Source: Oceanobacillus luteolus (GTDB taxonomy: Bacteria > Bacillota > Bacilli > Bacillales > Amphibacillaceae). Taken from it: 64,000 bases of DNA. A program made the translations under genes and the position numbers. How positions within the stretch are numbered: the stretch's first letter is position 1; each line of letters begins with the position of its first letter. Shown one piece after another: positions 1 through 64,000 of the stretch. The stretch covers positions 1 through 64,000 of the forward strand of contig NZ_JAMBON010000017.1 in NCBI RefSeq assembly GCF_023715655.1, in the 5' to 3' direction. The notes below the pieces were generated by a model. It saw only the letters and a list, made by a program, of their open reading frames with translations. It was not told the DNA's origin and made no database searches.

Positions 1-138
1 TTTTTGGATTTGGATGGGTTACCACCTGACTAAATCCATTATAAAGGACTTTTTATTTGCATTAAAGTAAATTAGCGAAAATTCGGGGTCTTGTTAATAT
101 TTAATCTTAATTAATGCAACGCTAGTGGTGAAAGTACA

Positions 139-253
139 ATAAAAAACGCCTATATAAAATATAGGCGTTATCGAATATTCGTGGCGAGCGAACCATGTGT
201 TCACATTCACATGTATTACCTTGTTCCTCGACTTACACGAATCAGCTCATCGC
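139..253 (-). ncRNA. candidate small RNA with its own promoter and terminator
   Basis: On the minus strand an extended -10 element, TGTTATACT, lies at 268-260, which predicts a transcript start near 253. The transcript would end at a strong terminator, an 11-bp stem at 169-145 with a 3-base loop, followed by a run of Ts. Between them a CATGTG/CACATG hairpin can form, and a longer pairing TTCGTG/CACGAA can close the whole body. No reading frame with a ribosome binding site is visible. The -35 region is weak. I do not recognise an RNA family. It could also be the 3' end of an untranslated leader. Confidence 0.45.
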
Positions 254-390
254 CAAGCTAGTATAACATGATTTGGTTATCATAGCTACATACATTATTT
301 GGTTATGATAATCGCTGACTCTTTTTCTAACATGTATACATTTCCGCTGATTACCAATAATAGTTAAAAAACACAGTGGAGGTTGTATGG

Positions 391-807
391 ATGATTCGCT
401 TGGAAACAGATATTGAAGGAAAGCAGATGTCTTTTGGAGAAGCCCAAAGTAACTTGAAACAGTATGGTTTGAGTATGGGTGGCAACTGGGACTACGATAG
501 AGGAATATTTGACGGTATTATGCACCGGGAAGGCGGAGAAACTATTTATATTCGGTTGCCTTTTCATGTGCTTAAAGGTGAGCTGGATCGAAAAGATGCT
601 TGGATAGAATTCCAGCAGCCTTATGTCATCAAGCATGTTGTGAATTTGGGATTGGATAAGGATTCAAATTCACTATTAACTGCAACAGGTTTTAGCCAAT
701 TTCAAGAACCACTTGATACAGATGGTTATATTCGTGATAAAAGTAAGTGGCAGGAATTTGGAGAAGAAGCGATTGGAGATATATTAAATAAGTTGGAAAA
801 ACAATAA
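391..807 (+). CDS. YugN-like family protein
   Basis: A soluble 138-residue protein that resembles the Bacillus YugN-like family, whose function is not known. Matching features are the IYIRLPF stretch, then a GELD turn, then the VIKHVVNLGLD segment near the middle. The ATG at 391 is chosen because GTGGAGG at 376-382 is well spaced from it; an earlier in-frame GTG at 376 lies inside that ribosome binding site. There is no signal peptide or membrane segment. It is a single gene, followed by its own terminator. The family call is from memory of the family pattern. Confidence 0.7.
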   Translation: MIRLETDIEGKQMSFGEAQSNLKQYGLSMGGNWDYDRGIFDGIMHREGGETIYIRLPFHVLKGELDRKDAWIEFQQPYVIKHVVNLGLDKDSNSLLTATGFSQFQEPLDTDGYIRDKSKWQEFGEEAIGDILNKLEKQ

Positions 808-848
808 GGTTCCCCACTCAAATGATAGAAAAAGAAAATAGCTAAAAG

Positions 849-900
849 AGCAGCGTGATACATCTCATCGATAAGATGATTGGTGTCACGTTGTTTTTAT
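849..900 (+). terminator. terminator of the YugN-like gene
   Basis: A long imperfect stem pairs AGCAGCGTGATAC with GGTGTCACGTTGT, with a smaller hairpin in its loop, followed by TTTTTATTTT. It lies about 40 bases after the stop codon at 807. Confidence 0.7.
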
Positions 901-1162
901 TTTACCGAACGATTTTCTTATTAGGAGAAAGAATGAGAGAAGAATGTATAATTAAAAGTGTATCGTTATTACAAGTATTTCTAATATTAGAACTTTACAA
1001 TCGAACTGCTATAAAGTAAGATGTTGAATAAGATATGAGCTGCGAATAGGATTGGAGTGACGAAAAATGGGAAGTTTTGGGTAAGCATTTGAGCAATGTT
1101 CAAGAATAAGAGCGTTTCTTAATTTAGGAAAAGTTATTCAAAATATAGGGGGGGATATTCAT

Positions 1163-1993
1163 TTGAAAAAGTTCATACTATCAATACTTATTGTAGGATT
1201 TTTAGGCATATTGGCAGCTTGTGGTTCGGAAGCTGATGGAGATGATAATGGTGGTGGAGAATCTGATAAATTGGTCATCACAGTTGGAACAAGCCCAACA
1301 TATCCACCGTTTGAATCAGAAGAGAATGGTGAACTTATCGGTTTTGATATTGGCTTAATTGAGAAAATTGCTGAAGCGGAAGACTTCGAAGTGGAGTTTA
1401 CAACGATGCAATTTGATGGACTTATTCCAGCACTGAAGGCGGGACAAATCGATGTCGTCGTTGGAGCGGTGACGATCACTGACCAAAGAATGGAAAGTGT
1501 TGATTTCTCAAATGCTTATTACGAATCCGGTCTTTCCATCCTAGTACCAGCGGATTCAGATATTCAGAGCTTTGAAGATTTAGACGGTAAATTGATAGGT
1601 ATCCAAAAAGGTACGTCTTCTTATAATTATATGATTGCTAATGGAATCGAAGATCAAAATATTAAACAATATGCTGATATTAGTACTGCATATAGCGCAC
1701 TTGAAAATGATGGTGTCGATGCAATTTTATATGATCATCCATCAAATATTAACTATATAACAGAACGGAATTCAGATGCAGTAATTGTTGGTGATATTCT
1801 AAACGGTGAATATTACGGAATCGCGGTAAATCCGGATAAGAAGGATATCCTCGAAAAAGTTAACAATGGATTAGCGACCATTCAAGAGAATGGCGAATAT
1901 GAGAAACTATTTGATGAATATCTGGGTGGAGAAAGAAATGGTTTTGTGGAAGATGTCTTAAATCCGGAAGATGTAGTAATTACGGTGGAATAA
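1163..1993 (+). CDS. amino-acid ABC transporter substrate-binding lipoprotein
   Basis: The extracellular binding protein of a polar amino-acid importer (SBP_bac_3 family). Residues 1-20 form a lipoprotein signal peptide ending in LAAC, so Cys20 would be lipidated and anchor the protein to the outer face of the membrane. The mature part carries the family pattern TYPPFES and GFDIGLIEKIA near its start, and FDGLIPALKAGQID before residue 100. The start is a TTG preceded by a G-rich ribosome binding site (AGGGGGGG). It heads an operon with a permease and an ATPase. The RocB-like peptidase downstream hints at arginine or a related amino acid as substrate, but the sequence does not prove this. Confidence 0.9.
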   Translation: MKKFILSILIVGFLGILAACGSEADGDDNGGGESDKLVITVGTSPTYPPFESEENGELIGFDIGLIEKIAEAEDFEVEFTTMQFDGLIPALKAGQIDVVVGAVTITDQRMESVDFSNAYYESGLSILVPADSDIQSFEDLDGKLIGIQKGTSSYNYMIANGIEDQNIKQYADISTAYSALENDGVDAILYDHPSNINYITERNSDAVIVGDILNGEYYGIAVNPDKKDILEKVNNGLATIQENGEYEKLFDEYLGGERNGFVEDVLNPEDVVITVE

Positions 1994-2025
1994 CATCTTA
2001 AACACATACATTATGAAACTATCTG

Positions 2026-2067
2026 GGAGATTAAAGGGAAGAACATGCTAGATTTCCTTTAATCTCC
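2026..2067 (+). other. intra-operon hairpin after the binding-protein gene
   Basis: GGAGATTAAAGG pairs with CCTTTAATCTCC in a 14-of-15-bp stem between the binding-protein stop and the permease ribosome binding site. It has no T-run, so it is more likely an mRNA processing or stabilising hairpin, or a weak attenuator, than a full terminator. Such hairpins commonly raise binding-protein output over the membrane components. Confidence 0.55.
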
Positions 2068-2095
2068 TTGTTGATACATAAGGAGGTCCAACAGC

Positions 2096-2764
2096 ATGCA
2101 AGCAGTTTTAGATAATCTCCCTCAACTTTTGGAAGGCCTTAAATTTACACTGTATTACTCGATTGCCGCAATAATCTTGGCTGTAATTTTTGGTTTAATC
2201 GCTGCCCTAATGAAGCTTTCCAAGTCAAAAATATTAAAAGGACTCGCAACAGTATATATTGAAGTTTTCCGTTCGACTCCATTATTAGTACAGCTATTCT
2301 TCATTGTTTTCGGTTTGACGGGCGTATTACCTTTAAATGAATGGTTCGGTCAAAGAGCATATCCGATCATTGCAGCGACTATCACCCTTGCTTTGCACGA
2401 GGGGGCTTATATATCTGAAATCATTCGTGCGGGGATACTTGGGGTAGATCGTGGGCAGAAGGAAGCTGCAGCAAGTATTGGTATGACGGAATATAAAACG
2501 ATGAGGTACATCGTATTACCTCAAGCTTTTAAACGGATGATCCCTCCACTCGTCAACCAATCAGCACAAACGATTAAAGATACTTCCTTACTGGCTCCAA
2601 TCGGTATCATTGATCTGGTTTATCGTGGACAGATAATTATTTCTGCTACATTCGAGCCATTTTCTATTTGGCTAGTAATTGCAATCATCTATTTTACTAT
2701 TATATTTGCGATATCACAGTTTGCCGGGTATCTGGAAAGGAGAATGCAGCTTGATAAACGTTGA
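2096..2764 (+). CDS. amino-acid ABC transporter permease
   Basis: The membrane component of the importer, of the His/Glu/Gln/Arg (HisM/GltK) permease family, 222 residues. It has an N-terminal hydrophobic segment at about 15-40, a cluster of further membrane helices, and the cytoplasmic EAA loop (EAAASIGM, followed by LPQAF) that docks on the ATPase. Length is normal for the family. The start is an ATG 8 bases after AAGGAGG. Its last 14 bases overlap the start of the ATPase gene, which points to translational coupling. Confidence 0.92.
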
Positions 2765-3473
2765 GAACCTCCGTAAATCATTTGGTAAACTTGATGTTTT
2801 AAAAGGAATTAGTACTGAAATCCGGCATCAAGAAGTTGTTGTGGTAATTGGACCATCTGGGAGCGGGAAGAGTACATTTCTCCGCTGCCTCAATGGGCTG
2901 GAGGAAGCAACAAGTGGAAAAATTGAAATTGACGGGGTGGAGCTTACTAACCCGAAAACAAATATACATGAGTTAAGGCAACATGTTGGAATGTGCTTTC
3001 AGCAATTTAACTTGTTCAGACATTTAAATATTTTACAGAACATCACAATTGGACCGATGAAGGTGTTGAACAAGAGCAAGGAGGAAAGTGAGCAACTTGC
3101 ACGTCAATTACTGAAAAGAGTCGGTCTTGGAGATAAGGAACAAAACTATCCAGATGAACTTTCTGGAGGGCAACAGCAACGTGTTGCAATTGCCCGTGCC
3201 TTGGCGATGAAACCGAAAGTCATGTTATTCGATGAACCGACCTCTGCGCTTGATCCAGAGATGGTAGGTGAAGTTTTAAATGTAATTGGCGATCTTGCAG
3301 AAGATGGTATGACGATGGTGATTGTGACGCATGAAATGGGGTTCGCCCGCAAAGTTGGTGATCGGGTAATATTTATGGATGAGGGGTATCTCATAGAAGA
3401 AGGTCCTCCTGCAGAGATATTTAATAATCCTCAGGAAAAGCGGACACAAAGCTTTCTTGCAAAAGTATTGTAA
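2751..3473 (+). CDS. amino-acid ABC transporter ATP-binding protein
   Basis: The ATPase of the importer, 240 residues, of the GlnQ/HisP group. It shows the Walker A motif GPSGSGKST at residues 34-42, the signature LSGGQQQR, Walker B VMLFDE and the switch histidine in VTHEMGF. The start is the TTG at 2751, 8 bases after AAAGGAG, giving [14 protein letters not shown] longer reading frame upstream in this frame only runs through the permease gene. With the two genes before it this makes a complete importer, assuming a permease homodimer. Confidence 0.92.
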
Positions 3474-3527
3474 TAAGCTTTTCCATTATTGGCAGTACAG
3501 AAGAAGATATGAATTTACGGGGTGAAT

Positions 3528-5144
3528 ATGTTGAAAGCAAGATGGGGTACACCAAAACAACTAAGAGATTTACTAAATGAACTGGTAAGTTGGAATAGTA
3601 TCACCTTATCAGAAGGCGAGCGTCAATTCCCGATAAAATTAGAAAATAAGTTGCGGGAATTAGCTTATTTTCAAAAGCATCCGGAGTACCTTACGCTCCA
3701 TGATACAGATGATCAACGGCAGTTCTTAACAGCCCTTTATAAACATCCAGATGCACAGAAAACAATTTGTCTGGTCAGTCATTTCGATACGGTAAACATA
3801 GAGGAATATGGGAAGCTGAAGGAAATGGCGACTGAACCAGATAAACTTACAGAAATATTGAAGATAAGAGCTGCTGAATTTTCAGCTGACGTGAGAAATG
3901 ATTTAGCGTCTGGAGAGTACTTATTTGGAAGAGGAACCATGGATATGAAAATGGGCCTTGCGTTACATATGCAAATGTTGGAAAGAGCAAGCTTGGAAAA
4001 CTGGCCAATTAATTTATTGCTGCTCACCGTTCCTGATGAAGAAGTCAACTCTGCTGGAATGCGATCCGCTGTTCCTGCATTGTTGAAATTGGAGGAAAAG
4101 CATGAACTTAATTATATCCTTTTTCTAAACAGTGAGCCTGTTTTCACTCAACATGGAGATGATACACATTATATTTATTCCGGATCGATAGGAAAGGTCA
4201 TGCCTGCTGCGTTGTTCTACGGCAAGGAAACTCATGCGGGACAACCATTGAACGGGATGACTTCTCCATATATTGCATCCTATCTGACACAGGAAATGGA
4301 GTGGAATTCTTCGTTTCAAGAAACTTCTTATGGTGAAACGAATCCATTGCCAGTCACCTTACAGCAACGTGATTTGAAGTCCGATTATTCAACACAGACA
4401 CCATACCGTTCGAGTGCTCTTTATAATGTGCTTGTTATGGAACAAACGGCGGCTGATGTATTTGATCGCTTTGAACAAGTTGCGAATAAAGCTGCTGTGA
4501 GACTAAATCGGGATTACGCAGAAATTTGCAGAAACAATCAAGTGGATCCAGTAGGGAAAGTATCCGTCATCCGGTACGAGCAGCTAGAAACATATGCTGT
4601 GAATAAGCTTGGAAGAGAATTCATCGACAGGGTGAAAGCGACAGTCCATCACCAGAAAGAATGGGACGATCGGGAAAAGTCGTTACGTATAGCGGATAAA
4701 TTAATGATTGAATGTCAGGAACTTGCACCGGCCATTGTTATTTTACTTACACCTCCGTACTATCCAGCTGTGAATTCTAGTGACAATGAAACGATTGAAA
4801 ACTGTGTGGCTTTTGTGAAAAGAATTGCCAAAGAGAAATTCAACTTGAAAGTGGAGAGAGTCCACTATTTTAATGGTATCTGTGATTTGAGTTATGTATC
4901 TTATGAGGGAGATTCAAAGGATTCGGTCACTTTTGAAGCGAACACACCGGTCTGGGAGACGAGCTATTCCATCCCATTCGAAGATATGTTGAGACTGGAT
5001 GCTCCAGTTCTAAATATCGGACCATTTGGGAAGGATGCCCATAAACTGACTGAACGGTTACATATTAAAAATGCTTTTGAAGAAATGCCGGTTATTTTAA
5101 AAGAGATGATTCAACAATTGAGTTTAAAAAATAAGGTTAACTAG
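3528..5144 (+). CDS. RocB-like M20 family metallopeptidase
   Basis: A 538-residue protein that resembles RocB of Bacillus, linked to arginine use, within the M20 zinc peptidase/deacylase family. The metal-site pattern is complete: SHFDTV supplies the first His and Asp, GRGTMDMKMG the bridging Asp, and PDEEVNSAG the catalytic and metal-binding Glu pair. There is no signal peptide, so it acts in the cytoplasm. The ATG at 3528 fits the ACGGGGTG ribosome binding site best; a GTG at 3522 is possible. It follows the amino-acid importer after only 54 bases with no terminator between, so it is probably in the same operon. Its true substrate is not known. Confidence 0.82.
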   Translation: MLKARWGTPKQLRDLLNELVSWNSITLSEGERQFPIKLENKLRELAYFQKHPEYLTLHDTDDQRQFLTALYKHPDAQKTICLVSHFDTVNIEEYGKLKEMATEPDKLTEILKIRAAEFSADVRNDLASGEYLFGRGTMDMKMGLALHMQMLERASLENWPINLLLLTVPDEEVNSAGMRSAVPALLKLEEKHELNYILFLNSEPVFTQHGDDTHYIYSGSIGKVMPAALFYGKETHAGQPLNGMTSPYIASYLTQEMEWNSSFQETSYGETNPLPVTLQQRDLKSDYSTQTPYRSSALYNVLVMEQTAADVFDRFEQVANKAAVRLNRDYAEICRNNQVDPVGKVSVIRYEQLETYAVNKLGREFIDRVKATVHHQKEWDDREKSLRIADKLMIECQELAPAIVILLTPPYYPAVNSSDNETIENCVAFVKRIAKEKFNLKVERVHYFNGICDLSYVSYEGDSKDSVTFEANTPVWETSYSIPFEDMLRLDAPVLNIGPFGKDAHKLTERLHIKNAFEEMPVILKEMIQQLSLKNKVN

Positions 5145-5169
5145 ACTTTCATTTTAAAATGAATGAATT

Positions 5170-5203
5170 GAACCCTTATCCTGGTTACCCAGGATAAGGG
5201 TTC
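5170..5203. terminator. perfect inverted repeat between convergent genes
   Basis: A 15-bp perfect stem (GAACCCTTATCCTGG and its complement) with a 4-base loop, 25 bases after the rocB-like stop and just before the end of the converging oxidoreductase gene. T-runs are poor on both sides, so termination strength is uncertain. Confidence 0.55.
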
Positions 5204-5208
5204 AAGCA

Positions 5209-6768
5209 TTAATAACCGGAATCCTCCGATGTTAGATTATCTATCATCTTGTAATCATATTTCTGTAAAGGTTTTTCTGCCGGGCCTTCAATTACTTCTC
5301 CAGTATATGTGAATCTGGAGCCATGACACGGGCAGTCCCAGCTGCGCTCACCACTATTCCATTCCACCTCGCAACCGACATGGGTACAGGTTGTATCAAC
5401 AATATGGAGCTCTCCTTTTTCATCCCGATAAGCCCCTTTTCTTTCTCCATTGATGCTGATGACTGCACCTTCATCATTATCTAATGTTTTCGGATTCATA
5501 TTACTCATTTGTAACTTACCTTTGATTAAATGGCCGACAACATCAGCATTTTGAACGAGGAAGTTCTTAATACTTGGTGTCGCATAGAACCTGGAAGGGG
5601 TGAATAAGTTCTTAAAAATATTTTCCCTTCCTAATACAATATCTTTCAGTAATAGAGCTGCTGCGGTACCATTGGTCATTCCCCATTTTCTATAGCCTGT
5701 GGCAATTAGGATGTTCGGCTGTCCGGAAGTGATTTCTCCAATATATGGCACTTTATCTAATGTCGTAAGGTCTTGTGCCGACCAACGATAAGGAATTTCT
5801 TCAATGCCAAAAACCTCTTGTCCCCATTGCTCCAATGCATCAAAATGTTTTTTAGTATCGATGCCTTGGCCGGTTTTATGACTTTCCCCAACAAGGAGGA
5901 GCATTTCTTCTCCATTGATCGTTACCGAGCGCACAGAACGTGTCGGTTGATCTGCGCTAATGTACATACCGCCTGGAAATGGCTTATTTGGTTTTACAGC
6001 AAGTACATAGGAACGATCTGCATACATTCGCGTTGAATATAAACCCATCCCTTCATAAAACGGAAAATGGGAGCATGCAAGGACAAATTTAGCGGTTACA
6101 CGATGATCATTACTTGTTAAAACGGTTGGATTTTCTCCTGTTTCCACATTAACTGCGGTCGTATGATTAAAGATTTGACCATCTTTTTTAGTAATCTCAT
6201 CGACTAAATGAACTAAATACTTTAACGGATGAAATTGCGCTTGGTTACGCATGACAGCAGCATTCCTGATTTTTAGATTAAATGGGATTGTATCTACCAA
6301 TCCGCCATCGATACCAAGTTTCTCATATGCCTGTACTTCTTTGTTGATTTTTTCTTCATATTCTTCGGTCGTGGAATAGATGTATGCATCCTGTTCGGTA
6401 AATTCACAATCTATACCTGACTTCTCCACTGTGCTTTTTATGAATGCCAATGCTTCCATGCTTGCTTCATAATATAATCTCGCCTTACTCTTTCCCATGT
6501 TTTTAATTAGTTCATCGTAAATCAAGTCATGCTGAGCAGTAATTTTAGCAGTCGTGTGCCCCGTCGTCCCGCCTAATAATTCATTTGCATCTAGAATGGC
6601 GACACGTAATCCTTCCATTGCCAAAAGATAGGCAGAAGTAATTCCAGTAATGCCTCCACCAACGATACAAACATCGACTTGTATGTCCTTTTCTAATCTA
6701 GGAAATTCAGGGATCTTAACAGAATCCCGCCAATACGATTTTGTGATATCTGGTAGTTTTTCAGCCAT
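5209..6768 (-). CDS. FAD-dependent oxidoreductase with C-terminal Rieske domain
   Basis: A two-domain redox enzyme, 519 residues, with the same build as YhfW of B. subtilis. Residues from about 31 hold a DadA/glycine-oxidase type FAD domain with VGGGITG at 36-42. The last 90 residues or so form a Rieske [2Fe-2S] domain with CTH and, further on, CPCHGS, which supply the two Cys and two His ligands. No signal peptide is seen, so it is cytoplasmic. The ATG is preceded by GGAGGG. Substrate and electron acceptor are unknown for this group. It is a single gene facing away from the GMC operon. Confidence 0.88.
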   Translation of the reverse strand: MAEKLPDITKSYWRDSVKIPEFPRLEKDIQVDVCIVGGGITGITSAYLLAMEGLRVAILDANELLGGTTGHTTAKITAQHDLIYDELIKNMGKSKARLYYEASMEALAFIKSTVEKSGIDCEFTEQDAYIYSTTEEYEEKINKEVQAYEKLGIDGGLVDTIPFNLKIRNAAVMRNQAQFHPLKYLVHLVDEITKKDGQIFNHTTAVNVETGENPTVLTSNDHRVTAKFVLACSHFPFYEGMGLYSTRMYADRSYVLAVKPNKPFPGGMYISADQPTRSVRSVTINGEEMLLLVGESHKTGQGIDTKKHFDALEQWGQEVFGIEEIPYRWSAQDLTTLDKVPYIGEITSGQPNILIATGYRKWGMTNGTAAALLLKDIVLGRENIFKNLFTPSRFYATPSIKNFLVQNADVVGHLIKGKLQMSNMNPKTLDNDEGAVISINGERKGAYRDEKGELHIVDTTCTHVGCEVEWNSGERSWDCPCHGSRFTYTGEVIEGPAEKPLQKYDYKMIDNLTSEDSGY

Positions 6769-7152
6769 ACTAACCCTCCGTTAAATAATGAATATTATCA
6801 ACAGAATCTCCATATAAGGGCTGAAGTATACTAAAGCTGGAATAATTCACCAGTGTATACTGAATAATTCTTGAGGGATTACAGAGGAGAGTAGTAGATT
6901 TTATATAGATGTTATTTGTTTATCACCCAAACTTAATAAAGGTTTCTTTTTTCTTTACCGATTATTGATATATTTAATTAAATAAAAACTAAGGAAGAAT
7001 TGCAGGACCAAACGACGCAAATGAATCGGATGTTGTGATCCGATTAATGGACATTGAATTTAGCAACTATGCTTAATAAATTTACCAATCTATGCAATTT
7101 TCCTCCATGATTTTCTATTAATTTCTAGTTACTGGATAATTAGTTTAGTTGA
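6769..7152. other. intergenic region without a recognised gene
   Basis: This AT-rich stretch separates the divergent Rieske oxidoreductase and GMC operons. I see no reading frame with a ribosome binding site. The sequence ATTCTTGAG near 6867 is the complement of the CAAGAAT core seen twice in the facing leader (TTCAAGAATT near 7198 and 7229), which could reflect a shared binding site. Confidence 0.3.
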
Positions 7153-7181
7153 TTGACAAAACAAAATGAGAGGCATATACT
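7153..7181 (+). promoter_or_regulatory. sigma-A promoter for the GMC oxidoreductase operon
   Basis: TTGACA at 7153-7158 and TATACT at 7176-7181, spaced by 17 bases, is close to an ideal vegetative promoter. It predicts a start near 7188 and an untranslated leader of about 310 bases before the ATG at 7500. Confidence 0.7.
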
Positions 7182-7319
7182 TAATTCAGCATAAATAGTT
7201 CAAGAATTTGTAACAAAGTGAGCATACTTCAAGAATTGACATCATGAATTAGGTTATATTAGCACACTATATTTTTAAATGGATGTATCTATAGTCTATG
7301 AAAATAGCAAGTGTTAATC

Positions 7320-7348
7320 ATTCCCTAGAAATTGATGGGAATTTTTTT
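7320..7348 (+). terminator. possible attenuator in the GMC operon leader
   Basis: ATTCCC pairs with GGGAAT across an 11-base loop and is followed directly by seven Ts. It lies about 130 bases after the predicted start of transcription and 150 bases before the gene. The stem is short, so it may be weak or conditional. Confidence 0.4.
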
Positions 7349-7499
7349 GTTGAAAATTCTTACACCGTATTTATGTATAAGTAAAGAATTTGGTAAACGA
7401 TTACTTTGTTTCAATTTGCAACATTTACATATAAAAGAAACCAGAAACAAGAAGCCGTTCCAGTTCTTTATGAAAAGTATTTGAATGGGGGATATATTA

Positions 7500-8273
7500 A
7501 TGGAAAAAAAAGAGGATCAAAAGCTGGAAACAACTGAAACAACTAATAATTCCAGACGCCAGTTTTTGAAGAGCTCGGGTATTGCTGTCGGAGGAATTGC
7601 CGTTGGTAGTGCATTAGGTGGAATTCTAGGCATGTATGGTAAGGAAGAAGAAGCGCCTGCTGCTACTCCTGCAGAATCTCAACCAGCACAGCAACATGAC
7701 CACGCACTGCAATATTTTACAAATCGGGCAGATTTTGAAAAACTTGGACAAGCAACAGAGCGAATTTTCCCTGAAGATGAAAATGGACCTGGAGCAATTG
7801 CGTTGGGGGTTCCATATTATATCGACCACCAATTAGCAGGTAAATGGGGAATCAATGCGAAGGAATACCGCCAAGGACCTTTCTTTGAAGGTGTACCTGA
7901 ACAAGGTTATCAATCTCAGTTAAAACACCATCAAGTTTTCGATTTAGGATTAGAAGCTCTAGATAAATATAGTCAAGAAAAATTTGATGCATTATTTGTA
8001 GCGTTAGACGGAGAACAACAGGATGAAGTTCTAACTGCATTTGAAAATGATGAAGTGAAGATTCCTGGCCTTCGTTCAAGCTTATTCTTTGAACTTTTAC
8101 GTAAAACTACCATCGAGGGAGTCTACGCTGACCCACTTTATGGTGGAAACAAAGGTATGGCTGGATGGAAGATGAAAGAATATCCAGGAGTTCAAATGAG
8201 TTACGCAGATAAAGTTGAGGAAACAGAGTTTCTTAAAATTGAACCGAAGAGTCTTCATGATACACATAACTAA
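7500..8273 (+). CDS. gluconate 2-dehydrogenase subunit 3 family protein (Tat substrate)
   Basis: The small subunit of a membrane-associated GMC dehydrogenase, 257 residues. Its N terminus is a twin-arginine signal (RRQFLK, Arg19 and Arg20) followed by a glycine-rich hydrophobic stretch, so the folded protein would be exported by the Tat system. The rest resembles the gluconate 2-dehydrogenase subunit 3 family. ATG 7500 is better spaced from GGGGGAT than the ATG at 7485. The large catalytic subunit follows and a tatA gene comes after that. In related enzymes this subunit carries the flavoprotein across the membrane. The true sugar substrate is unknown. Confidence 0.85.
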   Translation: MEKKEDQKLETTETTNNSRRQFLKSSGIAVGGIAVGSALGGILGMYGKEEEAPAATPAESQPAQQHDHALQYFTNRADFEKLGQATERIFPEDENGPGAIALGVPYYIDHQLAGKWGINAKEYRQGPFFEGVPEQGYQSQLKHHQVFDLGLEALDKYSQEKFDALFVALDGEQQDEVLTAFENDEVKIPGLRSSLFFELLRKTTIEGVYADPLYGGNKGMAGWKMKEYPGVQMSYADKVEETEFLKIEPKSLHDTHN

Positions 8274-8367
8274 GAGCGTTCTTAGATAAAATAAGGGATT
8301 TGTACGAGACAGGCTGTATGGGGTTTTAACAGCAGGGTAGTACATCGAGAAAGGGAGTATAGGAAGT

Positions 8368-10080
8368 ATGGTTACAAAACTGCCAAAAACAGACGTCGTG
8401 ACGGTAGGTGTAGGTTGGACAGGAGGCATTATTGCTGCTGAGTTAAGTAAAGCAGGCCTGAAAGTCGTTGGTCTTGAGCGTGGTGGCGATCGTAGTACAG
8501 AAAACTTCGCAATGAAGCATGATGAACTTCGCTATGCATTACGTTACGAACTGATGCAAGATTTATCTCGTGAAACTTTAACATTTAGACATAATAGTAA
8601 ACAAAGAGCTTTACCAATGCGCCAATACGGAGCTTTCTTATTAGGTAATGGTGTTGGTGGAGCAGGTACGCACTGGAACGGAATGACGGACCGTTATAAC
8701 CCATATGATTTTGAAATCCGTTCGAAAACAATTGAAAAATATGGTGAAAGCAAAATTGATCCAGAATTGACGATTCAAGACTGGGGAATTACATATGACG
8801 AAATGGAACCATATTATACAAAATTTGAATTGATGGCTGGAATCTCTGGTGACGAAACGCCATTACGTGGACATCGTTCCGAACCGTTCCCTAACCCGGC
8901 ATTGAAAAAGACACCAGCTATGGATATTTTCTTCGATGCGACGAAGGAAATGGGACTTGACCCATTTGTTATTCCGGCAGCGAATAACTCACAAGCTTAT
9001 GATAACCCAGATGGACAACATTTGGCGGCATGTCAATATAACGGTTTCTGTGAACGTTTCGGTTGTGAATTCGGTGCGAAAGGAAGCCCTAATACAACAG
9101 TAATTCCGACAGCACTAAAAACTGGAAACTTCGAACTTCGTGCCAACTCAGAAGTTCTTGAAATTCTGCATGAAGGTGGAAAAGCTACTGGAGTGCTTTA
9201 CATGGATACTCGTACAGGAGAAAGATTCGAACAACCGGCAGAAGTTGTTGCAGTGACGAGCTATACATTCAATAACAACCGTTTGCTTCTGAACTCTGGA
9301 TTGGGAACTCCATATGATCCTAAAACAGGCCGAGGTACAATCGGTAAAAACTATTGCTACCAAGTAATTGTTGGTAATGATGGTTTCTTCGATGATGAGA
9401 AGTTCAACTCTGCAATTGGTTCAGGTGGTCTTGCTGCAGTGTTAGATAACTTTAACGCAGATAACTTTGACCATAGTGATTATGATTTCCTACATGGTGG
9501 ATCAGTATTAATGGGACAAAAAGGTAAACGTCCAATTGATGAAAACCAAGTTCCTTCAGGTACACCTAGATGGGGTAAAGAGTTCAAAGCACAATCCCTT
9601 AAATATTACAATCGTCATTTGAACCTTTACACGTATGGAGCACAGTTGCCAACAGTTCACAACTACCTGGATTTAGATCCAACGTATAAAGATATTAACG
9701 GTTACCCACTTCTTCGTATGACGTTTGACTTTACAGAGAGTGACCGTAAACGCGGTAAGTTCTTAAACCAGCAAACTCGTAAAATCTTAGAAGCAATGGG
9801 AGCAACTCATATCAGTGATGATACAAACATGGATCACTTTGACATGACAAGATATCAAGCAACTCACAACACTGGTGGAGTTATCATGGGAGCAGATCCT
9901 GAAACATCTGCAGTAAATAACTACCTACAAATGTGGGAGCATGATAACGTATTTGTTGTTGGTGGATCTGCATATGCTCACCAAAGTGGATATAACGCAA
10001 CTGCAACTCTTGGTGCATTAGCATACCGTGCATCTGAAGGTATTATCGATTATAGTAAAAAAGGTGGCAGTCTCGCATAA
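8368..10080 (+). CDS. GMC family FAD-dependent oxidoreductase (large subunit)
   Basis: A 570-residue flavoprotein like the large subunit of gluconate or sorbitol dehydrogenases. Near the N terminus is a dinucleotide-binding motif, VGVGWTGG, with ERGG at the end of the second strand. The C-terminal part holds the family active-site region: HNTGG, then VVGGSAYAHQSGYN, which supplies the catalytic His. It has no signal peptide of its own, so it probably leaves the cell bound to the Tat-signal subunit encoded just before it. A cytochrome c subunit, usual in the proteobacterial three-subunit enzymes, is not encoded nearby. Codon use here favours frequently used codons, suggesting good expression. 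Confidence 0.88.
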   Translation: MVTKLPKTDVVTVGVGWTGGIIAAELSKAGLKVVGLERGGDRSTENFAMKHDELRYALRYELMQDLSRETLTFRHNSKQRALPMRQYGAFLLGNGVGGAGTHWNGMTDRYNPYDFEIRSKTIEKYGESKIDPELTIQDWGITYDEMEPYYTKFELMAGISGDETPLRGHRSEPFPNPALKKTPAMDIFFDATKEMGLDPFVIPAANNSQAYDNPDGQHLAACQYNGFCERFGCEFGAKGSPNTTVIPTALKTGNFELRANSEVLEILHEGGKATGVLYMDTRTGERFEQPAEVVAVTSYTFNNNRLLLNSGLGTPYDPKTGRGTIGKNYCYQVIVGNDGFFDDEKFNSAIGSGGLAAVLDNFNADNFDHSDYDFLHGGSVLMGQKGKRPIDENQVPSGTPRWGKEFKAQSLKYYNRHLNLYTYGAQLPTVHNYLDLDPTYKDINGYPLLRMTFDFTESDRKRGKFLNQQTRKILEAMGATHISDDTNMDHFDMTRYQATHNTGGVIMGADPETSAVNNYLQMWEHDNVFVVGGSAYAHQSGYNATATLGALAYRASEGIIDYSKKGGSLA

Positions 10081-10145
10081 TGTGAAACTTCATTCAGTTG
10101 GGGGCCTACCTCCTGAATGCTAGTTGACCAGAATCAGGGATTTAT

Positions 10146-10212
10146 GGGCTGTTTATTCCTACCTTCATATATTGAGGTACCCTCATGATTGGAGGGGGAT
10201 TCTTAACAGCCC
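10146..10212 (+). other. structured region upstream of tatA (possible three-way junction)
   Basis: An outer stem GGGCTGTT/AACAGCCC encloses two small hairpins, TACCT/AGGTA and CCCTC/GAGGG, in the order expected of a three-way junction RNA. A further hairpin (CATTCA/TGAATG, inner G-run/C-run) lies just before it at about 10091-10120. The structure sits between the GMC gene and tatA, 67 bases before the tatA start. I match it to no known riboswitch. It may only be an mRNA end or a regulatory leader. Confidence 0.35.
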
Positions 10213-10279
10213 GTTCATGCGTGGTATACGAGAAAGCTAGTTTTATGATAAACTTGTCCCAAGTGGGAGGCGAGATACA

Positions 10280-10477
10280 ATGGGTATAGCAAATATCGGA
10301 ATTCCTGGTCTAATTCTAATCGTCATTTTAGCGCTGATTATTTTTGGGCCAAGTAAATTACCTCAAATCGGGAAAGCTGCTGGACAGACATTAAAAGAGT
10401 TTAAAGGTGCAGCAAGCGATCTGATGGATGATAAAGACGAAAAAGAGAAGCAGGAAGCAACTGCAGAAAAAAAATAA
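10280..10477 (+). CDS. tatA: Sec-independent protein translocase protein TatA
   Basis: A 65-residue TatA/TatE component that forms the protein-conducting part of the twin-arginine translocase. It has one membrane helix near the N terminus, the conserved [15 protein letters not shown] hinge and amphipathic helix, and a charged tail. The start is an ATG 9 bases after GGGAGG. It lies directly after a Tat substrate pair, as Bacillus tatAd sits with phoD. No tatC is present in the window, so it must work with a TatC encoded elsewhere. Confidence 0.93.
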
Positions 10478-10489
10478 ACTTTCATATAT

Positions 10490-10526
10490 AGCACTGAAAT
10501 CGAATTCGATTTCAGTGCTTTTTTTA
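10490..10526 (+). terminator. terminator of tatA
   Basis: A perfect 13-bp stem (AGCACTGAAATCG) with loop AATT, followed by seven or eight Ts, begins 13 bases after the tatA stop. Confidence 0.93.
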
Positions 10527-10605
10527 TTTAAGGTGAAAATGCCTTTATCCTACTTAGGGTCGAACGTGTAATCTTAATATGCATTTCCGTTATTATAGTG
10601 AAGTG

Positions 10606-10655
10606 TTGCAAAAGAACACACGTTCCTTTATAATAACTAAAAAGAACATTCGTTC
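10606..10655 (+). promoter_or_regulatory. sigma-A promoter with two LexA (SOS) boxes
   Basis: TTGCAA at 10606-10611 and TATAAT at 10629-10634 are 17 bases apart. Two sites match the Bacillus LexA/DinR core GAAC-N4-GTTC: GAACACACGTTC at 10614-10625, inside the spacer, and GAACATTCGTTC at 10644-10655, over the expected transcript start. Their centres are 30 bp apart, about three helical turns, so two LexA dimers would sit on one face. Confidence 0.78.
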
Positions 10656-10676
10656 GTTAGTCGTGGAGGGAAGAGT

Positions 10677-10892
10677 ATGAAAGGTGTATTTTTGCGTGCA
10701 ATGGAGTCCAAACAAAAACTTACCATTATGTACATGAATGGAAATAACGAAATAACCCAACGTGAAGTAAAGGTATTAAAGATGAATGATGAATACTTAC
10801 TTGTATATTGTTATTTCCGTAAAGCTGTTCGCACAATGAAGTGGGATCATATCCTTTCTGCTGAGCCTAGACCGATTCGTATGGGAGCATAA
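10677..10892 (+). CDS. small WYL-like domain protein, probably SOS-induced
   Basis: A 71-residue protein that looks like a single stand-alone WYL-type beta-barrel. The pattern YLLVYCYFRKAVRTMKWDHI matches the WYL family core of tyrosine, Cys-x-x-Arg and Asp-(His/Arg)-Ile. There is no HTH or signal peptide. The start is an ATG 7 bases after GTGGAGGG. It is a single gene under a promoter with two LexA boxes, which places it in the DNA-damage response. WYL domains often sense nucleic acids or nucleotides in other proteins, but what this small one does is unknown. Confidence 0.72.
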   Translation: MKGVFLRAMESKQKLTIMYMNGNNEITQREVKVLKMNDEYLLVYCYFRKAVRTMKWDHILSAEPRPIRMGA

Positions 10893-11093
10893 TTCATCAG
10901 TTTAAATACAAAAAACATAGATGAATCATTATCTGCGTAAATTGATGATATTCATTAAAAGAAGGATAAGCACTGATACATGTAGAACTAGTTTTATAGG
11001 GTATGAGTTTAATATCTCCTGTAATGGTAAAAGTATTATAAATAGAGCCTAAAACTTCCCTTAAGTTTAATGAAATGGTAAGGAGGACCTTAA

Positions 11094-12554
11094 TTGGCAC
11101 AAACATCAATGAAAGTTTTGAAGAATTACATCGGCGGTAAATGGATAGAAGCAAACACGGATAAATCAGAACCTGTCTACAACCCAGCAACAGGTGAAGT
11201 GATAGCACATGTTCCTATTTCTTCTCAGGAAGATGTGGACCTCGCAGTAGAAGCTGCGAATGAAGCATTTCAATCGTGGAAAGAAGTTGCAGTGCCAAGA
11301 CGTGCACGTATTCTATTTAAATATCAGCAATTATTAGTAGAGAACTGGGAAGAGCTGGCTCGTCTCATTACAATTGAAAATGGGAAAAATTACACGGAAG
11401 CCTACGGTGAAGTTCAACGTGGTATTGAGAACGTCGAATTTGCTGCAGGTGCACCTTCCCTCATGATGGGTGAACAACTTCCATCGATTGCAACAGATCT
11501 TGAGTCTGGAGTGTACCGTTATCCTATTGGTGTTATCGGTGGGATTACCCCATTCAATTTTCCAATGATGGTACCTTGCTGGATGTTCCCGATGGCGATT
11601 GCAACTGGTAATACATTCGTATTAAAGCCTTCTGAACGAACACCACTCTTGGCTAACCGATTAGCCGAGCTATTGGAAGAAGCGGGATTACCGAATGGTG
11701 TATTTAATATCGTCCATGGGGCGCATGATGTCGTAAATGGATTGCTGGATCATAAAGATGTAGCGGCAATTTCCTTTGTAGGTTCTCAGCCGGTGGCAGA
11801 GTACGTTTATAAACGTGGAACAGCTAATCTAAAACGCGTTCAAGCATTAGCAGGTGCTAAAAACCATTCGATTGTTTTAAGTGATGCAAACTTGGAAAAT
11901 GCTGCTACGCAAATTCTGAACGCAGCATTTGGTTCTGCTGGAGAGCGCTGCATGGCAGCATCTGTTGTAGCGGTGGAAGATTCAATCGCTGATGAATTCT
12001 TAGTACGCCTGAAGCAAAAAGCTGATGAGATAAAAATTGGAAACGGCTTAGATGAAGGGATTTTCTTAGGCCCTGTCATCCGTGACCAGCATAAAGAACG
12101 TACACTAAATTATATTGAAACCGGTGAGAAAGAAGGAGCATCGCTTGTACGTGACGGAAGAAAAGACGAAGCTGTCGAAGAGGCAGGCTACTTTGTCGGT
12201 CCAACGATTTTCGACCATGTCACACCAGATATGAAAATCTGGCAAGATGAGATATTTGCACCAGTCCTATCCATATCACGTGTGAGAGATTTAGATGAAG
12301 CAATCGCTCTGTCCAATCAATCCCGTTTCGCAAATGGAGCATGTATTTTCACAAGAGACGGCGGAAGCGTACGCAGGTTCAGAGAGACAATTGATGCAGG
12401 AATGCTTGGTGTGAATATCGGGGTACCGGCTCCAATGGCATTCTTCCCTTTTTCCGGTTGGAAAGATTCGTTCTATGGTGATCTACATGCCAATGGAAAA
12501 GATGGGCTTAACTTCTATACACGTAAAAAAGTCATTACGACGAAATGGGTTTAA
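11094..12554 (+). CDS. mmsA: CoA-acylating methylmalonate-semialdehyde dehydrogenase
   Basis: A 486-residue aldehyde dehydrogenase that turns methylmalonate semialdehyde to propionyl-CoA, or malonate semialdehyde to acetyl-CoA. It serves valine or inositol breakdown (MmsA/IolA family). Family marks are [15 protein letters not shown], the catalytic Cys286 in SAGERCMA, and the C-terminal [13 protein letters not shown]. Glu of the usual ALDH base position is replaced in this family (LAGAKNH here), as expected for a CoA-dependent member. The start is a TTG 7 bases after AGGAGG. No other valine or inositol genes flank it. Its product propionyl-CoA would feed the methylcitrate route, of which PrpD and PrpB are encoded near 42 kb. 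Confidence 0.9.
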
Positions 12555-12664
12555 TAATAGGATAAAACAATTATAACCATTCTTCCCCTTGTATAAGACC
12601 CCGTGAATATGAGTTAATATAGATGTCGGACCGATAGACTCTTTCGGGAAGGAGGGTGATCATA

Positions 12665-12697
12665 TTGATTACGTGTGTTGAGGTGATTTCCGCTTAG
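12665..12697 (+). other. ten-codon ORF, possible remnant of a holin-like toxin
   Basis: A strong ribosome binding site (AAGGAGG, 12649-12655) is followed by a TTG-started ORF coding MITCVEVISA and then a stop. The first ten residues follow the start of the small holin-like toxins of Bacillaceae (pattern M-V/I-T-x-F/V-E-x-L/I-S/T), but the membrane helix is absent. No frame continues past the stop. A strong terminator follows. It may be a decayed type I toxin cassette or a leader peptide. Confidence 0.3.
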
Positions 12698-12709
12698 CGG
12701 ATAACCTTT

Positions 12710-12742
12710 GTGGGACCGTATTTTATACGGTCCCACTTATTT
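12710..12742 (+). terminator. terminator after the ten-codon ORF
   Basis: A perfect 12-bp stem (GTGGGACCGTAT) with a TTT loop at 12710-12736, followed by TTATTT. Confidence 0.75.
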
Positions 12743-12848
12743 GCGAAAAATATTTGCAAAATTAACATCTTTCCAATTTGGAAAAAGTCGTTTATAATTT
12801 GCATTATGTAGAAAGTGAAAAATATATATAGAAAGGGGTGCACGGACT

Positions 12849-12947
12849 ATGGGAATTTTTCCAGGAAACGGTTATTTAGATTTTCAACGTTTTAAGGAGG
12901 AAATGAATCGTGCAGTACAAAAATGCAAAAGAGGTTCTTCCCCCTAG
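12849..12947 (+). CDS. 32-residue ORF overlapping the next gene
   Basis: A short frame (MGIFPGNGYLDFQRF at its start) with a good ribosome binding site, AAAGGGGTG, 8 bases before its ATG. It contains the AAGGAGG site and the GTG start of the following CD3324-type gene and ends 35 bases inside it, in another frame. This arrangement is typical of translational coupling. I recognise no family, and it may act only as a leader peptide. Confidence 0.4.
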   Translation: MGIFPGNGYLDFQRFKEEMNRAVQKCKRGSSP

Positions 12948-13188
12948 TTTGCTGAAAGAAATGCAGAAATATATCCAAGGAGACTTGATTTATATTCCTA
13001 AAGCAAAAAAGGAACGGGCAGCTTGGGGAGAAGTGAGTGGATCTAGAGCATTGATCGCTAAACGAAATGAGGAAATGTTCCAATTGTATCGTGATGGGAT
13101 CACATTTGAAGAATTGGAACAGAAATTTCATTTATCGATTGATACTATTAGAAAAATCATTTATAAGATGCGTAATAACCATAATTAA
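12910..13188 (+). CDS. CD3324 family small DNA-binding protein
   Basis: A 92-residue protein of the CD3324-like group found in Firmicutes. The N half has the LPPSLLKEMQKYIQGDLIYI pattern. The C half, about residues 52-88, is a helix-turn-helix of Mor/resolvase type (FEELEQKFHLSIDTIRKII). The start is a GTG 9 bases after AAGGAGG. It probably binds DNA as a regulator; its targets are unknown. It has its own terminator and is preceded by an overlapping short ORF. Confidence 0.72.
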   Translation: MQYKNAKEVLPPSLLKEMQKYIQGDLIYIPKAKKERAAWGEVSGSRALIAKRNEEMFQLYRDGITFEELEQKFHLSIDTIRKIIYKMRNNHN

Positions 13189-13193
13189 CAATA

Positions 13194-13232
13194 AAAAAGC
13201 ATGGAGTCCTTACGAAGGACTCCATGCTTTTT
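13194..13232. terminator. bidirectional terminator after the CD3324-type gene
   Basis: An 18-bp stem (AAAAAGCATGGAGTCCTT) with a 3-base ACG loop, giving a T-run on either strand. It begins just after the stop at 13188. Confidence 0.9.
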
Positions 13233-13344
13233 TATTGTACCTAGGTCGGCAAGAACAGTTATAATTATTCTTTCGCTTGTTTGCGTATGCGCTCCATTGT
13301 ATAAATAAGGTTGTAGCAAGTGACTTTTGGAAAGGAGGTAACAG

Positions 13345-13383
13345 ATGATGTTAAAAATATTTCTTGGGGTGGCTCGATTTTAA
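13345..13383 (+). other. twelve-codon ORF with strong ribosome binding site
   Basis: AAAGGAGGTAACAG precedes an ATG ATG start coding MMLKIFLGVARF and a stop. An imperfect hairpin (ATTCAATC/GATTGAAT) follows at about 13395-13417. The layout repeats that of the ten-codon ORF at 12665. It may be another decayed small-toxin cassette or a leader peptide; no family can be assigned from 12 residues. Confidence 0.25.
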
Positions 13384-13507
13384 ACATGATACTCCATTCA
13401 ATCGGCTAGAGATTGAATTTGAGTAAAATCGTTACCAAACTTTTGGTTCATGCTGTTAAACTACAAGCCTTCCTCATTATTAATAGTAAGAATAAGGGGA
13501 GGAAATC

Positions 13508-13651
13508 ATGCTTACAGATATTGATGTATATAGATGTATTGTTAAAGATCGTTTGGAGAAAGTGAAGGAAGAAACATATGGAAATAGTTGCTATTATAAA
13601 ACTGATAAAAATCTAAAATTGCTGCTGACAATTTTGAATGTATTTGTATAA
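13508..13651 (+). CDS. hypothetical 47-residue protein
   Basis: A short frame with a good ribosome binding site (AGGGGAGG, 5 bases before the ATG). It begins MLTDIDVYRCIVKDRLEKV and ends in a hydrophobic LLLTILNVFV tail. I recognise no family. It could be a real small protein or a truncated gene. A strong hairpin follows at 13678-13705. Confidence 0.35.
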   Translation: MLTDIDVYRCIVKDRLEKVKEETYGNSCYYKTDKNLKLLLTILNVFV

Positions 13652-13677
13652 ACAGCAAATACAATAATAGAAAAAGT

Positions 13678-13782
13678 GAGCCACTATCCCTCTGGATAGT
13701 GGCTCCAATTGTGTAGAAAGAGGTTGTGGAAGGTTCAGGTGAAGGTGCCATGTAAAACAAAAGATGAGGAGTGCCAGGCACC
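13678..13782. repeat. hairpin and GTGCCAGGCACC element
   Basis: The segment starts with a perfect 12-bp hairpin (GAGCCACTATCC, 4-base loop) at 13678-13705. It continues to GTGCCAGGCACC, itself palindromic, at 13771-13782, with a partial copy (GGTGCC) at 13744. In my recollection the GTGCCAGGCACC core recurs as a dispersed repeat in many Bacillaceae genomes. No transposase is nearby. Confidence 0.4.
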
Positions 13783-13927
13783 TTGCACTTACTATATAAC
13801 ATGCAGAAACAGACATGTTTGAAAGAGACAACAGTTTACAGGGCTTTAAAATGTGTGTTTTACCATGCTGTACAAGTCAAATGAAATTCTAATCTAGACT
13901 GCTGCATAATCAGGATAAGGTAAATTA

Positions 13928-13936
13928 CATAGTCTA
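13928..13936 (+). promoter_or_regulatory. possible sigma-K -10 element of the coat cluster
   Basis: CATAGTCTA fits the sigma-K -10 consensus CATA-N3-TA and lies 32 bases before the first coat gene. No AC dinucleotide occurs at the right distance for the -35 element, so the match is partial. Late mother-cell expression would be expected for coat genes. Confidence 0.35.
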
Positions 13937-13968
13937 ATATAGATACATGAAAGGAAGGGGAGAGTATT

Positions 13969-14169
13969 ATGAGTGGTCAACCACCTATTAACAATAAAGT
14001 GGTCGAGGTATTAGTCAAGAGTGTACTAAGTAAAAATGGAGTCAAAGCGGATGAGGTCAAAAGAAGTATACCGGAAGAACAGAAAAAGATGTTGAGGGAA
14101 ATGGTGGAAGACTTAAAGAGGCAAGTTGAAGAATTTCAGCAAAGTCAAAAGGAAGAAAACAGTGAATGA
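13969..14169 (+). CDS. CotW-like small spore coat protein
   Basis: A 66-residue charged, helical protein. Its core (VKSVLSKNGV, then EEQKKMLREMVEDLKRQVEEF) resembles the N-terminal half of the Bacillus spore coat protein CotW, which sits beside CotX in the outer coat and crust gene cluster. The start is an ATG after GGAAGGGGAGAG. It is followed by its own terminator and then by two CotX-domain genes, which supports the coat assignment. CotW of B. subtilis is longer, so this is a short variant. Confidence 0.6.
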   Translation: MSGQPPINNKVVEVLVKSVLSKNGVKADEVKRSIPEEQKKMLREMVEDLKRQVEEFQQSQKEENSE

Positions 14170-14175
14170 TTCATG

Positions 14176-14200
14176 AAAGCACCTAGAACTAGGTGCTTTT
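14176..14200 (+). terminator. terminator of the CotW-like gene
   Basis: An 11-bp stem (AAAGCACCTAG) with a 2-base loop followed by TTTT. Confidence 0.8.
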
Positions 14201-14290
14201 GCTATTTTTAAGGAAGCTAGTGAATTTGTACAGTCTTATAGAAAAAAAAACCATAAAAATATCATATAACCACAAGAAAGGAGTGTCTAA

Positions 14291-14851
14291 ATGTCTGTTT
14301 TTAGAAATGTAGATTACTATGATATTGACCATGGAAGAGATAGATATTCGTACTTTGATGATACAGCATTTGAAGGAACTAGGAGAAATTGCGGTTGTGG
14401 TGACCACTGTGGATGTAAGAGTTCCCATGAATTTAGTAATCACCAATCAGTTGAATCGAACTTCCAAAGCAATAACGATGCTTTTGAACTACAGGATGGA
14501 GCCCAACTATCATGGATGGATCAAGAATCAGCTGAAGTAATTTGGGTAAAGGAATCTTGCCACATTAAAGTGAACACAACTGATACTCAAATAGGTGTCT
14601 CTCTTCAAGCTGCTTTGCAACTAGCCATTGCCCTCGTTTTAAATATCTCAATTGCTGATGGGCAACAAAGGGATGCTGTATCTCAAGAGCTTACACAACA
14701 ATTCAATATGGCGCAAAAGAATAAGCAAAAAATCTTAATTTATAACACAAAAGACGCAAATGTAACTACGAAAGATACAGATTTGGCAATTAACATTCAA
14801 TTAATGCTTCAAGTCCTGATTGCATTAGTGCTATTGGTAGATATCTTATAA
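14291..14851 (+). CDS. cotX: spore coat protein CotX
   Basis: An insoluble-fraction protein of the outer spore coat or crust, 186 residues. The N-terminal third is polar and carries a Cys cluster (NCGCGDHCGC, about residues 36-45). It is followed by two CotX domains, the first at about 84-125 (VNTTDTQIGVSL, then a hydrophobic helix) and the second at about 150-186 (VTTKDTDLAINI and a similar helix). The ATG follows AGAAAGGAG. The next gene repeats the two-domain arrangement 19 bases on, so both are likely co-transcribed late in sporulation. Confidence 0.9.
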   Translation: MSVFRNVDYYDIDHGRDRYSYFDDTAFEGTRRNCGCGDHCGCKSSHEFSNHQSVESNFQSNNDAFELQDGAQLSWMDQESAEVIWVKESCHIKVNTTDTQIGVSLQAALQLAIALVLNISIADGQQRDAVSQELTQQFNMAQKNKQKILIYNTKDANVTTKDTDLAINIQLMLQVLIALVLLVDIL

Positions 14852-14869
14852 AGGAAAGGGGTGTAACAT

Positions 14870-15304
14870 ATGTCAAAAACAAAAGAGTGGCGAGCATTGG
14901 ATTACTGCGAGGACAATAGAGGGGGTTCACAAGCGATTGTAGAACAGGATGCCGAACAGACGAACATTACAAAACAGCTCTCAGAAGAATGGATCATTAT
15001 TAAGGATTCAGAATGTGTTAATGTTGAAACAACTGATACACAGGTAGCACTATCTTTACAAATCGGTATCGAAGCAGCGCTTGCCATTGTGCTTCGCTTG
15101 GCTATAGCAGATGATAATCAAGTTGAAGATATCTTACAAGACTTCAAACAGATTTCTAAGACAAATCAGAGCAATCGCCAAAAAACAATTGTAGAAAAGT
15201 CGAAGTATGTTGACATTGTCACAGTTGATACAGATATTGCAGTACATCTACAAATACTCATTCAACTTCTTCTTGGTGTCATTGCTACGTTAGACATTCT
15301 GTAA
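14870..15304 (+). CDS. CotX-domain spore coat protein (CotV/CotX-like)
   Basis: A 144-residue coat protein with two CotX domains, at about 48-85 (VNVETTDTQVALSL) and 108-144 (VDIVTVDTDIAVHL). It lacks the Cys-rich head of its neighbour. The ATG follows AAAGGAAAGGGGTG. In B. subtilis the equivalent place is taken by CotV, and these proteins take part in crust assembly. The order here (CotW-like, CotX, CotX-like) supports a homologous cluster. Confidence 0.85.
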   Translation: MSKTKEWRALDYCEDNRGGSQAIVEQDAEQTNITKQLSEEWIIIKDSECVNVETTDTQVALSLQIGIEAALAIVLRLAIADDNQVEDILQDFKQISKTNQSNRQKTIVEKSKYVDIVTVDTDIAVHLQILIQLLLGVIATLDIL

Positions 15305-15314
15305 TATGGGTGAA

Positions 15315-15357
15315 GGCGGAAAATTACCAGCAATCATTGGTGGGTAATTTTCCTGCC
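15315..15357 (+). terminator. hairpin after the CotX-like gene
   Basis: GGCGGAAAATTACC pairs with GGTAATTTTCCTGCC with one bulge. No T-run follows, so it may terminate weakly or mark an RNA end. Confidence 0.5.
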
Positions 15358-15403
15358 TATCACCACGATAAGAATAAGACAAAATAAGAAAGGATGAATC
15401 AAC

Positions 15404-15793
15404 TTGCCAGAATTAACAAATAGGCAGAGAGCTTTATTGGGTTTACTCAATCAGCTGTCACAAAATAACACTTCTCTCATCGATAGAGCAACTACAACTG
15501 GTGTCGAAGTAGACTTTCCGTCCGTAGACTTTAATGTCGACTTCGGAGGGATTTCGATAGATCGTCGACCAACACCGCCAACACCAAATCCACCAACACC
15601 TCCAACCAGTCCAGCATCAATAAGGGAGCTACTATTATCCTTAGTAAACGAGCAAGTAGAAGTTACCGTTCCGTTTGGACCGTTAACTGGAGTGCTACTT
15701 GCCGTCAGAAACGACTATATCGTACTTGTCGAGGCTGACGGATCGCAAGTGCTAATTCGAATAGACAAAATTGAATTAGTGAGTGAATTATAA
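15404..15793 (+). CDS. DUF2642 domain protein, probable spore coat component
   Basis: A 129-residue protein. The first half is polar with a proline-rich linker (about residues 57-69, PTPPTPNPPTPP). The second half, from about 75, is a DUF2642-type small beta-barrel (VEVTVPFGPLTGVLLAV, then DYIVLVEADGSQVLIRI). The start is a TTG after AAGAAAGG. A second gene with the same fold follows 16 bases later, and the CotX genes lie just before it, so a role in the coat or crust is likely. The precise role is not known. Confidence 0.65.
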   Translation: MPELTNRQRALLGLLNQLSQNNTSLIDRATTTGVEVDFPSVDFNVDFGGISIDRRPTPPTPNPPTPPTSPASIRELLLSLVNEQVEVTVPFGPLTGVLLAVRNDYIVLVEADGSQVLIRIDKIELVSEL

Positions 15794-15809
15794 AGGAGGA
15801 GTGTAATAA

Positions 15810-16022
15810 ATGTTTGAAGCAACTTTCACTGCTGAATTGGCTAGACGTTTAGGAGCAACAGTAGAGGTCACCACGGATAGTAATGTAATTGAAGGGATAC
15901 TCTCGACAGTTACAGGTGATTTAGTTCTAGTTATCGAGGTAACTAGTGGATACGGGACCACAACCAAACAGTATGTCGCAGCAAGTGCCATCAACTATGT
16001 CCGATTCCCTGTAGCAGTCTAA
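15810..16022 (+). CDS. small DUF2642-like beta-barrel protein
   Basis: A 70-residue protein made of one barrel domain (GATVEVTTDSNVIEGILSTV, then GDLVLVIEVTSGYG). It looks like a shorter relative of the protein before it. The ATG follows AAAGGAGGAG, and the spacing of 16 bases suggests one transcript. It is probably a spore coat component judging by its neighbours. No catalytic motif is seen. Confidence 0.6.
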   Translation: MFEATFTAELARRLGATVEVTTDSNVIEGILSTVTGDLVLVIEVTSGYGTTTKQYVAASAINYVRFPVAV

Positions 16023-16164
16023 TAACTTGATTATGAATATTAAAATAACAATGATTGTGCAACAAGTAGAACTTGTTCCTCGGATGTTTTTCCACTATTC
16101 TGTGGAATAGTTACTAGTCATTACTTTTCTTACGGGGAACAAATATAAAATCGGACACCGTTTT

Positions 16165-16205
16165 AAGAAATAGCCTTGCCTGGTATGGGGGAAGGCTGTT
16201 TCTTA
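16165..16205 (+). terminator. terminator of the coat cluster
   Basis: AAGAAATAGCCTT pairs with AAGGCTGTTTCTT around a GC-rich loop, 140 bases after the last coat gene. The T-run is interrupted. Confidence 0.5.
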
Positions 16206-16866
16206 ATGGAGGTAAAAAATGTAGTGTATTTTACTTGCATATCATAGTATATCAGCATCTTTATTCTATATTGTATCCTTCGTGTCTGCTTTCTTTAGGA
16301 GTTGTATGACGAATAAAACCAATTACTGTTAGTTACTTCATTATATGCTGATTAATCCATAAGTGCTAATGTCCTACTTACCTCTTCAGACCTTTTTTAT
16401 TATCAAATACAGACAAATTATAATTTGTCTAAATCTGTCACATGAAATCGCTGTTCTTATATCCTCACATGTCCTATCACGCTGTTCAGTATTCTATCCC
16501 GTCTATTAAGGAAGATAGACAGTTAAAAAAATGTCCGGTTATATTCTGAAACAAAATCTTTCTTCAAGATGCAGAATGCTGATACATGTATATTAAAATC
16601 TAGTCTGTATATTATCCTAATTTTCGATCAAATATGATGAGTATTTTAATTTAATCTTGTTTATGCCTACACATTCTTGTTTTCTCGACTGATGGTAACT
16701 TTGATCAAAAACTATTGGAAATAGGTGGTTTTTTCAATTTCGTGAAAATGTAATGTTTTGGTTGATATGTCCAATCTTATAACTTATGAATCCATAGATT
16801 GATATTAAGTGAAGAAGGAAGTTCTAGTATGTATCTAGGGAAGTCAGCGTCGATAATACTACTAAT
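16206..16866. other. AT-rich intergenic region without a recognised gene
   Basis: This 660-base stretch holds no frame with a credible ribosome binding site on either strand, no tRNA and no clear hairpin. It divides the spore coat cluster from the glycan and sulfation island. Its low information and scattered stops suggest decayed sequence or a long regulatory region. Confidence 0.4.
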
Positions 16867-17151
16867 ATGATGAAGGAATACAGAAGAAATATCTCTCTTA
16901 AGGATAGTGAAGGTAAATTCCCTCTATTCCATTTTCTAAGAATGAGGGAAGATAAGGATGCATTTTTAGCAGATTATAATTTAACATCCGTAAAGATTAT
17001 GAAAGAAAGATACATCTCAAAAAACGAAAGTAGCTTGCATCTTTCATATAAATTAATGTGTTGCTTTATAAAGGGAAAAGTATTTGAATTCACTAACAAT
17101 CCAAGAAAAGATACAAGGTTAAGAGATGAGATCAACTTATTTCTACGCTGA
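16867..17151 (+). CDS. hypothetical protein, weakly supported
   Basis: A frame of 94 residues that starts MMKEYRRNISLKDSEG and contains FHFLRMREDKDAFLADYN and FIKGKVFEFTNNPRKD. Its composition is protein-like, but no ribosome binding site precedes the ATG. No family is recognised. It may be a fragment of a larger gene or a chance frame. Confidence 0.3.
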   Translation: MMKEYRRNISLKDSEGKFPLFHFLRMREDKDAFLADYNLTSVKIMKERYISKNESSLHLSYKLMCCFIKGKVFEFTNNPRKDTRLRDEINLFLR

Positions 17152-17366
17152 GTATATCTCGAAGTACAATGAGAAGTCCTTTGAAGTTAATAATTTAACG
17201 TCACGCTGTAGATTTTGCCTTTTATTATCTGCTTCATTTATTAGATAAAAACATGAGAGCAAGAAAATGGGTTATCTGGGAACTGGTCTATAGACGATCA
17301 GCTATCAATAAGTAAACTCTTGGTGACAATTAATAAGAATAATAGTTGGAGGGGAGTTTTTTTAAG

Positions 17367-18395
17367 TTGTTTAAAGATGCAATAATATTGGTTACTGGAG
17401 GAACAGGCTCATGGGGGCATGAGCTTGTGAAGAAGCTTCTACCATTCGAACCGAAAGAGATTCGAATATTCTCGCGTAATGAATTTGCACAGGTTAATAT
17501 GAAGAGAAAGTATTCGGATAATCCCATTTTAAAATTTGTGATAGGTGATGTTAGAGACTTTGAAGCCGTGAACGAAGCAGCAAGAAATGTTGATTATATT
17601 TTTCATCTTTCGGCGCTAAAACATGTTCCAATCTGTGAAGATCAACCATTGGAGGCTTTGAAGACTAATGTTCACGGAACGGAGAATGTGATTAAAGCGA
17701 GTTTAATTCAAAATGTAAAAAAAGTTATTGATGTATCGACAGATAAGGCAGTGGAACCGATTAATTTCTATGGTATGACAAAAGCGATTGGTGAAAAGCT
17801 TGCCATCCAAGCCAACCAGTTAAGTAACCATACTCGTTTTGTTTGTATTCGTGGAGGTAATGTTATTGGAACAAATGGTAGTGCCATCCCATTTTTCAAA
17901 GATCAAATCATACACCATCATTCTGTACCTCTAACATCAAAAGAAATGACCCGCTTCTTTTTGACCGTCTCTCAAGCGATTGATTTATTATTATACGCAT
18001 CCGAAAAAGCAATTGGCGGAGAAATATTTGTTATGAAGATGAAAGCATGTCGGATTATTGACTTAATTGAGGTTTTGAAGGAGCATTACGCTACTAAGGA
18101 AATTACTATAAAAGAAATTGGCATTCGGCCAGGTGAGAAACTGCATGAAGTATTAGTATCCGAAGCTGAATCACGTAACGCTTATAAATTTGATGAGAAT
18201 TATTACGTCATCTTACCTGATAATGCCTCTGAAGAATTAAGAGAAAGATACGGGAAGCTACCAAAGGTTAGTTTTGCTCGATATCAATCAAATGATAAAT
18301 TGATGCAGTTATACGAAATTGAGCAAATTCTTATGGACGCTGATTTTATTTCAACAAAAGCAATTTTTGATAAGGATGTTGAAAGGAAAGAGTAA
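17367..18395 (+). CDS. capE: CapE/FlaA1-type UDP-GlcNAc 4,6-dehydratase/5-epimerase
   Basis: A 342-residue extended SDR enzyme predicted to turn UDP-GlcNAc into a UDP-6-deoxy-4-keto-hexosamine, the first step to 6-deoxy-L-hexosamines. The N terminus has the NAD(P) motif TGGTGSWG. Further marks are FSRNEFAQ, GDVRDFEAV, HLSALKHVPICE and the active-site region STDKAVEP with YGMTK. It resembles CapE more than the retaining enzyme. The TTG at 17367 gives the usual start MFKD; the frame is open upstream through the ribosome binding site GGAGGGGAG. The CapF partner is encoded at 20.2-21.4 kb on the other strand. Confidence 0.85.
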   Translation: MFKDAIILVTGGTGSWGHELVKKLLPFEPKEIRIFSRNEFAQVNMKRKYSDNPILKFVIGDVRDFEAVNEAARNVDYIFHLSALKHVPICEDQPLEALKTNVHGTENVIKASLIQNVKKVIDVSTDKAVEPINFYGMTKAIGEKLAIQANQLSNHTRFVCIRGGNVIGTNGSAIPFFKDQIIHHHSVPLTSKEMTRFFLTVSQAIDLLLYASEKAIGGEIFVMKMKACRIIDLIEVLKEHYATKEITIKEIGIRPGEKLHEVLVSEAESRNAYKFDENYYVILPDNASEELRERYGKLPKVSFARYQSNDKLMQLYEIEQILMDADFISTKAIFDKDVERKE

Positions 18396-18403
18396 ACGAT
18401 ATA

Positions 18404-18460
18404 AAAAAATGGTCTGACTCAGAATCACGATTATGTGATACTCGGTGTCAGCCATTTTAT
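18404..18460. terminator. terminator between capE and the converging GT operon
   Basis: AAAATGG and CTGAC pair with GTCAG and CCATTTT, with a smaller CAC/GTG hairpin inside, and AT-rich tracts lie on both ends. Confidence 0.65.
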
Positions 18461-18490
18461 TTAGGTGGGAGGCATTAAGAATAAGTTTTT

Positions 18491-19417
18491 TTACAGTATT
18501 GTTTTTATTTGATCGACCAGTTGCTTTGCACGGTGAGCAGCTGAATGGTTATGGTGAATGAAATGGAAACCCTGCTCTATTATTCGTTTTCTTTTCTGCT
18601 CGTTTATTAGGTAGTATTCTGCTTTCTCCGCAAAATTCTCCTCATTTATATCTACAAAATGTTTACCTGGTAATAAGCCGATCTCTTTTAGTTCCGGCAA
18701 GTCAGGGGCCAATAGTAACGTACCGCAAGCTGGAACTTCAAAATATTTAAAAGTCACCACTTGCCGGATAGATCCACATGCAAAAAAGAGTTTTGCCTTG
18801 TTAATTTCCCGTGCATAATTCTCTTTAATTAAGGCCTCTTTCGCTTGTTTTTCCGAAAAATTTTTCCAACCTGGATGAGGGGAAGTTACAAATCTAGGGT
18901 CAGATTTAAAATATTTTAATATCTGTTCTCTTAAAGGGTATATTTTCGGCAGAGAGGTTTCCCCTAACATCATCATGTCAATTGACTTTTCAATGTTGTA
19001 TTTTTTGAATATGGAGATATTAGCAAATTGGGGTAAAAAGAAAACTTTGTCATGTTGTTGGTCTGGGTAATAATTGAAGAAATTATGCTTACATATGACA
19101 AAGAATATTTTGATATGATTAGCTATTATATACCTTTTCCGTTGATTCACAAATCGGTGGGCATCATTCACTACCAGTGCTGTTGGAATGTTGATAGTGG
19201 ACAAACCGTTAACCACTGGGGCAAAATTTTTCCCTACATCATTTAGAATTAAGATGAAATCTGGTTTGTAAGGAATATTGTGTAGTATTTTATTGATATG
19301 TCCAGATTTTCGATAGACCATCAGATTTGTTATATTTGCTAATTCTTTCTCTAGAACGTGGTAATTATTATTTGTAAAATGAGAAGTATCCGTTGCTATA
19401 AGTAATATATTCAGCAT
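18491..19417 (-). CDS. CgeB-like glycosyltransferase
   Basis: A 308-residue GT-B fold glycosyltransferase of the group-1-like type (Glyco_trans_1_2) that includes the spore maturation protein CgeB. The C-terminal half has the pattern REINKAKLFFACGS, then KYFEVPACGTLLLAPDLPEL and GKHFVDINEENFAEK, typical of this group. The N half is a loose Rossmann domain. The ATG follows AAAGGAGA. It is separated from the sulfotransferase gene upstream by a strong palindrome, so it may be expressed partly on its own. A link to spore glycosylation is inferred from CgeB and from the coat cluster nearby. Confidence 0.75.
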   Translation of the reverse strand: MLNILLIATDTSHFTNNNYHVLEKELANITNLMVYRKSGHINKILHNIPYKPDFILILNDVGKNFAPVVNGLSTINIPTALVVNDAHRFVNQRKRYIIANHIKIFFVICKHNFFNYYPDQQHDKVFFLPQFANISIFKKYNIEKSIDMMMLGETSLPKIYPLREQILKYFKSDPRFVTSPHPGWKNFSEKQAKEALIKENYAREINKAKLFFACGSIRQVVTFKYFEVPACGTLLLAPDLPELKEIGLLPGKHFVDINEENFAEKAEYYLINEQKRKRIIEQGFHFIHHNHSAAHRAKQLVDQIKTIL

Positions 19418-19446
19418 CGGTAATATTCTCCTTTCTCAAAAGTAAT

Positions 19447-19474
19447 AAGCGCCTTTTGATATCAAAAGGCGCTT
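19447..19474. terminator. 28-bp perfect palindrome between sulfotransferase and GT genes
   Basis: AAGCGCCTTTTGAT and its exact complement meet without a loop. It lies 12 bases after the sulfotransferase stop on the minus strand and 30 bases before the next gene. The following tract is TTATTACTTTT, so it could end a fraction of transcripts. Confidence 0.65.
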
Positions 19475-19485
19475 GCCTGTTACGT

Positions 19486-20226
19486 TTAAATATCATATCC
19501 TAATCGTTTTAAAGTTTTATAAAACTTTTCATTGATTTGTATTTGTTGCGTTTGACTTAAGACAGATTTCCATGAATTTGACCGACCCTCCCTTACAAAA
19601 GGGATGTTCGGATTAACAAGTGGTGACCTGCCGTTAAGATGCTCATGTTGTTTCTTCTCTAATTCTTTCATATTATCAAAGGATGCCCATTTTACCGCTT
19701 CGTTTATTTCTTTGTTCGTTCTGTTCAAATTTAAGAATTTTATAATCCTTTGTGCTTCTTTAAAAGTGTTTTCTAGGAGATCTTCATATTTAATCAGCAG
19801 AAATCCATTGTTAACGTTTTTCTGATTGTCAAGCCAGCTTTCTATATTCTTATCCCAGAATCCAGGACCGATGCTTCCTTCCATAAAAGCATCAAAGAAA
19901 TCATTAAAGCTCCGTGTATCACCAAAGTATTTCTGAAAATGATGATAATAAGAAATGACGATATCTCTTGGATCTCTTACAAGGTAAATAACTTTCGGAT
20001 AGGTTGGATCATAACCATGATGGCTCCAAACAAGATGTGGGGAGGGAAGTCCGACAATTGGCTCGCTATCTATGTTTTGAATCATCATCCCTTTAGTTGC
20101 CCAATCTAATTTTTTCTTGTACAGTAACGTAGCAACAAGAAATAGTAGAAAATTGTTTCCTGACTTAGGGTAGGCAACTATACAAATATCATCTTCTTGA
20201 AATTTATATTTTCTATCTTTCGACAC
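19486..20226 (-). CDS. PAPS-dependent sulfotransferase
   Basis: A 246-residue sulfotransferase domain protein predicted to move sulfate from PAPS to a hydroxyl or amine of an acceptor. The 5'-phosphosulfate loop is YPKSGNNF at residues 19-26. The 3'-phosphate site is YLVRDPRD with Ser92 (about 81-92). The C-terminal nucleotide motif is REGRSNSWK. There is no signal peptide, so it acts in the cytoplasm on a precursor such as a lipid-linked or nucleotide-linked sugar. GTG 20226 has a 9-base gap to AGAGAGG; the ATG at 20235 abuts that site and is less likely. It lies directly after capF, and a PAPS operon is encoded close by. Confidence 0.88.
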   Translation of the reverse strand: MSKDRKYKFQEDDICIVAYPKSGNNFLLFLVATLLYKKKLDWATKGMMIQNIDSEPIVGLPSPHLVWSHHGYDPTYPKVIYLVRDPRDIVISYYHHFQKYFGDTRSFNDFFDAFMEGSIGPGFWDKNIESWLDNQKNVNNGFLLIKYEDLLENTFKEAQRIIKFLNLNRTNKEINEAVKWASFDNMKELEKKQHEHLNGRSPLVNPNIPFVREGRSNSWKSVLSQTQQIQINEKFYKTLKRLGYDI

Positions 20227-20243
20227 AAATATCATCCTCTCTT

Positions 20244-21374
20244 TTAATCAGTTTTATCCCTATCAACTTGTAAATAAAAAGTATCCGGATTATTCGGGTC
20301 AAAAAGTTCATTAGCCCAAAACAATACAATTATCTCTTCATCCGTTATATTTTCAATCGAATGCGTATAACCTGGAGGAATATCTACAATCTCAATATTT
20401 TGGTCTGACACAGTGTAAGTGATCGTTTTATCATTACCAATTTTCCTTAGTTTAATATTTGCTGTGCCTTTAATAACGCAAAACTTCTCTACCTTTGTAT
20501 GGTGATAGTGATTTCCCCTTATGACACCTTTTTTTGTGGTTGACATAAATATTTGTCCAGCCTGGTGCGATTTGATTAATTCAATCAGACTACCCCTACT
20601 ATCTTTATGTGTAGGCAATCTATAGGAAAAGTCGTTAGGTTCTATATAAGATAAATAGGTTGTATATAAATATTTAGTCAGCAAATCAGACAAATCCGGT
20701 ATAATCAACGATTTCCGTATGTCTCTAATTTTATAAAGCCTATTAGCTAACTCTCCTACGGTTATATGAAAAGTTTGTTTGATATGTTGATAAAAAGTCT
20801 TTCCCATCTTTTTCTCATAAAGGCAATCTATGAAACTATTCACGACATCATCAATATATACAAGCTCCAACATTTTATCTGCATCATGGATATCTATTTC
20901 CCTATGATGTGCAATTTCATGGCAGAACGTAGCAACAACTGAATTGTAATGCGGTTTACACCACTTACCGAAGACACCTGGCAATTGATAAATTCTTACG
21001 TCTGCCCCAGTCTCTATGCTGAATTTTTTTAGAACTTCTTCAGCTTCTTTTTTACTTTGACCATAAGGGTTATTCATCTCTGCTTGCCTTGAAGATGAAA
21101 AAACTATCAGTGGTGTTTTATTCTGATCCTTCAAATATTTAACAATGGTCTCTGTAAGTCCTTTATTAACTTTAGTAAACTCTTCATTTTCCTTAGGTCT
21201 GTTAACTCCTGCAAGGTGATAGACTATATCAGCATTATTTAAATACTGATATAACTGCGATACGTCATCATTTCGATGATACTGATTGACAATGATCTTT
21301 TTGTCTTGTTGCAGTACATCTATTAAATTTTTACCAATAAATCCTCCTGCCCCGGTTACTAATACGTTAATCAT
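20244..21374 (-). CDS. capF: CapF-type UDP-sugar reductase with C-terminal cupin
   Basis: A bifunctional 376-residue enzyme of the CapF family. The N-terminal SDR domain (TGAGGFIG near residue 10, with YGQSKKEAEEV as the Tyr-x-x-x-Lys motif) would reduce the 4-keto product of CapE. The C-terminal third, from about 250, is a cupin with GNHYHHTKVEKF, which supplies metal-binding histidines, and PPGYTHSIEN. In Staphylococcus the cupin carries out an epimerisation before reduction, giving UDP-6-deoxy-L-talosamine. ATG 21374 follows AGGAGAG at good spacing. The CapG epimerase needed to reach UDP-L-FucNAc is not in the window. Confidence 0.88.
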   Translation of the reverse strand: MINVLVTGAGGFIGKNLIDVLQQDKKIIVNQYHRNDDVSQLYQYLNNADIVYHLAGVNRPKENEEFTKVNKGLTETIVKYLKDQNKTPLIVFSSSRQAEMNNPYGQSKKEAEEVLKKFSIETGADVRIYQLPGVFGKWCKPHYNSVVATFCHEIAHHREIDIHDADKMLELVYIDDVVNSFIDCLYEKKMGKTFYQHIKQTFHITVGELANRLYKIRDIRKSLIIPDLSDLLTKYLYTTYLSYIEPNDFSYRLPTHKDSRGSLIELIKSHQAGQIFMSTTKKGVIRGNHYHHTKVEKFCVIKGTANIKLRKIGNDKTITYTVSDQNIEIVDIPPGYTHSIENITDEEIIVLFWANELFDPNNPDTFYLQVDRDKTD

Positions 21375-21411
21375 GTTATACTCTCCTATCTGACTAAAGC
21401 TCAATTTTTGC

Positions 21412-21457
21412 ACTATTAGTTATTCTTCTACATATTATGTTTTATATCAGAGGATGT
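21412..21457. promoter_or_regulatory. divergent sigma-K-like promoter pair
   Basis: Between capF and the GT61 gene lies ACATATTATGT (21430-21440), which gives a CATA-type -10 on both strands. On the plus strand AC at 21412-21413 is 17 bases before CATATTATG. On the minus strand AC (read at 21457-21456) is 16 bases before CATAATATG. Each differs from the sigma-K consensus AC-N16/17-CATA-N3-TA only in the last base. The short, loose consensus makes chance matches common. Confidence 0.35.
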
Positions 21458-21510
21458 GTAATAATAGGGCGGAATTGGGGCAACCAATTTAAAAGGAGGT
21501 AAGGCAATTT

Positions 21511-22611
21511 ATGACGGATTTATTTGTTCATACAAAAGATTGGATGAAAGAAACTACTAAGAATAAGGATTTAGATGATGTTTATAAAGAGTTTTTTAAA
21601 GACGAGGTAGTGACATTTAGAGTTCCAAAAGGAGATACACCAGAATGGGTGGATTGGGTAATACCTCCAAAGTTCGGAGTTGAACATAGGTTTCCTGAAT
21701 CTTATGTTTCCATGATAAAGAACGGAAGTATTTGGATGTGTGATAAAGGTGAAGGAATGGTATATACAATGACTCCTGACCAAAAGTGTTTGCAAGATAT
21801 GGTTTTTCATTTATATCATCCATATTTTGAAAGGGTGGCTCACAAGCATATACCTGTACCAACACTTTACAATGGCAACTTGGGTGTTTTATCCTGGGCC
21901 GGGCACACGAATTACTGGCATTGGTTACATGATATACTAGGACGCTATCATTTATTGCAGCTAAGTGGATTTCACATTGACAAATATGTTCTACCGGCTA
22001 TGACTAAGCCATTTCAACGAGAAACTGTAAGAATGCTTGGAATTCCTGACGAAATGATTCTACAGCTTAAAGCTGGACAGCACTTGAAAGCTGAAAGTTT
22101 AATTCTACCCTCGGTTCCCTTTAATGCAGGAACATGTGTAAAATGGACAATTGAATTTCTTCGGAAATCTTTTCTTAAGACACCCCCAAAAAATGAATTA
22201 AGTAACTTTGAAAGAATTTATGTCAGCAGGGAAGATGCTTCATGGCGGAAGGTTGCTAATGAATCGAAGCTTATGAAACTATTAACGATTAAAGGCTTTA
22301 AAAAAATCGTCTTAAGTTCTCTGACTGTACAGGAACAAATTGATATTTTTTCCTCAGCCAAAGTGATCATTAGTCCAAATGGTGCAGGCCTAGCAAATAT
22401 AATGTTTTGTCAGCCTGGAACGAAAATTATTCAGCTTTTTACTTCTACTTCTGATGAGTTCGTAAAAATTGGACAATACTTAGGTTTAGATTACCACCTA
22501 CTAAAATGCAGGACTGCTAATCCCGGTTCTAAATCCCATGAAGTCCTCAAAAACCTTGTTGTTGATGTTAACAAATTAAGGACGATGTTAAATAATGAGG
22601 GGATTAGCTAG
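21511..22611 (+). CDS. glycosyltransferase family 61 protein
   Basis: A 366-residue protein of the GT61 (DUF563) family. Marks are NYWHWLHDILGRYHLL near residue 132, RIYVSREDASWRKVANE near 232, and VIISPNGAGLANIMFCQPG near 287. It has no signal peptide or membrane segment. The ATG follows AAAAGGAGGTAAGG. It is read away from capF and probably adds a sugar to the same glycan as the CapE/CapF product. Acceptor and donor cannot be read from the sequence. Confidence 0.82.
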   Translation: MTDLFVHTKDWMKETTKNKDLDDVYKEFFKDEVVTFRVPKGDTPEWVDWVIPPKFGVEHRFPESYVSMIKNGSIWMCDKGEGMVYTMTPDQKCLQDMVFHLYHPYFERVAHKHIPVPTLYNGNLGVLSWAGHTNYWHWLHDILGRYHLLQLSGFHIDKYVLPAMTKPFQRETVRMLGIPDEMILQLKAGQHLKAESLILPSVPFNAGTCVKWTIEFLRKSFLKTPPKNELSNFERIYVSREDASWRKVANESKLMKLLTIKGFKKIVLSSLTVQEQIDIFSSAKVIISPNGAGLANIMFCQPGTKIIQLFTSTSDEFVKIGQYLGLDYHLLKCRTANPGSKSHEVLKNLVVDVNKLRTMLNNEGIS

Positions 22612-22810
22612 TCAAATTGTCTTTTTACAATCCTCTTTTGGAAACCCTCCTATTGATAAAGACCCCGGCTTGATTGTTTTTGTTTATTAATAACGAATGC
22701 TCTGCAGGGAATATCACCACATTATGTTTATTATTTTGGAAGCAAGATTCTATCTAAAGAAATATCTTCTAATTCCTAACCTGTGTCAATGCGCAAGTAC
22801 AAAAGCCGAG

Positions 22811-22838
22811 ACAAAGTCAATAGTGGTATCATACTTTA
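22811..22838 (+). promoter_or_regulatory. sigma-K-like promoter upstream of the PAPS operon
   Basis: AC at 22811-22812, a 17-base spacer and CATACTTTA at 22830-22838 fit the sigma-K consensus AC-N16/17-CATA-N3-TA. It would start transcription near 22846, leaving a leader of about 170 bases before cysD. A weak vegetative pair, TTGAAT-N17-TATTGG, overlaps just downstream (from about 22841). If the sigma-K reading is right, PAPS would be made in the mother cell late in sporulation. The rest of the 400-base gap shows no T-box, S-box or gene. Confidence 0.4.
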
Positions 22839-23013
22839 TCTTGAATCAATTGTTTTTCTATGCTATTGGAACTGATCTGTAGTACAACATGGGGAATTTG
22901 TTTTTTGTTTAGGGAAGAAATCAAACAGGGATTAAACGAAGCAGCATATTAACCATAGTTTTAAAGAATCCATTGATTATACTTTTGATAAATTTACGCA
23001 AGGAGGAAATGAA

Positions 23014-23913
23014 ATGTCCAAATTGACCCACCTTGATCAACTAGAAGCGGAAGCCATTTATATCATCCGTGAAGTAGCAGCAGAATGTGAAAATCCAGTT
23101 ATGCTTTATTCGATTGGTAAAGACAGCTCTGTGATGCTCCATCTGGCAATTAAAGCATTTTATCCTGAGAAACCGCCATTTCCTTTTATGCATGTTAATA
23201 CAACATGGAAATTTAAAGAAATGATTGAGTTTAGAGATCAGGTTGCAAAGAAACACGGAATAACCATGATTGAGCAGATTAATGAGGAAGGTATAAAACA
23301 AGGTATTAATCCATTTGATTATGGTGCCTCTTATACTGATATTATGAAAACGCAAGCGTTAAAACAAGGTCTAGATAAATATGGGTTTACGGCTGCATTT
23401 GGAGGGGCTCGTCGTGATGAAGAGAAGTCACGAGCAAAAGAGCGAATCTTTTCTTTCCGTAATAAGAATCATGCGTGGGATCCTAAAAATCAAAGACCCG
23501 AAATGTGGAAGCTTTATAACACATCTATAAATAAAGGGGAGAGTATTCGTGTATTTCCGCTTTCTAATTGGACGGAGAAAGATATCTGGCAGTATATAAA
23601 GCGGGAAAATATTGAGATTGTCCCACTCTATTTCGCAAAAGAACGTCCGGTAGTGGAACGCGAAGGTAACATCATAATGGTAGATGATGATCGTATGAAA
23701 TTGGCCTCAGGTGAAAAGGTGGAGATGAAAAAAATACGATTCCGTACACTTGGCTGTTATCCTCTCACTGGTGGTGTAGAGTCTGAGGCCGATACGCTTG
23801 ATGAAATTATTGAGGAAACACTAAGTGCGATTTCATCTGAACGCACAAGTCGGGTGATTGATCACGAAGCTAAGGGCAGTATGGAACGTCGGAAACGAGA
23901 GGGGTATTTCTAA
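23014..23913 (+). CDS. cysD: sulfate adenylyltransferase subunit 2 (CysD)
   Basis: The catalytic small subunit of the CysDN-type ATP sulfurylase, 299 residues, which makes adenosine phosphosulfate from ATP and sulfate. The PP-loop pyrophosphatase motif SIGKDSS is at residues 33-39. Further marks are [16 protein letters not shown] and [15 protein letters not shown]. Length is normal. The ATG follows AAGGAGG. Bacillus usually uses the unrelated single-chain Sat enzyme for assimilation, so this proteobacterial-type enzyme is notable. It is followed after one base by the CysN-CysC fusion gene. Confidence 0.95.
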
Positions 23914-23914
23914 C

Positions 23915-25741
23915 ATGAAAAGTCTATTGAAATTTATTACTTGCGGCAGTGTAGATGATGGTAAAACAACATTAATTGGACATATGCTTTTTGAGGCAAA
24001 ACTGATATTTGCAGACCAGGCAAAAAGCTTGGAGCTTGACAGCAAAGCCGGTAGTCGTGAAGGGCGGATTGATTATTCTTTTCTTCTTGATGGGCTGATA
24101 GCTGAACGGGAACAGGGTATTACGATTGATGTAGCGTACCGTTATTTTACTACAGAGAAACGGTCTTTTATCGTTGCAGATACCCCTGGACATGAGGAAT
24201 ACACCCGTAATATGGCAGTGGGTGCGTCTTTTGCAGATTTAGCGGTTTTATTAGTCGATGCGTCAAAAGGAGTTATTACTCAGACAAAACGCCATGCCCG
24301 AATTTGTGCACTAATGGGAATAAAGCATATTGTATTGGCTGTCAATAAAATGGACTTAGTAGATTATGACCAAGAGCGTTATGAGCATATCAAACAAGAT
24401 TTTGAAGAGTTGGTATCTAATCTTGATCTTGAAAGTGTCCGTGTTATCCCTGTATCGGCTACTGAAGGAGATAATATTATCAAAAAGTCGCAGAACACGC
24501 TTTGGTATAAAGAAAAAGCCCTTTTACCGTATTTAGAATCTATTGAAGTAAAACAAAAAGTGAAACGGGATAAATTTTTAATGCCAGTCCAGCGTGTAAG
24601 CCGTCCAAATCATACATTTCGTGGTTTCCAAGGTCAAGTGGAAGCTGGTACGATCCACGTTGGAGATGAAATCTTCGTTCTTCCAAGCCATGAAAAAGCA
24701 AAAGTGAAAAGCATCCTAGTATCTGGGAAAGAAGAGAACTCTGCTGTATACGGTCAACCAGTTACTATCCAATTAGATCATGAAGTTGATGTTTCCCGCG
24801 GTGATGTACTTACAATAAGTAAAGAATTAAAAGTGGCTGATATGCTGACAGCAACTGTTCTTTGGATGGATGATAAGGAACTAGTTGAAGGTCAAAATTA
24901 CCTTATTAAAGTTGGAACAAAAACACTGCCGTGTATGGTAGTGACCATAAAAAATCAAATCAATATTAATAATGGTCTAAAAACACCTGTTGACAAAGGG
25001 ATTAAGAATGAAATGATTGAATGTGAGATAGCTCTATCCGAAAGCATAGTGTTCGACCGTTTTGAAAATAATGAAGCAATGGGTGGTCTAATTCTTATTG
25101 ACCGTGTATCGAATATGACATCTGCATGTGGAATTATTGAACAGTCGGTAAATCGTTCCAATAATGTCATTTGGCAAGAAACAGATGTTACGAGAGAAAT
25201 ACGCGCAACCCAAAAGGGCCAAATTCCATTAACATTATGGTTTACTGGTTTATCTGGGTCTGGTAAGTCTACACTTGCAAATGAAGTAGAGAAACGTCTT
25301 GTGGCTAGAGGATTTCATACGATGTTATTGGACGGAGATAATTTACGTCATGGTTTAAATAAAGATCTTGGATTTAAAGAAACGGATCGTACAGAAAATG
25401 TACGACGTATGGCGGAGGTCTCCAAGTTAATTAATGAAGCTGGATTAATATCAATGGTATCCCTTATTTCACCTTTTAAAAAAGACCGTGATGATGCTCG
25501 TGAAATACTAGGAGATTCATATATTGAAATCTATGTAAATACGCCACTCAAAGAGTGTGAAAAACGTGATCCGAAAGGTCTGTATAAAAAAGCACGTTCG
25601 GGTGAAATTTCAAAATTCACAGGGATATCGAGCGTATATGAGCCACCGGAAAAACCACATATCCAAATTGATACAAGTAAATATACTTTAGAAGAAGCTA
25701 CTGATCTTGTAATGAAACAAGTATTGGAATATTTAAGTTAA
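23915..25741 (+). CDS. cysNC: CysN-CysC fusion: ATP sulfurylase GTPase subunit and APS kinase
   Basis: A 608-residue two-enzyme protein like NodQ. Residues 1 to about 420 are the EF-Tu-like GTPase subunit of ATP sulfurylase, with GSVDDGKTT at 11-19, the switch residues REQGITIDVAYRYF, DTPGHEEYT and NKMDL. From about 440 follows an APS kinase with its own P-loop GLSGSGKST (about 446-454), DGDNLRHGLN and a PFKKDRDDAR segment. Together with CysD it turns sulfate into PAPS. The ATG at 23915 is one base after the cysD stop with GAGGGG before it; the longer upstream frame only overlaps cysD. No reductase follows in the operon. Confidence 0.95.
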   Translation: MKSLLKFITCGSVDDGKTTLIGHMLFEAKLIFADQAKSLELDSKAGSREGRIDYSFLLDGLIAEREQGITIDVAYRYFTTEKRSFIVADTPGHEEYTRNMAVGASFADLAVLLVDASKGVITQTKRHARICALMGIKHIVLAVNKMDLVDYDQERYEHIKQDFEELVSNLDLESVRVIPVSATEGDNIIKKSQNTLWYKEKALLPYLESIEVKQKVKRDKFLMPVQRVSRPNHTFRGFQGQVEAGTIHVGDEIFVLPSHEKAKVKSILVSGKEENSAVYGQPVTIQLDHEVDVSRGDVLTISKELKVADMLTATVLWMDDKELVEGQNYLIKVGTKTLPCMVVTIKNQININNGLKTPVDKGIKNEMIECEIALSESIVFDRFENNEAMGGLILIDRVSNMTSACGIIEQSVNRSNNVIWQETDVTREIRATQKGQIPLTLWFTGLSGSGKSTLANEVEKRLVARGFHTMLLDGDNLRHGLNKDLGFKETDRTENVRRMAEVSKLINEAGLISMVSLISPFKKDRDDAREILGDSYIEIYVNTPLKECEKRDPKGLYKKARSGEISKFTGISSVYEPPEKPHIQIDTSKYTLEEATDLVMKQVLEYLS

Positions 25742-25799
25742 TGGTATGTTAACTATTAAAACGAAAGTGGATGCTGTGGTTGGGAGGAGCAGTATGTAG

Positions 25800-27578
25800 A
25801 TGACATGGGAAATGATATTTGTTGCTGTTATGATTATCGTAATGTTTTGCGCGCTGTTATTTGAAGTTTTAAGGCCGGATATTATTATGTTTTCTGTCGT
25901 TATTGTATTTCTCCTCACAGGTTTACTAACAACCGAAGAGGCGTTGAAAGGATTTTCCAATGAAGGAATGCTTACGGTGGCGCTGTTGTTCATTGTAGCA
26001 GGTGCTGTTCAGAAACATGGAGTAATTGACCGGTTTGTGTATAAATGGTTGGCTTCAGGAAAAAATATAAAAGGTTCCTTGTTGAAGTTTTATATATCAA
26101 TTGCAACATCTTCAGCTTTTCTAAACAACACGCCAATTGTAGTTACGTTTACTCCTTTATTAAAGAAATGGGCGGAAGATAATAATCTAGCCCCCTCTAA
26201 ATTCTTAATCCCATTATCTTATATAACTATATTAAGTGGAACGATCACTTTGTTGGGCTCCTCAACTAATATGGTTGTTCATGGATTGCTGCTTGACCTT
26301 GGTTTGGAAGGATTTTCACTGTTTCAATTGGCTGTCGTTGGGCTCCCTATTACAATTGTTGGATTTATCTTCTTGTTTACCATTGGAATCAAATTGTTGC
26401 CAAACCATAAGAGTTCCGACAACCAAGTACAGGTTGAATCAAGAGAATATCTAGCAGAAATGACGGTTGAATCAAATTTTAAGTATATTGATTGTTCCGT
26501 GAGGGAAGCAGGGTTAAGAGAATTAAAAGGTCTGTATCTAATACAAATCAACCGTGGGGATGAAACAATTTCCCCGGTCAAATCTACAACCATTATTCGA
26601 GAAGGCGATCGTTTAATTTTTACAGGACTTATTTCTACAATTGCTGATTTAGAGAAAGTCAGTGGACTAAAGCTAGAAACAGGTTCTGAATTTCAATTAG
26701 ATGATTTAAGAAAAAGTGATATTCATTTATTTGAAGTAGTTATATCCCATGAATCCTCTCTTTTAACAAAATCTATTAAACAATCAAAGTTCAGAACAAA
26801 ATTTGATGCAGGTATCTTAGCGGTTCATAGGGATAATGAACGTATAAAGAGCAAAATTGGAGATATTATCTTGAAAGCAGGAGATAGGTTATTACTATTA
26901 TCTGGTTCTGAATTTACGGAAAAATATGAAAGGTGTAACGAATTTTATGTTATTTCCTCTCTTGATACCCCATCTAGGTTAGAGGAAAATAGAAATAAGG
27001 GTTGGTTTGCGGTTAGTGTGCTTATTTTGATGATTGTATTGGTAACCACTGGATTTTTAACTATGTTTAAAGCGATGGCCCTAGCAACACTATTATTGAT
27101 GCTATTTAGAGTAATTAATATTGAAGAGGCGAAAAAATATATTCAGTTTAATATCTTATTGTTAATTGCCAGTGCATTTGGAATTGGTACTGTTATGACA
27201 AAGACGGGATTGGTTGGAGTCATAGCGGATATAATACTTTCTTTAGGCGAGCCTCTTGGACTCATTGCTATTTTATTCTCCATTTATATATTAACGAACA
27301 TTCTAACAGAGGTGATTACAAATAGTGCCGTAGCCGTGTTGATGCTCCCGCTTGGGATTGAAATTGCAAATTCTTTAGGTGTATCTTATGTAGGATTTGC
27401 AGTGATAATCCTCATAGCTGCGTCGGCAAGCTTTGTTACCCCAATTGGATATCAAACTAATTTGATTGTATATGGACCAGGGGCTTATAAATTTAAAGAC
27501 TTTATTAAAATAGGAATACCACTTAGTCTATTAATTATGCTTATAACAGTTACTATTGTTTCATTAATTTGGTTTTAA
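25800..27578 (+). CDS. SLC13-family permease with RCK_C domains, likely sulfate uptake
   Basis: A 592-residue membrane protein. Two sets of helices, about 1-195 and 400-592, hold the anion-transporter repeats with SSTNMVVHG and the ITNSAVAVLMLPLG and TPIGYQTNLIVYGPG motifs. A soluble middle part, about 205-390, holds two TrkA-C (RCK_C) domains, which often bind nucleotides or gate transport. This build is shared with sulfate permeases of the SLC13 type. Position between the PAPS synthesis genes and cysQ makes sulfate the likely substrate. The ATG is 10 bases after GGGAGGAG. It is probably in one operon with cysD and cysNC, 58 bases downstream. Confidence 0.85.
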   Translation: MTWEMIFVAVMIIVMFCALLFEVLRPDIIMFSVVIVFLLTGLLTTEEALKGFSNEGMLTVALLFIVAGAVQKHGVIDRFVYKWLASGKNIKGSLLKFYISIATSSAFLNNTPIVVTFTPLLKKWAEDNNLAPSKFLIPLSYITILSGTITLLGSSTNMVVHGLLLDLGLEGFSLFQLAVVGLPITIVGFIFLFTIGIKLLPNHKSSDNQVQVESREYLAEMTVESNFKYIDCSVREAGLRELKGLYLIQINRGDETISPVKSTTIIREGDRLIFTGLISTIADLEKVSGLKLETGSEFQLDDLRKSDIHLFEVVISHESSLLTKSIKQSKFRTKFDAGILAVHRDNERIKSKIGDIILKAGDRLLLLSGSEFTEKYERCNEFYVISSLDTPSRLEENRNKGWFAVSVLILMIVLVTTGFLTMFKAMALATLLLMLFRVINIEEAKKYIQFNILLLIASAFGIGTVMTKTGLVGVIADIILSLGEPLGLIAILFSIYILTNILTEVITNSAVAVLMLPLGIEIANSLGVSYVGFAVIILIAASASFVTPIGYQTNLIVYGPGAYKFKDFIKIGIPLSLLIMLITVTIVSLIWF

Positions 27579-27598
27579 TAACAAAAGGTGGTATAGGA

Positions 27599-28396
27599 AT
27601 GGATCATTTTCTAAGTGATTTAACGAAAATTGTACTGGAAGCTGGAAAAGAAATATTAGATGTGTATGGTGAAGATTTTGATTTCGAATATAAAGAGGAT
27701 GATTCCCCGCTTACCCTGGCAGATCAACGAGCACATCGTGTTATTGTGCAAGGCTTACAAAATTTAGATGAAACTATACCAATATTAAGTGAAGAGGGAA
27801 GATCAATTCCTTATATGGAAAGGAAAAGTTGGGATAAGTTTTGGTTGATTGACCCACTAGATGGCACGAAGGAATTCATTAAGAAGAACGGAGAATTTAC
27901 CGTGAATATTGCGTGTATAGAAGGGAGTTATCCATCATTAGGGATTATTTACGCCCCAGCTCTCGATGTGCTCTATTTAGGATATAACAAGGAAGCGTAT
28001 AAATTGGAAAAGGTATCAGGTGTTGATTTTGAAAATGATTATGATTTATTGAAAATGAGTGTTCGTTTGCCGGATAAAGAAAATAGTGTTTTAAGGGTAA
28101 TAGCAAGTCGTTCCCACATGTCAAAAGAAACTGAGACATTTATTAATGACCTTAAGGAAAAACATGATGAGATTGAAGTCATCTCATTAGGAAGCTCGCT
28201 TAAATTTTGTTTAGTAGCAGAAGGAAATGCTGATTATTATCCGAGGCTTACTCCAAGTATGGAATGGGATACCGCAGCGGGGCAAGCGATTGTTGAAGCG
28301 GCTGGTGGGAAGGTGATTAATTATGAGGAAGGAAAACGACTGTATTACAACCGGGAAGACTTACGGAATGGTTGGATGTTGGCAGAACTACCATAA
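27599..28396 (+). CDS. cysQ: 3'(2'),5'-bisphosphate nucleotidase CysQ
   Basis: An inositol-monophosphatase-fold phosphatase, 265 residues, that converts 3'-phosphoadenosine 5'-phosphate (PAP) to AMP. PAP is the by-product of every sulfotransferase reaction and inhibits it. Metal-binding motifs are SEEGRSIPY, DPLDGTKEF and the C-terminal WDTAAGQAIVEAAGG. ATG 27599 follows AAAGGTGG; the open frame upstream runs into the permease gene. Its place at the end of the PAPS operon completes the cycle of sulfate uptake, activation, transfer and PAP clearance. Confidence 0.93.
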   Translation: MDHFLSDLTKIVLEAGKEILDVYGEDFDFEYKEDDSPLTLADQRAHRVIVQGLQNLDETIPILSEEGRSIPYMERKSWDKFWLIDPLDGTKEFIKKNGEFTVNIACIEGSYPSLGIIYAPALDVLYLGYNKEAYKLEKVSGVDFENDYDLLKMSVRLPDKENSVLRVIASRSHMSKETETFINDLKEKHDEIEVISLGSSLKFCLVAEGNADYYPRLTPSMEWDTAAGQAIVEAAGGKVINYEEGKRLYYNREDLRNGWMLAELP

Positions 28397-28442
28397 GTTA
28401 ATAGAATTTTGTGCTAAATAAATTAAATATATAAAGAGAAAA

Positions 28443-28473
28443 TAAACAGTCGGGAGAACGCCCTGACTGTTTA
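28443..28473. terminator. bidirectional terminator of the PAPS operon
   Basis: TAAACAGTCGGG pairs with CCCTGACTGTTTA around a 6-base loop. T-rich sequence follows on the plus strand (TATATTTT), and it separates cysQ from a converging glycosyltransferase gene. Confidence 0.8.
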
Positions 28474-28480
28474 TATTTTG

Positions 28481-29746
28481 CTATAGATACTTTAAAAAAC
28501 CATCCCAATGTTCCAAGTTCTTTCGAGTAGTGCTTTCTTTATGTTCTCTTATGTTGTAAACGGTAAAGTTTTTGTATTGAAACTTATAGGACTTGATTAA
28601 TTCGTTTAATACACTGACATCTTCATACAGACGGCCGTCTTGATAAGTTATGATAGGAAAGCCGCCAATTTTTTTTAATGAAGATGTGCGGTATATCCTA
28701 GGCCCAAGAGGGAAATGGTATGATAGTAAATCTTGTCTGTTTTTGACACTACGCCCCATAGAGACTTTTTTGAAGAGTATACTATTGTTTGTTTGTTTCC
28801 ACCTTCGTAGATTTCCATACAACACTGCAGTGTTATCCTGTAAGTCTGCTATCTGTTTTTTTATGACGGAAACGGCATCAGGGTCCAACCAGTCATCGGC
28901 ATCGAGTTCTAAAATAAAATTGGTATGAACATGTGGAAGTAAATAATTTAAGGCCCTTGCCTTTCCTTCGTTTTGCTTGTGGAATATTTCAATTGTTGAT
29001 ATCGACTTCCATTTATTGATCTTATTTAAGGATTTGTCAGATGAACCATCATCTATAATATAGATCCTATCTGGTTTTTGATTTTGCAGCAGACAGGAAT
29101 TTATTGCGTTCTCCACATATTTCTCCATATTATAATTGGCTATAAAGATGGCCAGACTTGGATGAGTCGTTTGAGTTTTGTTCGTTTGATATTTTTCCAT
29201 GAAACGTTGTTTTTCCAGCCAGTTTCTGTTCAGCTGTTCTCTACCACGCATGACTAGTTTTTCTTTAATTTTGATACGAGAATCGTCTACTGTTGAAAGC
29301 CAGGCAGGGAAAATTGCCTCCGAAAAAGGAAGCTGCTGTTCTGGCGGAAAAGGATTTTCTTTCATGAATTCTGTCCGAATTAATAATGGGTAATGAACAG
29401 AGGTTTGTTTTTGGTGATAGGTATGAGCTAGGACCATTTCGGATGCCTTCAACTCGAACTCTTCGGTAATTGCCATTGGAGAAAGATATTCTGCATTCTG
29501 TAGGATGAGAACATACTCGCTTTGTATCTTGGAGATTAAATCATCTACTGCTTTGCTCAATTCCCCAGTTTTAAATTTATGGAATTCAACGTTAAAAAGT
29601 TGGTGTTGGATATAGAGATGAGATTTATCTTCATGTAATACGATAACAGAATGTATTTTGGAAGAGATGATGTTTAAAGAGTGGAGCGTTTTCTGTATTG
29701 TTGATTGTTCAGTGTAATTAACGAGAAAGACAGTGATTTCCTTCAT
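28481..29746 (-). CDS. family 2 glycosyltransferase with N-terminal extra domain
   Basis: A 421-residue protein. From about residue 195 it is a GT-A, family 2 glycosyltransferase: LAIFIANYNMEKYVENAI, then IDDGSSDKS, then the metal-binding DADDWLDPD and a later EDVSVL. The first 190 residues look like a second, degenerate GT2-like domain (EITVFLVNYTEQSTIQKTL) without a DxD motif. ATG 29746 follows GGGGGG; an upstream in-frame start at 29827 lacks a ribosome binding site. It faces the PAPS operon and probably belongs to the same glycan pathway. Confidence 0.8.
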   Translation of the reverse strand: MKEITVFLVNYTEQSTIQKTLHSLNIISSKIHSVIVLHEDKSHLYIQHQLFNVEFHKFKTGELSKAVDDLISKIQSEYVLILQNAEYLSPMAITEEFELKASEMVLAHTYHQKQTSVHYPLLIRTEFMKENPFPPEQQLPFSEAIFPAWLSTVDDSRIKIKEKLVMRGREQLNRNWLEKQRFMEKYQTNKTQTTHPSLAIFIANYNMEKYVENAINSCLLQNQKPDRIYIIDDGSSDKSLNKINKWKSISTIEIFHKQNEGKARALNYLLPHVHTNFILELDADDWLDPDAVSVIKKQIADLQDNTAVLYGNLRRWKQTNNSILFKKVSMGRSVKNRQDLLSYHFPLGPRIYRTSSLKKIGGFPIITYQDGRLYEDVSVLNELIKSYKFQYKNFTVYNIREHKESTTRKNLEHWDGFLKYL

Positions 29747-29847
29747 CAAAACCCCCCAGTCTTGAGTATAGATACAAATGTTAGCTATATTAATATATAT
29801 GACTAGGTTGGCTTTGTATAACATCAATTATTGAGGCAATAAATCTA

Positions 29848-30015
29848 TCATATATTTATTTCTTTCGTCCGCACAGAATGGATCGATGTCTCTTTTCCAT
29901 ATTCGCGACGAACAGCTTTTCTTGCCTCTACAGTCGATCGGGCGTATACAGGGAGAAGCGTAGTGCCATCTTCTTTTTCAATAGTTACGTAAAAACATTT
30001 TACACCACAGCGCAT
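29848..30015 (-). CDS. hypothetical 55-residue protein
   Basis: A small basic protein, MRCGVKCFYVTIEKEDG at its start and VEARKAVRREYGKET in the middle, with an ATG 6 bases after GGAAAGGAG. It reads like a small beta-alpha domain. I recognise no family. A hairpin (GGGACATTC/GAATGTCCC) overlaps the region between the lipoprotein gene upstream and this start, and could hide the ribosome binding site. It may be the last gene of the ABC exporter operon. Confidence 0.55.
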   Translation of the reverse strand: MRCGVKCFYVTIEKEDGTTLLPVYARSTVEARKAVRREYGKETSIHSVRTKEINI

Positions 30016-30076
30016 AGATAAACTCCTTTCCTTCGGGACATTCCTGACATAATCTCCGAATGTCCCCTATTAGGTG

Positions 30077-30754
30077 CTATTCAAACTTCAAATAAGATAC
30101 TCCATTAATCTTTAAGATTTGACCTTCTTTTATTTCCACTTGGATGGAAGGGCTATTTATAATTTCAAAGATCCGGGGATCATTACCCTCCTCAAAAATC
30201 TGTAAATAACCAAATTCTAATTCAGAAGCTGCAACGACAGTATAACTTCCAGCTGCAATATCTGCACCAACTTCCCATATCCCAGCTGTCAACTCGTTTA
30301 ATTGTTCTGTTGGAACTGGGGTGAGATATGCCCAATCTAGACCGTCAAAATATACTTCATGGGAACCGTTCAGATTTAGTGTTACTCTTTCCACTCCCCC
30401 TAGACCTAAAACCTCTTCCAATAATATTACTCCATTTTCATCTGAAACTACAACCCTTCCAGATTGCGGAACCCTTCCCGGTTCACCGGTATGAATCATA
30501 TACCTACCAGCAGGGGGAGTAATGCCAACACCTGGTCTTTCAATAGGTGAAACGAGGATTTCTTCGGCTTCCTCATTAGTCCGCTGAATTGTTTCATAAA
30601 TAGTAGGGCTCACTTCTCCGATGAGTTCTTCTCGTTCTTCACCGATAATTTCATTGTTCTTCTGGTATTGTACAACTTTTTCAGAGGCTTCTGATGTGCA
30701 TCCTATTAATAGGATAAAGCAAGTCAGTATATTAAGGAAAAGAATCTGCTTCAT
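30077..30754 (-). CDS. lipoprotein with two related beta-domains
   Basis: A 225-residue lipoprotein. The signal peptide ends in LLIGC (Cys19). The mature part holds two tandem copies of a small domain whose core is G-x-Y with VG-x-DI-x-AGSY: the first around residues 75-150 (GVGITPPAGRYMIHTG) and the second around 160-225 (GIWEVGADIAAGSYTVV). It would sit on the outer face of the membrane. It directly follows the ABC ATPase gene, one base away, so it is probably an extracytoplasmic partner of the exporter. Function is unknown. Confidence 0.7.
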   Translation of the reverse strand: MKQILFLNILTCFILLIGCTSEASEKVVQYQKNNEIIGEEREELIGEVSPTIYETIQRTNEEAEEILVSPIERPGVGITPPAGRYMIHTGEPGRVPQSGRVVVSDENGVILLEEVLGLGGVERVTLNLNGSHEVYFDGLDWAYLTPVPTEQLNELTAGIWEVGADIAAGSYTVVAASELEFGYLQIFEEGNDPRIFEIINSPSIQVEIKEGQILKINGVSYLKFE

Positions 30755-30755
30755 A

Positions 30756-31676
30756 TCATTCTCCTCCTAGGATTTTAGCCTTTGCATCGCCATGATAATA
30801 ATGCTCATAAAATTCTAAAGTGCCAAGAGGGCCAATGGTGACCTCTTTATTCTCGTCATTCGCTACGTTAAGCATCCAATGGAGTTGTTCCTCCTTAGAC
30901 ATGTTGACAGTTGGAATACATAGTAGGTGGTCCGCAATATAGAGATGGTCCTCCGGTAAGCTATAAACAAGAGACAACTTTTCATATTCCTCAGGAGATA
31001 TGTCCAGTTTGATATATTTTTCATTTTTATTTTGTGCATTTTGTTCGTGAATAAAGTCCCCGTCTTTTAAATAAAGGACCCTGTCCGCATATAAATCAAG
31101 ATTCGAGAGAAGGTGTGATGCGATGAATAACAATTTACCTTCTTCCTTCATTTCAGCAAGCCTTCTGGAAATGAGAGCGACATTTGCCACATCAAGGCCG
31201 TTCATTACTTCATCCATCAGCATGACAGGTGTGTCGGCACAGGCGAGCATGGCAAAACAGAGACGTTGACGCATTCCAAGGGAATAGGTTTTTACTTTCT
31301 TTTTCACATACCCTTCCATTTGGAGATACTTATAAATATCCTCCACCTTTTTATCTGAATTCCACATGTCTGCATATAGTTTCATATGCTCCACACCAGA
31401 TAGTTCCTCAAATAGATCAGCTTGGTCTGGAAGAGTTGCAAGCTGATTATGGATAGCGATTTCTTGCTTCTCCGTTTTATACTGCAGTTTTTCACGGAAC
31501 GTCACGTTTCCTTTATTCGGTTTTAAAAAGTTGGCAATAACATTAAAAAGTGTCGTCTTTCCAGTACCATTTGGAGCAACTAGTCCAATGATCTCCCCAG
31601 CCGTAGCAGTGAGGGAGAGATTTTCTAATACAGTTTTATCCTTATATCTGACCGTGATACTTTCCAGCTTAAGCAT
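30756..31676 (-). CDS. ABC-2 type exporter ATP-binding protein
   Basis: A 306-residue ATPase. It has Walker A APNGTGKTT near residues 34-42, the signature YSLGMRQR, Walker B VMLMDE and a switch His in IASHLL. A C-terminal extension of about 95 residues after the ATPase core is specific to this protein. The ATG follows AGGAGGG. It works with the two permeases encoded upstream in the same operon. Family members export peptides or lipids, or confer resistance to them. No peptide gene is seen next to it. Confidence 0.88.
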   Translation of the reverse strand: MLKLESITVRYKDKTVLENLSLTATAGEIIGLVAPNGTGKTTLFNVIANFLKPNKGNVTFREKLQYKTEKQEIAIHNQLATLPDQADLFEELSGVEHMKLYADMWNSDKKVEDIYKYLQMEGYVKKKVKTYSLGMRQRLCFAMLACADTPVMLMDEVMNGLDVANVALISRRLAEMKEEGKLLFIASHLLSNLDLYADRVLYLKDGDFIHEQNAQNKNEKYIKLDISPEEYEKLSLVYSLPEDHLYIADHLLCIPTVNMSKEEQLHWMLNVANDENKEVTIGPLGTLEFYEHYYHGDAKAKILGGE

Positions 31677-31707
31677 GAATTTCCCTCCTATTGCTCATTC
31701 TTCACCG

Positions 31708-32868
31708 TTAAAACGCTTTAGTTAGCGGATTGTTTTTTGGTACTTGAAGATACGTATATTTATTCCAAGCATAAATAATTACAATTAAAACGAGACTCAC
31801 TATACCTAAAGTTATCATCGCATTCCAAAAATCAATGGCAGGATTATTTAATTCGGCAGCAAGCTCTCCCGAAAGTACTTTGTTTATATCAATATATTTG
31901 ATGGGATGCAGAAAACGAGCTTCAAATCCAGCAGCTCTTACGATATCTGGAAGGATAAAAATTCCTAGTCCGATTAAAACATTGGCAAAAGCATGCCGGA
32001 ACATCATATTCATTAAGACGGAAAGAAGCAGAATAAGAATCGTTACGACCCCAAATCCAATAAATAGATAAGCTAAGTATTGGATCGTTGAAATAGCGAC
32101 ATATGTATCATTCTGGTACATTAAAACAGGGAATTGAAAGCCTCCACCTTCTACATTTCGTGATAAGTATGAATACCCGATAGCTATTCCGAGAATTAGA
32201 AAAGTAAAAATAAATAAGCTGTGTACGAAAACCTTACTTGTAATCTTTTTTATGAAAGTTATGGGTACACCTTTCAAGACGGAATGATGCTTCCTTTCGT
32301 AGACGAGTATTTCATTGCCGCTAATCAGCAAAATAATGAGGAATAAGAGACCTGACATCATAGCTAGTCCATTTGTAATATAATGATTCGTCATGAAGGA
32401 ATCAGATTCAATAGGCAAATCATTGTCTCTGATATAGTGCAACAAGGCATCTTCCTTTAAGATATCCTCTCTCGGGACAATGAGATGATCAGGTATTCCG
32501 CTATTTCCCAGATCATGGACTTCCAGCCTAAGCTGATTAATTTCCAAACCATCTTCTACATACTGTTCCGGGTCACTGCCTCCTCCAATATTCCAAACTT
32601 GCATGCCTAGCAGGGATTGGATTTCTGTATGACGCTCATAAACTTCTGCTACTTCTGGTATAGCATGGCGTCCACTATCCAAATGATAGAATACAGCGTA
32701 TGACGTTTGATATTCATTTCGTTTCTGATCCTGAAGGCTCATCTGTTCCTCTTGACTATAATAGATGAAATATAATAGAAAAAAGAGAAGCAGAAATATA
32801 GCGAGCAACCAGCTTTTCCGATTGATATACACCATTTTCCATTCAAATCTAGTAAATTTCCAAAACAT
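31708..32868 (-). CDS. ABC exporter permease (ABC-2 type)
   Basis: A 386-residue membrane protein. It has one helix at about 17-36, then a large extracellular part of roughly 120 residues, then a bundle of five helices from about 165 and a last one near 350. This build fits ABC-2 permeases. The ATG follows GAAAGGA. It lies between a similar permease gene and the ATPase gene, so the two permeases probably form a heterodimer. Confidence 0.8.
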   Translation of the reverse strand: MFWKFTRFEWKMVYINRKSWLLAIFLLLFFLLYFIYYSQEEQMSLQDQKRNEYQTSYAVFYHLDSGRHAIPEVAEVYERHTEIQSLLGMQVWNIGGGSDPEQYVEDGLEINQLRLEVHDLGNSGIPDHLIVPREDILKEDALLHYIRDNDLPIESDSFMTNHYITNGLAMMSGLLFLIILLISGNEILVYERKHHSVLKGVPITFIKKITSKVFVHSLFIFTFLILGIAIGYSYLSRNVEGGGFQFPVLMYQNDTYVAISTIQYLAYLFIGFGVVTILILLLSVLMNMMFRHAFANVLIGLGIFILPDIVRAAGFEARFLHPIKYIDINKVLSGELAAELNNPAIDFWNAMITLGIVSLVLIVIIYAWNKYTYLQVPKNNPLTKAF

Positions 32869-32886
32869 AATATTATTCCTTTCTAA

Positions 32887-34119
32887 TTAAGCTGATTTCG
32901 CATAAAAGCGGCGCTTATTAAAAACTCGTGAGGCAATCAATAATGCAATCTCCACTATTAAGATGGAGATTAATAAGACGATAATGCCTTTTTCGTATGT
33001 AATGGATTCCAGATGAAGTAAGTAATATTTTTCTCCAGATATAATCCTACCGAAATCAAAATACGTTTGTGGAAAATTGCTTAGGTCAATACCAAACAGT
33101 TCGGTTGTTGTTCTAGAGTAATAGATTCTTTCAGAGAAGAAGAGGGCAGTCGCTATCATTAGTACAACCCATGAGTTTCTGAATATTAAGCTCAAAAGGG
33201 CATTGATTCGGATGAATAAATAGATAAGAATAGGTACAATTCCTACGGTTAGTAATAAAAATTTTGCAATCGTGATGGTGTCAAACTCACTAAAACGATA
33301 ACCGAAGTAATCCTCTGGTTCTGTGCTTGGAATTGTGATAGGTACCGCCAGCTGAAAGAATCCAAATCCATTCTGGATGGAAATCATAACAACAGCAAGC
33401 AATGCAAGCCCTGCAAGAACGATGAATGTATAAAGGAAAGCGACAAAAGATTTGATATTAATCAATTGGTACCAGCCAATCGGCATCCCTTGCAAGATTG
33501 AACGGTGTGTCCTGTCTCTAGAAAGCATATCGCTGCTGAAGTAGATTGCACAGAAGATAATAAGGGCAGCGGTAGTTCCTAAAAGGAATTTTACAATAGT
33601 CTGTAGGGCTGTTTTTTGTTCAATTATTTCATATGTAATTGGATAATCTCCTTCTAAATAATCGTTGTAACGCAGGTTGGAAAGCTCTGAATCCCGCATT
33701 GTATCGATGGAAGGGTAAGGTGCGTCACCAATGATCATCCAATCAGAAGTTTGACTTGCTGCATAATGATCATTGATTTTCATCCTCAAGTCCAGGAATC
33801 TGTTGAAATCTTCGTCTTCAAAGGCGTAGATCATTCTGCTTAAGATATTCCTTTTGTAAGTGTCTGTTGCATATTGTGTTTGACCTGTAAATTCGACAAA
33901 TCCAGTTGCACCACGATCAATCATTCCCTGTCTAAGGGCATCAATGTTCTTAATTTCTTCCTCTGTTTTTTCGACATCAAAAGAATCAGGAGTCTCCATT
34001 GTTGGCAGGATAAGCAAACAATAGCTTAATAGTAAACTTAATATTGCAATAATGAAGAATATATTTTTCCTGCTTCTCATCATCATCTTTAATTCATGGC
34101 GAATCATCGCAAGTTTCAT
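32887..34119 (-). CDS. ABC exporter permease (ABC-2 type), first gene of operon
   Basis: A 410-residue membrane protein built like the next one: a helix at about 20-36, a long extracellular loop to about 165, then five helices and a final helix at about 380-400. The ATG follows AAAGGGG. It starts an operon of four or five genes on the minus strand. An inverted repeat (ATCACT-N7-AGTGAT) at 34186-34204 lies upstream and may be an operator. Confidence 0.8.
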   Translation of the reverse strand: MKLAMIRHELKMMMRSRKNIFFIIAILSLLLSYCLLILPTMETPDSFDVEKTEEEIKNIDALRQGMIDRGATGFVEFTGQTQYATDTYKRNILSRMIYAFEDEDFNRFLDLRMKINDHYAASQTSDWMIIGDAPYPSIDTMRDSELSNLRYNDYLEGDYPITYEIIEQKTALQTIVKFLLGTTAALIIFCAIYFSSDMLSRDRTHRSILQGMPIGWYQLINIKSFVAFLYTFIVLAGLALLAVVMISIQNGFGFFQLAVPITIPSTEPEDYFGYRFSEFDTITIAKFLLLTVGIVPILIYLFIRINALLSLIFRNSWVVLMIATALFFSERIYYSRTTTELFGIDLSNFPQTYFDFGRIISGEKYYLLHLESITYEKGIIVLLISILIVEIALLIASRVFNKRRFYAKSA

Positions 34120-34185
34120 CGTAAATCCCCTTTAGATTTCTTTCTCTATTTAATGTAATATGATTGTGAATTTATGGAAAATTAT

Positions 34186-34204
34186 ATCACTATCCTAGAG
34201 TGAT
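34186..34204. promoter_or_regulatory. inverted repeat in the exporter/two-component divergent region
   Basis: ATCACT and AGTGAT are separated by seven bases, between the divergent ABC exporter operon and the sensor kinase gene. It lies about 70 bases upstream of the exporter start and could bind a regulator. No protein can be named. Confidence 0.35.
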
Positions 34205-34232
34205 GGTCAATGTTGATTTAACGGGAAGTTTG

Positions 34233-34261
34233 TTGATTTTTCTATAATTCAGTTATATTCT
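34233..34261 (+). promoter_or_regulatory. sigma-A promoter for the two-component system
   Basis: TTGATT at 34233-34238 and TATTCT at 34256-34261 are spaced by 17 bases, about 65 bases upstream of the kinase ATG. Confidence 0.5.
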
Positions 34262-34324
34262 TTTTATTTAGAAAGTGATAAGGTGAGAATAAGGTATACA
34301 TTATCAACTACAGTGAGGGATAAA

Positions 34325-35929
34325 ATGCAAAGTCGGTTTTCGTTACAATCAAAAATTCTTCTGCTAATTATTGTTCTAATTGTATCTACAACTATAATGT
34401 TAGGGAGTATTTTTTCTTATTTTGAGTTTATGGACACCAAAGATGAAATGGGAAAAAGAGCATTGGAAACAGCAAACATAGTCGCAAGGTTACCCACGGT
34501 AATTAACGCATTTTATACCGAAAATCCGGAAGTGATTATCCAGCCGAAAGCCGAAGAGATTAGAAGACAAATAGGTGCAGAATTTATAGTTGTGGGGAAT
34601 TCGGAGAGCATACGTTATTCTCATTCTGACCCTAGTAAAATAGGTAAGCAGATGGTTGGAGGAGATAATGATCGGGCATTAATTAACGGCGAATCTTATA
34701 TATCGGAAGCCACAGGGAGTCTTGGTCCCTCATTGCGGGGGAAAGCTCCCATTATTGGAGTGGATGGAGAGATTATAGGTCTTGTTTCTGTAGGTTTTAT
34801 GATGGAAGATATCAAATCGATTATTTATAATAGATTACTAAAAATCAGTATAGCTTCTTTAGGAGTACTGCTAGTTGGTATTATCGGCGGTATTTTTCTA
34901 ACCAAGAATATTAGGAAAGATACGATGGGATTTGAGCCGTATGAAGTATCTGATATGTTTAGGGTAAGAGATGCAATCTTGTCTTCTATAAATGAAGGGA
35001 TTATTGCAGTGGATAAAGCCGGTAGGATCACCTTAATGAATAATTCCGCCAAGAAGCTAACAGGGATAAACAGTGATAATGATTTAACTATTGGTGAAGT
35101 ATTTCCAGATCTAGACCGCAAAAGTATTTTTGATAGCAATAAGCAGATTACAAACTCGGAAATTGTTGTTAATAATAGGGTTGTAATAGTTAATAATACC
35201 CCTATAAAAAAAGATGAGCAGAATGTTGGTTTTGTAATTAGTTTTCGAGATAAGACAGAAATGAAAGAACTTGTAAATACTCTATCTGAGGTTAGAAAGT
35301 ATTCAGAGGACTTACGGGCACAAACCCATGAATACACGAATAAATTATACGTTATTTCTGGTTTACTTCAATTGGGCAATTATAGAGAGGCTATAGAATT
35401 AATTCAAGCAGAATCAAAAGTAACTGAAAATCAAAATAAAATATTATTCGAGCAAATTAAAGATTCTACAATCCAAGCTATTTTATTAGGGAAAATTGGC
35501 CTTGCATCTGAAAATAAAATTGAGCTGGTATTGGACGAAAACTGCTACTTAGATAATGTGCCGAAACATATACAGCCTACACAATTAATAACAGTGATTG
35601 GTAATTTAATTGATAATGCGATTGAAGCAGTGCGAGGTACAAAACAGGGAAAAGTAATTTTCTCTGCTACAGATTTAGGTAATGATCTAATTTTTGAGGT
35701 TTCAAATAATGGGGAACCTATTCCGGAAGTGGTAATGGAGAAAATCTTTAAAAAAGGATTTTCAACAAAAAATAAAGAAGGTCGAGGTTATGGATTGGCA
35801 ATTGTACAGGAAACAATGAATGATTTAGCTGGCGATATTATCGTGGAAAATCATCCAACAAATGGTGTAACTTTCTCAGTATTTATCCCAAAAAAGAGTA
35901 ATGGGAAGGGGGTAAAATATTATGATTAA
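34325..35929 (+). CDS. CitA/DcuS-type sensor histidine kinase
   Basis: A 534-residue membrane sensor for carboxylates. Helices at about 10-32 and 170-190 flank an extracytoplasmic PAS-like domain with the family ligand pattern (IRYSHSDPSKIGKQ, then GSLGPSLRGKAPI). A cytoplasmic PAS domain follows at about 215-320. His335 in THEYTNKL is the phosphorylation site. The ATPase part has IGNLIDNAIEAV and GRGYGLAIV. ATG 34325 follows GAGGGAT; a GTG at 34283 would add 14 residues. It overlaps the response regulator gene by 8 bases and sits upstream of a tricarboxylate transporter operon it likely controls. Confidence 0.9.
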   Translation: MQSRFSLQSKILLLIIVLIVSTTIMLGSIFSYFEFMDTKDEMGKRALETANIVARLPTVINAFYTENPEVIIQPKAEEIRRQIGAEFIVVGNSESIRYSHSDPSKIGKQMVGGDNDRALINGESYISEATGSLGPSLRGKAPIIGVDGEIIGLVSVGFMMEDIKSIIYNRLLKISIASLGVLLVGIIGGIFLTKNIRKDTMGFEPYEVSDMFRVRDAILSSINEGIIAVDKAGRITLMNNSAKKLTGINSDNDLTIGEVFPDLDRKSIFDSNKQITNSEIVVNNRVVIVNNTPIKKDEQNVGFVISFRDKTEMKELVNTLSEVRKYSEDLRAQTHEYTNKLYVISGLLQLGNYREAIELIQAESKVTENQNKILFEQIKDSTIQAILLGKIGLASENKIELVLDENCYLDNVPKHIQPTQLITVIGNLIDNAIEAVRGTKQGKVIFSATDLGNDLIFEVSNNGEPIPEVVMEKIFKKGFSTKNKEGRGYGLAIVQETMNDLAGDIIVENHPTNGVTFSVFIPKKSNGKGVKYYD

Positions 35930-36605
35930 AATACTAATTATTGAAGATGATTATCGCATAGCAGAAATCCACAAACGATTTCTCGAGGAACTAGATTACG
36001 TTACTGTTGTCGGCAAAGCATTGACTGGAAAAGAGGCGATAGAAATAGCCGGTAAAAATAAAGTTGATCTTGTTTTATTGGATTTATATTTACCTGATCT
36101 TATGGGGGAAGAAATTATTGATGAATTAAGAAAGACAGAGCAAGAAATGGACTTTGTTGTTGTTACTGCAGCTTCAGAGAAAGAAATAGTCGGTAAGCTT
36201 CTTCGCAGTGGAATCTTTGATTATATAATAAAGCCTGTAATTAAGGAGAGACTACTAGAGACGGTTGCGAGGTATAGAGAATTTAAAAAAAGTTTATTAG
36301 AAAAAAAGTCCATTGAACAAAATTTCCTTGATGACTTCTTCGGTGTCTCTGTTGATGAAAAAAATGAGCATCGAGTCAAACCGACTCCAAAAGGTATTGA
36401 TCCTTTGACATTAGAAAAAGTTAGGGAAATACTATTCAATTCTGAACAGGGAATTACCGCAGATAAATTAGGAGAGAAAATAGGAGCTTCCCGCACAACA
36501 GCAAGAAGGTATTTAGAATTTTTAATCTCAGAAGAAGAGGTGGTCGCTGATTTACGATATGGGACAATTGGTAGACCGGAGAGAATTTATTTTATAAGTC
36601 AGTAA
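35922..36605 (+). CDS. CitB-type response regulator
   Basis: A 227-residue two-domain regulator. The receiver has the acid pair EDD at 8-10, Asp54 in LLDLYLPD as the phosphate site, and Lys in IKPVIK. The C-terminal half holds a helix-turn-helix of the CitT/DctR type (ITADKLGEKIGASRTTARRYLEFL). The ATG follows AAGGGGGT. It is the partner of the overlapping kinase and probably activates the transporter operon in response to a tricarboxylate or methylcitrate. Confidence 0.9.
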   Translation: MIKILIIEDDYRIAEIHKRFLEELDYVTVVGKALTGKEAIEIAGKNKVDLVLLDLYLPDLMGEEIIDELRKTEQEMDFVVVTAASEKEIVGKLLRSGIFDYIIKPVIKERLLETVARYREFKKSLLEKKSIEQNFLDDFFGVSVDEKNEHRVKPTPKGIDPLTLEKVREILFNSEQGITADKLGEKIGASRTTARRYLEFLISEEEVVADLRYGTIGRPERIYFISQ

Positions 36606-36634
36606 ACCTCTTATTGATAATCAATCTACTTTTA

Positions 36635-36662
36635 AAATCAAGTGTACACTTGATTTTTTTTT
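36635..36662 (+). terminator. terminator of the two-component operon
   Basis: AAATCAAGTG pairs with CACTTGATTT around TA, then a run of Ts. Confidence 0.9.
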
Positions 36663-36720
36663 GCAATTTTCATGAACAATATGAACAAAACGTTTTTTAT
36701 AAATAGAAAGGTTTTTATTT

Positions 36721-36757
36721 TGGAAACGTTTACATAAACTTGTTGTTGTATTATCTT
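36721..36757 (+). promoter_or_regulatory. cre site overlapping the tct-prp operon promoter
   Basis: TGGAAACGTTTACA at 36721-36734 matches the CcpA cre consensus (TGWAANCGNTNWCA) with one mismatch. Its right end forms a -35 element TTTACA (36729-36734), followed after 17 bases by TATCTT (36752-36757). CcpA bound here would block RNA polymerase, so the operon should be shut off when preferred sugars are present. Confidence 0.65.
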
Positions 36758-36806
36758 GAATAGAAGTAATTATCAATTATTTAATATTCGGAAGAGGGGG
36801 ATAAGA

Positions 36807-37856
36807 GTGAGGAAATACTTAATTTTATTATTTATTCTAGTCGCAATGCTGATTAGTGCTTGCGGGGAAAATGAAGAAGGTAACGGTGAGGATGATGCGA
36901 CTGAAACTTCCGCAGAAGAAACTTCAGCATCAGGAAGTGAAGGTGCAAAATGGAAACCTGAAGAATCTATTGAAATTATTGCACCGGCTGGAGCTGGTGG
37001 AGGATGGGATACAACAGCAAGGATGGCTGCACAAGTATTCTCTGAAGAAGGAATTATTGATGGAAATATTGGTGTTGTAAATATGGAAGGAGGAGGTGGG
37101 GCAGTAGCTTGGGCACATGTAGCAGGTTTTGAGGAGAACCCATACAAGCTCTTTGTCTCTTCACCGCCAATAATCTTTATTCCATTAAATGGTCAGTCAG
37201 AATATGGACATGAAGAATTCACACCTATAGCCAATATCATTGCTGATTATGCTGCATTCGCAGTTCGAGAAGACGCAGAATGGGATAGTATCAATGAATT
37301 ATTTGAGGATATGAAAGAAGATCCTGAAAGCATTACGGTAGTTGGTACATCATCTCCAGGAAGTATGGATCACATGCAGTTCGTTCAAATTGCAAAAGCT
37401 GCAGGTGTTGATATTACAAAAATCCGCTATGTATCTGCCCAAGACGGTGGAGGATTGACGCAATTGCTGAATGGAAGCGTCGATGTATACTCAACGGGAG
37501 TAGCTGAAACAGTGGAACAAGTAAGAGCAGGTAATATTAAAGTACTAGGAGTTACTTCTGAAGAAAGATTAGAAGGGGATGTTTTAGAAGATTTCCCAAC
37601 TGTGAAAGAACAAGGTATTGACGAAACATTTGTGAATTGGAGAGGCTTCTTTGGTCCACCAAACATGTCTCCAGATGCTTTAGCGTATTATGAAGCCAAA
37701 TTCAAAGAATTAAGTGACTCAGATGCTTTTGCAGAAATCCGAAGTCAATTTGGCTGGGATGAATTGTATATGAATAGTGAGGAATATAGTCAATTCCTGG
37801 ATGAGCAAAAGGAAAGTCTTGGCGCATTGATGGATGAGTTAGGACTGGGTAATTAA
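36807..37856 (+). CDS. tctC: tripartite tricarboxylate transporter substrate-binding protein (TctC)
   Basis: A 349-residue Bug-family binding lipoprotein. The signal peptide ends in LISAC. The family marks are APAGAGGGWDTTARM near residue 60, VVNMEGGGGAVAW, SSPGSMDHMQF and, later, NWRGFFGPPNM. The GTG at 36807 follows AGAGGGGG and gives a normal signal peptide; the frame is open further upstream without a ribosome binding site. It delivers a citrate-like acid to TctB/TctA. The metabolic genes downstream suggest 2-methylcitrate or a similar acid. Confidence 0.92.
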   Translation: MRKYLILLFILVAMLISACGENEEGNGEDDATETSAEETSASGSEGAKWKPEESIEIIAPAGAGGGWDTTARMAAQVFSEEGIIDGNIGVVNMEGGGGAVAWAHVAGFEENPYKLFVSSPPIIFIPLNGQSEYGHEEFTPIANIIADYAAFAVREDAEWDSINELFEDMKEDPESITVVGTSSPGSMDHMQFVQIAKAAGVDITKIRYVSAQDGGGLTQLLNGSVDVYSTGVAETVEQVRAGNIKVLGVTSEERLEGDVLEDFPTVKEQGIDETFVNWRGFFGPPNMSPDALAYYEAKFKELSDSDAFAEIRSQFGWDELYMNSEEYSQFLDEQKESLGALMDELGLGN

Positions 37857-37864
37857 ACCTTAGT

Positions 37865-37896
37865 ATGAAGTCGATGACCTAAGTCGTCGACTTCAT
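37865..37896 (+). other. intra-operon hairpin after tctC
   Basis: ATGAAGTCGA-GAC pairs with GTC-TCGACTTCAT across a short loop, between tctC and the tctB ribosome binding site. Only a short T-run follows. Like the hairpin at 2026-2067 it sits right after a binding-protein gene, where partial termination or RNA protection would give more binding protein than permease. Confidence 0.6.
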
Positions 37897-37922
37897 TTTC
37901 TACATATCAAGGGAGTGAGTAT

Positions 37923-38381
37923 ATGTTAAAAACGCTTAATCAAAAAGTCAGTCTTGTATTGTTTGCTATTGCACTATTGTATCTCATATACGCATATCAG
38001 ATTCCTTCATTTCCCTATACGGTAGTTGATGCGGATGTTATACCTAAAGTTCTAGGTTATTTATTATTGATACTCTCCGTTTTCTTGTTTTTCATAAAGG
38101 ATGAAGAATCTGAGGAGCAGAAAGCAAGACGCAATATACCAAAAAAAGAAGTAGGTATGTTATTGGGAGTAGGCGGTCTAATTATTCTTTACATTATATT
38201 TTTGGAAATATTAGGGTTTGTTTTTGTAACTGCTTTATTTATATTTCTTTGCTCTAGATTTCTTGGATATAAAAATTATTTAGCTAATGTACTCGTATCG
38301 ATCATACTTCCGGTTAGTTTATATTTGATGTTTACACAGCTTCTGAGAATTAGTTTACCAAGTGGCATCTTGCCTTTTTAA
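37923..38381 (+). CDS. tctB: tripartite tricarboxylate transporter TctB
   Basis: The small membrane subunit, 152 residues with four helices (about 10-30, 42-60, 78-105, 115-145). The pair PSFPYTVVDADVIPKVLG after the first helix is typical of TctB. The ATG follows AAGGGAGTG. It is encoded between the binding protein and the large permease, the standard order. Confidence 0.9.
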   Translation: MLKTLNQKVSLVLFAIALLYLIYAYQIPSFPYTVVDADVIPKVLGYLLLILSVFLFFIKDEESEEQKARRNIPKKEVGMLLGVGGLIILYIIFLEILGFVFVTALFIFLCSRFLGYKNYLANVLVSIILPVSLYLMFTQLLRISLPSGILPF

Positions 38382-38393
38382 GGAGGGAAATAT

Positions 38394-39884
38394 ATGGGTT
38401 CATTAGAGGGTATTATTACAGGGTTTCAGACTGCACTTAGTGTAGAGGCAATTTTCTTCGTATTAATAGGAGTATTTGTAGGTACTATTATCGGCATGTT
38501 ACCAGGTTTAGGGCCTATAAGTGCAATTGCTGTCATGATTCCAATGACATTTGGAATGGAACCAAGTATTGCATTGATAATGATAGCTGGAGTATATTAT
38601 GGAGCTATTTTTGGGGGTTCTACCTCATCTATTCTCTTAAATGCACCTGGTGTTTCTGGCACCGTTGCTACTGCTTTTGATGGTTATCCAATGGCGCAGC
38701 AAGGAAAAGCAGGTAAGGCTCTTGCAATTGCAGCTATAGCCTCCTTCGTCGGTGGAACAGTCAGTGTCATTTTATTGATGTTATTAGCTCCAGCACTTTC
38801 CAGTGTCGCCATATCTTTTGGTCCGCCTGCATATTTTGCCCTAATGGTTTTAGGTTTAACGGCCATCGCCAGCTTATCTGAAGGATCTACAACTAAAGCA
38901 TTAATATCTGCGGTCGCTGGCTTTATGGTTGTAACGATTGGAATTGATGCCCAAACCGGAACGCAAAGGTTTACATTTGGAAGCATTAATCTGCTTGATG
39001 GTATAGATTTCTTAGTTATTGCGTTAGGGCTCTTTGCTATAGCAGAGGTCTGTACATTAGTTTTAAATCGTAAGGATACATCACTAAAAAAATTCCACAA
39101 TATAGGAAGTTTAAGACTTTCTAAAAAAGACTTCAAGGAAATGTCAGGCCCCATGTCAAGACAATCTCTTCTAGGCTTTCTTATAGGTGTTTTGCCTGGT
39201 GCTGGAGCGACAATCGCTTCATTTATTGCGTACATTTCTGAGAAAAGAATTGCGAAGAAGCCTGAAGAATTCGGAAAGGGTTCTGTTAAGGGTCTGACTG
39301 CTCCGGAGACTGCAAATAATGCAGCGACGAGCGGGGCTTTTGTTCCTTTGTTAAGTTTAGGTATTCCGGGATCCGGGACAACTGCAGTAATGCTTGGAGC
39401 ATTTCTTGTAATGGGTGTACAGCCGGGACCAATGTTAATGACGGAGCGTCCGGAAATATTTTGGGGAGTAATTGCGAGTATGTATATCGGTAATATTTTT
39501 CTACTCATACTAAACTTGCCGTTGATCCCGTATTTTGCAAAGGTTTTAAAAATTCCTCGTCCAATGCTTATTTCGCTGGTCATCGTATTTAGTATGATTG
39601 GTGTTTATGCAGTAAGTTTTAACACATTTGATTTATATATGCTTCTCTTATTTGGAGCAATTGGATTTATTATGAGACTGTTTTCTTTCCCGGCACCTCC
39701 ATTTATTTTAGCATTCATTCTTGGTGGCATGATGGAACAGTCGTTTAGACAATCATTAACAATCTCGAACGGAGATTTAATGATTTTTATTACTAACCCA
39801 ATCTCATGTGCGCTATTAATTATTTCGCTGCTATCATTTGTATTTCCGCTGATCGGGGTAGTAAGGAAAAAGAAAGGTAATTAA
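38394..39884 (+). CDS. tctA: tripartite tricarboxylate transporter TctA
   Basis: The large transport subunit, 496 residues with about 11-12 helices. It has the two repeated GxxxG-PGxG motifs of the family: GMLPGLGPISAIAVMIPMTF near residue 34 and GVLPGAGATIASFIAY near 265, plus PETANNAATSGAFVPLLSLG. The ATG follows AAGGAGGG. It is followed after two bases by a second anion transporter gene. Confidence 0.95.
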   Translation: MGSLEGIITGFQTALSVEAIFFVLIGVFVGTIIGMLPGLGPISAIAVMIPMTFGMEPSIALIMIAGVYYGAIFGGSTSSILLNAPGVSGTVATAFDGYPMAQQGKAGKALAIAAIASFVGGTVSVILLMLLAPALSSVAISFGPPAYFALMVLGLTAIASLSEGSTTKALISAVAGFMVVTIGIDAQTGTQRFTFGSINLLDGIDFLVIALGLFAIAEVCTLVLNRKDTSLKKFHNIGSLRLSKKDFKEMSGPMSRQSLLGFLIGVLPGAGATIASFIAYISEKRIAKKPEEFGKGSVKGLTAPETANNAATSGAFVPLLSLGIPGSGTTAVMLGAFLVMGVQPGPMLMTERPEIFWGVIASMYIGNIFLLILNLPLIPYFAKVLKIPRPMLISLVIVFSMIGVYAVSFNTFDLYMLLLFGAIGFIMRLFSFPAPPFILAFILGGMMEQSFRQSLTISNGDLMIFITNPISCALLIISLLSFVFPLIGVVRKKKGN

Positions 39885-39886
39885 AG

Positions 39887-41296
39887 TTGAATAAAGTAAT
39901 GCGGACCATATTACTGAACCGAAACTTAACCTTAACGTTCATAACTATACTAATTATAGTAGGTTTAATTTCTTTAATACCGGTCCCTGATTATTTTACG
40001 AGAGAACAACAATGGACAATCTTGGTTTTATTATTTGCAATCTTTTTATGGGTCGCAAGCCCGATTCCTACAGCAGCAAGTAGTCTGCTTATTATTTCAT
40101 TATTAATATTATTGAACTTAGTAGATACAGTAGAAGAAGCCTTAATAGGCTTCTTGACGCCTGCTTTATACTTTATTTTAGTTCTATCACTTATAAGTAA
40201 TGCTCTCGTAAAAATTGATGTTGACCGGGTTTTTGCTAGATTGCTAGTTAAATTCAGCAAAGGTGGTCCTCTCCATCTAGTAATTAGTTTACCGGTCATT
40301 GTTTTATTTATGCCGATTGTACTTCCTTCAGCGGTTGCGAGATTTAAAATGATGCTGCCTCTTATATACAGTTTAAATAATTATTATGGGTACGACAGGC
40401 AAAGTGTTTTTAATAAATACAGTGTTTATTTAATCGGTATGGTGAACCAGAATGCCACAATTGTAATATTTACTGGTGGAGGTTTTCCCATTCTTGCTCA
40501 TCAATTGTTGAAAGATTATCAGATTGCCAATCTTAGTTGGATAGAATGGGTTTTAATGATGGGACCTCCATTATGGATAGGTTCAATAATCATGGTGTTC
40601 ATTATTTTTAACTACCTGAAGTTACTGTATCCAAAGAGTAATTTTAAAAGAGTAGCAACTACAGAAATATTGGGTCTGAAAAATGATAAACTGCCTCCAA
40701 AGTTTTGGGTTACATTATTAAGTTTTTTAATAATGATTTTTGTTTGGATTGTTACCGATGAAGACAGAGTTCCGCTCATTTTGCCACCTATGCTCCTTAT
40801 TGCATTTTATGCTATACCGAAGATGGGTCTTGTTACAAATAAAATGGTCCAGGCCTATGATTGGGAAAACTTCTTAATGCTAGGAGCTTCTTTTTCTTTA
40901 GGTGGAGTATTGATGAAAAACGGAACAGCCGATACAATAGCCCATTTATTAATCAGTTTTATGCCAGTCGACACAGGGATGACGTTAAAAATAATCATTG
41001 TAGCTGCGATTATCTTCCTTTTGCGCTTTTTATTTATCGTGCCTTCCGCAGCTTTAGTAGTTATCTTTCCGATTGTAATGTCATACTCTGATTTGCTGGG
41101 AATACCAGAGTTTCAACTAGCTTTCTTAGTCATCTTAATAGTTGGGAGTATGATGGTACTTCCGATTCATACAACGACAACTTATCTTGCATTTGAAACA
41201 CAGGTACTGACTAAAAAAGAGCAATATACCATTGGTTTTGTTTTTAGTTTGGTGTTTATGATTATCTCTATTTTGTCTGCATTATATTTTTGGTAA
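39887..41296 (+). CDS. DASS/SLC13-like anion transporter
   Basis: A 469-residue membrane protein of the divalent anion:sodium symporter type, with roughly 12 helices. Marks are WVASPIPTAASSLLIISLL near residue 55, an MVNQNATIVIFTGGG stretch near 187, and near the C terminus PIHTTTTYLAF. The start is a TTG two bases after tctA with AAAGG before it, so translation is likely coupled. Having a second carrier next to a complete TctABC suggests import of another acid, or export of the succinate made by PrpB. The direction is not shown by the sequence. Confidence 0.75.
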   Translation: MNKVMRTILLNRNLTLTFITILIIVGLISLIPVPDYFTREQQWTILVLLFAIFLWVASPIPTAASSLLIISLLILLNLVDTVEEALIGFLTPALYFILVLSLISNALVKIDVDRVFARLLVKFSKGGPLHLVISLPVIVLFMPIVLPSAVARFKMMLPLIYSLNNYYGYDRQSVFNKYSVYLIGMVNQNATIVIFTGGGFPILAHQLLKDYQIANLSWIEWVLMMGPPLWIGSIIMVFIIFNYLKLLYPKSNFKRVATTEILGLKNDKLPPKFWVTLLSFLIMIFVWIVTDEDRVPLILPPMLLIAFYAIPKMGLVTNKMVQAYDWENFLMLGASFSLGGVLMKNGTADTIAHLLISFMPVDTGMTLKIIIVAAIIFLLRFLFIVPSAALVVIFPIVMSYSDLLGIPEFQLAFLVILIVGSMMVLPIHTTTTYLAFETQVLTKKEQYTIGFVFSLVFMIISILSALYFW

Positions 41297-41308
41297 AGGA
41301 GAACAAAG

Positions 41309-42730
41309 ATGAAGCAAAAGACTGACTCTCTATTAGTAGAAATAGCAGATTACGTGGTTGATGGGAAAATTGAAAGTGCTGAAGCAATGGAGACTGCAAA
41401 GAACGTATTAATTGATACTTTAGGATGTGGTTTATTAGCTTTACGCTATCCTGATTGTACAAAACATTTAGGTCCAATAGTTCCGGGAACACATGTACCA
41501 AATGGAAGTAGAGTTCCCGGCACTCAAATTGAGTTGGATCCGGTGCAGGCTGCATTCAATATAGGAACGATTATCCGTTGGTTGGATTTTAATGATACTT
41601 GGTTAGCTAAAGAATGGGGACATCCTTCTGATAATCTGGGAGGCATTTTGGCAGTTGCTGATTATATCAGTCGAAAAAATGTCTCAGAAGGCAAAGAGCC
41701 ACTGACTATGGAAGATGTGTTAATTGCAATGGTGAAGGCACACGAAATACAAGGTGTATTAGCGCTGGAAAATAGTCTAAATCGAGTCGGTTTAGATCAT
41801 GTGTTGTTTGTAAAGGTTGCTACTACAGCTATTGTAACAGGCATGCTCGGTGGTACGAAGCAAGAAGTAATTAACGCAGTATCCAATGCATGGATTGATA
41901 ATTCGAGTCTTCGAACATATCGGCAATTCCCTAATGCAGGCTCAAGAAAATCCTGGGCAGCAGGTGATGCAACGAGCAGAGGTGTAAGACTAGCGCTAAT
42001 GGCTGTGAAGGGGGAGATGGGCTATTCCACTGCATTATCCGCTCCGACCTACGGATTCGAAGATGTGCTGTTTAACGGGAATAAGTTAACGTTAGCACAG
42101 CCATTTGGCTCTTACGTCATGGAAAATATTTTATTCAAAGTATCTTATCCTGCCGAATTTCACGGACAAACAGCAGCAGAATGTGCTGTTATTCTGCATG
42201 AAGAAATTAAAGAGCGATTAGAAGAAATAGAAAAGATTGAAATAACAACTCACGAGTCTGCTATTCGGATTATTGATAAGCAAGGTCCTCTACATAATCC
42301 TGCTGATAGAGACCATTGTTTACAATACATCACTGCCATTGGCTTAATCTTTGGTGATATCGTTGCTGACCACTATGAAGACGAAGTAGCTACAAACCCG
42401 TTAATTGATCAGCTTAGAGAAAAAATGGTGGTTGTTGAGGATAAACAATATTCAGAGGATTACTTAGACCCGGCGAAACGTTCGATAGCAAATGCTGTTC
42501 AAGTATTTTTCCGAGATGGTTCAAAAACTGAAAAAGTAGAGAGACAATATCCGCTCGGACATCGCTTCAGAAGAGAAGAGGCGATTCCAAAGTTGGAAGA
42601 AAAGTTTGTTGCAAACTTAGAAACTCGTTATCCAGAAAAACAAGTTAAAGAAATTTATGAGGTTTCTACCAATCTTGAAACCTTGAAAACCATACCTGTA
42701 CATGAGTTTATGCAAAAGATGGTTATATAA
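41309..42730 (+). CDS. prpD: MmgE/PrpD family 2-methylcitrate dehydratase
   Basis: A 473-residue dehydratase that takes 2-methylcitrate to 2-methyl-cis-aconitate. Marks are [11 protein letters not shown] near residue 34, [20 protein letters not shown] near 90, [12 protein letters not shown], and [15 protein letters not shown] near 279. Length is normal for PrpD. The ATG follows AAAGGAG. It lies between the transporter genes and PrpB. Conversion of the aconitate to methylisocitrate would need an aconitase from elsewhere unless this enzyme does both. Confidence 0.88.
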
Positions 42731-42742
42731 GGAGATGATCTG

Positions 42743-43654
42743 ATGACCTGGTTTATCGAGAAGCATTCGACTCAAGAAGAACTTGCCGATCAATTCATGG
42801 AATTGGTACTTGAAGATGAAATTTTTAAGATACCAGGAGCCCATGATGGAATGGCCGCTCTAATAGCAAAAGAAGCTGGTTTCCAATCTTTATATCTATC
42901 AGGAGCTGCGTTTACGGCAAGCAAGGGGCTTCCTGACCTAGCTGTAATGAATTCTAATGAGTTAGCGGAAAGGGCGGAGGAACTCATTCGGGCTTCAAAT
43001 CTTCCGGTGTTAGTTGATATTGATACAGGTTTTGGAGGGGTATTGAACACGATTCGTACAGCATTGGAAATGTATGAAAAGAGAGTGGCTGCTGTCCAAA
43101 TAGAGGACCAGCAGTTACCAAAAAAATGTGGTCACTTGGATGGGAAACAATTAGTGCCCATCGAAGAATTAGTACAAAAAATTAAAGCGATTAAAGAAAT
43201 TACACCTACATTAGTCGTCGTGGCAAGGACGGATGCGGTAAGTGTAGAAGGTGTAGAATCTGCAGTTCAACGTGCGCAGGCATATTTCGATGCCGGAGCA
43301 GATGTGATTTTTACAGAAGCCTTGACAACAGAAGATGATTTTAAGCTTTTCAAGGAGAAAATTGGTGCTCCGCTACTTGCAAATATGACTGAATTTGGGA
43401 AAACTCCGTATTATTCAGCGCAGGACTTTGAAGAATTCGGCTATAATGTCGTTATTTACCCTGTAACTTCTTTAAGGGTGGCAGCTAAAGCATATGAGCG
43501 AGTGTATAATGAGATTATGGTTAAAGGTACCCAGAAAGAAATGCTGAATGATATGCAAACACGGAAAGAGCTTTATGAAACGATAAGGTATTTTGATTAC
43601 GAAGACTTAGATAATAGAATAGCAAAAACTACTGTTCAAGAGTATTATGATTGA
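42743..43654 (+). CDS. prpB: methylisocitrate lyase PrpB
   Basis: A 303-residue lyase of the PEP mutase/isocitrate lyase superfamily, splitting 2-methylisocitrate into pyruvate and succinate. Marks are PGAHDGMAALIAKEAGF, the metal site VDIDTGFG, the catalytic Cys near residue 129 in KKCGHLDGK, and ARTDA. The ATG follows AAGGAG. It overlaps the following gene by 8 bases, and the PrpC synthase that normally accompanies it is absent. Confidence 0.9.
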   Translation: MTWFIEKHSTQEELADQFMELVLEDEIFKIPGAHDGMAALIAKEAGFQSLYLSGAAFTASKGLPDLAVMNSNELAERAEELIRASNLPVLVDIDTGFGGVLNTIRTALEMYEKRVAAVQIEDQQLPKKCGHLDGKQLVPIEELVQKIKAIKEITPTLVVVARTDAVSVEGVESAVQRAQAYFDAGADVIFTEALTTEDDFKLFKEKIGAPLLANMTEFGKTPYYSAQDFEEFGYNVVIYPVTSLRVAAKAYERVYNEIMVKGTQKEMLNDMQTRKELYETIRYFDYEDLDNRIAKTTVQEYYD

Positions 43655-44690
43655 TTTAAGAAGTGATACATTAACTCAACCTACTGAAGCGATGCGAGAA
43701 GCAATGTATAAAGCTGAGGTTGGGGATGATGGCAGGACAAATCCAAACGGGGTTGGAGAAGATCCAACCGTTTATGCACTTGAGACATTTGCCAGTAATC
43801 TTACTGGTAAGGAAGCGGCTTTGTTTTGTAATAGTGGCACAATGGCAAATTATATCAGTTTACTTTCTTACTGCAAACGAGGAGATAAAGTACTATTAAG
43901 TCGTAAAAGTCATATTTTTCGTAGCGAAAAAGCTCCGTTCATGAAAGGTTTATTTGGGCTTATACCTGTTTTCTACGAAGAAAATAATTATGGTATACCT
44001 GACCTTAATAGTATTGAACAGATAATTGATTCTGAAGACATTAAAGTCATTTGCTTAGAAAATACTCATAATTACTATGGTGGTACATGTATTCCGCTGG
44101 ATACTTTACAAGAGATAAGCTTACTGGCAATAAAGAAGGCAATACCATTGTTTATGGATGGTGCAAGAATATTTAATGCATCGGTTGCATTAAATAACTC
44201 TTTGAAAGAATTATGCATGCCAGTTGATTCTCTTACTTTTTGCTTATCGAAAGGACTGGGGGCGCCAGTAGGTTCGTTGGTTTGTGGTAAGTCCACTTTT
44301 ATCAATAAAGCCAGAAGTGTACGTAAACTTCTCGGTGGGAATATGAGACAATCCGGTATTATTGCGGCTGCAGGTATTGAGGCACTACAAAACTATAGAG
44401 TAAGATTAATGGAAGATCATAGAAAGACACGTATGCTTACAGAAAAGTTAAGGCTTAATAGTTTGGTAACCATTGATCTTAATAAGGTACAAACGAATAT
44501 CATTACAGTCGACTTCTCTCAAAGCGGTATAAAATCAAATCAGATAGAAAAAGATTTATTCAGGCGAGGATTGGCTGTTAAGAGAATGGATGAGAGTTGT
44601 ATTCGATTAACAATGTATGCTGATATTAATAAAAGACAAATTTCGGAAGCGGCAGAGATACTAAATAAATATATATTTGAAATTAGTTGA
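43647..44690 (+). CDS. low-specificity threonine aldolase-like PLP enzyme
   Basis: A 347-residue fold-type I PLP enzyme of the beta-eliminating lyase group. Marks are IDLRSDTLTQPT at the start, FCNSGTMANYIS near 70, ENTHNYYGG, FMDGARIFNAS and the PLP lysine in FCLSKGLGAPVGS. Known members split threonine, allo-threonine or related beta-hydroxy amino acids into glycine and an aldehyde. It overlaps prpB, so it is part of this operon, though such an enzyme has no place in the standard methylcitrate cycle. It may act on a co-imported beta-hydroxy compound. Confidence 0.82.
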   Translation: MIDLRSDTLTQPTEAMREAMYKAEVGDDGRTNPNGVGEDPTVYALETFASNLTGKEAALFCNSGTMANYISLLSYCKRGDKVLLSRKSHIFRSEKAPFMKGLFGLIPVFYEENNYGIPDLNSIEQIIDSEDIKVICLENTHNYYGGTCIPLDTLQEISLLAIKKAIPLFMDGARIFNASVALNNSLKELCMPVDSLTFCLSKGLGAPVGSLVCGKSTFINKARSVRKLLGGNMRQSGIIAAAGIEALQNYRVRLMEDHRKTRMLTEKLRLNSLVTIDLNKVQTNIITVDFSQSGIKSNQIEKDLFRRGLAVKRMDESCIRLTMYADINKRQISEAAEILNKYIFEIS

Positions 44691-44763
44691 ATGGAAATGG
44701 AAATCTTGTTTTAGAATCGTTTTTTGTCATTCAAACCTTTGATTGTCGTCATATTAATCTAAG

Positions 44764-44801
44764 AAGCCGAACATTCAGCTTTACTGCTCTGAATGTCCGG
44801 C
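44764..44801. terminator. terminator of the tct-prp operon
   Basis: AGCCGAACATTCAG pairs with CTGAATGTCCGGCT with one mismatch. It lies between converging genes and ends at the stop of the next one. Confidence 0.75.
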
Positions 44802-45115
44802 TATGTTAATTCTTTTATTAATTTCTCTAATTGCTTTACTCTATCTTCCAGTTCCACAATTTCTTTTTGCATTTTATCCTTATCTGCTTGATATTCTTGC
44901 TGGGATTGAATCTCAGCTTCTAAATCAGCATTTAACTGTATGATTGCCCCGAGGGTAGATAAAGCACCACCAAAAGTTGAGATGATTCCACCTAATATTC
45001 CCAGTACTATCCCAGTAGTATCAACAGGTTGAAAGGTATCTCTAGGAGTTTGAATAGCTGCAGTTTCTGAAGTGCTTACTGGGGTGACTGCGGTTATTCG
45101 TTGATCTTCACTCAT
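44801..45115 (-). CDS. small coiled-coil protein with hydrophobic segment
   Basis: A 104-residue protein: a polar N-terminal 35 residues, a glycine-rich hydrophobic segment at about 36-62 (GIVLGILGGIISTFGGALST), and a C-terminal coiled coil at about 65-104 rich in Glu, Lys and Leu (EIVELEDRVKQLEKLIKEL). The ATG at 45115 follows GGGGGGAAG. It could be a small membrane or phage-like tail-associated protein; I recognise no family. It is a single gene with its own terminator. Confidence 0.55.
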   Translation of the reverse strand: MSEDQRITAVTPVSTSETAAIQTPRDTFQPVDTTGIVLGILGGIISTFGGALSTLGAIIQLNADLEAEIQSQQEYQADKDKMQKEIVELEDRVKQLEKLIKELT

Positions 45116-45251
45116 ATGCTTCCCCCCCAAAGTTTTGTCATAAGCTAGGCTTATTAATTATCTTAATCCATTTTATAATATTCATTGTAAGCGAAAGGTG
45201 TTCTATAAATTTGAGGGAGTACCCAGCAGTATCATCAAAACTGTCAATTAC

Positions 45252-46646
45252 TCATTCAGCCCAGCATTTCATTAATAGATGTATTGCCTCTTGTAACTCT
45301 TCCTCCCTGATACCTGCAAAGCCCAAAAGAATGATTGGATAGTCTCCGGTTTGTTTTTCCATCACATAGGAGGAGAGAGGGTAAATTTTAAGTTGAGCTT
45401 TTGCTGCTTTGCTGACCAATTCTTCTTCCGATAGGCCATTTCTAACCCTAAGTACCACATGAAATCCTGAGAAATCACCAGTTACTTCAACTACATTATT
45501 ATAATCTTTTAATGTCTCCAACGTAATTTCCATTTTGCGCCGATACACATTACGCATGCGGTTCAGATGCCTTTCAAAATCACCTTCCTGCATGAATTGT
45601 GCCAAAATATGTTGATCTATCCGAGAAACTGAGCATTGGAAATAAGATAATTTTTCCTTGTAAAGTGTTGTTAACTGTTTTGGCAGTACCATATAGCTGA
45701 TTCGGATTGATGGAATTAATGATTTGGAAAAGGTTCCTAAATAGACGACTTTTTCATTTTGATCCATGCTCTGCAATGAAGGAATCGATTTACCTGTATA
45801 GCGAAATTCACTGTCATAATCATCTTCAATGATATAACGATTATCCTTATCTGCAGCCCAGTTCAGTAATTTGATACGTCGGTTGGCTGAGAGTACAGAG
45901 CCGAACGGAAATTGACGTGAAGGAGTGACGTACATAATATCAATCGGCGTATGAGCCAACTCATCCACTTTTACTCCTCTGTCATCAACTTCTAAAGGAT
46001 AAGCTTTATTAGGGTAATGCTTTAACATCCGCGACATGACATAGTAACCCGGATTTTCCACTCCATATGTTGTTTCACTGCCCATCAGCAAGATGAATTG
46101 TTGCAGAAGTGTTTCAATACCTGCCCCTAGAATGATATCGTCTGGTGAGCATTGCACCCCCCTCGCTTGATAAAGGTAAGTGGCGATTTCTTCACGCAAT
46201 ATAAGTTCTCCTTGTGGATCCCCCATAAGGAGCAAATGTTGATTTTCATTATCAATGGTTCTCTTTGCATACTTTCTCCATTTCGTAAAAGGAAAATGTT
46301 CTGTATCGATTCGGCTTGGGTGGAAATCGTAGCGGATATGTTCATTCACCTCAGGTTTTGATTGAGTTGTCTTTTCAAGCTGTACATATTCCAAATCTTC
46401 ATAAGCTAGAACAAAATATCCTCTTCTTGGTCTGGATTCGATAAATCCTTCTGCTACTAATTGGTCGTAAGCTTGTTCCACTGTATTTTGGCTGATGTTA
46501 AGGAAATCCGAAAGTTTCCGTTTAGATGGTAATTTTGTATGATGAGAAATTTTTCCTTCCATAATTTCTTTTTTAATGTATTCATACAGTTGCTCATAAA
46601 GTGGTATTCCGTTTCCACGTTCTAAATGGCAAGTGAGCATGTTCAT
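45252..46646 (-). CDS. pdxR: MocR/PdxR-type transcriptional regulator
   Basis: A 464-residue GntR-family regulator with an aminotransferase-like domain. Residues about 10-75 are a winged helix (LPSKRKLSDFLNISQNTVEQAY, split by the wing RPRRGYFV). From about 110 follows a fold-type I PLP domain with the PLP lysine in GTFSKSLIPSIR and DDYDSEFRY before it. ATG 46646 follows GGAGGAGAG. It is divergent from pdxS, the typical layout for PdxR, which senses PLP and controls vitamin B6 synthesis. Confidence 0.85.
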   Translation of the reverse strand: MNMLTCHLERGNGIPLYEQLYEYIKKEIMEGKISHHTKLPSKRKLSDFLNISQNTVEQAYDQLVAEGFIESRPRRGYFVLAYEDLEYVQLEKTTQSKPEVNEHIRYDFHPSRIDTEHFPFTKWRKYAKRTIDNENQHLLLMGDPQGELILREEIATYLYQARGVQCSPDDIILGAGIETLLQQFILLMGSETTYGVENPGYYVMSRMLKHYPNKAYPLEVDDRGVKVDELAHTPIDIMYVTPSRQFPFGSVLSANRRIKLLNWAADKDNRYIIEDDYDSEFRYTGKSIPSLQSMDQNEKVVYLGTFSKSLIPSIRISYMVLPKQLTTLYKEKLSYFQCSVSRIDQHILAQFMQEGDFERHLNRMRNVYRRKMEITLETLKDYNNVVEVTGDFSGFHVVLRVRNGLSEEELVSKAAKAQLKIYPLSSYVMEKQTGDYPIILLGFAGIREEELQEAIHLLMKCWAE

Positions 46647-46688
46647 ATTTCTCTCCTCCAAACTGACCCTGTTAATTCTTGTGAAACT

Positions 46689-46706
46689 GATACTTTTAAT
46701 AGTACC
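46689..46706. promoter_or_regulatory. possible PdxR operator
   Basis: GATACT and AGTACC form an imperfect inverted repeat in the 112-base gap between the divergent regulator and pdxS. MocR-type proteins usually bind repeats in such a place. The match is short, and an exact site cannot be fixed. Confidence 0.3.
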
Positions 46707-46758
46707 ACAAATTCTTTACAATTAATTAAAATTCGAAAAAATCAAAGGAGTGTTCTAT

Positions 46759-47643
46759 TTGACAATTCAAACTATTACAAAGCACGCAGAAACATTGGAG
46801 AAAATTAAATCTGGCGGTGTGATCATGGATGTGGTCAATGCTGAACAAGCTAAAGTTGCAGAAGAAAGCGGTGCGATTGCTGTAATGGCTCTAGAACGGG
46901 TACCTTCAGATATTCGCGCGGCTGGTGGAGTAGCTCGGATGGCTGACCCACGTATTGTTGAAGAAGTGATGCAAGCAGTTAGTATTCCTGTCATGGCAAA
47001 AGTTCGGATTGGCCATATTTCTGAAGCTCGAGTATTGGAGAGCATGGGCGTCGATTTCATTGATGAAAGCGAAGTACTGACTCCTGCAGATGAAGAGTTC
47101 CATTTATTAAAAAGTGATTATGATGTCCCGTTTGTTTGTGGTGCAAGAGATTTAGGAGAAGCAGCAAGACGCATTGCGGAAGGTGCGCTGATGATTCGCA
47201 CGAAGGGTGAACCTGGAACAGGGAATATCGTTGAAGCGGTCCGTCATATGCGTAAAGTTCAAGCAGAAGTCCGTAAAGTGACGATAATGAGTGATGATGA
47301 GTTGATGACGGAAGCAAAAAAACTTGGTGCTCCATATGAATTGCTGAAGCAAATTAAATCTGAAGGAAGACTACCGGTATCGAACTATGCTGCAGGCGGG
47401 GTAGCAACTCCTGCAGATGCTGCATTAATGATGGAACTAGGTGCGGATGGAGTATTTGTTGGTTCCGGCATTTTTAAATCTGAAAATCCGGAGAAGTTCG
47501 CTAAAGCAATAGTTAAGGCGACGGCAAATTATCAAGATTATGAGTTGATTGGACAACTATCCAAAGAATTGGGTAGTGCAATGAAAGGAATCGACATTTC
47601 AAAATTAAGTTTAGAGGAAAGAATGCAGGAGCGTGGTTGGTAG
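46759..47643 (+). CDS. pdxS: pyridoxal 5'-phosphate synthase subunit PdxS
   Basis: The synthase subunit of the DXP-independent PLP pathway, 294 residues. It joins ribose 5-phosphate, glyceraldehyde 3-phosphate and ammonia. Marks are [26 protein letters not shown] with the first active-site Lys, and [10 protein letters not shown] with the second. The start is a TTG 6 bases after AAAGGAGTG and gives the usual MTIQT start. The glutaminase subunit gene pdxT, which usually follows directly, is absent; a terminator and ggt follow instead. Confidence 0.95.
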
Positions 47644-47667
47644 AAGCTTCTCTTCGTTAGAAATAAG

Positions 47668-47703
47668 AAAGGAGTACGGATATATCTAGTCCGCACTCCT
47701 TTT
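47668..47703. terminator. terminator between pdxS and ggt
   Basis: AAAGGAGT and CGGA pair with TCCG and ACTCCTTT around a short loop, with a T-run on the plus strand and an A-run on the left, suiting both converging genes. Confidence 0.88.
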
Positions 47704-47707
47704 CTGA

Positions 47708-49477
47708 TTATTTTCTTTTCCCTTTCAGGTCCACGCCGATTGCTGCACCTTCTCTTCTAAAATCGGCAACACCTTTGAATAATCCATTATGATGATCAAT
47801 TTGGATGCTTTGTACATTTCCAATTGTTGTTGAACTGGTTCCAAAACGATGCCCCATTCTACGAAGTTCCTGCAACACATCTTCCGGGATACCTTCTTCA
47901 TAACGGTATGAATTTAAATTATTAGTATAGATTCTAGGTTCTTCTATAGCATCCTCAAGTTCCTGACCGTACTCCAGTGTGTTGATAATGGTTTGCAGAA
48001 CTGAAGTAATGATTGTAGGACCGCCTGGAGATCCCACTGTCAACATTGGTTCTCCATTCTCGAACACGATAGTTGGGGTCATACTGCTTAGTGGGCGCTT
48101 ATTCGGTTGGACTTCATTAGCTCCACCAGGTATCGCATCAAAGTCAGTTAGTTCGTTGTTCAGTAAGATGCCGTATCCAGGTACCATAATCCCTGAACCA
48201 AATACTTGTTCAATGGTAGAGGTGTAAGAGACGACATTGCCATAACGGTCAGCGACGGTGAAATGGGTTGTTTCACCTATTTTATCATTTGCTGGTTGTT
48301 CAACTTGCTCATAATTTGGTGTTGTTTGTTCATATTTCCATGGATCACCTGCAGTTGGATTTTGATTCACTTTGTTTAAATCGATTAGAGATCGACGTTC
48401 ACTGATGTATTCTGGGTGAAGCAGGCCGTCCACTGGGACTTCTACAAATTCAGGGTCGCCTGCATAAGCGGCACGGTCTGCGTAGGATAGATGCATTGCT
48501 TCAGCAAGCAAATGGTATTTTTCCCAGGATTTCATATCATATTGTGATAAATCAAATCCATCTAGAATTCCAAGCATTTGAAGCAGAAAGACTCCTCCCG
48601 AGCTTGGTGGCGGCATGCTCGCAATCTCATAACCTTGGAACTCGCCCCAAATTGGTTCATCTATTGTAATGTCATAGACTGCTAGGTCGTCTGAAGTCAT
48701 AGAACCGCCGAATTCGCGCACTGTTTCGGACAATGCATCAGCAATTTCCCCGTGATAGAATGCATCTACACCGCGAGAACGGATTAATTGTAGTGTATTC
48801 GCCAGGTCTTCTTGGATGAGAAGCTCACCCTCTTGGAGAGGTTCCCCATTCGGTAAAAACACCTCTGCGGCTGCACTCCTAAGAAGTTTATCTTGATTAT
48901 CTTTAATATCCTTCGCAAGGACTCTATTCACCGGAAATCCTTTTTTGGCAAGCTTAATGGCTGGTGCAATCAATTGTTGGAATGGCCGAGAGCCCCAGCG
49001 GTTATGAGCTTCTTCCAGTCCTTTCAATGTTCCGGGTACACCTACTGCGTTTCCGTGCTGAACCCGTTCATCGAAAGGAATTGGATCGCCATTTTCATCT
49101 AAAAACATATCTGGTGTAGCGCCAGCTGGAGCTCTTTCACGACTGTTAATGATGGTAGTTTCTTCCGTTTCCCCGTCATAAACCATCATAAATCCTCCGC
49201 CACCAATCCCAGACATCATAGGCTCTGTAACATTTAATGCAAATTGGATAGCAATCGCAGCATCTACTGCATTTCCATTCGTTCTCAATACTTCTGCACC
49301 AATAGCAGAGGCTAAGGGATGTGAAGTGGAGACCATTCCTCCATTTGCTACAGCGACTCGTTCGTAATTATCATAATCTGTATCGTAATTTTTCGCTGAA
49401 TGTAGCTGTGGAAAACCTGCCATTGTCATTAGAACAATTAATGAAATGATTAAAGTGCGGTAAAAAAATCTCCCCAT
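47708..49477 (-). CDS. ggt: gamma-glutamyltranspeptidase
   Basis: A secreted 589-residue Ntn hydrolase that splits gamma-glutamyl bonds in glutathione or poly-gamma-glutamate. A Sec signal peptide spans about residues 1-27. The large-subunit part has SGIGGGGFMMVY and the substrate Arg in NSRERAP. Self-cleavage occurs before the nucleophilic Thr in GETTHFTV at about residue 403, and later marks are PLSSMTPTIVF and GSPGGPTI. The ATG follows GGAGGAG. Length is normal for a full precursor. It is a single gene. Confidence 0.95.
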   Translation of the reverse strand: MGRFFYRTLIISLIVLMTMAGFPQLHSAKNYDTDYDNYERVAVANGGMVSTSHPLASAIGAEVLRTNGNAVDAAIAIQFALNVTEPMMSGIGGGGFMMVYDGETEETTIINSRERAPAGATPDMFLDENGDPIPFDERVQHGNAVGVPGTLKGLEEAHNRWGSRPFQQLIAPAIKLAKKGFPVNRVLAKDIKDNQDKLLRSAAAEVFLPNGEPLQEGELLIQEDLANTLQLIRSRGVDAFYHGEIADALSETVREFGGSMTSDDLAVYDITIDEPIWGEFQGYEIASMPPPSSGGVFLLQMLGILDGFDLSQYDMKSWEKYHLLAEAMHLSYADRAAYAGDPEFVEVPVDGLLHPEYISERRSLIDLNKVNQNPTAGDPWKYEQTTPNYEQVEQPANDKIGETTHFTVADRYGNVVSYTSTIEQVFGSGIMVPGYGILLNNELTDFDAIPGGANEVQPNKRPLSSMTPTIVFENGEPMLTVGSPGGPTIITSVLQTIINTLEYGQELEDAIEEPRIYTNNLNSYRYEEGIPEDVLQELRRMGHRFGTSSTTIGNVQSIQIDHHNGLFKGVADFRREGAAIGVDLKGKRK

Positions 49478-49809
49478 TGTTCTCCTCCTCGTAATTAACT
49501 CTTTAGAAATGCTTGTGAACTGGATGTACTCTTATAAAAGCAATCTACATAAACAACTCCTTCCGACAAAAAATAGACTTATAGTGTAAGATTCGTGTCA
49601 TTTCTTATTTTTCCTGCCAAATTTTCCAAAACGATGCTATTGGCCTGCTTGGTTACTTTCTTCGGGAGTTTTATACTGAGGCGTAAAGCATGAATGAGAT
49701 GCAAGGGTATGTCGTACTTCAGCTTAAGAATGCACAAACTAGGAATTTTCTCTTTTGTTAATTTTCAGTTACAATAGTGGCTAACAAATCAAATAGGATG
49801 GAGTGTCAT
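49478..49809. other. intergenic region between divergent ggt and acyltransferase genes
   Basis: No gene, hairpin with T-run or repeat is seen in these 330 bases beyond the expected promoters. TTGTTA followed 17 bases later by TACAAT (about 49755-49783) could drive the plus-strand gene. Confidence 0.35.
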
Positions 49810-50859
49810 ATGAAGCAACTTTACAGCGATGTCGTTCAGTTTCGTGGTACTCATTATGAATATGGGATTATGCTGGGGAACCAAATAAAAGATTCTCTTG
49901 TTATGAAGAATAGGGAAAGAATCTGGAAGATTCGACAGCCGCGGTTTACAGTGGATCAACAGGAAACAAAGAAGATGATTAAAATGTATGCACCAGGAAT
50001 ATGGGAAGAAATTGAAGGGTTACAAGATGCATTAAAAGCTCCAATGCAAATCATTTTACGAGACTTTTCTGGATATCGGATTCCTATTGAGCGGAGTGGC
50101 TGTTCCATTGTGACTGGGACAGACTTCATGGTGAGAAATTATGATTTTCATCCAAAAACTTATGAAGGAAGATACCATATCTATCAGCCGACGGATACGG
50201 GCTATGCGACGATTGGACCAGCGCAGCGAGTTACTGGACGTATGGATGGAATGAATGAACAGGGGCTTGTGATGGGGTATAATGCAATCAATCGTAAAAA
50301 ACCAGGAAATGGATTTGTTTGTTGGATGATTGGCCGGATGCTCTTGGAAACTTGCGCCAGTGTGGAAGAAGCGGTTCAGTTTTTAAAGGAAATTCCCCAT
50401 CGCCATAGTTTCAGCTATGTCGTCCTAGACCCGAATGAAGAGACTTATATCATTGAAACGAGTCCAAGGAAAGTTGCGGTTCGAAAAGGTAATGCTTGTA
50501 CGAATCACTTTGAGACATTACATGAAGAAAACCGTCGTTACTTAGTTGATTCTCAAAATCGTTTGAAGACAATAATCGAAAATAGAACGACAAAATATGT
50601 AGAAGATGCTTTTCGTTTTATGAATGATCCTCATCAAAATGTTTTCGCTAAGGAGTATAAAAGTTGGGCGGGAACAATCCATACATCAGCTTATTTGCCG
50701 AAAGAAAAACAGGCATGGATTGCACTCGGTGAAAGTGGTGAACCGGTGAAATTTGATTTTAAAGGCTGGGTAGAAGGAGAGGACGCTAACATAGACTCAA
50801 TCAAAGGTGAAGTAGACACAGAAATCGGTTTTGCCCATATGGATGATGGACTTCGTTAA
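49810..50859 (+). CDS. C45-family acyltransferase/amidohydrolase (AAT-like)
   Basis: A 349-residue Ntn-type protein of the acyl-CoA:6-aminopenicillanate acyltransferase group. The family is made as a precursor that cleaves itself before a Cys; here Cys98 in RSGCSIV fits, followed by VRNYDFHP. Further marks are GRMDGMNEQGLVMGYN and YIIETSPRK. ATG 49810 follows GGATGGAG. There is no signal peptide. Bacterial members hydrolyse N-acyl amides or peptides of unknown nature. The gene lies divergent from ggt, another self-cleaving enzyme. Confidence 0.82.
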   Translation: MKQLYSDVVQFRGTHYEYGIMLGNQIKDSLVMKNRERIWKIRQPRFTVDQQETKKMIKMYAPGIWEEIEGLQDALKAPMQIILRDFSGYRIPIERSGCSIVTGTDFMVRNYDFHPKTYEGRYHIYQPTDTGYATIGPAQRVTGRMDGMNEQGLVMGYNAINRKKPGNGFVCWMIGRMLLETCASVEEAVQFLKEIPHRHSFSYVVLDPNEETYIIETSPRKVAVRKGNACTNHFETLHEENRRYLVDSQNRLKTIIENRTTKYVEDAFRFMNDPHQNVFAKEYKSWAGTIHTSAYLPKEKQAWIALGESGEPVKFDFKGWVEGEDANIDSIKGEVDTEIGFAHMDDGLR

Positions 50860-50892
50860 AAAAGCCAATCAGATTGTTCTGATTGGCCTTTA
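50859..50892. terminator. bidirectional terminator
   Basis: AAAGCCAATCAGA pairs with TCTGATTGGCCTTT around a 4-base loop between converging genes, with A-run and T-run on the two sides. Confidence 0.88.
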
Positions 50893-51768
50893 ATATTTCA
50901 GCGAATGGATTTCTACGTTTTGGTTTGTTTTAATCGTTTCAATAAATTTTTGGAGGGTTGTCGTAAGATAAGTATCTTCTCTACGAATGAACATTGTCTT
51001 CACTTTACTGTATTGATCAGGTAAAGAATAGGTCCGGATGAGTCCGCTATCTTCTAAATGTATGACAGATGATTTTGGTACAAAGGCGATACCGAGACCT
51101 ACGACTACACTTCGTAAAATCGTTTCTAGTGTTCCGAATTCCATTACTTTAGTAGGTCGGATTCCTTGGTCTGCATACCAATTTTCCAGGCGTGCCCTAT
51201 ATCCACATCCTTTAGTGAAACAAAGGACCGGCTCTTTCTCTGTTGCTTCAAAAGCATTCACTTGACTACTGGAAATGAGGACAAGTTCCTCCTCAAATAC
51301 TTCCTCTGTAATTATTTCAGAAGAAAATGGCCCATCGGTAACAAAGGCACCGTCTAATTGATGATCCATTACTTTTTTCTCCAGCTGTTCGGTTACTCCT
51401 GAAAATAAAGAGAGCTCTACATTTTTGTACTTTTTATCAAATGAGGCTAATATATTTGGGAGTTGAAAAACCGTTTCAATTGTTCCGATTTCAAGTTTGC
51501 CGGATGGTTCTTCTTTACTCTGGACAACTTTCTTCATTTCATCTGTGAGTGACATGATTTTCTCACTATATGTCATTAACTTCTTCCCCTCAGGTGTCAA
51601 TGTCATACCTCGGCGGTGACGATTGAATAACGGAGTATTCATTTCTCTTTCCAACTTCTGAATCCTGGAAGTGATATTGGATTGTACATAATTCAATGCT
51701 TTTGCAGCATCGGTAATTGTCCCTTTCTCAGCCACCATCTGAAAGATCTCCAAGTCTTTAAACTCCAT
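50890..51768 (-). CDS. LysR family transcriptional regulator
   Basis: A 292-residue regulator. The N-terminal winged helix spans about residues 1-60 (FQMVAEKGTITDAAKALNYV, then SRIQKLEREMNTPLF). From about 90 follows the periplasmic-binding-like effector domain. The ATG at 51768 follows GGGGGG. It is divergent from an EamA transporter gene with 135 bases between, so it most likely controls that gene. The gap has a short repeat, GATGATTGTCATCA, that could be an operator. Confidence 0.88.
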   Translation of the reverse strand: MEFKDLEIFQMVAEKGTITDAAKALNYVQSNITSRIQKLEREMNTPLFNRHRRGMTLTPEGKKLMTYSEKIMSLTDEMKKVVQSKEEPSGKLEIGTIETVFQLPNILASFDKKYKNVELSLFSGVTEQLEKKVMDHQLDGAFVTDGPFSSEIITEEVFEEELVLISSSQVNAFEATEKEPVLCFTKGCGYRARLENWYADQGIRPTKVMEFGTLETILRSVVVGLGIAFVPKSSVIHLEDSGLIRTYSLPDQYSKVKTMFIRREDTYLTTTLQKFIETIKTNQNVEIHSLKY

Positions 51769-51903
51769 ATGCTGTCCCCCCTTACTCACTCTTGTTTATG
51801 ATATCAATAATAATGATGATTGTCATCAAATTGATTCATTTTACAAGATATCTAAAGGGCTTGATAATGATGGTATAAATACAAAAGGGGAGAAAAAACA
51901 GAA

Positions 51904-52872
51904 ATGAAGAATAGTGTGTGGTTTGGGGCAATTCTTTGCTTCATTGCTGCAGCTTCTTGGGGAGCAATGTTCCCAGTAGCTCATTCAGCATTTAAGCATA
52001 TTGATCCATTTTATTTCACCATCATTCGCTACGTATCGGTAACGGTTATTTTAGTAGCGATTTTATTTTGGAAAGAAGGAAAGCAGGCTTTTCGTTTCGA
52101 AGGCAAAGGTAAGCAGCTCTGGTTCTACGGTACGATGGCGTTTACCGTTTACAATCTATTGATCTTTTGGGGAGAAGATTTATTAGGTGAGCCTGGGATA
52201 ATGGTAGCTTCCGTTATGGAAGCGCTGATGCCGATGATTTCCATCGTCATTGCATCTATCTTATATAAACGATTTCCTCAGCCTATAACGTTGATTTTTG
52301 TCATTATAGCCTTCGTAGGTGCTATATTGGTGATCACAAAAGGAAATATCCAGTCCTTTCTCGGAGCAACAACGGATATGATTCCTTCATTATTGATTCT
52401 AATCGCGGTAATCGGTTGGGTTGTTTATACAATGGGAGGACCACAGTTTGCAGGCTGGTCAGCCCTACGTTATTCCACATTAACTTGTTTACTTGGTACA
52501 TTGACTGCAGTAATTATTGTTGCAGCCTTAACGATTATAGGATTTATATCTGTTCCTTCCATTGAAACCGTTATTGTTACAGCACCGCATTCATTATTTA
52601 TGATTATATTCCCAGGGGTAATTGCACTCCTAGGCTGGAATGTAGGAGTTAACATTTTATCCCCACTGAACGCCTTGTTATTCATTAACTTTGTTCCGAT
52701 TACAACTTTAACGATTTCCATTATCCAAGGCAGTTCAATCACTATCTTTGATTACCTCGGTACGATCTTTATTATCGTATCCTTAGTTGGTAATAATATT
52801 TATTTAAGAATGTCTGAACGGAAGGATTCCAAACAGGAAAACGCCCGGCTTGTTGAAAGGCCATCTTCCTAA
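51904..52872 (+). CDS. EamA/DMT family transporter
   Basis: A 322-residue inner-membrane carrier with ten predicted helices in two EamA repeats. The first repeat begins with AASWGAMFPVAHSAFKHIDP and ends near residue 140. The second ends with the GNNIYLRM segment. The ATG follows AAAAGGGGAG. Members export amino acids or metabolites. The divergent LysR gene suggests inducible expression. The substrate is unknown. Confidence 0.88.
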   Translation: MKNSVWFGAILCFIAAASWGAMFPVAHSAFKHIDPFYFTIIRYVSVTVILVAILFWKEGKQAFRFEGKGKQLWFYGTMAFTVYNLLIFWGEDLLGEPGIMVASVMEALMPMISIVIASILYKRFPQPITLIFVIIAFVGAILVITKGNIQSFLGATTDMIPSLLILIAVIGWVVYTMGGPQFAGWSALRYSTLTCLLGTLTAVIIVAALTIIGFISVPSIETVIVTAPHSLFMIIFPGVIALLGWNVGVNILSPLNALLFINFVPITTLTISIIQGSSITIFDYLGTIFIIVSLVGNNIYLRMSERKDSKQENARLVERPSS

Positions 52873-52882
52873 GACTTTACCT

Positions 52883-52926
52883 GAGAGGCTTACCCGTTTC
52901 CATAGTGGAATGGGGGCCTCTTTTTT
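52883..52926 (+). terminator. terminator of the EamA gene
   Basis: GAGGC and TTTCCA arms pair with TGGAA and GCCTC, followed by six Ts. Confidence 0.88.
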
Positions 52927-53133
52927 ATTTCCTTATATTCATCAAGTATTTAAATGGATTTTTTGGTTATATTATCACCAGAACAATGAGATAAACCTAT
53001 TTTAATTACTTAGATCAGAGGATGCTTATGTTTTAATCACCATTCGAGGTGGAAATCTAATAACAAAAGTGTAATAAAAAAGCTTGACGTGGGTATTGGT
53101 GAGATATCCATTGAAAAATAAGGAGGAAAATAG

Positions 53134-53415
53134 ATGAGCTACGAATTTAAAGAAGAAGCAGGTCGTTTTGTTGCAATGGATGAACAAGGAAACCAAGCAG
53201 GGGAAGTGACATTTACAAGACAGGGTGACAATGTATTGGTTCTTGACCATACAGGAGTAGAAGAAAACCATCGTGGTCAAGGTTTGGCTGGTCAGCTCGT
53301 CCGTCAAGTAGTGGATAAAGCGAAAAGTGAAGATCTTAAAATTTCACCGACTTGTCCTTATGCTAAAAAACAATTTGAAAAAAACGAGGACTATCAGGCT
53401 GTGCAATATAAGTAA
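53134..53415 (+). CDS. small GNAT-fold N-acetyltransferase (YjdJ-like)
   Basis: A 93-residue protein of the short GNAT subgroup. The acetyl-CoA loop HRGQGLAGQLV is at about residues 49-59, and the C-terminal motif SPTCPYAKKQFEKN, with its Cys and Tyr, is typical of the YjdJ type. The start is an ATG after AAGGAGG. GGGTAT at 53091-53096 with GTGTAA 16 bases upstream resembles a sigma-B promoter, though the spacing is slightly long. It is a single gene with its own terminator. The acceptor is unknown. Confidence 0.85.
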   Translation: MSYEFKEEAGRFVAMDEQGNQAGEVTFTRQGDNVLVLDHTGVEENHRGQGLAGQLVRQVVDKAKSEDLKISPTCPYAKKQFEKNEDYQAVQYK

Positions 53416-53434
53416 ATGAACAATGATGTGATGT

Positions 53435-53478
53435 AAAGATTCTTTGACAAGTTCTGAATTTTGTCGAGGAATCTTTTA
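53435..53478 (+). terminator. terminator of the GNAT gene
   Basis: AAAGATTC-TTGACAA pairs with TTGTCGAGGAATCTTT, followed by TT. Confidence 0.7.
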
Positions 53479-53534
53479 TTCATTGGCTGTAGTGGGATGC
53501 TGTTTTTATATTACATTCCTCCTAAAGGAGCTAG

Positions 53535-53591
53535 TTGACATTTGGAATGTAGTTAGATAAAATAAACTTAATTAATAAATATGTAATTAAG
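53535..53591 (+). promoter_or_regulatory. promoter and inverted-repeat operator of the dioxygenase gene
   Basis: TTGACA at 53535-53540 and TAAAAT at 53558-53563 are 17 bases apart. CTTAATTA at 53567-53574 and TAATTAAG at 53584-53591 form a perfect 8-bp inverted repeat with a 9-base gap, over the expected transcript start. This is the size and place of a MarR-type operator, as MhqR uses for the related mhqNOP genes of Bacillus. Confidence 0.6.
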
Positions 53592-53622
53592 AATAATTGA
53601 AATCATAAGGAGTCATTACTAT

Positions 53623-54561
53623 ATGAAAAAAACTGAAGGAATTCATCATATTACAGCTATTGTTGGTCATCCACAGGAAAATACTGATTTTTATGCCGGG
53701 ATTTTAGGTTTACGATTAGTCAAGAAGACAGTAAACTTTGACGATCCGGGGACATATCATCTTTATTTTGGAGACGATGGAGGAAATCCTGGTACAATCA
53801 TTACATTTTTTCCGTGGGTGAATGCATATCAAGGGAAAATTGGTGGCGGTCAAGTCGGCGTGACAACCTATGTTGTTCCTGTTGGGGCTCTGCCATTCTG
53901 GGAAAAACGGCTAGAAAAATTCAACATCCAATTTAGAAAAACAGAAAGATTTGGCGAAGTGTACTTGGAATTTGAAGACGTCCATGGCTTACATTTGGAA
54001 TTGGTGGAAAGAGAAGAAGGAGATCGGAACAATTGGACGCATGGAGATGTCACGCCAGAAGTGGCGATAAAAGGGTTTGGAGGAGCAATATTATTATCGA
54101 CAAATCCACAGAGCACAAGGGATACGCTAGAGAAAGTTATGGGCTTGGAGTTTATAGGTGAAGAGAATGATTTATTACGTTTTAAATCCAATGGTGAAAT
54201 TGGAAATATTATTGATGTGAAAAAGACTTCAGTTGAACGGGGGCAAATGGGTGTAGGAACGGTGCATCATATCGCGTGGAGAGCAAAAGATGATGATGAC
54301 CAGCTTGATTGGAAACAACATGTTGGTACAAATGGCTTCCTTGTGACTCCTGTTCAGGACAGAAACTATTTCAATGCAATATATTTTAGAGAGCATGGGG
54401 AGACTCTATTTGAAATTGCGACTGATCCACCAGGATTTGCACACGATGAATCCTATGAAACGATGGGGCAGGAACTAAAGCTTCCAGAACGTTACGAGAT
54501 GTATCGTGAATCGTTAAACCAATCGTTGATTCCACTTGAAGTCAGAAATCTCGACAAGTAA
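53623..54561 (+). CDS. MhqO-like ring-cleaving dioxygenase (VOC family)
   Basis: A 312-residue extradiol-type dioxygenase with two VOC modules, each a pair of beta-alpha-beta units. The N-terminal module begins GIHHITAIVGHPQENTDFYA with the metal-binding His. A second metal His lies in GTVHHIAWRA near residue 220, and the Glu ligand in GETLFEIATDPPGF. This arrangement matches MhqO/MhqA, which act on hydroquinone-type compounds and counter quinone stress. The ATG follows AAGGAG. An operator-like inverted repeat lies at its promoter. Confidence 0.88.
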   Translation: MKKTEGIHHITAIVGHPQENTDFYAGILGLRLVKKTVNFDDPGTYHLYFGDDGGNPGTIITFFPWVNAYQGKIGGGQVGVTTYVVPVGALPFWEKRLEKFNIQFRKTERFGEVYLEFEDVHGLHLELVEREEGDRNNWTHGDVTPEVAIKGFGGAILLSTNPQSTRDTLEKVMGLEFIGEENDLLRFKSNGEIGNIIDVKKTSVERGQMGVGTVHHIAWRAKDDDDQLDWKQHVGTNGFLVTPVQDRNYFNAIYFREHGETLFEIATDPPGFAHDESYETMGQELKLPERYEMYRESLNQSLIPLEVRNLDK

Positions 54562-54739
54562 GAATCGTATTCCTTGGGATAAACCTACAAATGTCATTAT
54601 GGACTCCATCCAATTCCAGGAGGTTTGAAAAAAATATATAACCGAATTATTTATGACATGCTACAGAAGTAATTGAAAAAAAGAACGGAGAAATGTAAAC
54701 TGGGGAAGGAACAATAATAGTGTTTGTAGGAGAATGGGA

Positions 54740-55654
54740 ATGGAAAATCATAATAACGGAATTTTATTAGAGAGCGGAACAAATGAATTAGAAATTATCC
54801 TCTTTGAGCTTGGAAATGAATATTATGCTATTAATGTACTCAAAACGAGAGAAATTATCACCCCGGTAGCGATAACAAGTATACCCATGGCTCCTAATTT
54901 TGTTGAAGGTGTTATTCATCTAAGAGGAGAAATTATTCCAGTCATTAACTTGGCGGAAATTGTAAGTAAGCAACCGTCTGTAAATCCAGATTCTGATCGG
55001 TTTATCATTGCAGAAATGAACCAAGTTAAGATTGCATTCCGGGTTCATAAAGTGAATCGGATCAATCGAATTTCTTGGGAACAAATTGAAAAACCAAGTG
55101 ACCTGGCAACAGGTAATCAACCATATGCTACAGGAATAATCAAATTAACGGATGAAACCCTTGCGGTATTTTTAGATATAGAGAAGATTATCTCCGAAAT
55201 TAATCCGGAGCTTGCAGGAAACGTAGATAGCATCCAAACGTTAGGTGAACGAAAGCGTTCGGATAAGAAAATTGTAATTGCGGAAGACTCTGCAGTTTTG
55301 CGGGAGTTATTAAAGGATACGCTAAAGAAATCAGGCTATAGTAACGTTACGTTCTTCCATAATGGGAAAGAAGCTTGGGATTATTTGGAGAAGTTGGCTG
55401 AGGATTTGTCCGTGCATCCCGAGGAATCTGTCCAACTCATTCTCACGGATATCGAAATGCCTCAAATGGATGGTCATCATTTGACTCATCGAATTAAACA
55501 TCATCATCGTTTGAGCGGAATACCAGTTATCATCTTTTCTTCTCTTATCACAGATGACCTTTACCATAAAGGTGAAAAAGTTGGTGCAAGTGCTCAAGTG
55601 AGTAAGCCGCAACTAGTCAACTTAGTACAAGAAATTGATACGTACATCTTATAA
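54740..55654 (+). CDS. cheV: chemotaxis protein CheV
   Basis: A 304-residue chemotaxis coupling protein. Residues about 15-155 are a CheW-like domain (EIILFELGNEYYAINVLKTREI, then VEGVIHLRGEIIPVINL). From about 172 comes a receiver domain with acid pocket EDS, phosphate site Asp237 in LTDIEMPQMDG, and Lys in SKPQ. CheV links receptors to CheA and takes part in adaptation. ATG 54740 is 7 bases after AGGAG. No other chemotaxis gene lies nearby, which is usual for cheV. Confidence 0.94.
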   Translation: MENHNNGILLESGTNELEIILFELGNEYYAINVLKTREIITPVAITSIPMAPNFVEGVIHLRGEIIPVINLAEIVSKQPSVNPDSDRFIIAEMNQVKIAFRVHKVNRINRISWEQIEKPSDLATGNQPYATGIIKLTDETLAVFLDIEKIISEINPELAGNVDSIQTLGERKRSDKKIVIAEDSAVLRELLKDTLKKSGYSNVTFFHNGKEAWDYLEKLAEDLSVHPEESVQLILTDIEMPQMDGHHLTHRIKHHHRLSGIPVIIFSSLITDDLYHKGEKVGASAQVSKPQLVNLVQEIDTYIL

Positions 55655-55660
55655 ATAAAA

Positions 55661-55703
55661 ATCGACTCGATTAGGTAATTTGTCAAAATCGAGTCGGTTT
55701 TTT
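55661..55703 (+). terminator. terminator of cheV
   Basis: ATCGACTCGATT pairs with AATCGAGTCGGTT, then six Ts. Confidence 0.88.
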
Positions 55704-55983
55704 AATTGAGTCAATTTAAGACGGTCATTTTTTTACTTGTTTAAGTTTATGTGAAAAAATGCACATAATATCAATTGATCCAGGATGAATAAAGACTTAT
55801 TGGATGAACGGTGGTCTCTTATAATAAAGTTGAGCTCAGAAATATTAAATATTATTCCTAACAAAGTGGATATTCATTCCACGGGAGAAGCTCTATTAAC
55901 AGTATTATTAACCAATTGTTTTATTCACTCATCGGGCAATAATAAAAAACACAAGCCCACCAAATCAAAAGGAGGCGTTTTTG

Positions 55984-57359
55984 ATGGAAACAACGTACAA
56001 AGGTACGAATAAATTGATTACAGGTATCGTCTTTGGTGTAATTTCATTCTGGTTATTTGCTCAATCAATGGTAAATATAGTTCCGGCGGTTCAATCTGAT
56101 TTAGGTGTTTCGTTAGGTACGTTAAACGTAGCGATCAGCCTTTCAGCCTTATTCTCAGGTATGTTCATTGTAGTTGCAGGTGGTTTAGCTGACAGGTTGG
56201 GACGTAAGAAAGTTACCTATGTCGGTCTAATTCTAAGTGTTATTGGTTCACTGTGTCTTGTATTAGCGAACGGAGCATTCCTTTTGGTTATAGGCCGTAT
56301 CCTTCAAGGTTTATCTGCAGCTGCGATTATGCCAGCGACAATTGCTTTAGTGAAGGAATACTTCGAAGGTCCTGAACGCCAACGTGCACTTAGTTATTGG
56401 TCCATAGGTTCTTGGGGTGGTTCTGGTCTCTGTTCCTTCTTCGGTGGTGTAGTTGCAACATCTATGGGATGGAAATGGATCTTTATCTTCTCCATCATCT
56501 TCTCTTTATTGGCTATGTGGTTGATTAAAGAAGTTCCTGAAAGTAAAGCAGTATCTCAAGGTAAATTCAAGTTTGACTTTGGTGGACTAGGGATATTCAT
56601 TATAACAATGTTAGCTCTAAACGTATTCATTACTCAAGGTGCTGAATTAGGTTGGACAAACCCATTAACGATTGGACTTGCGGTAGTTACTGTGGTTGGT
56701 ATCTATGCATTCATCAAATACGAAGGTAAACGTGAAAATGCATTGATTGACTTTAAAATGTTCTCAATCAAACCGTATACTGGGGCTACCATTTCTAACT
56801 TCTTATTGAATGCAGTAGCTGGTACGTTAATTGTTGCAAATACGTATGTGCAAGTGGGACGTGGGTTCAGTTCATTCCAATCAGGGATGGTGAGAAAATT
56901 ATGCAACGTACAGGAGCGAAAAAACCAATGGTTTGGGGTACGACCCTTACGTTAATCGGTGTTGGTGTTATGGGACTTACCTTCCTGCCAGATTTAATTT
57001 ATACAATCGTCGTATTTGTGGGATTCATCCTCTTTGGATTAGGACTTGGTTTTTACGCAACTCCTTCAACTGATACAGCAGTATCATATGCACCTGAAAA
57101 TAAAGTTGGGGAAGCATCAGGAGTGTACAAAATGGCAAGTTCTTTAGGTAATGCATTTGGAGTAGCTATTTCAGCCACTGTGTACGGTGCAGTAACGGCT
57201 TTTGCTAGTGTAGATGTGGCCGCAACAGCTGGGATTATTACAAACGTCATTTTTGCTCTTCTAGCCCTCGTCTCCATTGTGGTATTTGTACCAAATGATA
57301 CAGGGGCAGAAAATCTTTCTCAGCCAGCTGTCAAAATCAAGCCTGCAAAACAAGGCTAA
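55984..57359 (+). pseudogene. NorB-like multidrug MFS transporter disrupted by a deletion
   Basis: Two frames together cover most of a 14-helix DHA2-family exporter resembling NorB of Staphylococcus. The first runs 55984-56955 (about 300 meaningful residues, with GLADRLGRKK and SYWSIGSWGGSGLCSFFGG). The second continues in another frame from about 56890 to 57359 (GAKKPMVWG, YATPSTDTA, GVYKMASSLGNAFGVA). The break lies near 56885-56900, after SSFQSG. Compared with NorB, about 16 residues, most of one helix, are missing, so about 46 bases were lost and the frame shifted. The ATG follows AAAAGGAGG. The product is very likely not functional. Confidence 0.85.
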
Positions 57360-57381
57360 TTTTAAAAGGGAGTCGGTTCAA

Positions 57382-58572
57382 ATGAGAAGCCAATTAATGG
57401 AAATGTTAGAAGCGCGTAAAGAAGAAATGATTGAAATCAGACGCCATCTTCATGAATATCCAGAAATATCCTTTGAGGAAGAAAAAACAGCGCAGTATAT
57501 AGCAGATTTTTATAAAGGTAAAGATGTTGAAATAGAAACAAATGTCGGTAATGGTTACGGTATTATCGTGACCATTACCGGTGGAAAATCAGGCAAAAAG
57601 ATCGGACTGCGGGCAGACTTTGATGCGCTGCCGATACAAGAAGAGGCAGATGTACCATTCAAGTCGAAAAATGAAGGAGTCATGCATGCATGTGGTCATG
57701 ATGCTCACACCGCATACTTAATGGTCCTTGCAGATTGTCTCATACAGTTGAAAGATGATTTGAACGGTACGGTAAAAATCATTCATCAGCACGCAGAAGA
57801 AGTTCCGCCAGGTGGAGCAAAAAGTATCGTCGAATCTGGAAAGCTTGACGACTTGGATGCGATATTTGGGATTCATGTCCTTCCAATGGATGAAGCTGGT
57901 GTTGTTGGTTATCATAGCGGTTATTCCTTTAACGGCAGATCTTATTTTAAATTGAAAGTACAAGGTCAGGGTGGGCATGGCTCATCTCCACATAAAGCGA
58001 ATGACTCAATCGTTGCGGGAGCCCATTTTGTGACCTCTGTTCAAACAATCGTCAGCCGCAGACTGAACCCAATGGATGTTGGGGTGATTACGATTGGTTC
58101 CTTTGACGGGAAAGGAACATTTAACGTCATAAAAGACAGTGTTGAAATCGAAGGGGATATCCGTTATATGAGTAAGGAGAGCCGTGAAGTAATTGAAAAA
58201 GAATTGAAGCGGATTGCAGAGGGAATTGGAGTACAATTCGGTGTTGAATGTATTCTAGATTACGAACCGGATTATCCACCTCTATATAATGACCCAGAGT
58301 ACACAGATTTTGTTGTACAAACTTTAAAAGAGGCGAATGATAAGGATATTAAAGAAATCAAAGAATATCCAGCATTGTCACCATCAGAAGACTTTGCATA
58401 TTACTTGGAAAAAATACCTGGTTGCTACTTCTTTATTGGATGTACACCAAAAGGAGTAAAAGAACCATATTTCAACCATCATCCTAAATTTAATATTGAT
58501 GAAGATTCCATCCTTGTAGCAGCAAAAGCAGTCGGTCATGTTGTATGTGGGTACTTTGAAAAAAATCAATAA
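57382..58572 (+). CDS. M20 family amidohydrolase (N-acyl amino acid or hippurate type)
   Basis: A 396-residue enzyme of the M20D group that includes hippurate hydrolase and N-acetyldiaminopimelate deacetylase-like proteins. Marks are RRHLHEYPEISFEE at the start, LRADFDALPIQE, HACGHDAHTAY with metal-binding Cys and His, and HAEEVPPGGA with the catalytic Glu. A dimerisation domain begins near 185 (GGHGSSPHKANDSI). ATG 57382 follows AAAAGGGAG; the open frame further upstream runs inside the broken MFS gene. The acyl substrate is not known. Confidence 0.88.
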   Translation: MRSQLMEMLEARKEEMIEIRRHLHEYPEISFEEEKTAQYIADFYKGKDVEIETNVGNGYGIIVTITGGKSGKKIGLRADFDALPIQEEADVPFKSKNEGVMHACGHDAHTAYLMVLADCLIQLKDDLNGTVKIIHQHAEEVPPGGAKSIVESGKLDDLDAIFGIHVLPMDEAGVVGYHSGYSFNGRSYFKLKVQGQGGHGSSPHKANDSIVAGAHFVTSVQTIVSRRLNPMDVGVITIGSFDGKGTFNVIKDSVEIEGDIRYMSKESREVIEKELKRIAEGIGVQFGVECILDYEPDYPPLYNDPEYTDFVVQTLKEANDKDIKEIKEYPALSPSEDFAYYLEKIPGCYFFIGCTPKGVKEPYFNHHPKFNIDEDSILVAAKAVGHVVCGYFEKNQ

Positions 58573-58580
58573 AACATGAG

Positions 58581-58629
58581 AAACGCATGAAATTCAGGAG
58601 CGCTTGTTCCTAAAGTTCATGCGTTTTTT
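58581..58629 (+). terminator. terminator of the amidohydrolase gene
   Basis: AAACGCATGAA pairs with TTCATGCGTTT around a loop that holds a second small hairpin, then six Ts. Confidence 0.85.
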
Positions 58630-58666
58630 GGTTAATATCATAAGTAAGTGGGAAAATATAATAACT

Positions 58667-59659
58667 TCACATGTTAAACTCTTTTGGCCCTGGTTCCCAA
58701 TACCATACACCATTTCTTTCTTTTTTGGTGATTGCTTCTTTTGCTTCTAAATAGTGCAGGAAACTCAATGCATCGGAAAGAAGGGTGAAGAAAATTTTTT
58801 CATATTTATTTGGATGACGTTGTTTAACAATTTCGCTTCCCGTTCTAATATCTGCCTCAATTGATGAGAGGAAACTTCTTGCTTTCGCATCGATTGCATC
58901 CAGTCTTCTTTGAGCCAGCTTTACAGGCTCTTCAATCACTTTGCCATGACCTGACAAGGCAATTTCTGGTTTTAACTCAATAATTTTTTTCAAGGAACCG
59001 ATATGATGTTCTAATGCAGCAATCGGACTGCCGTCAAAAGCGGGCTCTACGAAAGCATTACTTCTTAAATGGTCGATAAGCAAATCCCCAAGAAAGATAA
59101 TTTTCTCATCCTGTAAATAAAATGCTACTTGATCCGGTGCGTGGCCAGGAATTCCGATGACCTGGAAGCCGAATAAATTATCAGAATTTATGGCATGCAC
59201 ATTCCAATCTAACGCCGTTTTGGTTTTATTCATTTGTCTATCGTATCGGGCATCCGCCTGTTCCCGACCGTAGCTGCCAGTGTTAAATTTCTCGGTTATT
59301 TCAAGGAAGAATTGGTAGCTTCTATATAAAAATTCAGGATCACCTTTTAGTTTTGGTAAAGCATATGGGTGGATATAAACTGGAGTGTCCTGTAGTTTTG
59401 CGATCCGGTGTACAAGCCCTACATGATCGAAATGATGATGCGTTAATAGTATAGCCGTTAAATCGCTCAGTTCAAAACCATGAACCTGTAAAGTGTGCTG
59501 TAGATATTCCCAATATGAATCATTGTCAAGACCAGCATCAATGAGGAAAAGCGATTCGCTTTTTTTGACGAGATAAAAATTGATGCTTTTTAGCATATTA
59601 GGTGTTTCTATTTCTAAAGGGATGATTTTGGTATTTATTTTATCCATTAATGCTGTCAT
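58667..59659 (-). CDS. metallo-beta-lactamase fold hydrolase
   Basis: A 330-residue protein of the MBL superfamily. The metal motif THHHFDH is near residues 73-79, with later ligands in GIPGHAPDQ and FLGDLLIDH and the terminal SGHGK. A C-terminal helical part of about 90 residues follows. ATG 59659 follows AAGGAGG. Members of this architecture are thioesterases or hydrolases. The substrate is unknown. It is a single gene. Confidence 0.85.
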   Translation of the reverse strand: MTALMDKINTKIIPLEIETPNMLKSINFYLVKKSESLFLIDAGLDNDSYWEYLQHTLQVHGFELSDLTAILLTHHHFDHVGLVHRIAKLQDTPVYIHPYALPKLKGDPEFLYRSYQFFLEITEKFNTGSYGREQADARYDRQMNKTKTALDWNVHAINSDNLFGFQVIGIPGHAPDQVAFYLQDEKIIFLGDLLIDHLRSNAFVEPAFDGSPIAALEHHIGSLKKIIELKPEIALSGHGKVIEEPVKLAQRRLDAIDAKARSFLSSIEADIRTGSEIVKQRHPNKYEKIFFTLLSDALSFLHYLEAKEAITKKERNGVWYWEPGPKEFNM

Positions 59660-59830
59660 AGAAGGCGTCCTCCTTGTATCAACCGAAAGTTCTTATTAAA
59701 GTATGATAGTAGCTCTATCTTTTCATATCATTTCTTAAAATTCAAATAGATGCTCTTAAAATTTAACAAAGCAATAGAACATGTTATCCTTACGAATGAA
59801 CACTGAAAAAATACATAGGAGGTTACCATA

Positions 59831-60961
59831 ATGAACGCAAACGAAGAACGAATTTGGAAACCCTATACTTTTAAAAGTGGAATGGAAGTTCGAAATAGAT
59901 TATTTATGGCGCCAATGACAAATTATTCATCTAATCCTGATGGTTCTATACATGAAGATGAAATTACTTATTATCGTCGCCGCTCCCAAGGGGTTGGTGC
60001 AGTCGTCACCGCTGTAGCTCATGTAACACCCGGCGGTCAAGGGTTTGATGGGCAAGTCGGTGTAGATCGAGATGCACTGATTCCCGGTTTATCTCGAGTT
60101 GCAGAAGCTATAAAGTCTGGCGGTGCAAAGGCGATACTTCAAATATTCCATGCAGGGCGATTAAGCAGACCACATCTGGTACCTGATGGAGATATTACAG
60201 CACCAAGTAATATTCCGGCGGAAAGTCGTGGAATGCCAGGTCCGACGCCGAGAGAATTAACAACCGTAGAAATAGAAGAAATCATTGAAGCTTTTGGGAA
60301 GGCTACAGTTCGGGCGATTAAAGCCGGCTTTGATGGCGTGGAAATCCATGGTGCGAATGGATATCTGATTCAACAATTCTTTTCGCCGCACGCAAATCGT
60401 AAAAATGATAAGTACGGCGGTACATTAGAGAAAAGAATGACATTCTCGCTTGCAGTTATTGATTCTGTGCAGAAGGCGGTAAGTGAACATGCAGATGAAC
60501 CATTTATTGTCGGATACCGGTTCTCACCTGAAGAGCCTGATACACCAGGAATTACGATGGCGGAAACATTGCCATTTATTGATGTACTTGCTGAAAAGGA
60601 TTTGGATTATTTGCACGTTTCGCTTGGCGAGTTTTGGTCAAAGGCGAGAAGAGGTGCTGATTCAGACAGAACAAGGATTGACTTACTTTTGGAGCAGATC
60701 AATAATCGAGTTCCATTAGTTAGCGTTGGTTCAATCCGTACATCTGAAGATGCATTTAAGGCAATGCAATCGGGAGTTGACTTTTTAGCTCTAGGAAGAG
60801 CTTTAGTGATTGACCCTGAATGGGTAGAGAAAACGAAGGAAGGAAAATATTCGGAAATCGAAACAGTGCTTGATTTACATGCCAAAGATAGGCTGGATAT
60901 TCCGGAACGGTTTTGGAAAGTCATTTTATCAGTACCAGGTTGGTTCCCGGGTGTAAATTGA
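59831..60961 (+). CDS. old yellow enzyme family NADH:flavin oxidoreductase
   Basis: A 376-residue FMN-dependent TIM-barrel ene-reductase. Marks are NRLFMAPMTNYSSNPDGSIH near the start, QIFHAGRLSRP near 104, VEIHGANGYLIQQFFSPHAN and RKNDKYGG. It lacks an iron-sulfur C-terminal part. The ATG follows ATAGGAGG. Its stop codon shares bases with the start of the sfsA gene (TGATG), so the two are translated together. Family members reduce activated double bonds of unsaturated carbonyls or other electrophiles. Confidence 0.9.
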   Translation: MNANEERIWKPYTFKSGMEVRNRLFMAPMTNYSSNPDGSIHEDEITYYRRRSQGVGAVVTAVAHVTPGGQGFDGQVGVDRDALIPGLSRVAEAIKSGGAKAILQIFHAGRLSRPHLVPDGDITAPSNIPAESRGMPGPTPRELTTVEIEEIIEAFGKATVRAIKAGFDGVEIHGANGYLIQQFFSPHANRKNDKYGGTLEKRMTFSLAVIDSVQKAVSEHADEPFIVGYRFSPEEPDTPGITMAETLPFIDVLAEKDLDYLHVSLGEFWSKARRGADSDRTRIDLLLEQINNRVPLVSVGSIRTSEDAFKAMQSGVDFLALGRALVIDPEWVEKTKEGKYSEIETVLDLHAKDRLDIPERFWKVILSVPGWFPGVN

Positions 60962-61647
60962 TGCGTTACCTAGAAGTAAAATTTGGAGAGTTTTCAAGGA
61001 AACTGAACCGGTTTGTAGCCGAAGTCTTTATTGATGGGCAACTGGAAAAGGTACACATTAAAAATACTGGACGTTTAATTGAAGTGTTAAAGCCTGGTGC
61101 AACAGTTGCATTGGAACCCTCGAATAATCCAAAGCGAGTAACCCGTTATTCGATCATTGCTGCTAAGAAGGAAGAAAAGTGGGTCAATATTGATTCTCAG
61201 GTACCTAATAGCGTCGTTTATGAGGCTTTAAAAAAGGGAAAGTTAATGCAATTCGTAGGAGTTACTGATATCAAACGGGAAGTCCGCTATGAAAGCAGCC
61301 GGTTTGATCTTTTTTATTATCGGGATAAAATACCGGGTTTTATTGAAGTAAAGGGAGTAACTTTAGAACAGGATGGTGTAGCCATGTTTCCGGATGCACC
61401 GACGACTAGAGGGACAAGGCATGTCAATACATTAATCCAGGCAAAAGATGAAGGATTTGAGGCGACCATTCTTTTTATTGTTCAAATGGGTGGATGTCAT
61501 CTCTTCACACCGTATAAGGATATGGATATTGCGTTTTATCAAATGTTGAAGGAGGCTGCGGTCAAAGGAGTGCAACTGCTTGCCTATGACTGCGAAGTGA
61601 CAGAATCTACTATTCAACTAAACAATCAAATACCGATTCATATATAA
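60961..61647 (+). CDS. sfsA: SfsA family protein
   Basis: A 228-residue protein of the SfsA family, known from E. coli as a factor for sugar fermentation. Marks are RFVAEVFIDGQ and HIKNTGRLIEVLKPG near the N terminus, FIEVKGVTLEQDGVAMFPDAPTTR (split by an acidic cleft) and GVQLLAYDCEV at the end. These contain the acidic and Lys residues of a PD-(D/E)xK-like fold. The ATG at 60961 overlaps the stop of the upstream gene. Its biochemical role is not settled. Confidence 0.88.
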   Translation: MRYLEVKFGEFSRKLNRFVAEVFIDGQLEKVHIKNTGRLIEVLKPGATVALEPSNNPKRVTRYSIIAAKKEEKWVNIDSQVPNSVVYEALKKGKLMQFVGVTDIKREVRYESSRFDLFYYRDKIPGFIEVKGVTLEQDGVAMFPDAPTTRGTRHVNTLIQAKDEGFEATILFIVQMGGCHLFTPYKDMDIAFYQMLKEAAVKGVQLLAYDCEVTESTIQLNNQIPIHI

Positions 61648-61700
61648 TTATGTTGCAGGTTTATATATTATAAGGAAAAGCAAGCATTGGAGTGATCGGC

Positions 61701-62009
61701 ATGGATTTCCTTAAGAAGATTAGAGCATCTAAATTAGGTACAATTAGTTTGCCTAAAAAAGAACGGACAGAACTTGGTTTTGAACCTGGCACCCTAATGG
61801 AATTGCATTTGCAAGGTGAGGAAATTTGGATTTATCACTCGCAAAACGATGCGAATAAAAATCAACGCAATCTATCGAATAAAGGAACTTTAACGATTCC
61901 TGCAGAATTCCGCAATTTATTGAACATCACCAGAGAGACGGAACTTTATCTTTTCGTTGATAGGGAGATGGAAGCTTTCATCATTAAGTTAAACGATTCA
62001 ATAGAGTAG
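61701..62009 (+). CDS. protein with two AbrB-like domains
   Basis: A 102-residue protein with two swapped-hairpin AbrB/SpoVT domains in tandem: residues about 7-45 (KLGTISLPKKERTELGFEPG) and 57-97 (NKGTLTIPAEFRNLLNITRE). Such proteins bind DNA as dimers; one chain with two domains could mimic a dimer. ATG 61701 follows TTGGAGTGATC. It is a single gene. Targets are unknown, and the charge on the DNA face is moderate. Confidence 0.7.
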   Translation: MDFLKKIRASKLGTISLPKKERTELGFEPGTLMELHLQGEEIWIYHSQNDANKNQRNLSNKGTLTIPAEFRNLLNITRETELYLFVDREMEAFIIKLNDSIE

Positions 62010-62084
62010 TAATCTTAAATTCTGAAAATTATCGTTAACGGTGATACAATGAAAAAGATTACATTACTTTTATGAGGTGACAGA

Positions 62085-63581
62085 ATGAGATTTGAAGAAT
62101 ACGCAGCATACGATGCAGTAGGACTAGCAGAACTCTTAAAGAATAAAGAAGTCACACCGAAAGAATTGACGGAAATTGCACTGACACAGCTGGAAAAGGT
62201 TCAGCCAGAGCTTAACTTGGCTACCAGTATCAGGAAAGAAAAAGCATTACAGGAAGCGGAAAAGATAGAGGTTGGTAAAACACCTTTTGCAGGAGTTCCA
62301 ACCATGTTGAAAAACGTTTCACAATCACTCCCGGGTGAAATTTTAAGTTCCGGGTCTAAACTACTTGCCAATTATGTAGCAGAAGGCGAGTCTAATTTTG
62401 TGAAAAAATTACGAGAATCAGGTTTTGTATTTTTAGGGCATACAAATACACCGGAATTCGCATTGAAAAATATAACAGAACCTAAATTATATGGACCTAC
62501 TAGGAACCCTTGGAATCCAGAATATTCTCCAGGCGGTTCCAGCGGTGGAGCTGCGGCTGCTATTGCTTCAGGTGTTGTTCCGGTAGCAGGAGCAAGTGAC
62601 GGAGGGGGTTCAATCAGAATACCTTCTTCTTTCTCCGGACTATTTGGTTTAAAGCCTACTAGAGGAAGAATGCCTGTTGGACCAGGCGCGGGTCGTGATT
62701 GGCAAGGGGCATCGATTAATTTTATGCTGACAAAAACGGTCCGGGATGCAGCAGCAATGATGGATGCATTGCAGACCTTCCAGCCTGAAGCAGCTTTCCA
62801 TGCACCGGTGTTTGTCGATAATTATCAAGAGGCATTGAACATGGAAAACAAGAAACCGTTACGAATCGCATACACAACTGCTTCACCAGTGGGCACACCA
62901 GTTTCAGAGCATGCGAAAAATGCGGTCTTGAAAGTCGTCAAATGGTTGGAATCAGAAGGTCATGAAGTGGAAGAGCGGGATAATGGTGTTGATGGAATCC
63001 AGTTGATGCGGGATTATTACATCATGAACAGCGGAGAAATGAACATGACTGTAAAAGGTTTGGAGCAAGCGATCGGCCGTGAAATAACAGAAGATGATAT
63101 TGAACTTGAAGGCTGGCTCATGCATGTCGCTGGTAAATCCATCTCTGGGGCTGACTTTTCTGCAAGTCTTGCATCATGGGACACAGCCGCGGCTCAGATG
63201 GCGAAACTGCATGAAACTTATGATTTCTACATTACACCAGCCACAGCAGATACTGCCCCGAAGATTGGACAGTTGGAGACTAGTGATGAAAAGCGGGAAG
63301 AGTACTTAAGAAAGATCCATGAAGGTAATCAAGCAGAACAGCAACAGCTCGTATATGATATGTTCCTTCCAAGTCTGACATATACTCCATTCGGCATGTT
63401 GGCGAACTTAACAGGTCAGCCAGCGATGTCTATGCCGGTCTATGTTTCAGAAGAAGGGTTACCGCTCGGTGTTCAAGTCATCGCATCAAAAGGTGAAGAA
63501 CACCGCCTATTGCAGTTGGCACACCAACTAGAGCAAACCGACAACTGGATTGGACTGAAAGGCAACCCTTATTTTAAATAA
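62085..63581 (+). CDS. amidase signature family enzyme
   Basis: A 498-residue Ser-cisSer-Lys amidase. The catalytic residues are Lys76 in TMLKNVS, Ser152 or 153 in GGSSGG, and the nucleophile Ser176 in DGGGSIRIP. The rest, with SLASWDTAAAQMAKLHETYD and TPFGMLANLTGQPAMS, fits the group that includes 6-aminohexanoate cyclic dimer hydrolase. The ATG follows TGAGGTGACAG. It is not GatA, because no gatB or gatC is near it. It is a single gene with its own terminator. Confidence 0.9.
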   Translation: MRFEEYAAYDAVGLAELLKNKEVTPKELTEIALTQLEKVQPELNLATSIRKEKALQEAEKIEVGKTPFAGVPTMLKNVSQSLPGEILSSGSKLLANYVAEGESNFVKKLRESGFVFLGHTNTPEFALKNITEPKLYGPTRNPWNPEYSPGGSSGGAAAAIASGVVPVAGASDGGGSIRIPSSFSGLFGLKPTRGRMPVGPGAGRDWQGASINFMLTKTVRDAAAMMDALQTFQPEAAFHAPVFVDNYQEALNMENKKPLRIAYTTASPVGTPVSEHAKNAVLKVVKWLESEGHEVEERDNGVDGIQLMRDYYIMNSGEMNMTVKGLEQAIGREITEDDIELEGWLMHVAGKSISGADFSASLASWDTAAAQMAKLHETYDFYITPATADTAPKIGQLETSDEKREEYLRKIHEGNQAEQQQLVYDMFLPSLTYTPFGMLANLTGQPAMSMPVYVSEEGLPLGVQVIASKGEEHRLLQLAHQLEQTDNWIGLKGNPYFK

Positions 63582-63592
63582 TGAAGTTATGA

Positions 63593-63624
63593 AGCAGTGA
63601 ATCATTGGATTCACTGCTTTTTTT
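63593..63624 (+). terminator. terminator of the amidase gene
   Basis: An 11-bp stem AGCAGTGAATC with a 4-base loop, followed by six or seven Ts. Confidence 0.92.
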
Positions 63625-63636
63625 GATAGACGGTTA

Positions 63637-64000
63637 TTTATAAACGCTCGAATAGGAAAGTTGAGCGCTCGCTCGGTCCTTCATTCTTGTTATTATGACC
63701 CGAATGACAAAATTGAGCGCTTGTTCGGTCCTTCATCCCTGTTATAAACGCCCGAACAGAAAAGTCGAGCGCTTATCAGGTCGCTCATCTCCGTTATAAA
63801 CGCCCGAACAGAAGAGTTGAGCGCTCATTCGGTCGCTCATCCTCGTTATGAACGCCCGAACAGAAGAGTTGAGCACTCATTCGGTCGCTCATCCTCGTTA
63901 TAAACGCCCGAACAGAAGAGTTGAGCACTCATTCGGTCTATCATCCTCGTTATGAACGCCCGAACAGAAGAGTTGAGCACTCATTCGGTCTATCATCCAG
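63637..64000. repeat. 52-bp tandem repeat array (runs off the window)
   Basis: Seven units of exactly 52 bp begin at about 63637, 63689, 63741, 63793, 63845, 63897 and 63949. Each has the core AACGCCCGAACAGAAGAGTT, then GAGCGCTC or GAGCACTC, then ATTCGGTC and TCATC. The first two copies are the most divergent, and identity rises to the right, so the array seems to grow from that end. GAGCGCTC is a palindrome and CCGAAC pairs partly with ATTCGG, so each unit can fold. No spacers or cas genes are present. Confidence 0.9.

Follow-up and report, generated by a model that had tools for sequence, protein, structure and literature searches.

A candidate locus for synthesis of a sulfated spore-surface glycan in Oceanobacillus luteolus and its relatives

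What would a salt-loving relative of Bacillus, Oceanobacillus luteolus, make with a gene cluster that joins sugar-nucleotide synthesis, glycosyl transfer and sulfate activation? The cluster lies in the window, which is the whole 64,000-nucleotide stretch of DNA analysed here and part of a draft genome of 206 contigs that is 99.94% complete. A preliminary description of the window proposed a sulfated glycan of the spore surface. That proposal is supported by gene linkage, by sigma-K-type promoter sites and by the absence of detectable CysH and sulfite reductase, and we still infer it from DNA. We consider it probable that a mother-cell system active late in sporulation decorates the spore surface with a sulfated 6-deoxy-amino-sugar glycan, the enzymatic activities, sugar identity, acceptor and location all being predictions.

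The gene cluster and its inheritance

The positions of the ten genes named in the preliminary description were confirmed, and Pfam or NCBIfam matches back each of them:

17367..18395, plus strand: capE-like UDP-GlcNAc 4,6-dehydratase/5-epimerase (Polysacc_synt_2, E 7.8e-96; inferred start, longest ORF from 17346)
18491..19417, minus strand: CgeB-like glycosyltransferase (Glyco_trans_1_2, PF13524, E 1.9e-17; orthologue in 12 of 13 relatives)
19486..20235, minus strand: predicted PAPS-dependent cytoplasmic sulfotransferase, ST (Sulfotransfer_1, E 1.5e-38)
20244..21374, minus strand: capF-like reductase, CapF/WbcJ-like (Epimerase and Polysacc_synt_C, the latter E 1.6e-48; start taken as the ATG after an AGGAGAG site, longest ORF from 21413)
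21511..22611, plus strand: GT61 glycosyltransferase (Glyco_transf_61, E 7.4e-31)
23014..23913, plus strand: cysD, ATP sulfurylase small subunit (NF009214 above cut-off)
23918..25741, plus strand: cysN-cysC fusion, ATP sulfurylase large subunit and APS kinase (NF004035 above cut-off; inferred start, longest ORF from 23858)
25800..27578, plus strand: SLC13/DASS-type transporter, presumed sulfate importer (CitMHS, Na_sulph_symp and TrkA_C domains)
27599..28396, plus strand: cysQ, PAP phosphatase (TIGR01331 above cut-off; inferred start, longest ORF from 27569)
28481..29746, minus strand: GT2 glycosyltransferase (Glycos_transf_2, E 1.1e-24; inferred start, longest ORF from 29827; near full length in 8 of 13 relatives)

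All three of the glycosyltransferases claimed earlier were matched by profile. CapE and CapF, described as makers of a 6-deoxy-L-hexosamine donor, were upheld at the level of family but missed the NCBIfam equivalog cut-offs: the capE product falls below those of the PseB and FnlA models and the capF product scores 414 bits against NF047837 (cut-off 500), which leaves the exact identity of the sugar uncertain. Profile search found no epimerase of CapG type among the ten proteins, and the donor would therefore be the CapF product instead of FucNAc, unless an epimerase is encoded elsewhere. For the proposed operon of sulfate uptake, PAPS synthesis and PAP removal, CysD, CysN-CysC and CysQ all score over their cut-offs, but the sulfate specificity of the transporter is presumed. 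In a hydropathy scan (Kyte-Doolittle, 19-residue window) none of the nine non-transporter proteins exceeded 1.6, while the transporter showed 13 segments; by profiles and hydropathy together, the ten proteins include neither a flippase nor a polymerase, nor any membrane-bound enzyme. Such apparently soluble enzymes, with no flippase or polymerase beside them, fit work in the mother-cell cytoplasm.

ST scores 133 bits against Sulfotransfer_1 (cut-off 22) and is the sole Sulfotransfer_1 or Sulfotransfer_3 match in the genome. Its PAPS motifs are intact, as had been reported: all 17 sulfotransferases in the alignment, drawn from 16 genomes, carry PKSGN, VRDxRD and RxG-x4-WK unchanged. We take PKSG to be the 5'-phosphosulfate loop, RDxRD...S the 3'-phosphate motif and RxG-x4-WK the C-terminal motif.

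A family survey of 159 genomes in 46 genera found ST in 14 genomes belonging to 6 genera; these 14 also have the GT61 gene, which otherwise occurs only as a broken frame in genome G051. The genes for ST, CapE, CapF, the CgeB-like transferase and GT61 are inherited together as a unit: all five occur together in 12 of 13 relatives, and ST lies between capF and cgeB in one same-strand run, again in 12 of 13. Genome G081 has neither a cgeB-like gene nor linked PAPS genes. The ST locus of G051 has decayed, with ST and cgeB both gone and capF and capE kept. In another family, genome G269 (locus L064) clusters three STs, two CgeB-like genes, GT61, capF, capE, sat and cysC, the sulfotransferases and CgeB-like genes alternating.

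Upstream of the cluster lie spore-related genes:

14291-14851 and 14870-15304, plus strand: two cotX/cotV-type spore crust protein genes (Coat_X, E 6e-38 and 7e-36)
15404..15793, plus strand: DUF2642-like small protein with a Pro/Thr-rich linker (DUF2642, E 3.2e-4, just under the Pfam cut-off)

The coat genes had been said to end 1.3 kb upstream; this distance needs correction, since about 1.6 kb separates capE from the end of the DUF2642-like gene at 15793, and the cotX-type genes end at 15304. The linkage is partial. A DUF2642-like gene stands near the cluster in 9 of 13 relatives, and travel of the gene set with cotX had been named as a check: the five-gene set does recur, but Coat_X-type genes are linked in 2 of 13 only. 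The acceptor would most likely be a crust or coat protein, for example CotX/V or the linked DUF2642-like protein.

Sigma-K-type sites and the probable place of the proposed glycan

The genome carries a sigma-K gene (profile over cut-off), and two divergent candidate sites with overlapping -10 boxes precede capF and GT61:

21432..21457, minus strand: predicted sigma-K-type site for the capF-ST-cgeB run (AC-N16-CATAATAT; 13 of 13 loci counted)
21412..21438, plus strand: predicted sigma-K-type site for GT61 (AC-N17-CATATTAT; 13 of 13 loci counted)

A site also lies upstream of capE in 12 of 13 loci; in the window it is missing, with CATTTATTA in its place. The strict pattern CATANNNTA gave almost no promoter matches. 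The pattern used, CATANNNT with AC 15-17 bases before it, was chosen after viewing the alignment, and control upstreams and permuted motifs were therefore run. Of the 39 regions upstream of capF, GT61 and capE, 38 had a site in the gene-by-gene count and 37 in the comparison with control upstreams, where the remaining ORFs of these loci gave 8 of 174. The Fisher value of this enrichment overstates its significance because related loci are not independent observations. The pattern was the best of 192 permuted motifs, with the next at 22 and the median at 2. The promoter counts exclude locus L034 (G081), where capE and ST are preceded by a site but capF and GT61 are not. In L027 and L033 the GT61 site overlaps the start of the longest ORF or lies within that frame, whose true start is probably later.

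Other genes were also searched for the motif. It was found in 1 of 10 DUF2642 upstreams, inside the ORF itself, and upstream of 1 of 5 cotX-type genes, with none in the window. Two sites precede cysD in the window and have no counterpart in the Sat cassettes of relatives. A sigma-K promoter for GT2 was rejected, the motif occurring in 2 of 9 upstreams at differing places. No site was seen at the four genes tested in the coat-linked locus L072, nor at GT61 or capE in L064. GerE boxes are not required at every sigma-K promoter, and a strict search with the GerE-box pattern found none conserved near the three sites.

Read as a spore system, the cluster would work as follows. Transcription of capE, of the capF-ST-cgeB run and of the GT61 gene divergent from it would be switched on by sigma-K. 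UDP-GlcNAc would be converted by CapE and CapF to a UDP-6-deoxy-L-amino-sugar. From this donor, soluble enzymes (the CgeB-like protein, GT61 and, usually, GT2) would assemble a short glycan in the cytoplasm of the mother cell, with no need of an exporter because the developing spore can be reached directly from there. Sulfate would enter through the SLC13-type transporter of the linked cassette, PAPS would be made by CysDN-CysC in the window and Sat-CysC in relatives, ST would move the sulfate from PAPS onto the glycan, and CysQ would clear the product PAP.

The sulfated glycan could instead belong to the surface of vegetative cells (capsule, exopolysaccharide or wall polymer) and have no relation to spores, which we judge unlikely. 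Vegetative-type clusters with the same kind of cassette do exist, as in genome G082 (L053), where a CysDNC cassette stands beside EpsG-, flippase- and Sulfotransfer_3-type genes. The Sat cassette has a sigma-K-type site in 0 of 10 relatives, and an ABC-2-type transporter (ABC_tran, ABC2_membrane_2) is encoded downstream at 30756-34119. However, the stretches examined from relatives contain nothing close to these ABC genes, the best hits there being ATPase matches of 25-26%, and the ten cluster proteins lack the flippase, polymerase and membrane-bound enzymes. Moreover, the sigma-K-type sites are kept at three transcription units, tests of six genes in L053, L054, L060 and L065 showed none, and Coat_X- and DUF2642-like genes are linked.

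That ST acts directly on a coat protein (e.g. on tyrosine) or a small spore metabolite, the glycan genes serving a separate modification, is distinctly unlikely. By sequence comparison alone, the nearest solved relatives of ST do appear to be SULT-type enzymes, whose names refer to steroid, bile salt, phenol and amine substrates (best E 3e-23). Against this stand the place of ST within the capF-cgeB run, its joint loss with cgeB in G051, where capF and capE are kept, and the alternation of sulfotransferases with CgeB-like genes in L064.

PAPS supply

The preliminary description named linkage of the sulfotransferase and PAPS genes in relatives as its own test, and this linkage was borne out: an intact sat-SLC13-cysC cassette adjoins the glycan genes in 10 of 13 relatives, with cysQ in 6 of these 10. 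G047 has no linked cassette. The relatives' cassette uses Sat as ATP sulfurylase and lies beside capE, whereas the window has CysDNC between GT61 and GT2. Since the two PAPS cassettes are non-homologous, differing in their ATP sulfurylase, and occupy separate positions, the one in the window appears to be a replacement that re-established linkage to the glycan genes. No Sat cassette remnants were found at 15500-17400 of the window. In a tree, the window's transporter groups with those of CysDNC cassettes, that of G082 being nearest (support 100/99).

No sulfite reductase (NIR_SIR) match was found in the draft genome, while the B. subtilis control matched, and no CysH was found there either, the PAPS_reduct-family matches being CysD and DndC only. 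A 527-aa PAPS_reduct frame on contig C141 was ruled out as CysH; it is DndC, adjoining DndB. With neither enzyme detected, PAPS has no evident use except sulfation, which favours a cassette that is not needed for assimilation, though absence from a draft of 206 contigs falls short of proof. Among the matches listed, the cysN-cysC gene is the only APS kinase of this genome, and a sulfite reductase of CysI length is kept in at least 7 of the 14 ST genomes.

For the family-wide proximity counts, the Sulfotransfer_3 listing comprised 55 rows minus three second pieces of genes already counted. Weak or fragmentary APS kinase matches (e.g. a partial match in G029) were left out, CysI-length meant NIR_SIR matches in 527-676 aa frames to the exclusion of others, and sulfotransferases matched solely by Sulfotransfer_1 or Sulfotransfer_2 models were omitted. 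Among the matches listed, a Sulfotransfer_3 match lies within 20 kb of an APS kinase in 29 of the 33 genomes that have one. At least 113 strong APS kinase matches were listed in the family: 29 have a Sulfotransfer_3-type match no more than 20 kb away, 53 have a CysI-length sulfite reductase at such a distance, none has both and 31 have neither. The neighbourhoods of 16 of these 31 were inspected: nine are beside CysH, four beside a Sulfotransfer_2 gene, one in a broken cassette (G044), one in an intact cassette (G051) and one beside NeuB and flagellin genes (G101).

It is very improbable that the PAPS genes serve ordinary sulfate assimilation or form a spore sulfolactate operon (yitB, yitA and yisZ presumably being CysH-, Sat- and CysC-type genes) placed beside the glycan cluster by chance: G009 (L066) does carry CysH-Sat-CysC beside ComA and ComB genes, and similar SLC13-type transporters occur in some assimilatory operons (e.g. 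in G057, near its sulfite reductase), but this use was rejected since the window genome, in contrast to L066, yielded no CysH or sulfite reductase, no CysH was recognised in the relatives' linked cassettes, no listed APS kinase is near both Sulfotransfer_3 and sulfite reductase, and at least five relatives (G057, G073, G077, G087 and G150) have an ST-linked APS kinase and a separate one near sulfite reductase.

Comparison with known systems

Rhizobial NodP, NodQ and NodH sulfate Nod factors, and their PAPS-making genes are linked to the sulfotransferase and stand apart from assimilatory copies where these are present. The window shares this linkage of a PAPS-making set to a sulfotransferase; unlike the rhizobial system, it has predicted spore-type promoter sites and a GT2 that reaches 24.9 bits with the NodC model, whose cut-off is 550, and its relatives use Sat for CysDN.

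The cluster also resembles B. subtilis crust glycosylation (sps, cge, yfn, spsM) in its soluble enzymes, its predicted sigma-K mother-cell expression, its CgeB-type transferase (CgeB belonging, we assume, to the B. subtilis spore system) and its CotX/V crust protein neighbours. It differs in the CapE/CapF sugars, GT61, and a sulfotransferase with linked PAPS supply. No earlier description of a sulfated-sugar spore surface in these bacteria was found in the literature, and in a B. subtilis spore crust paper 'sulf' occurs only in the phenol-sulfuric assay (PMC7439481).

Exported polysaccharide clusters of the Wzx/Wzy type differ from the window, where the ten proteins include no flippase or polymerase and the downstream ABC-2-type transporter is not common to the relatives' loci. 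In Actinoplanes missouriensis, a study of wps-1 presents predicted sulfotransferases in a glycan cluster needed for the sporangium and a predicted sulfated polysaccharide (PMC13390465). As in the window, predicted sulfotransferase genes sit in a glycan cluster; unlike the window, wps-1 is from an actinomycete, with a predicted Wzx/Wzy-type exported polymer and other sulfotransferase domains, and 'PAPS' is absent from the main text of that study (PMC13390465).

Crust glycans, whose chemistry is mostly unknown, govern spore surface charge and adhesion. If the spore reading is true, sulfation under sporulation-type promoters would give a permanently anionic endospore surface, would explain why PAPS synthesis is kept in a bacterium with no detectable sulfate reduction, and would place Bacillota endospores among the few bacterial structures that bear sulfated glycans. 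A broader picture, put forward tentatively as quite possible, is that halophilic Bacillaceae spores wear a sulfated proteoglycan-like crust, that an interchangeable Sat- or CysDN-type cassette plugs in beside different sulfotransferases, that members lacking sulfate reduction take up sulfate solely for decoration, and that spore- and envelope-type versions evolved in parallel. In related genomes similar cassettes are paired with other sulfotransferases, and the spore-type versions would comprise Sulfotransfer_1 with CapE, CapF and GT61, and Sulfotransfer_2 beside cotX in G156.

Gene set and its inheritance

The cluster most likely encodes a glycosylation system for the spore surface, to which a sulfation branch is linked. 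The ten genes named in the preliminary description (CapE, CapF, three glycosyltransferases, a sulfotransferase and a PAPS operon) were all found intact in the window, with the start codons of several inferred inside longer ORFs. The window covers 64 kb of a genome that has 4.0 Mb in 206 contigs and an estimated completeness of 99.94%.

Genes of the cluster (window positions, strand, assignment)
17367-18395, +, capE-like
18491-19417, -, CgeB-like glycosyltransferase
19486-20235, -, Sulfotransfer_1 protein (ST)
20244-21374, -, capF-like
21511-22611, +, GT61
23014-23913, +, cysD
23918-25741, +, cysN-cysC fusion
25800-27578, +, SLC13-type transporter
27599-28396, +, cysQ
28481-29746, -, GT2

ST was found in 14 of 159 genomes of the family and 6 of 46 genera, with a minimum identity of 63%, and in 3 of 397 genomes order-wide, the window genome counted. 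The GT61 protein occurs in the same 14 genomes; a GT61 frame with two stops is present in a further genome, G051, which keeps capE and capF with no ST or cgeB found between them. Linkage was counted in 19.9 kb stretches from 13 ST-carrying relatives, among the genomes compared G077 and G073 being of the same genus as the window genome. The proposed set does recur, as capE, cgeB-like, ST, capF and GT61 stand together in 12 of the 13; G081 is without the cgeB-like gene and its capE match is only 43%. GT2 is near full length in eight relatives and in a ninth (stretch L023) is cut by the stretch end. Upstream of the ten genes the window has a DUF2642-like gene and a pair of Coat_X genes. The proposed check of whether the set travels with cotX gave a partial linkage: Coat_X-type genes are at only 2/13 relatives' loci, the DUF2642-like coat-cluster gene at 9/13.

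Supply and use of PAPS

The expected linkage of sulfotransferase and PAPS genes was recovered in 10 of the 13 relatives, where sat, the transporter and cysC lie at the ST locus, accompanied by cysQ in six of the ten. At two loci the cassette is not linked, and at the ST locus of G046 (L022 12036-17707) it has decayed to an ISL3 transposase, sat in pieces and an APS kinase fragment. G046 carries a second, intact cassette adjoining a Sulfotransfer_3 gene on contig C10 (L051).

The cassette adjoins capE in the ten relatives and lies between GT61 and GT2 in the window, where the ATP sulfurylase is CysD-CysNC, a different kind from the relatives' Sat. In a tree of 24 transporters, that of the window groups with three other sampled CysDNC-cassette transporters (96/93), nearest to that of G082 (100/99), whose cassette neighbours are EpsG-, flippase- and Sulfotransfer_3-type genes. 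In G269, a genome of another family, capE is immediately followed by sat and cysC, near three sulfotransferases. The PAPS genes have apparently joined a sulfotransferase locus at least twice, and this would be hard to account for if PAPS did not serve the sulfotransferase.

PAPS has no evident use in the window genome other than sulfation. No sulfite reductase domain was found there by a search in which the B. subtilis control was positive, and no CysH in a search of this genome alone, the PAPS_reduct-family matches being only CysD and DndC. Among the matches listed, the genome has one APS kinase. A second ATP sulfurylase on contig C140 (L005 8347-10062, 571 aa) has no APS kinase nearby and no Pfam family match past about residue 400; its neighbours, judged by eye, are sodium:solute-symporter-like genes. 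On contig C141 (L002 269-2964) DndB and DndC, of DNA phosphorothioation, stand as a pair, each scoring above its NCBIfam cut-off.

Family-wide, and among the matches listed, a CysI-length reductase is present in seven of the 14 ST genomes and absent from seven. Of 113 strong APS kinases likewise listed, 29 have a Sulfotransfer_3-type match within 20 kb and 53 a CysI-length reductase; no APS kinase has both neighbours, and 31 have neither. Sixteen of these 31 were examined: nine adjoin CysH, four a Sulfotransfer_2 gene and three are otherwise placed. Pfam confirmed CysH beside APS kinases in L066 (G009) and L052, and ComA and ComB in L066.

Sigma-K-type sites and proposed working

Alignment of the capF-GT61 intergenic stretch revealed a conserved block around TTCTACATATTATG, readable both ways as AC, 16 or 17 bases, then CATANNNT; the -10 boxes of the two orientations overlap. 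This is a sigma-K-type pattern. Across the window and 12 relatives (G081 omitted), predicted sites precede capF and GT61 at 13/13 loci each and capE at 12/13, the window's own capE being the sole exception. In a narrower region the motif occurs in 37 of these 39 upstreams vs 8 of 174 other ORF upstreams at the same loci, and it ranks first among 192 motif permutations (37; next 22; median 2). These controls are not independent tests, given the kinship of the sequences and a pattern that was relaxed once the alignment had been inspected. A sigma-K gene scores above cut-off in the window genome and in no control genome, B. subtilis included, perhaps because the B. subtilis gene is interrupted. 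PMC517825 gives sigma-K element lengths and spacing, and a sigma-K promoter for the sps coat polysaccharide operon.

Elsewhere, G051 has such sites before capF and capE, G269 before capF and a CgeB-like gene, G156 before capF and a sulfotransferase, and G098 and G103 before two genes each. Tests of six genes across L053, L054, L060 and L065, of four in coat-linked L072, and of GT61 and capE of G269 gave no site. Spore control is also opposed by the Sat cassettes, where 0/10 relatives have a site, and by the cotX-type and DUF2642 genes, most of which lack one.

The proposed working starts with a UDP-6-deoxy-L-amino-sugar that CapE and CapF would supply and from which the transferases would assemble a glycan; ST is predicted to sulfate it, and CysQ would clear PAP. 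Hydrophobic segments scoring above 1.6 number 13 in the transporter and none in the other nine proteins, and a Pfam profile search of the ten proteins gave no flippase or polymerase. An ABC-2-type transporter lies downstream in the window, with distant ATPase relatives only in the relatives' stretches. The spore coat is assembled in the mother-cell cytoplasm, so missing export would be no obstacle there. Candidate acceptors are the DUF2642-like protein and CotX/V-type proteins, the latter being glycosylation candidates in B. subtilis (PMC7439481).

Known systems and loci elsewhere

The preliminary description knew of no sulfated-glycan system in Bacillaceae. Among the matches listed for the open-access literature on Bacillus/Oceanobacillus sulfation, spores, crust and EPS (subscription literature mostly lying outside), no description of a sulfated endospore glycan was found. 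The nearest case among them is the Actinoplanes sporangium polysaccharide, its sulfation predicted and unverified (PMC13390465), whose authors call bacterial sulfated polysaccharides otherwise cyanobacterial.

The G269 locus (L064 3940-13598) is a larger version of the window system in another family: three sulfotransferases alternate with two CgeB-like genes, followed by GT61, capF, capE, sat and cysC. In G156 (L081 509-12122) Coat_X-type genes, a DUF2642-like gene, sat-SLC13-cysC, capF, a WecB-type epimerase and Sulfotransfer_2 stand together, the same idea with another sulfotransferase family. A CysDNC cassette in G101 (L058 938-13064) has NeuB/formyltransferase-type sugar genes on one side and a flagellin gene on the other; no sulfotransferase was identified in that stretch, and a sulfated flagellar glycan is possible. 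In G098 and G103 (L073, L074) Sat-CysC adjoins capE-like, WecB-like (by eye), Sulfotransfer_2 and GT2-like genes, and sigma-K-type sites precede the two divergent runs.
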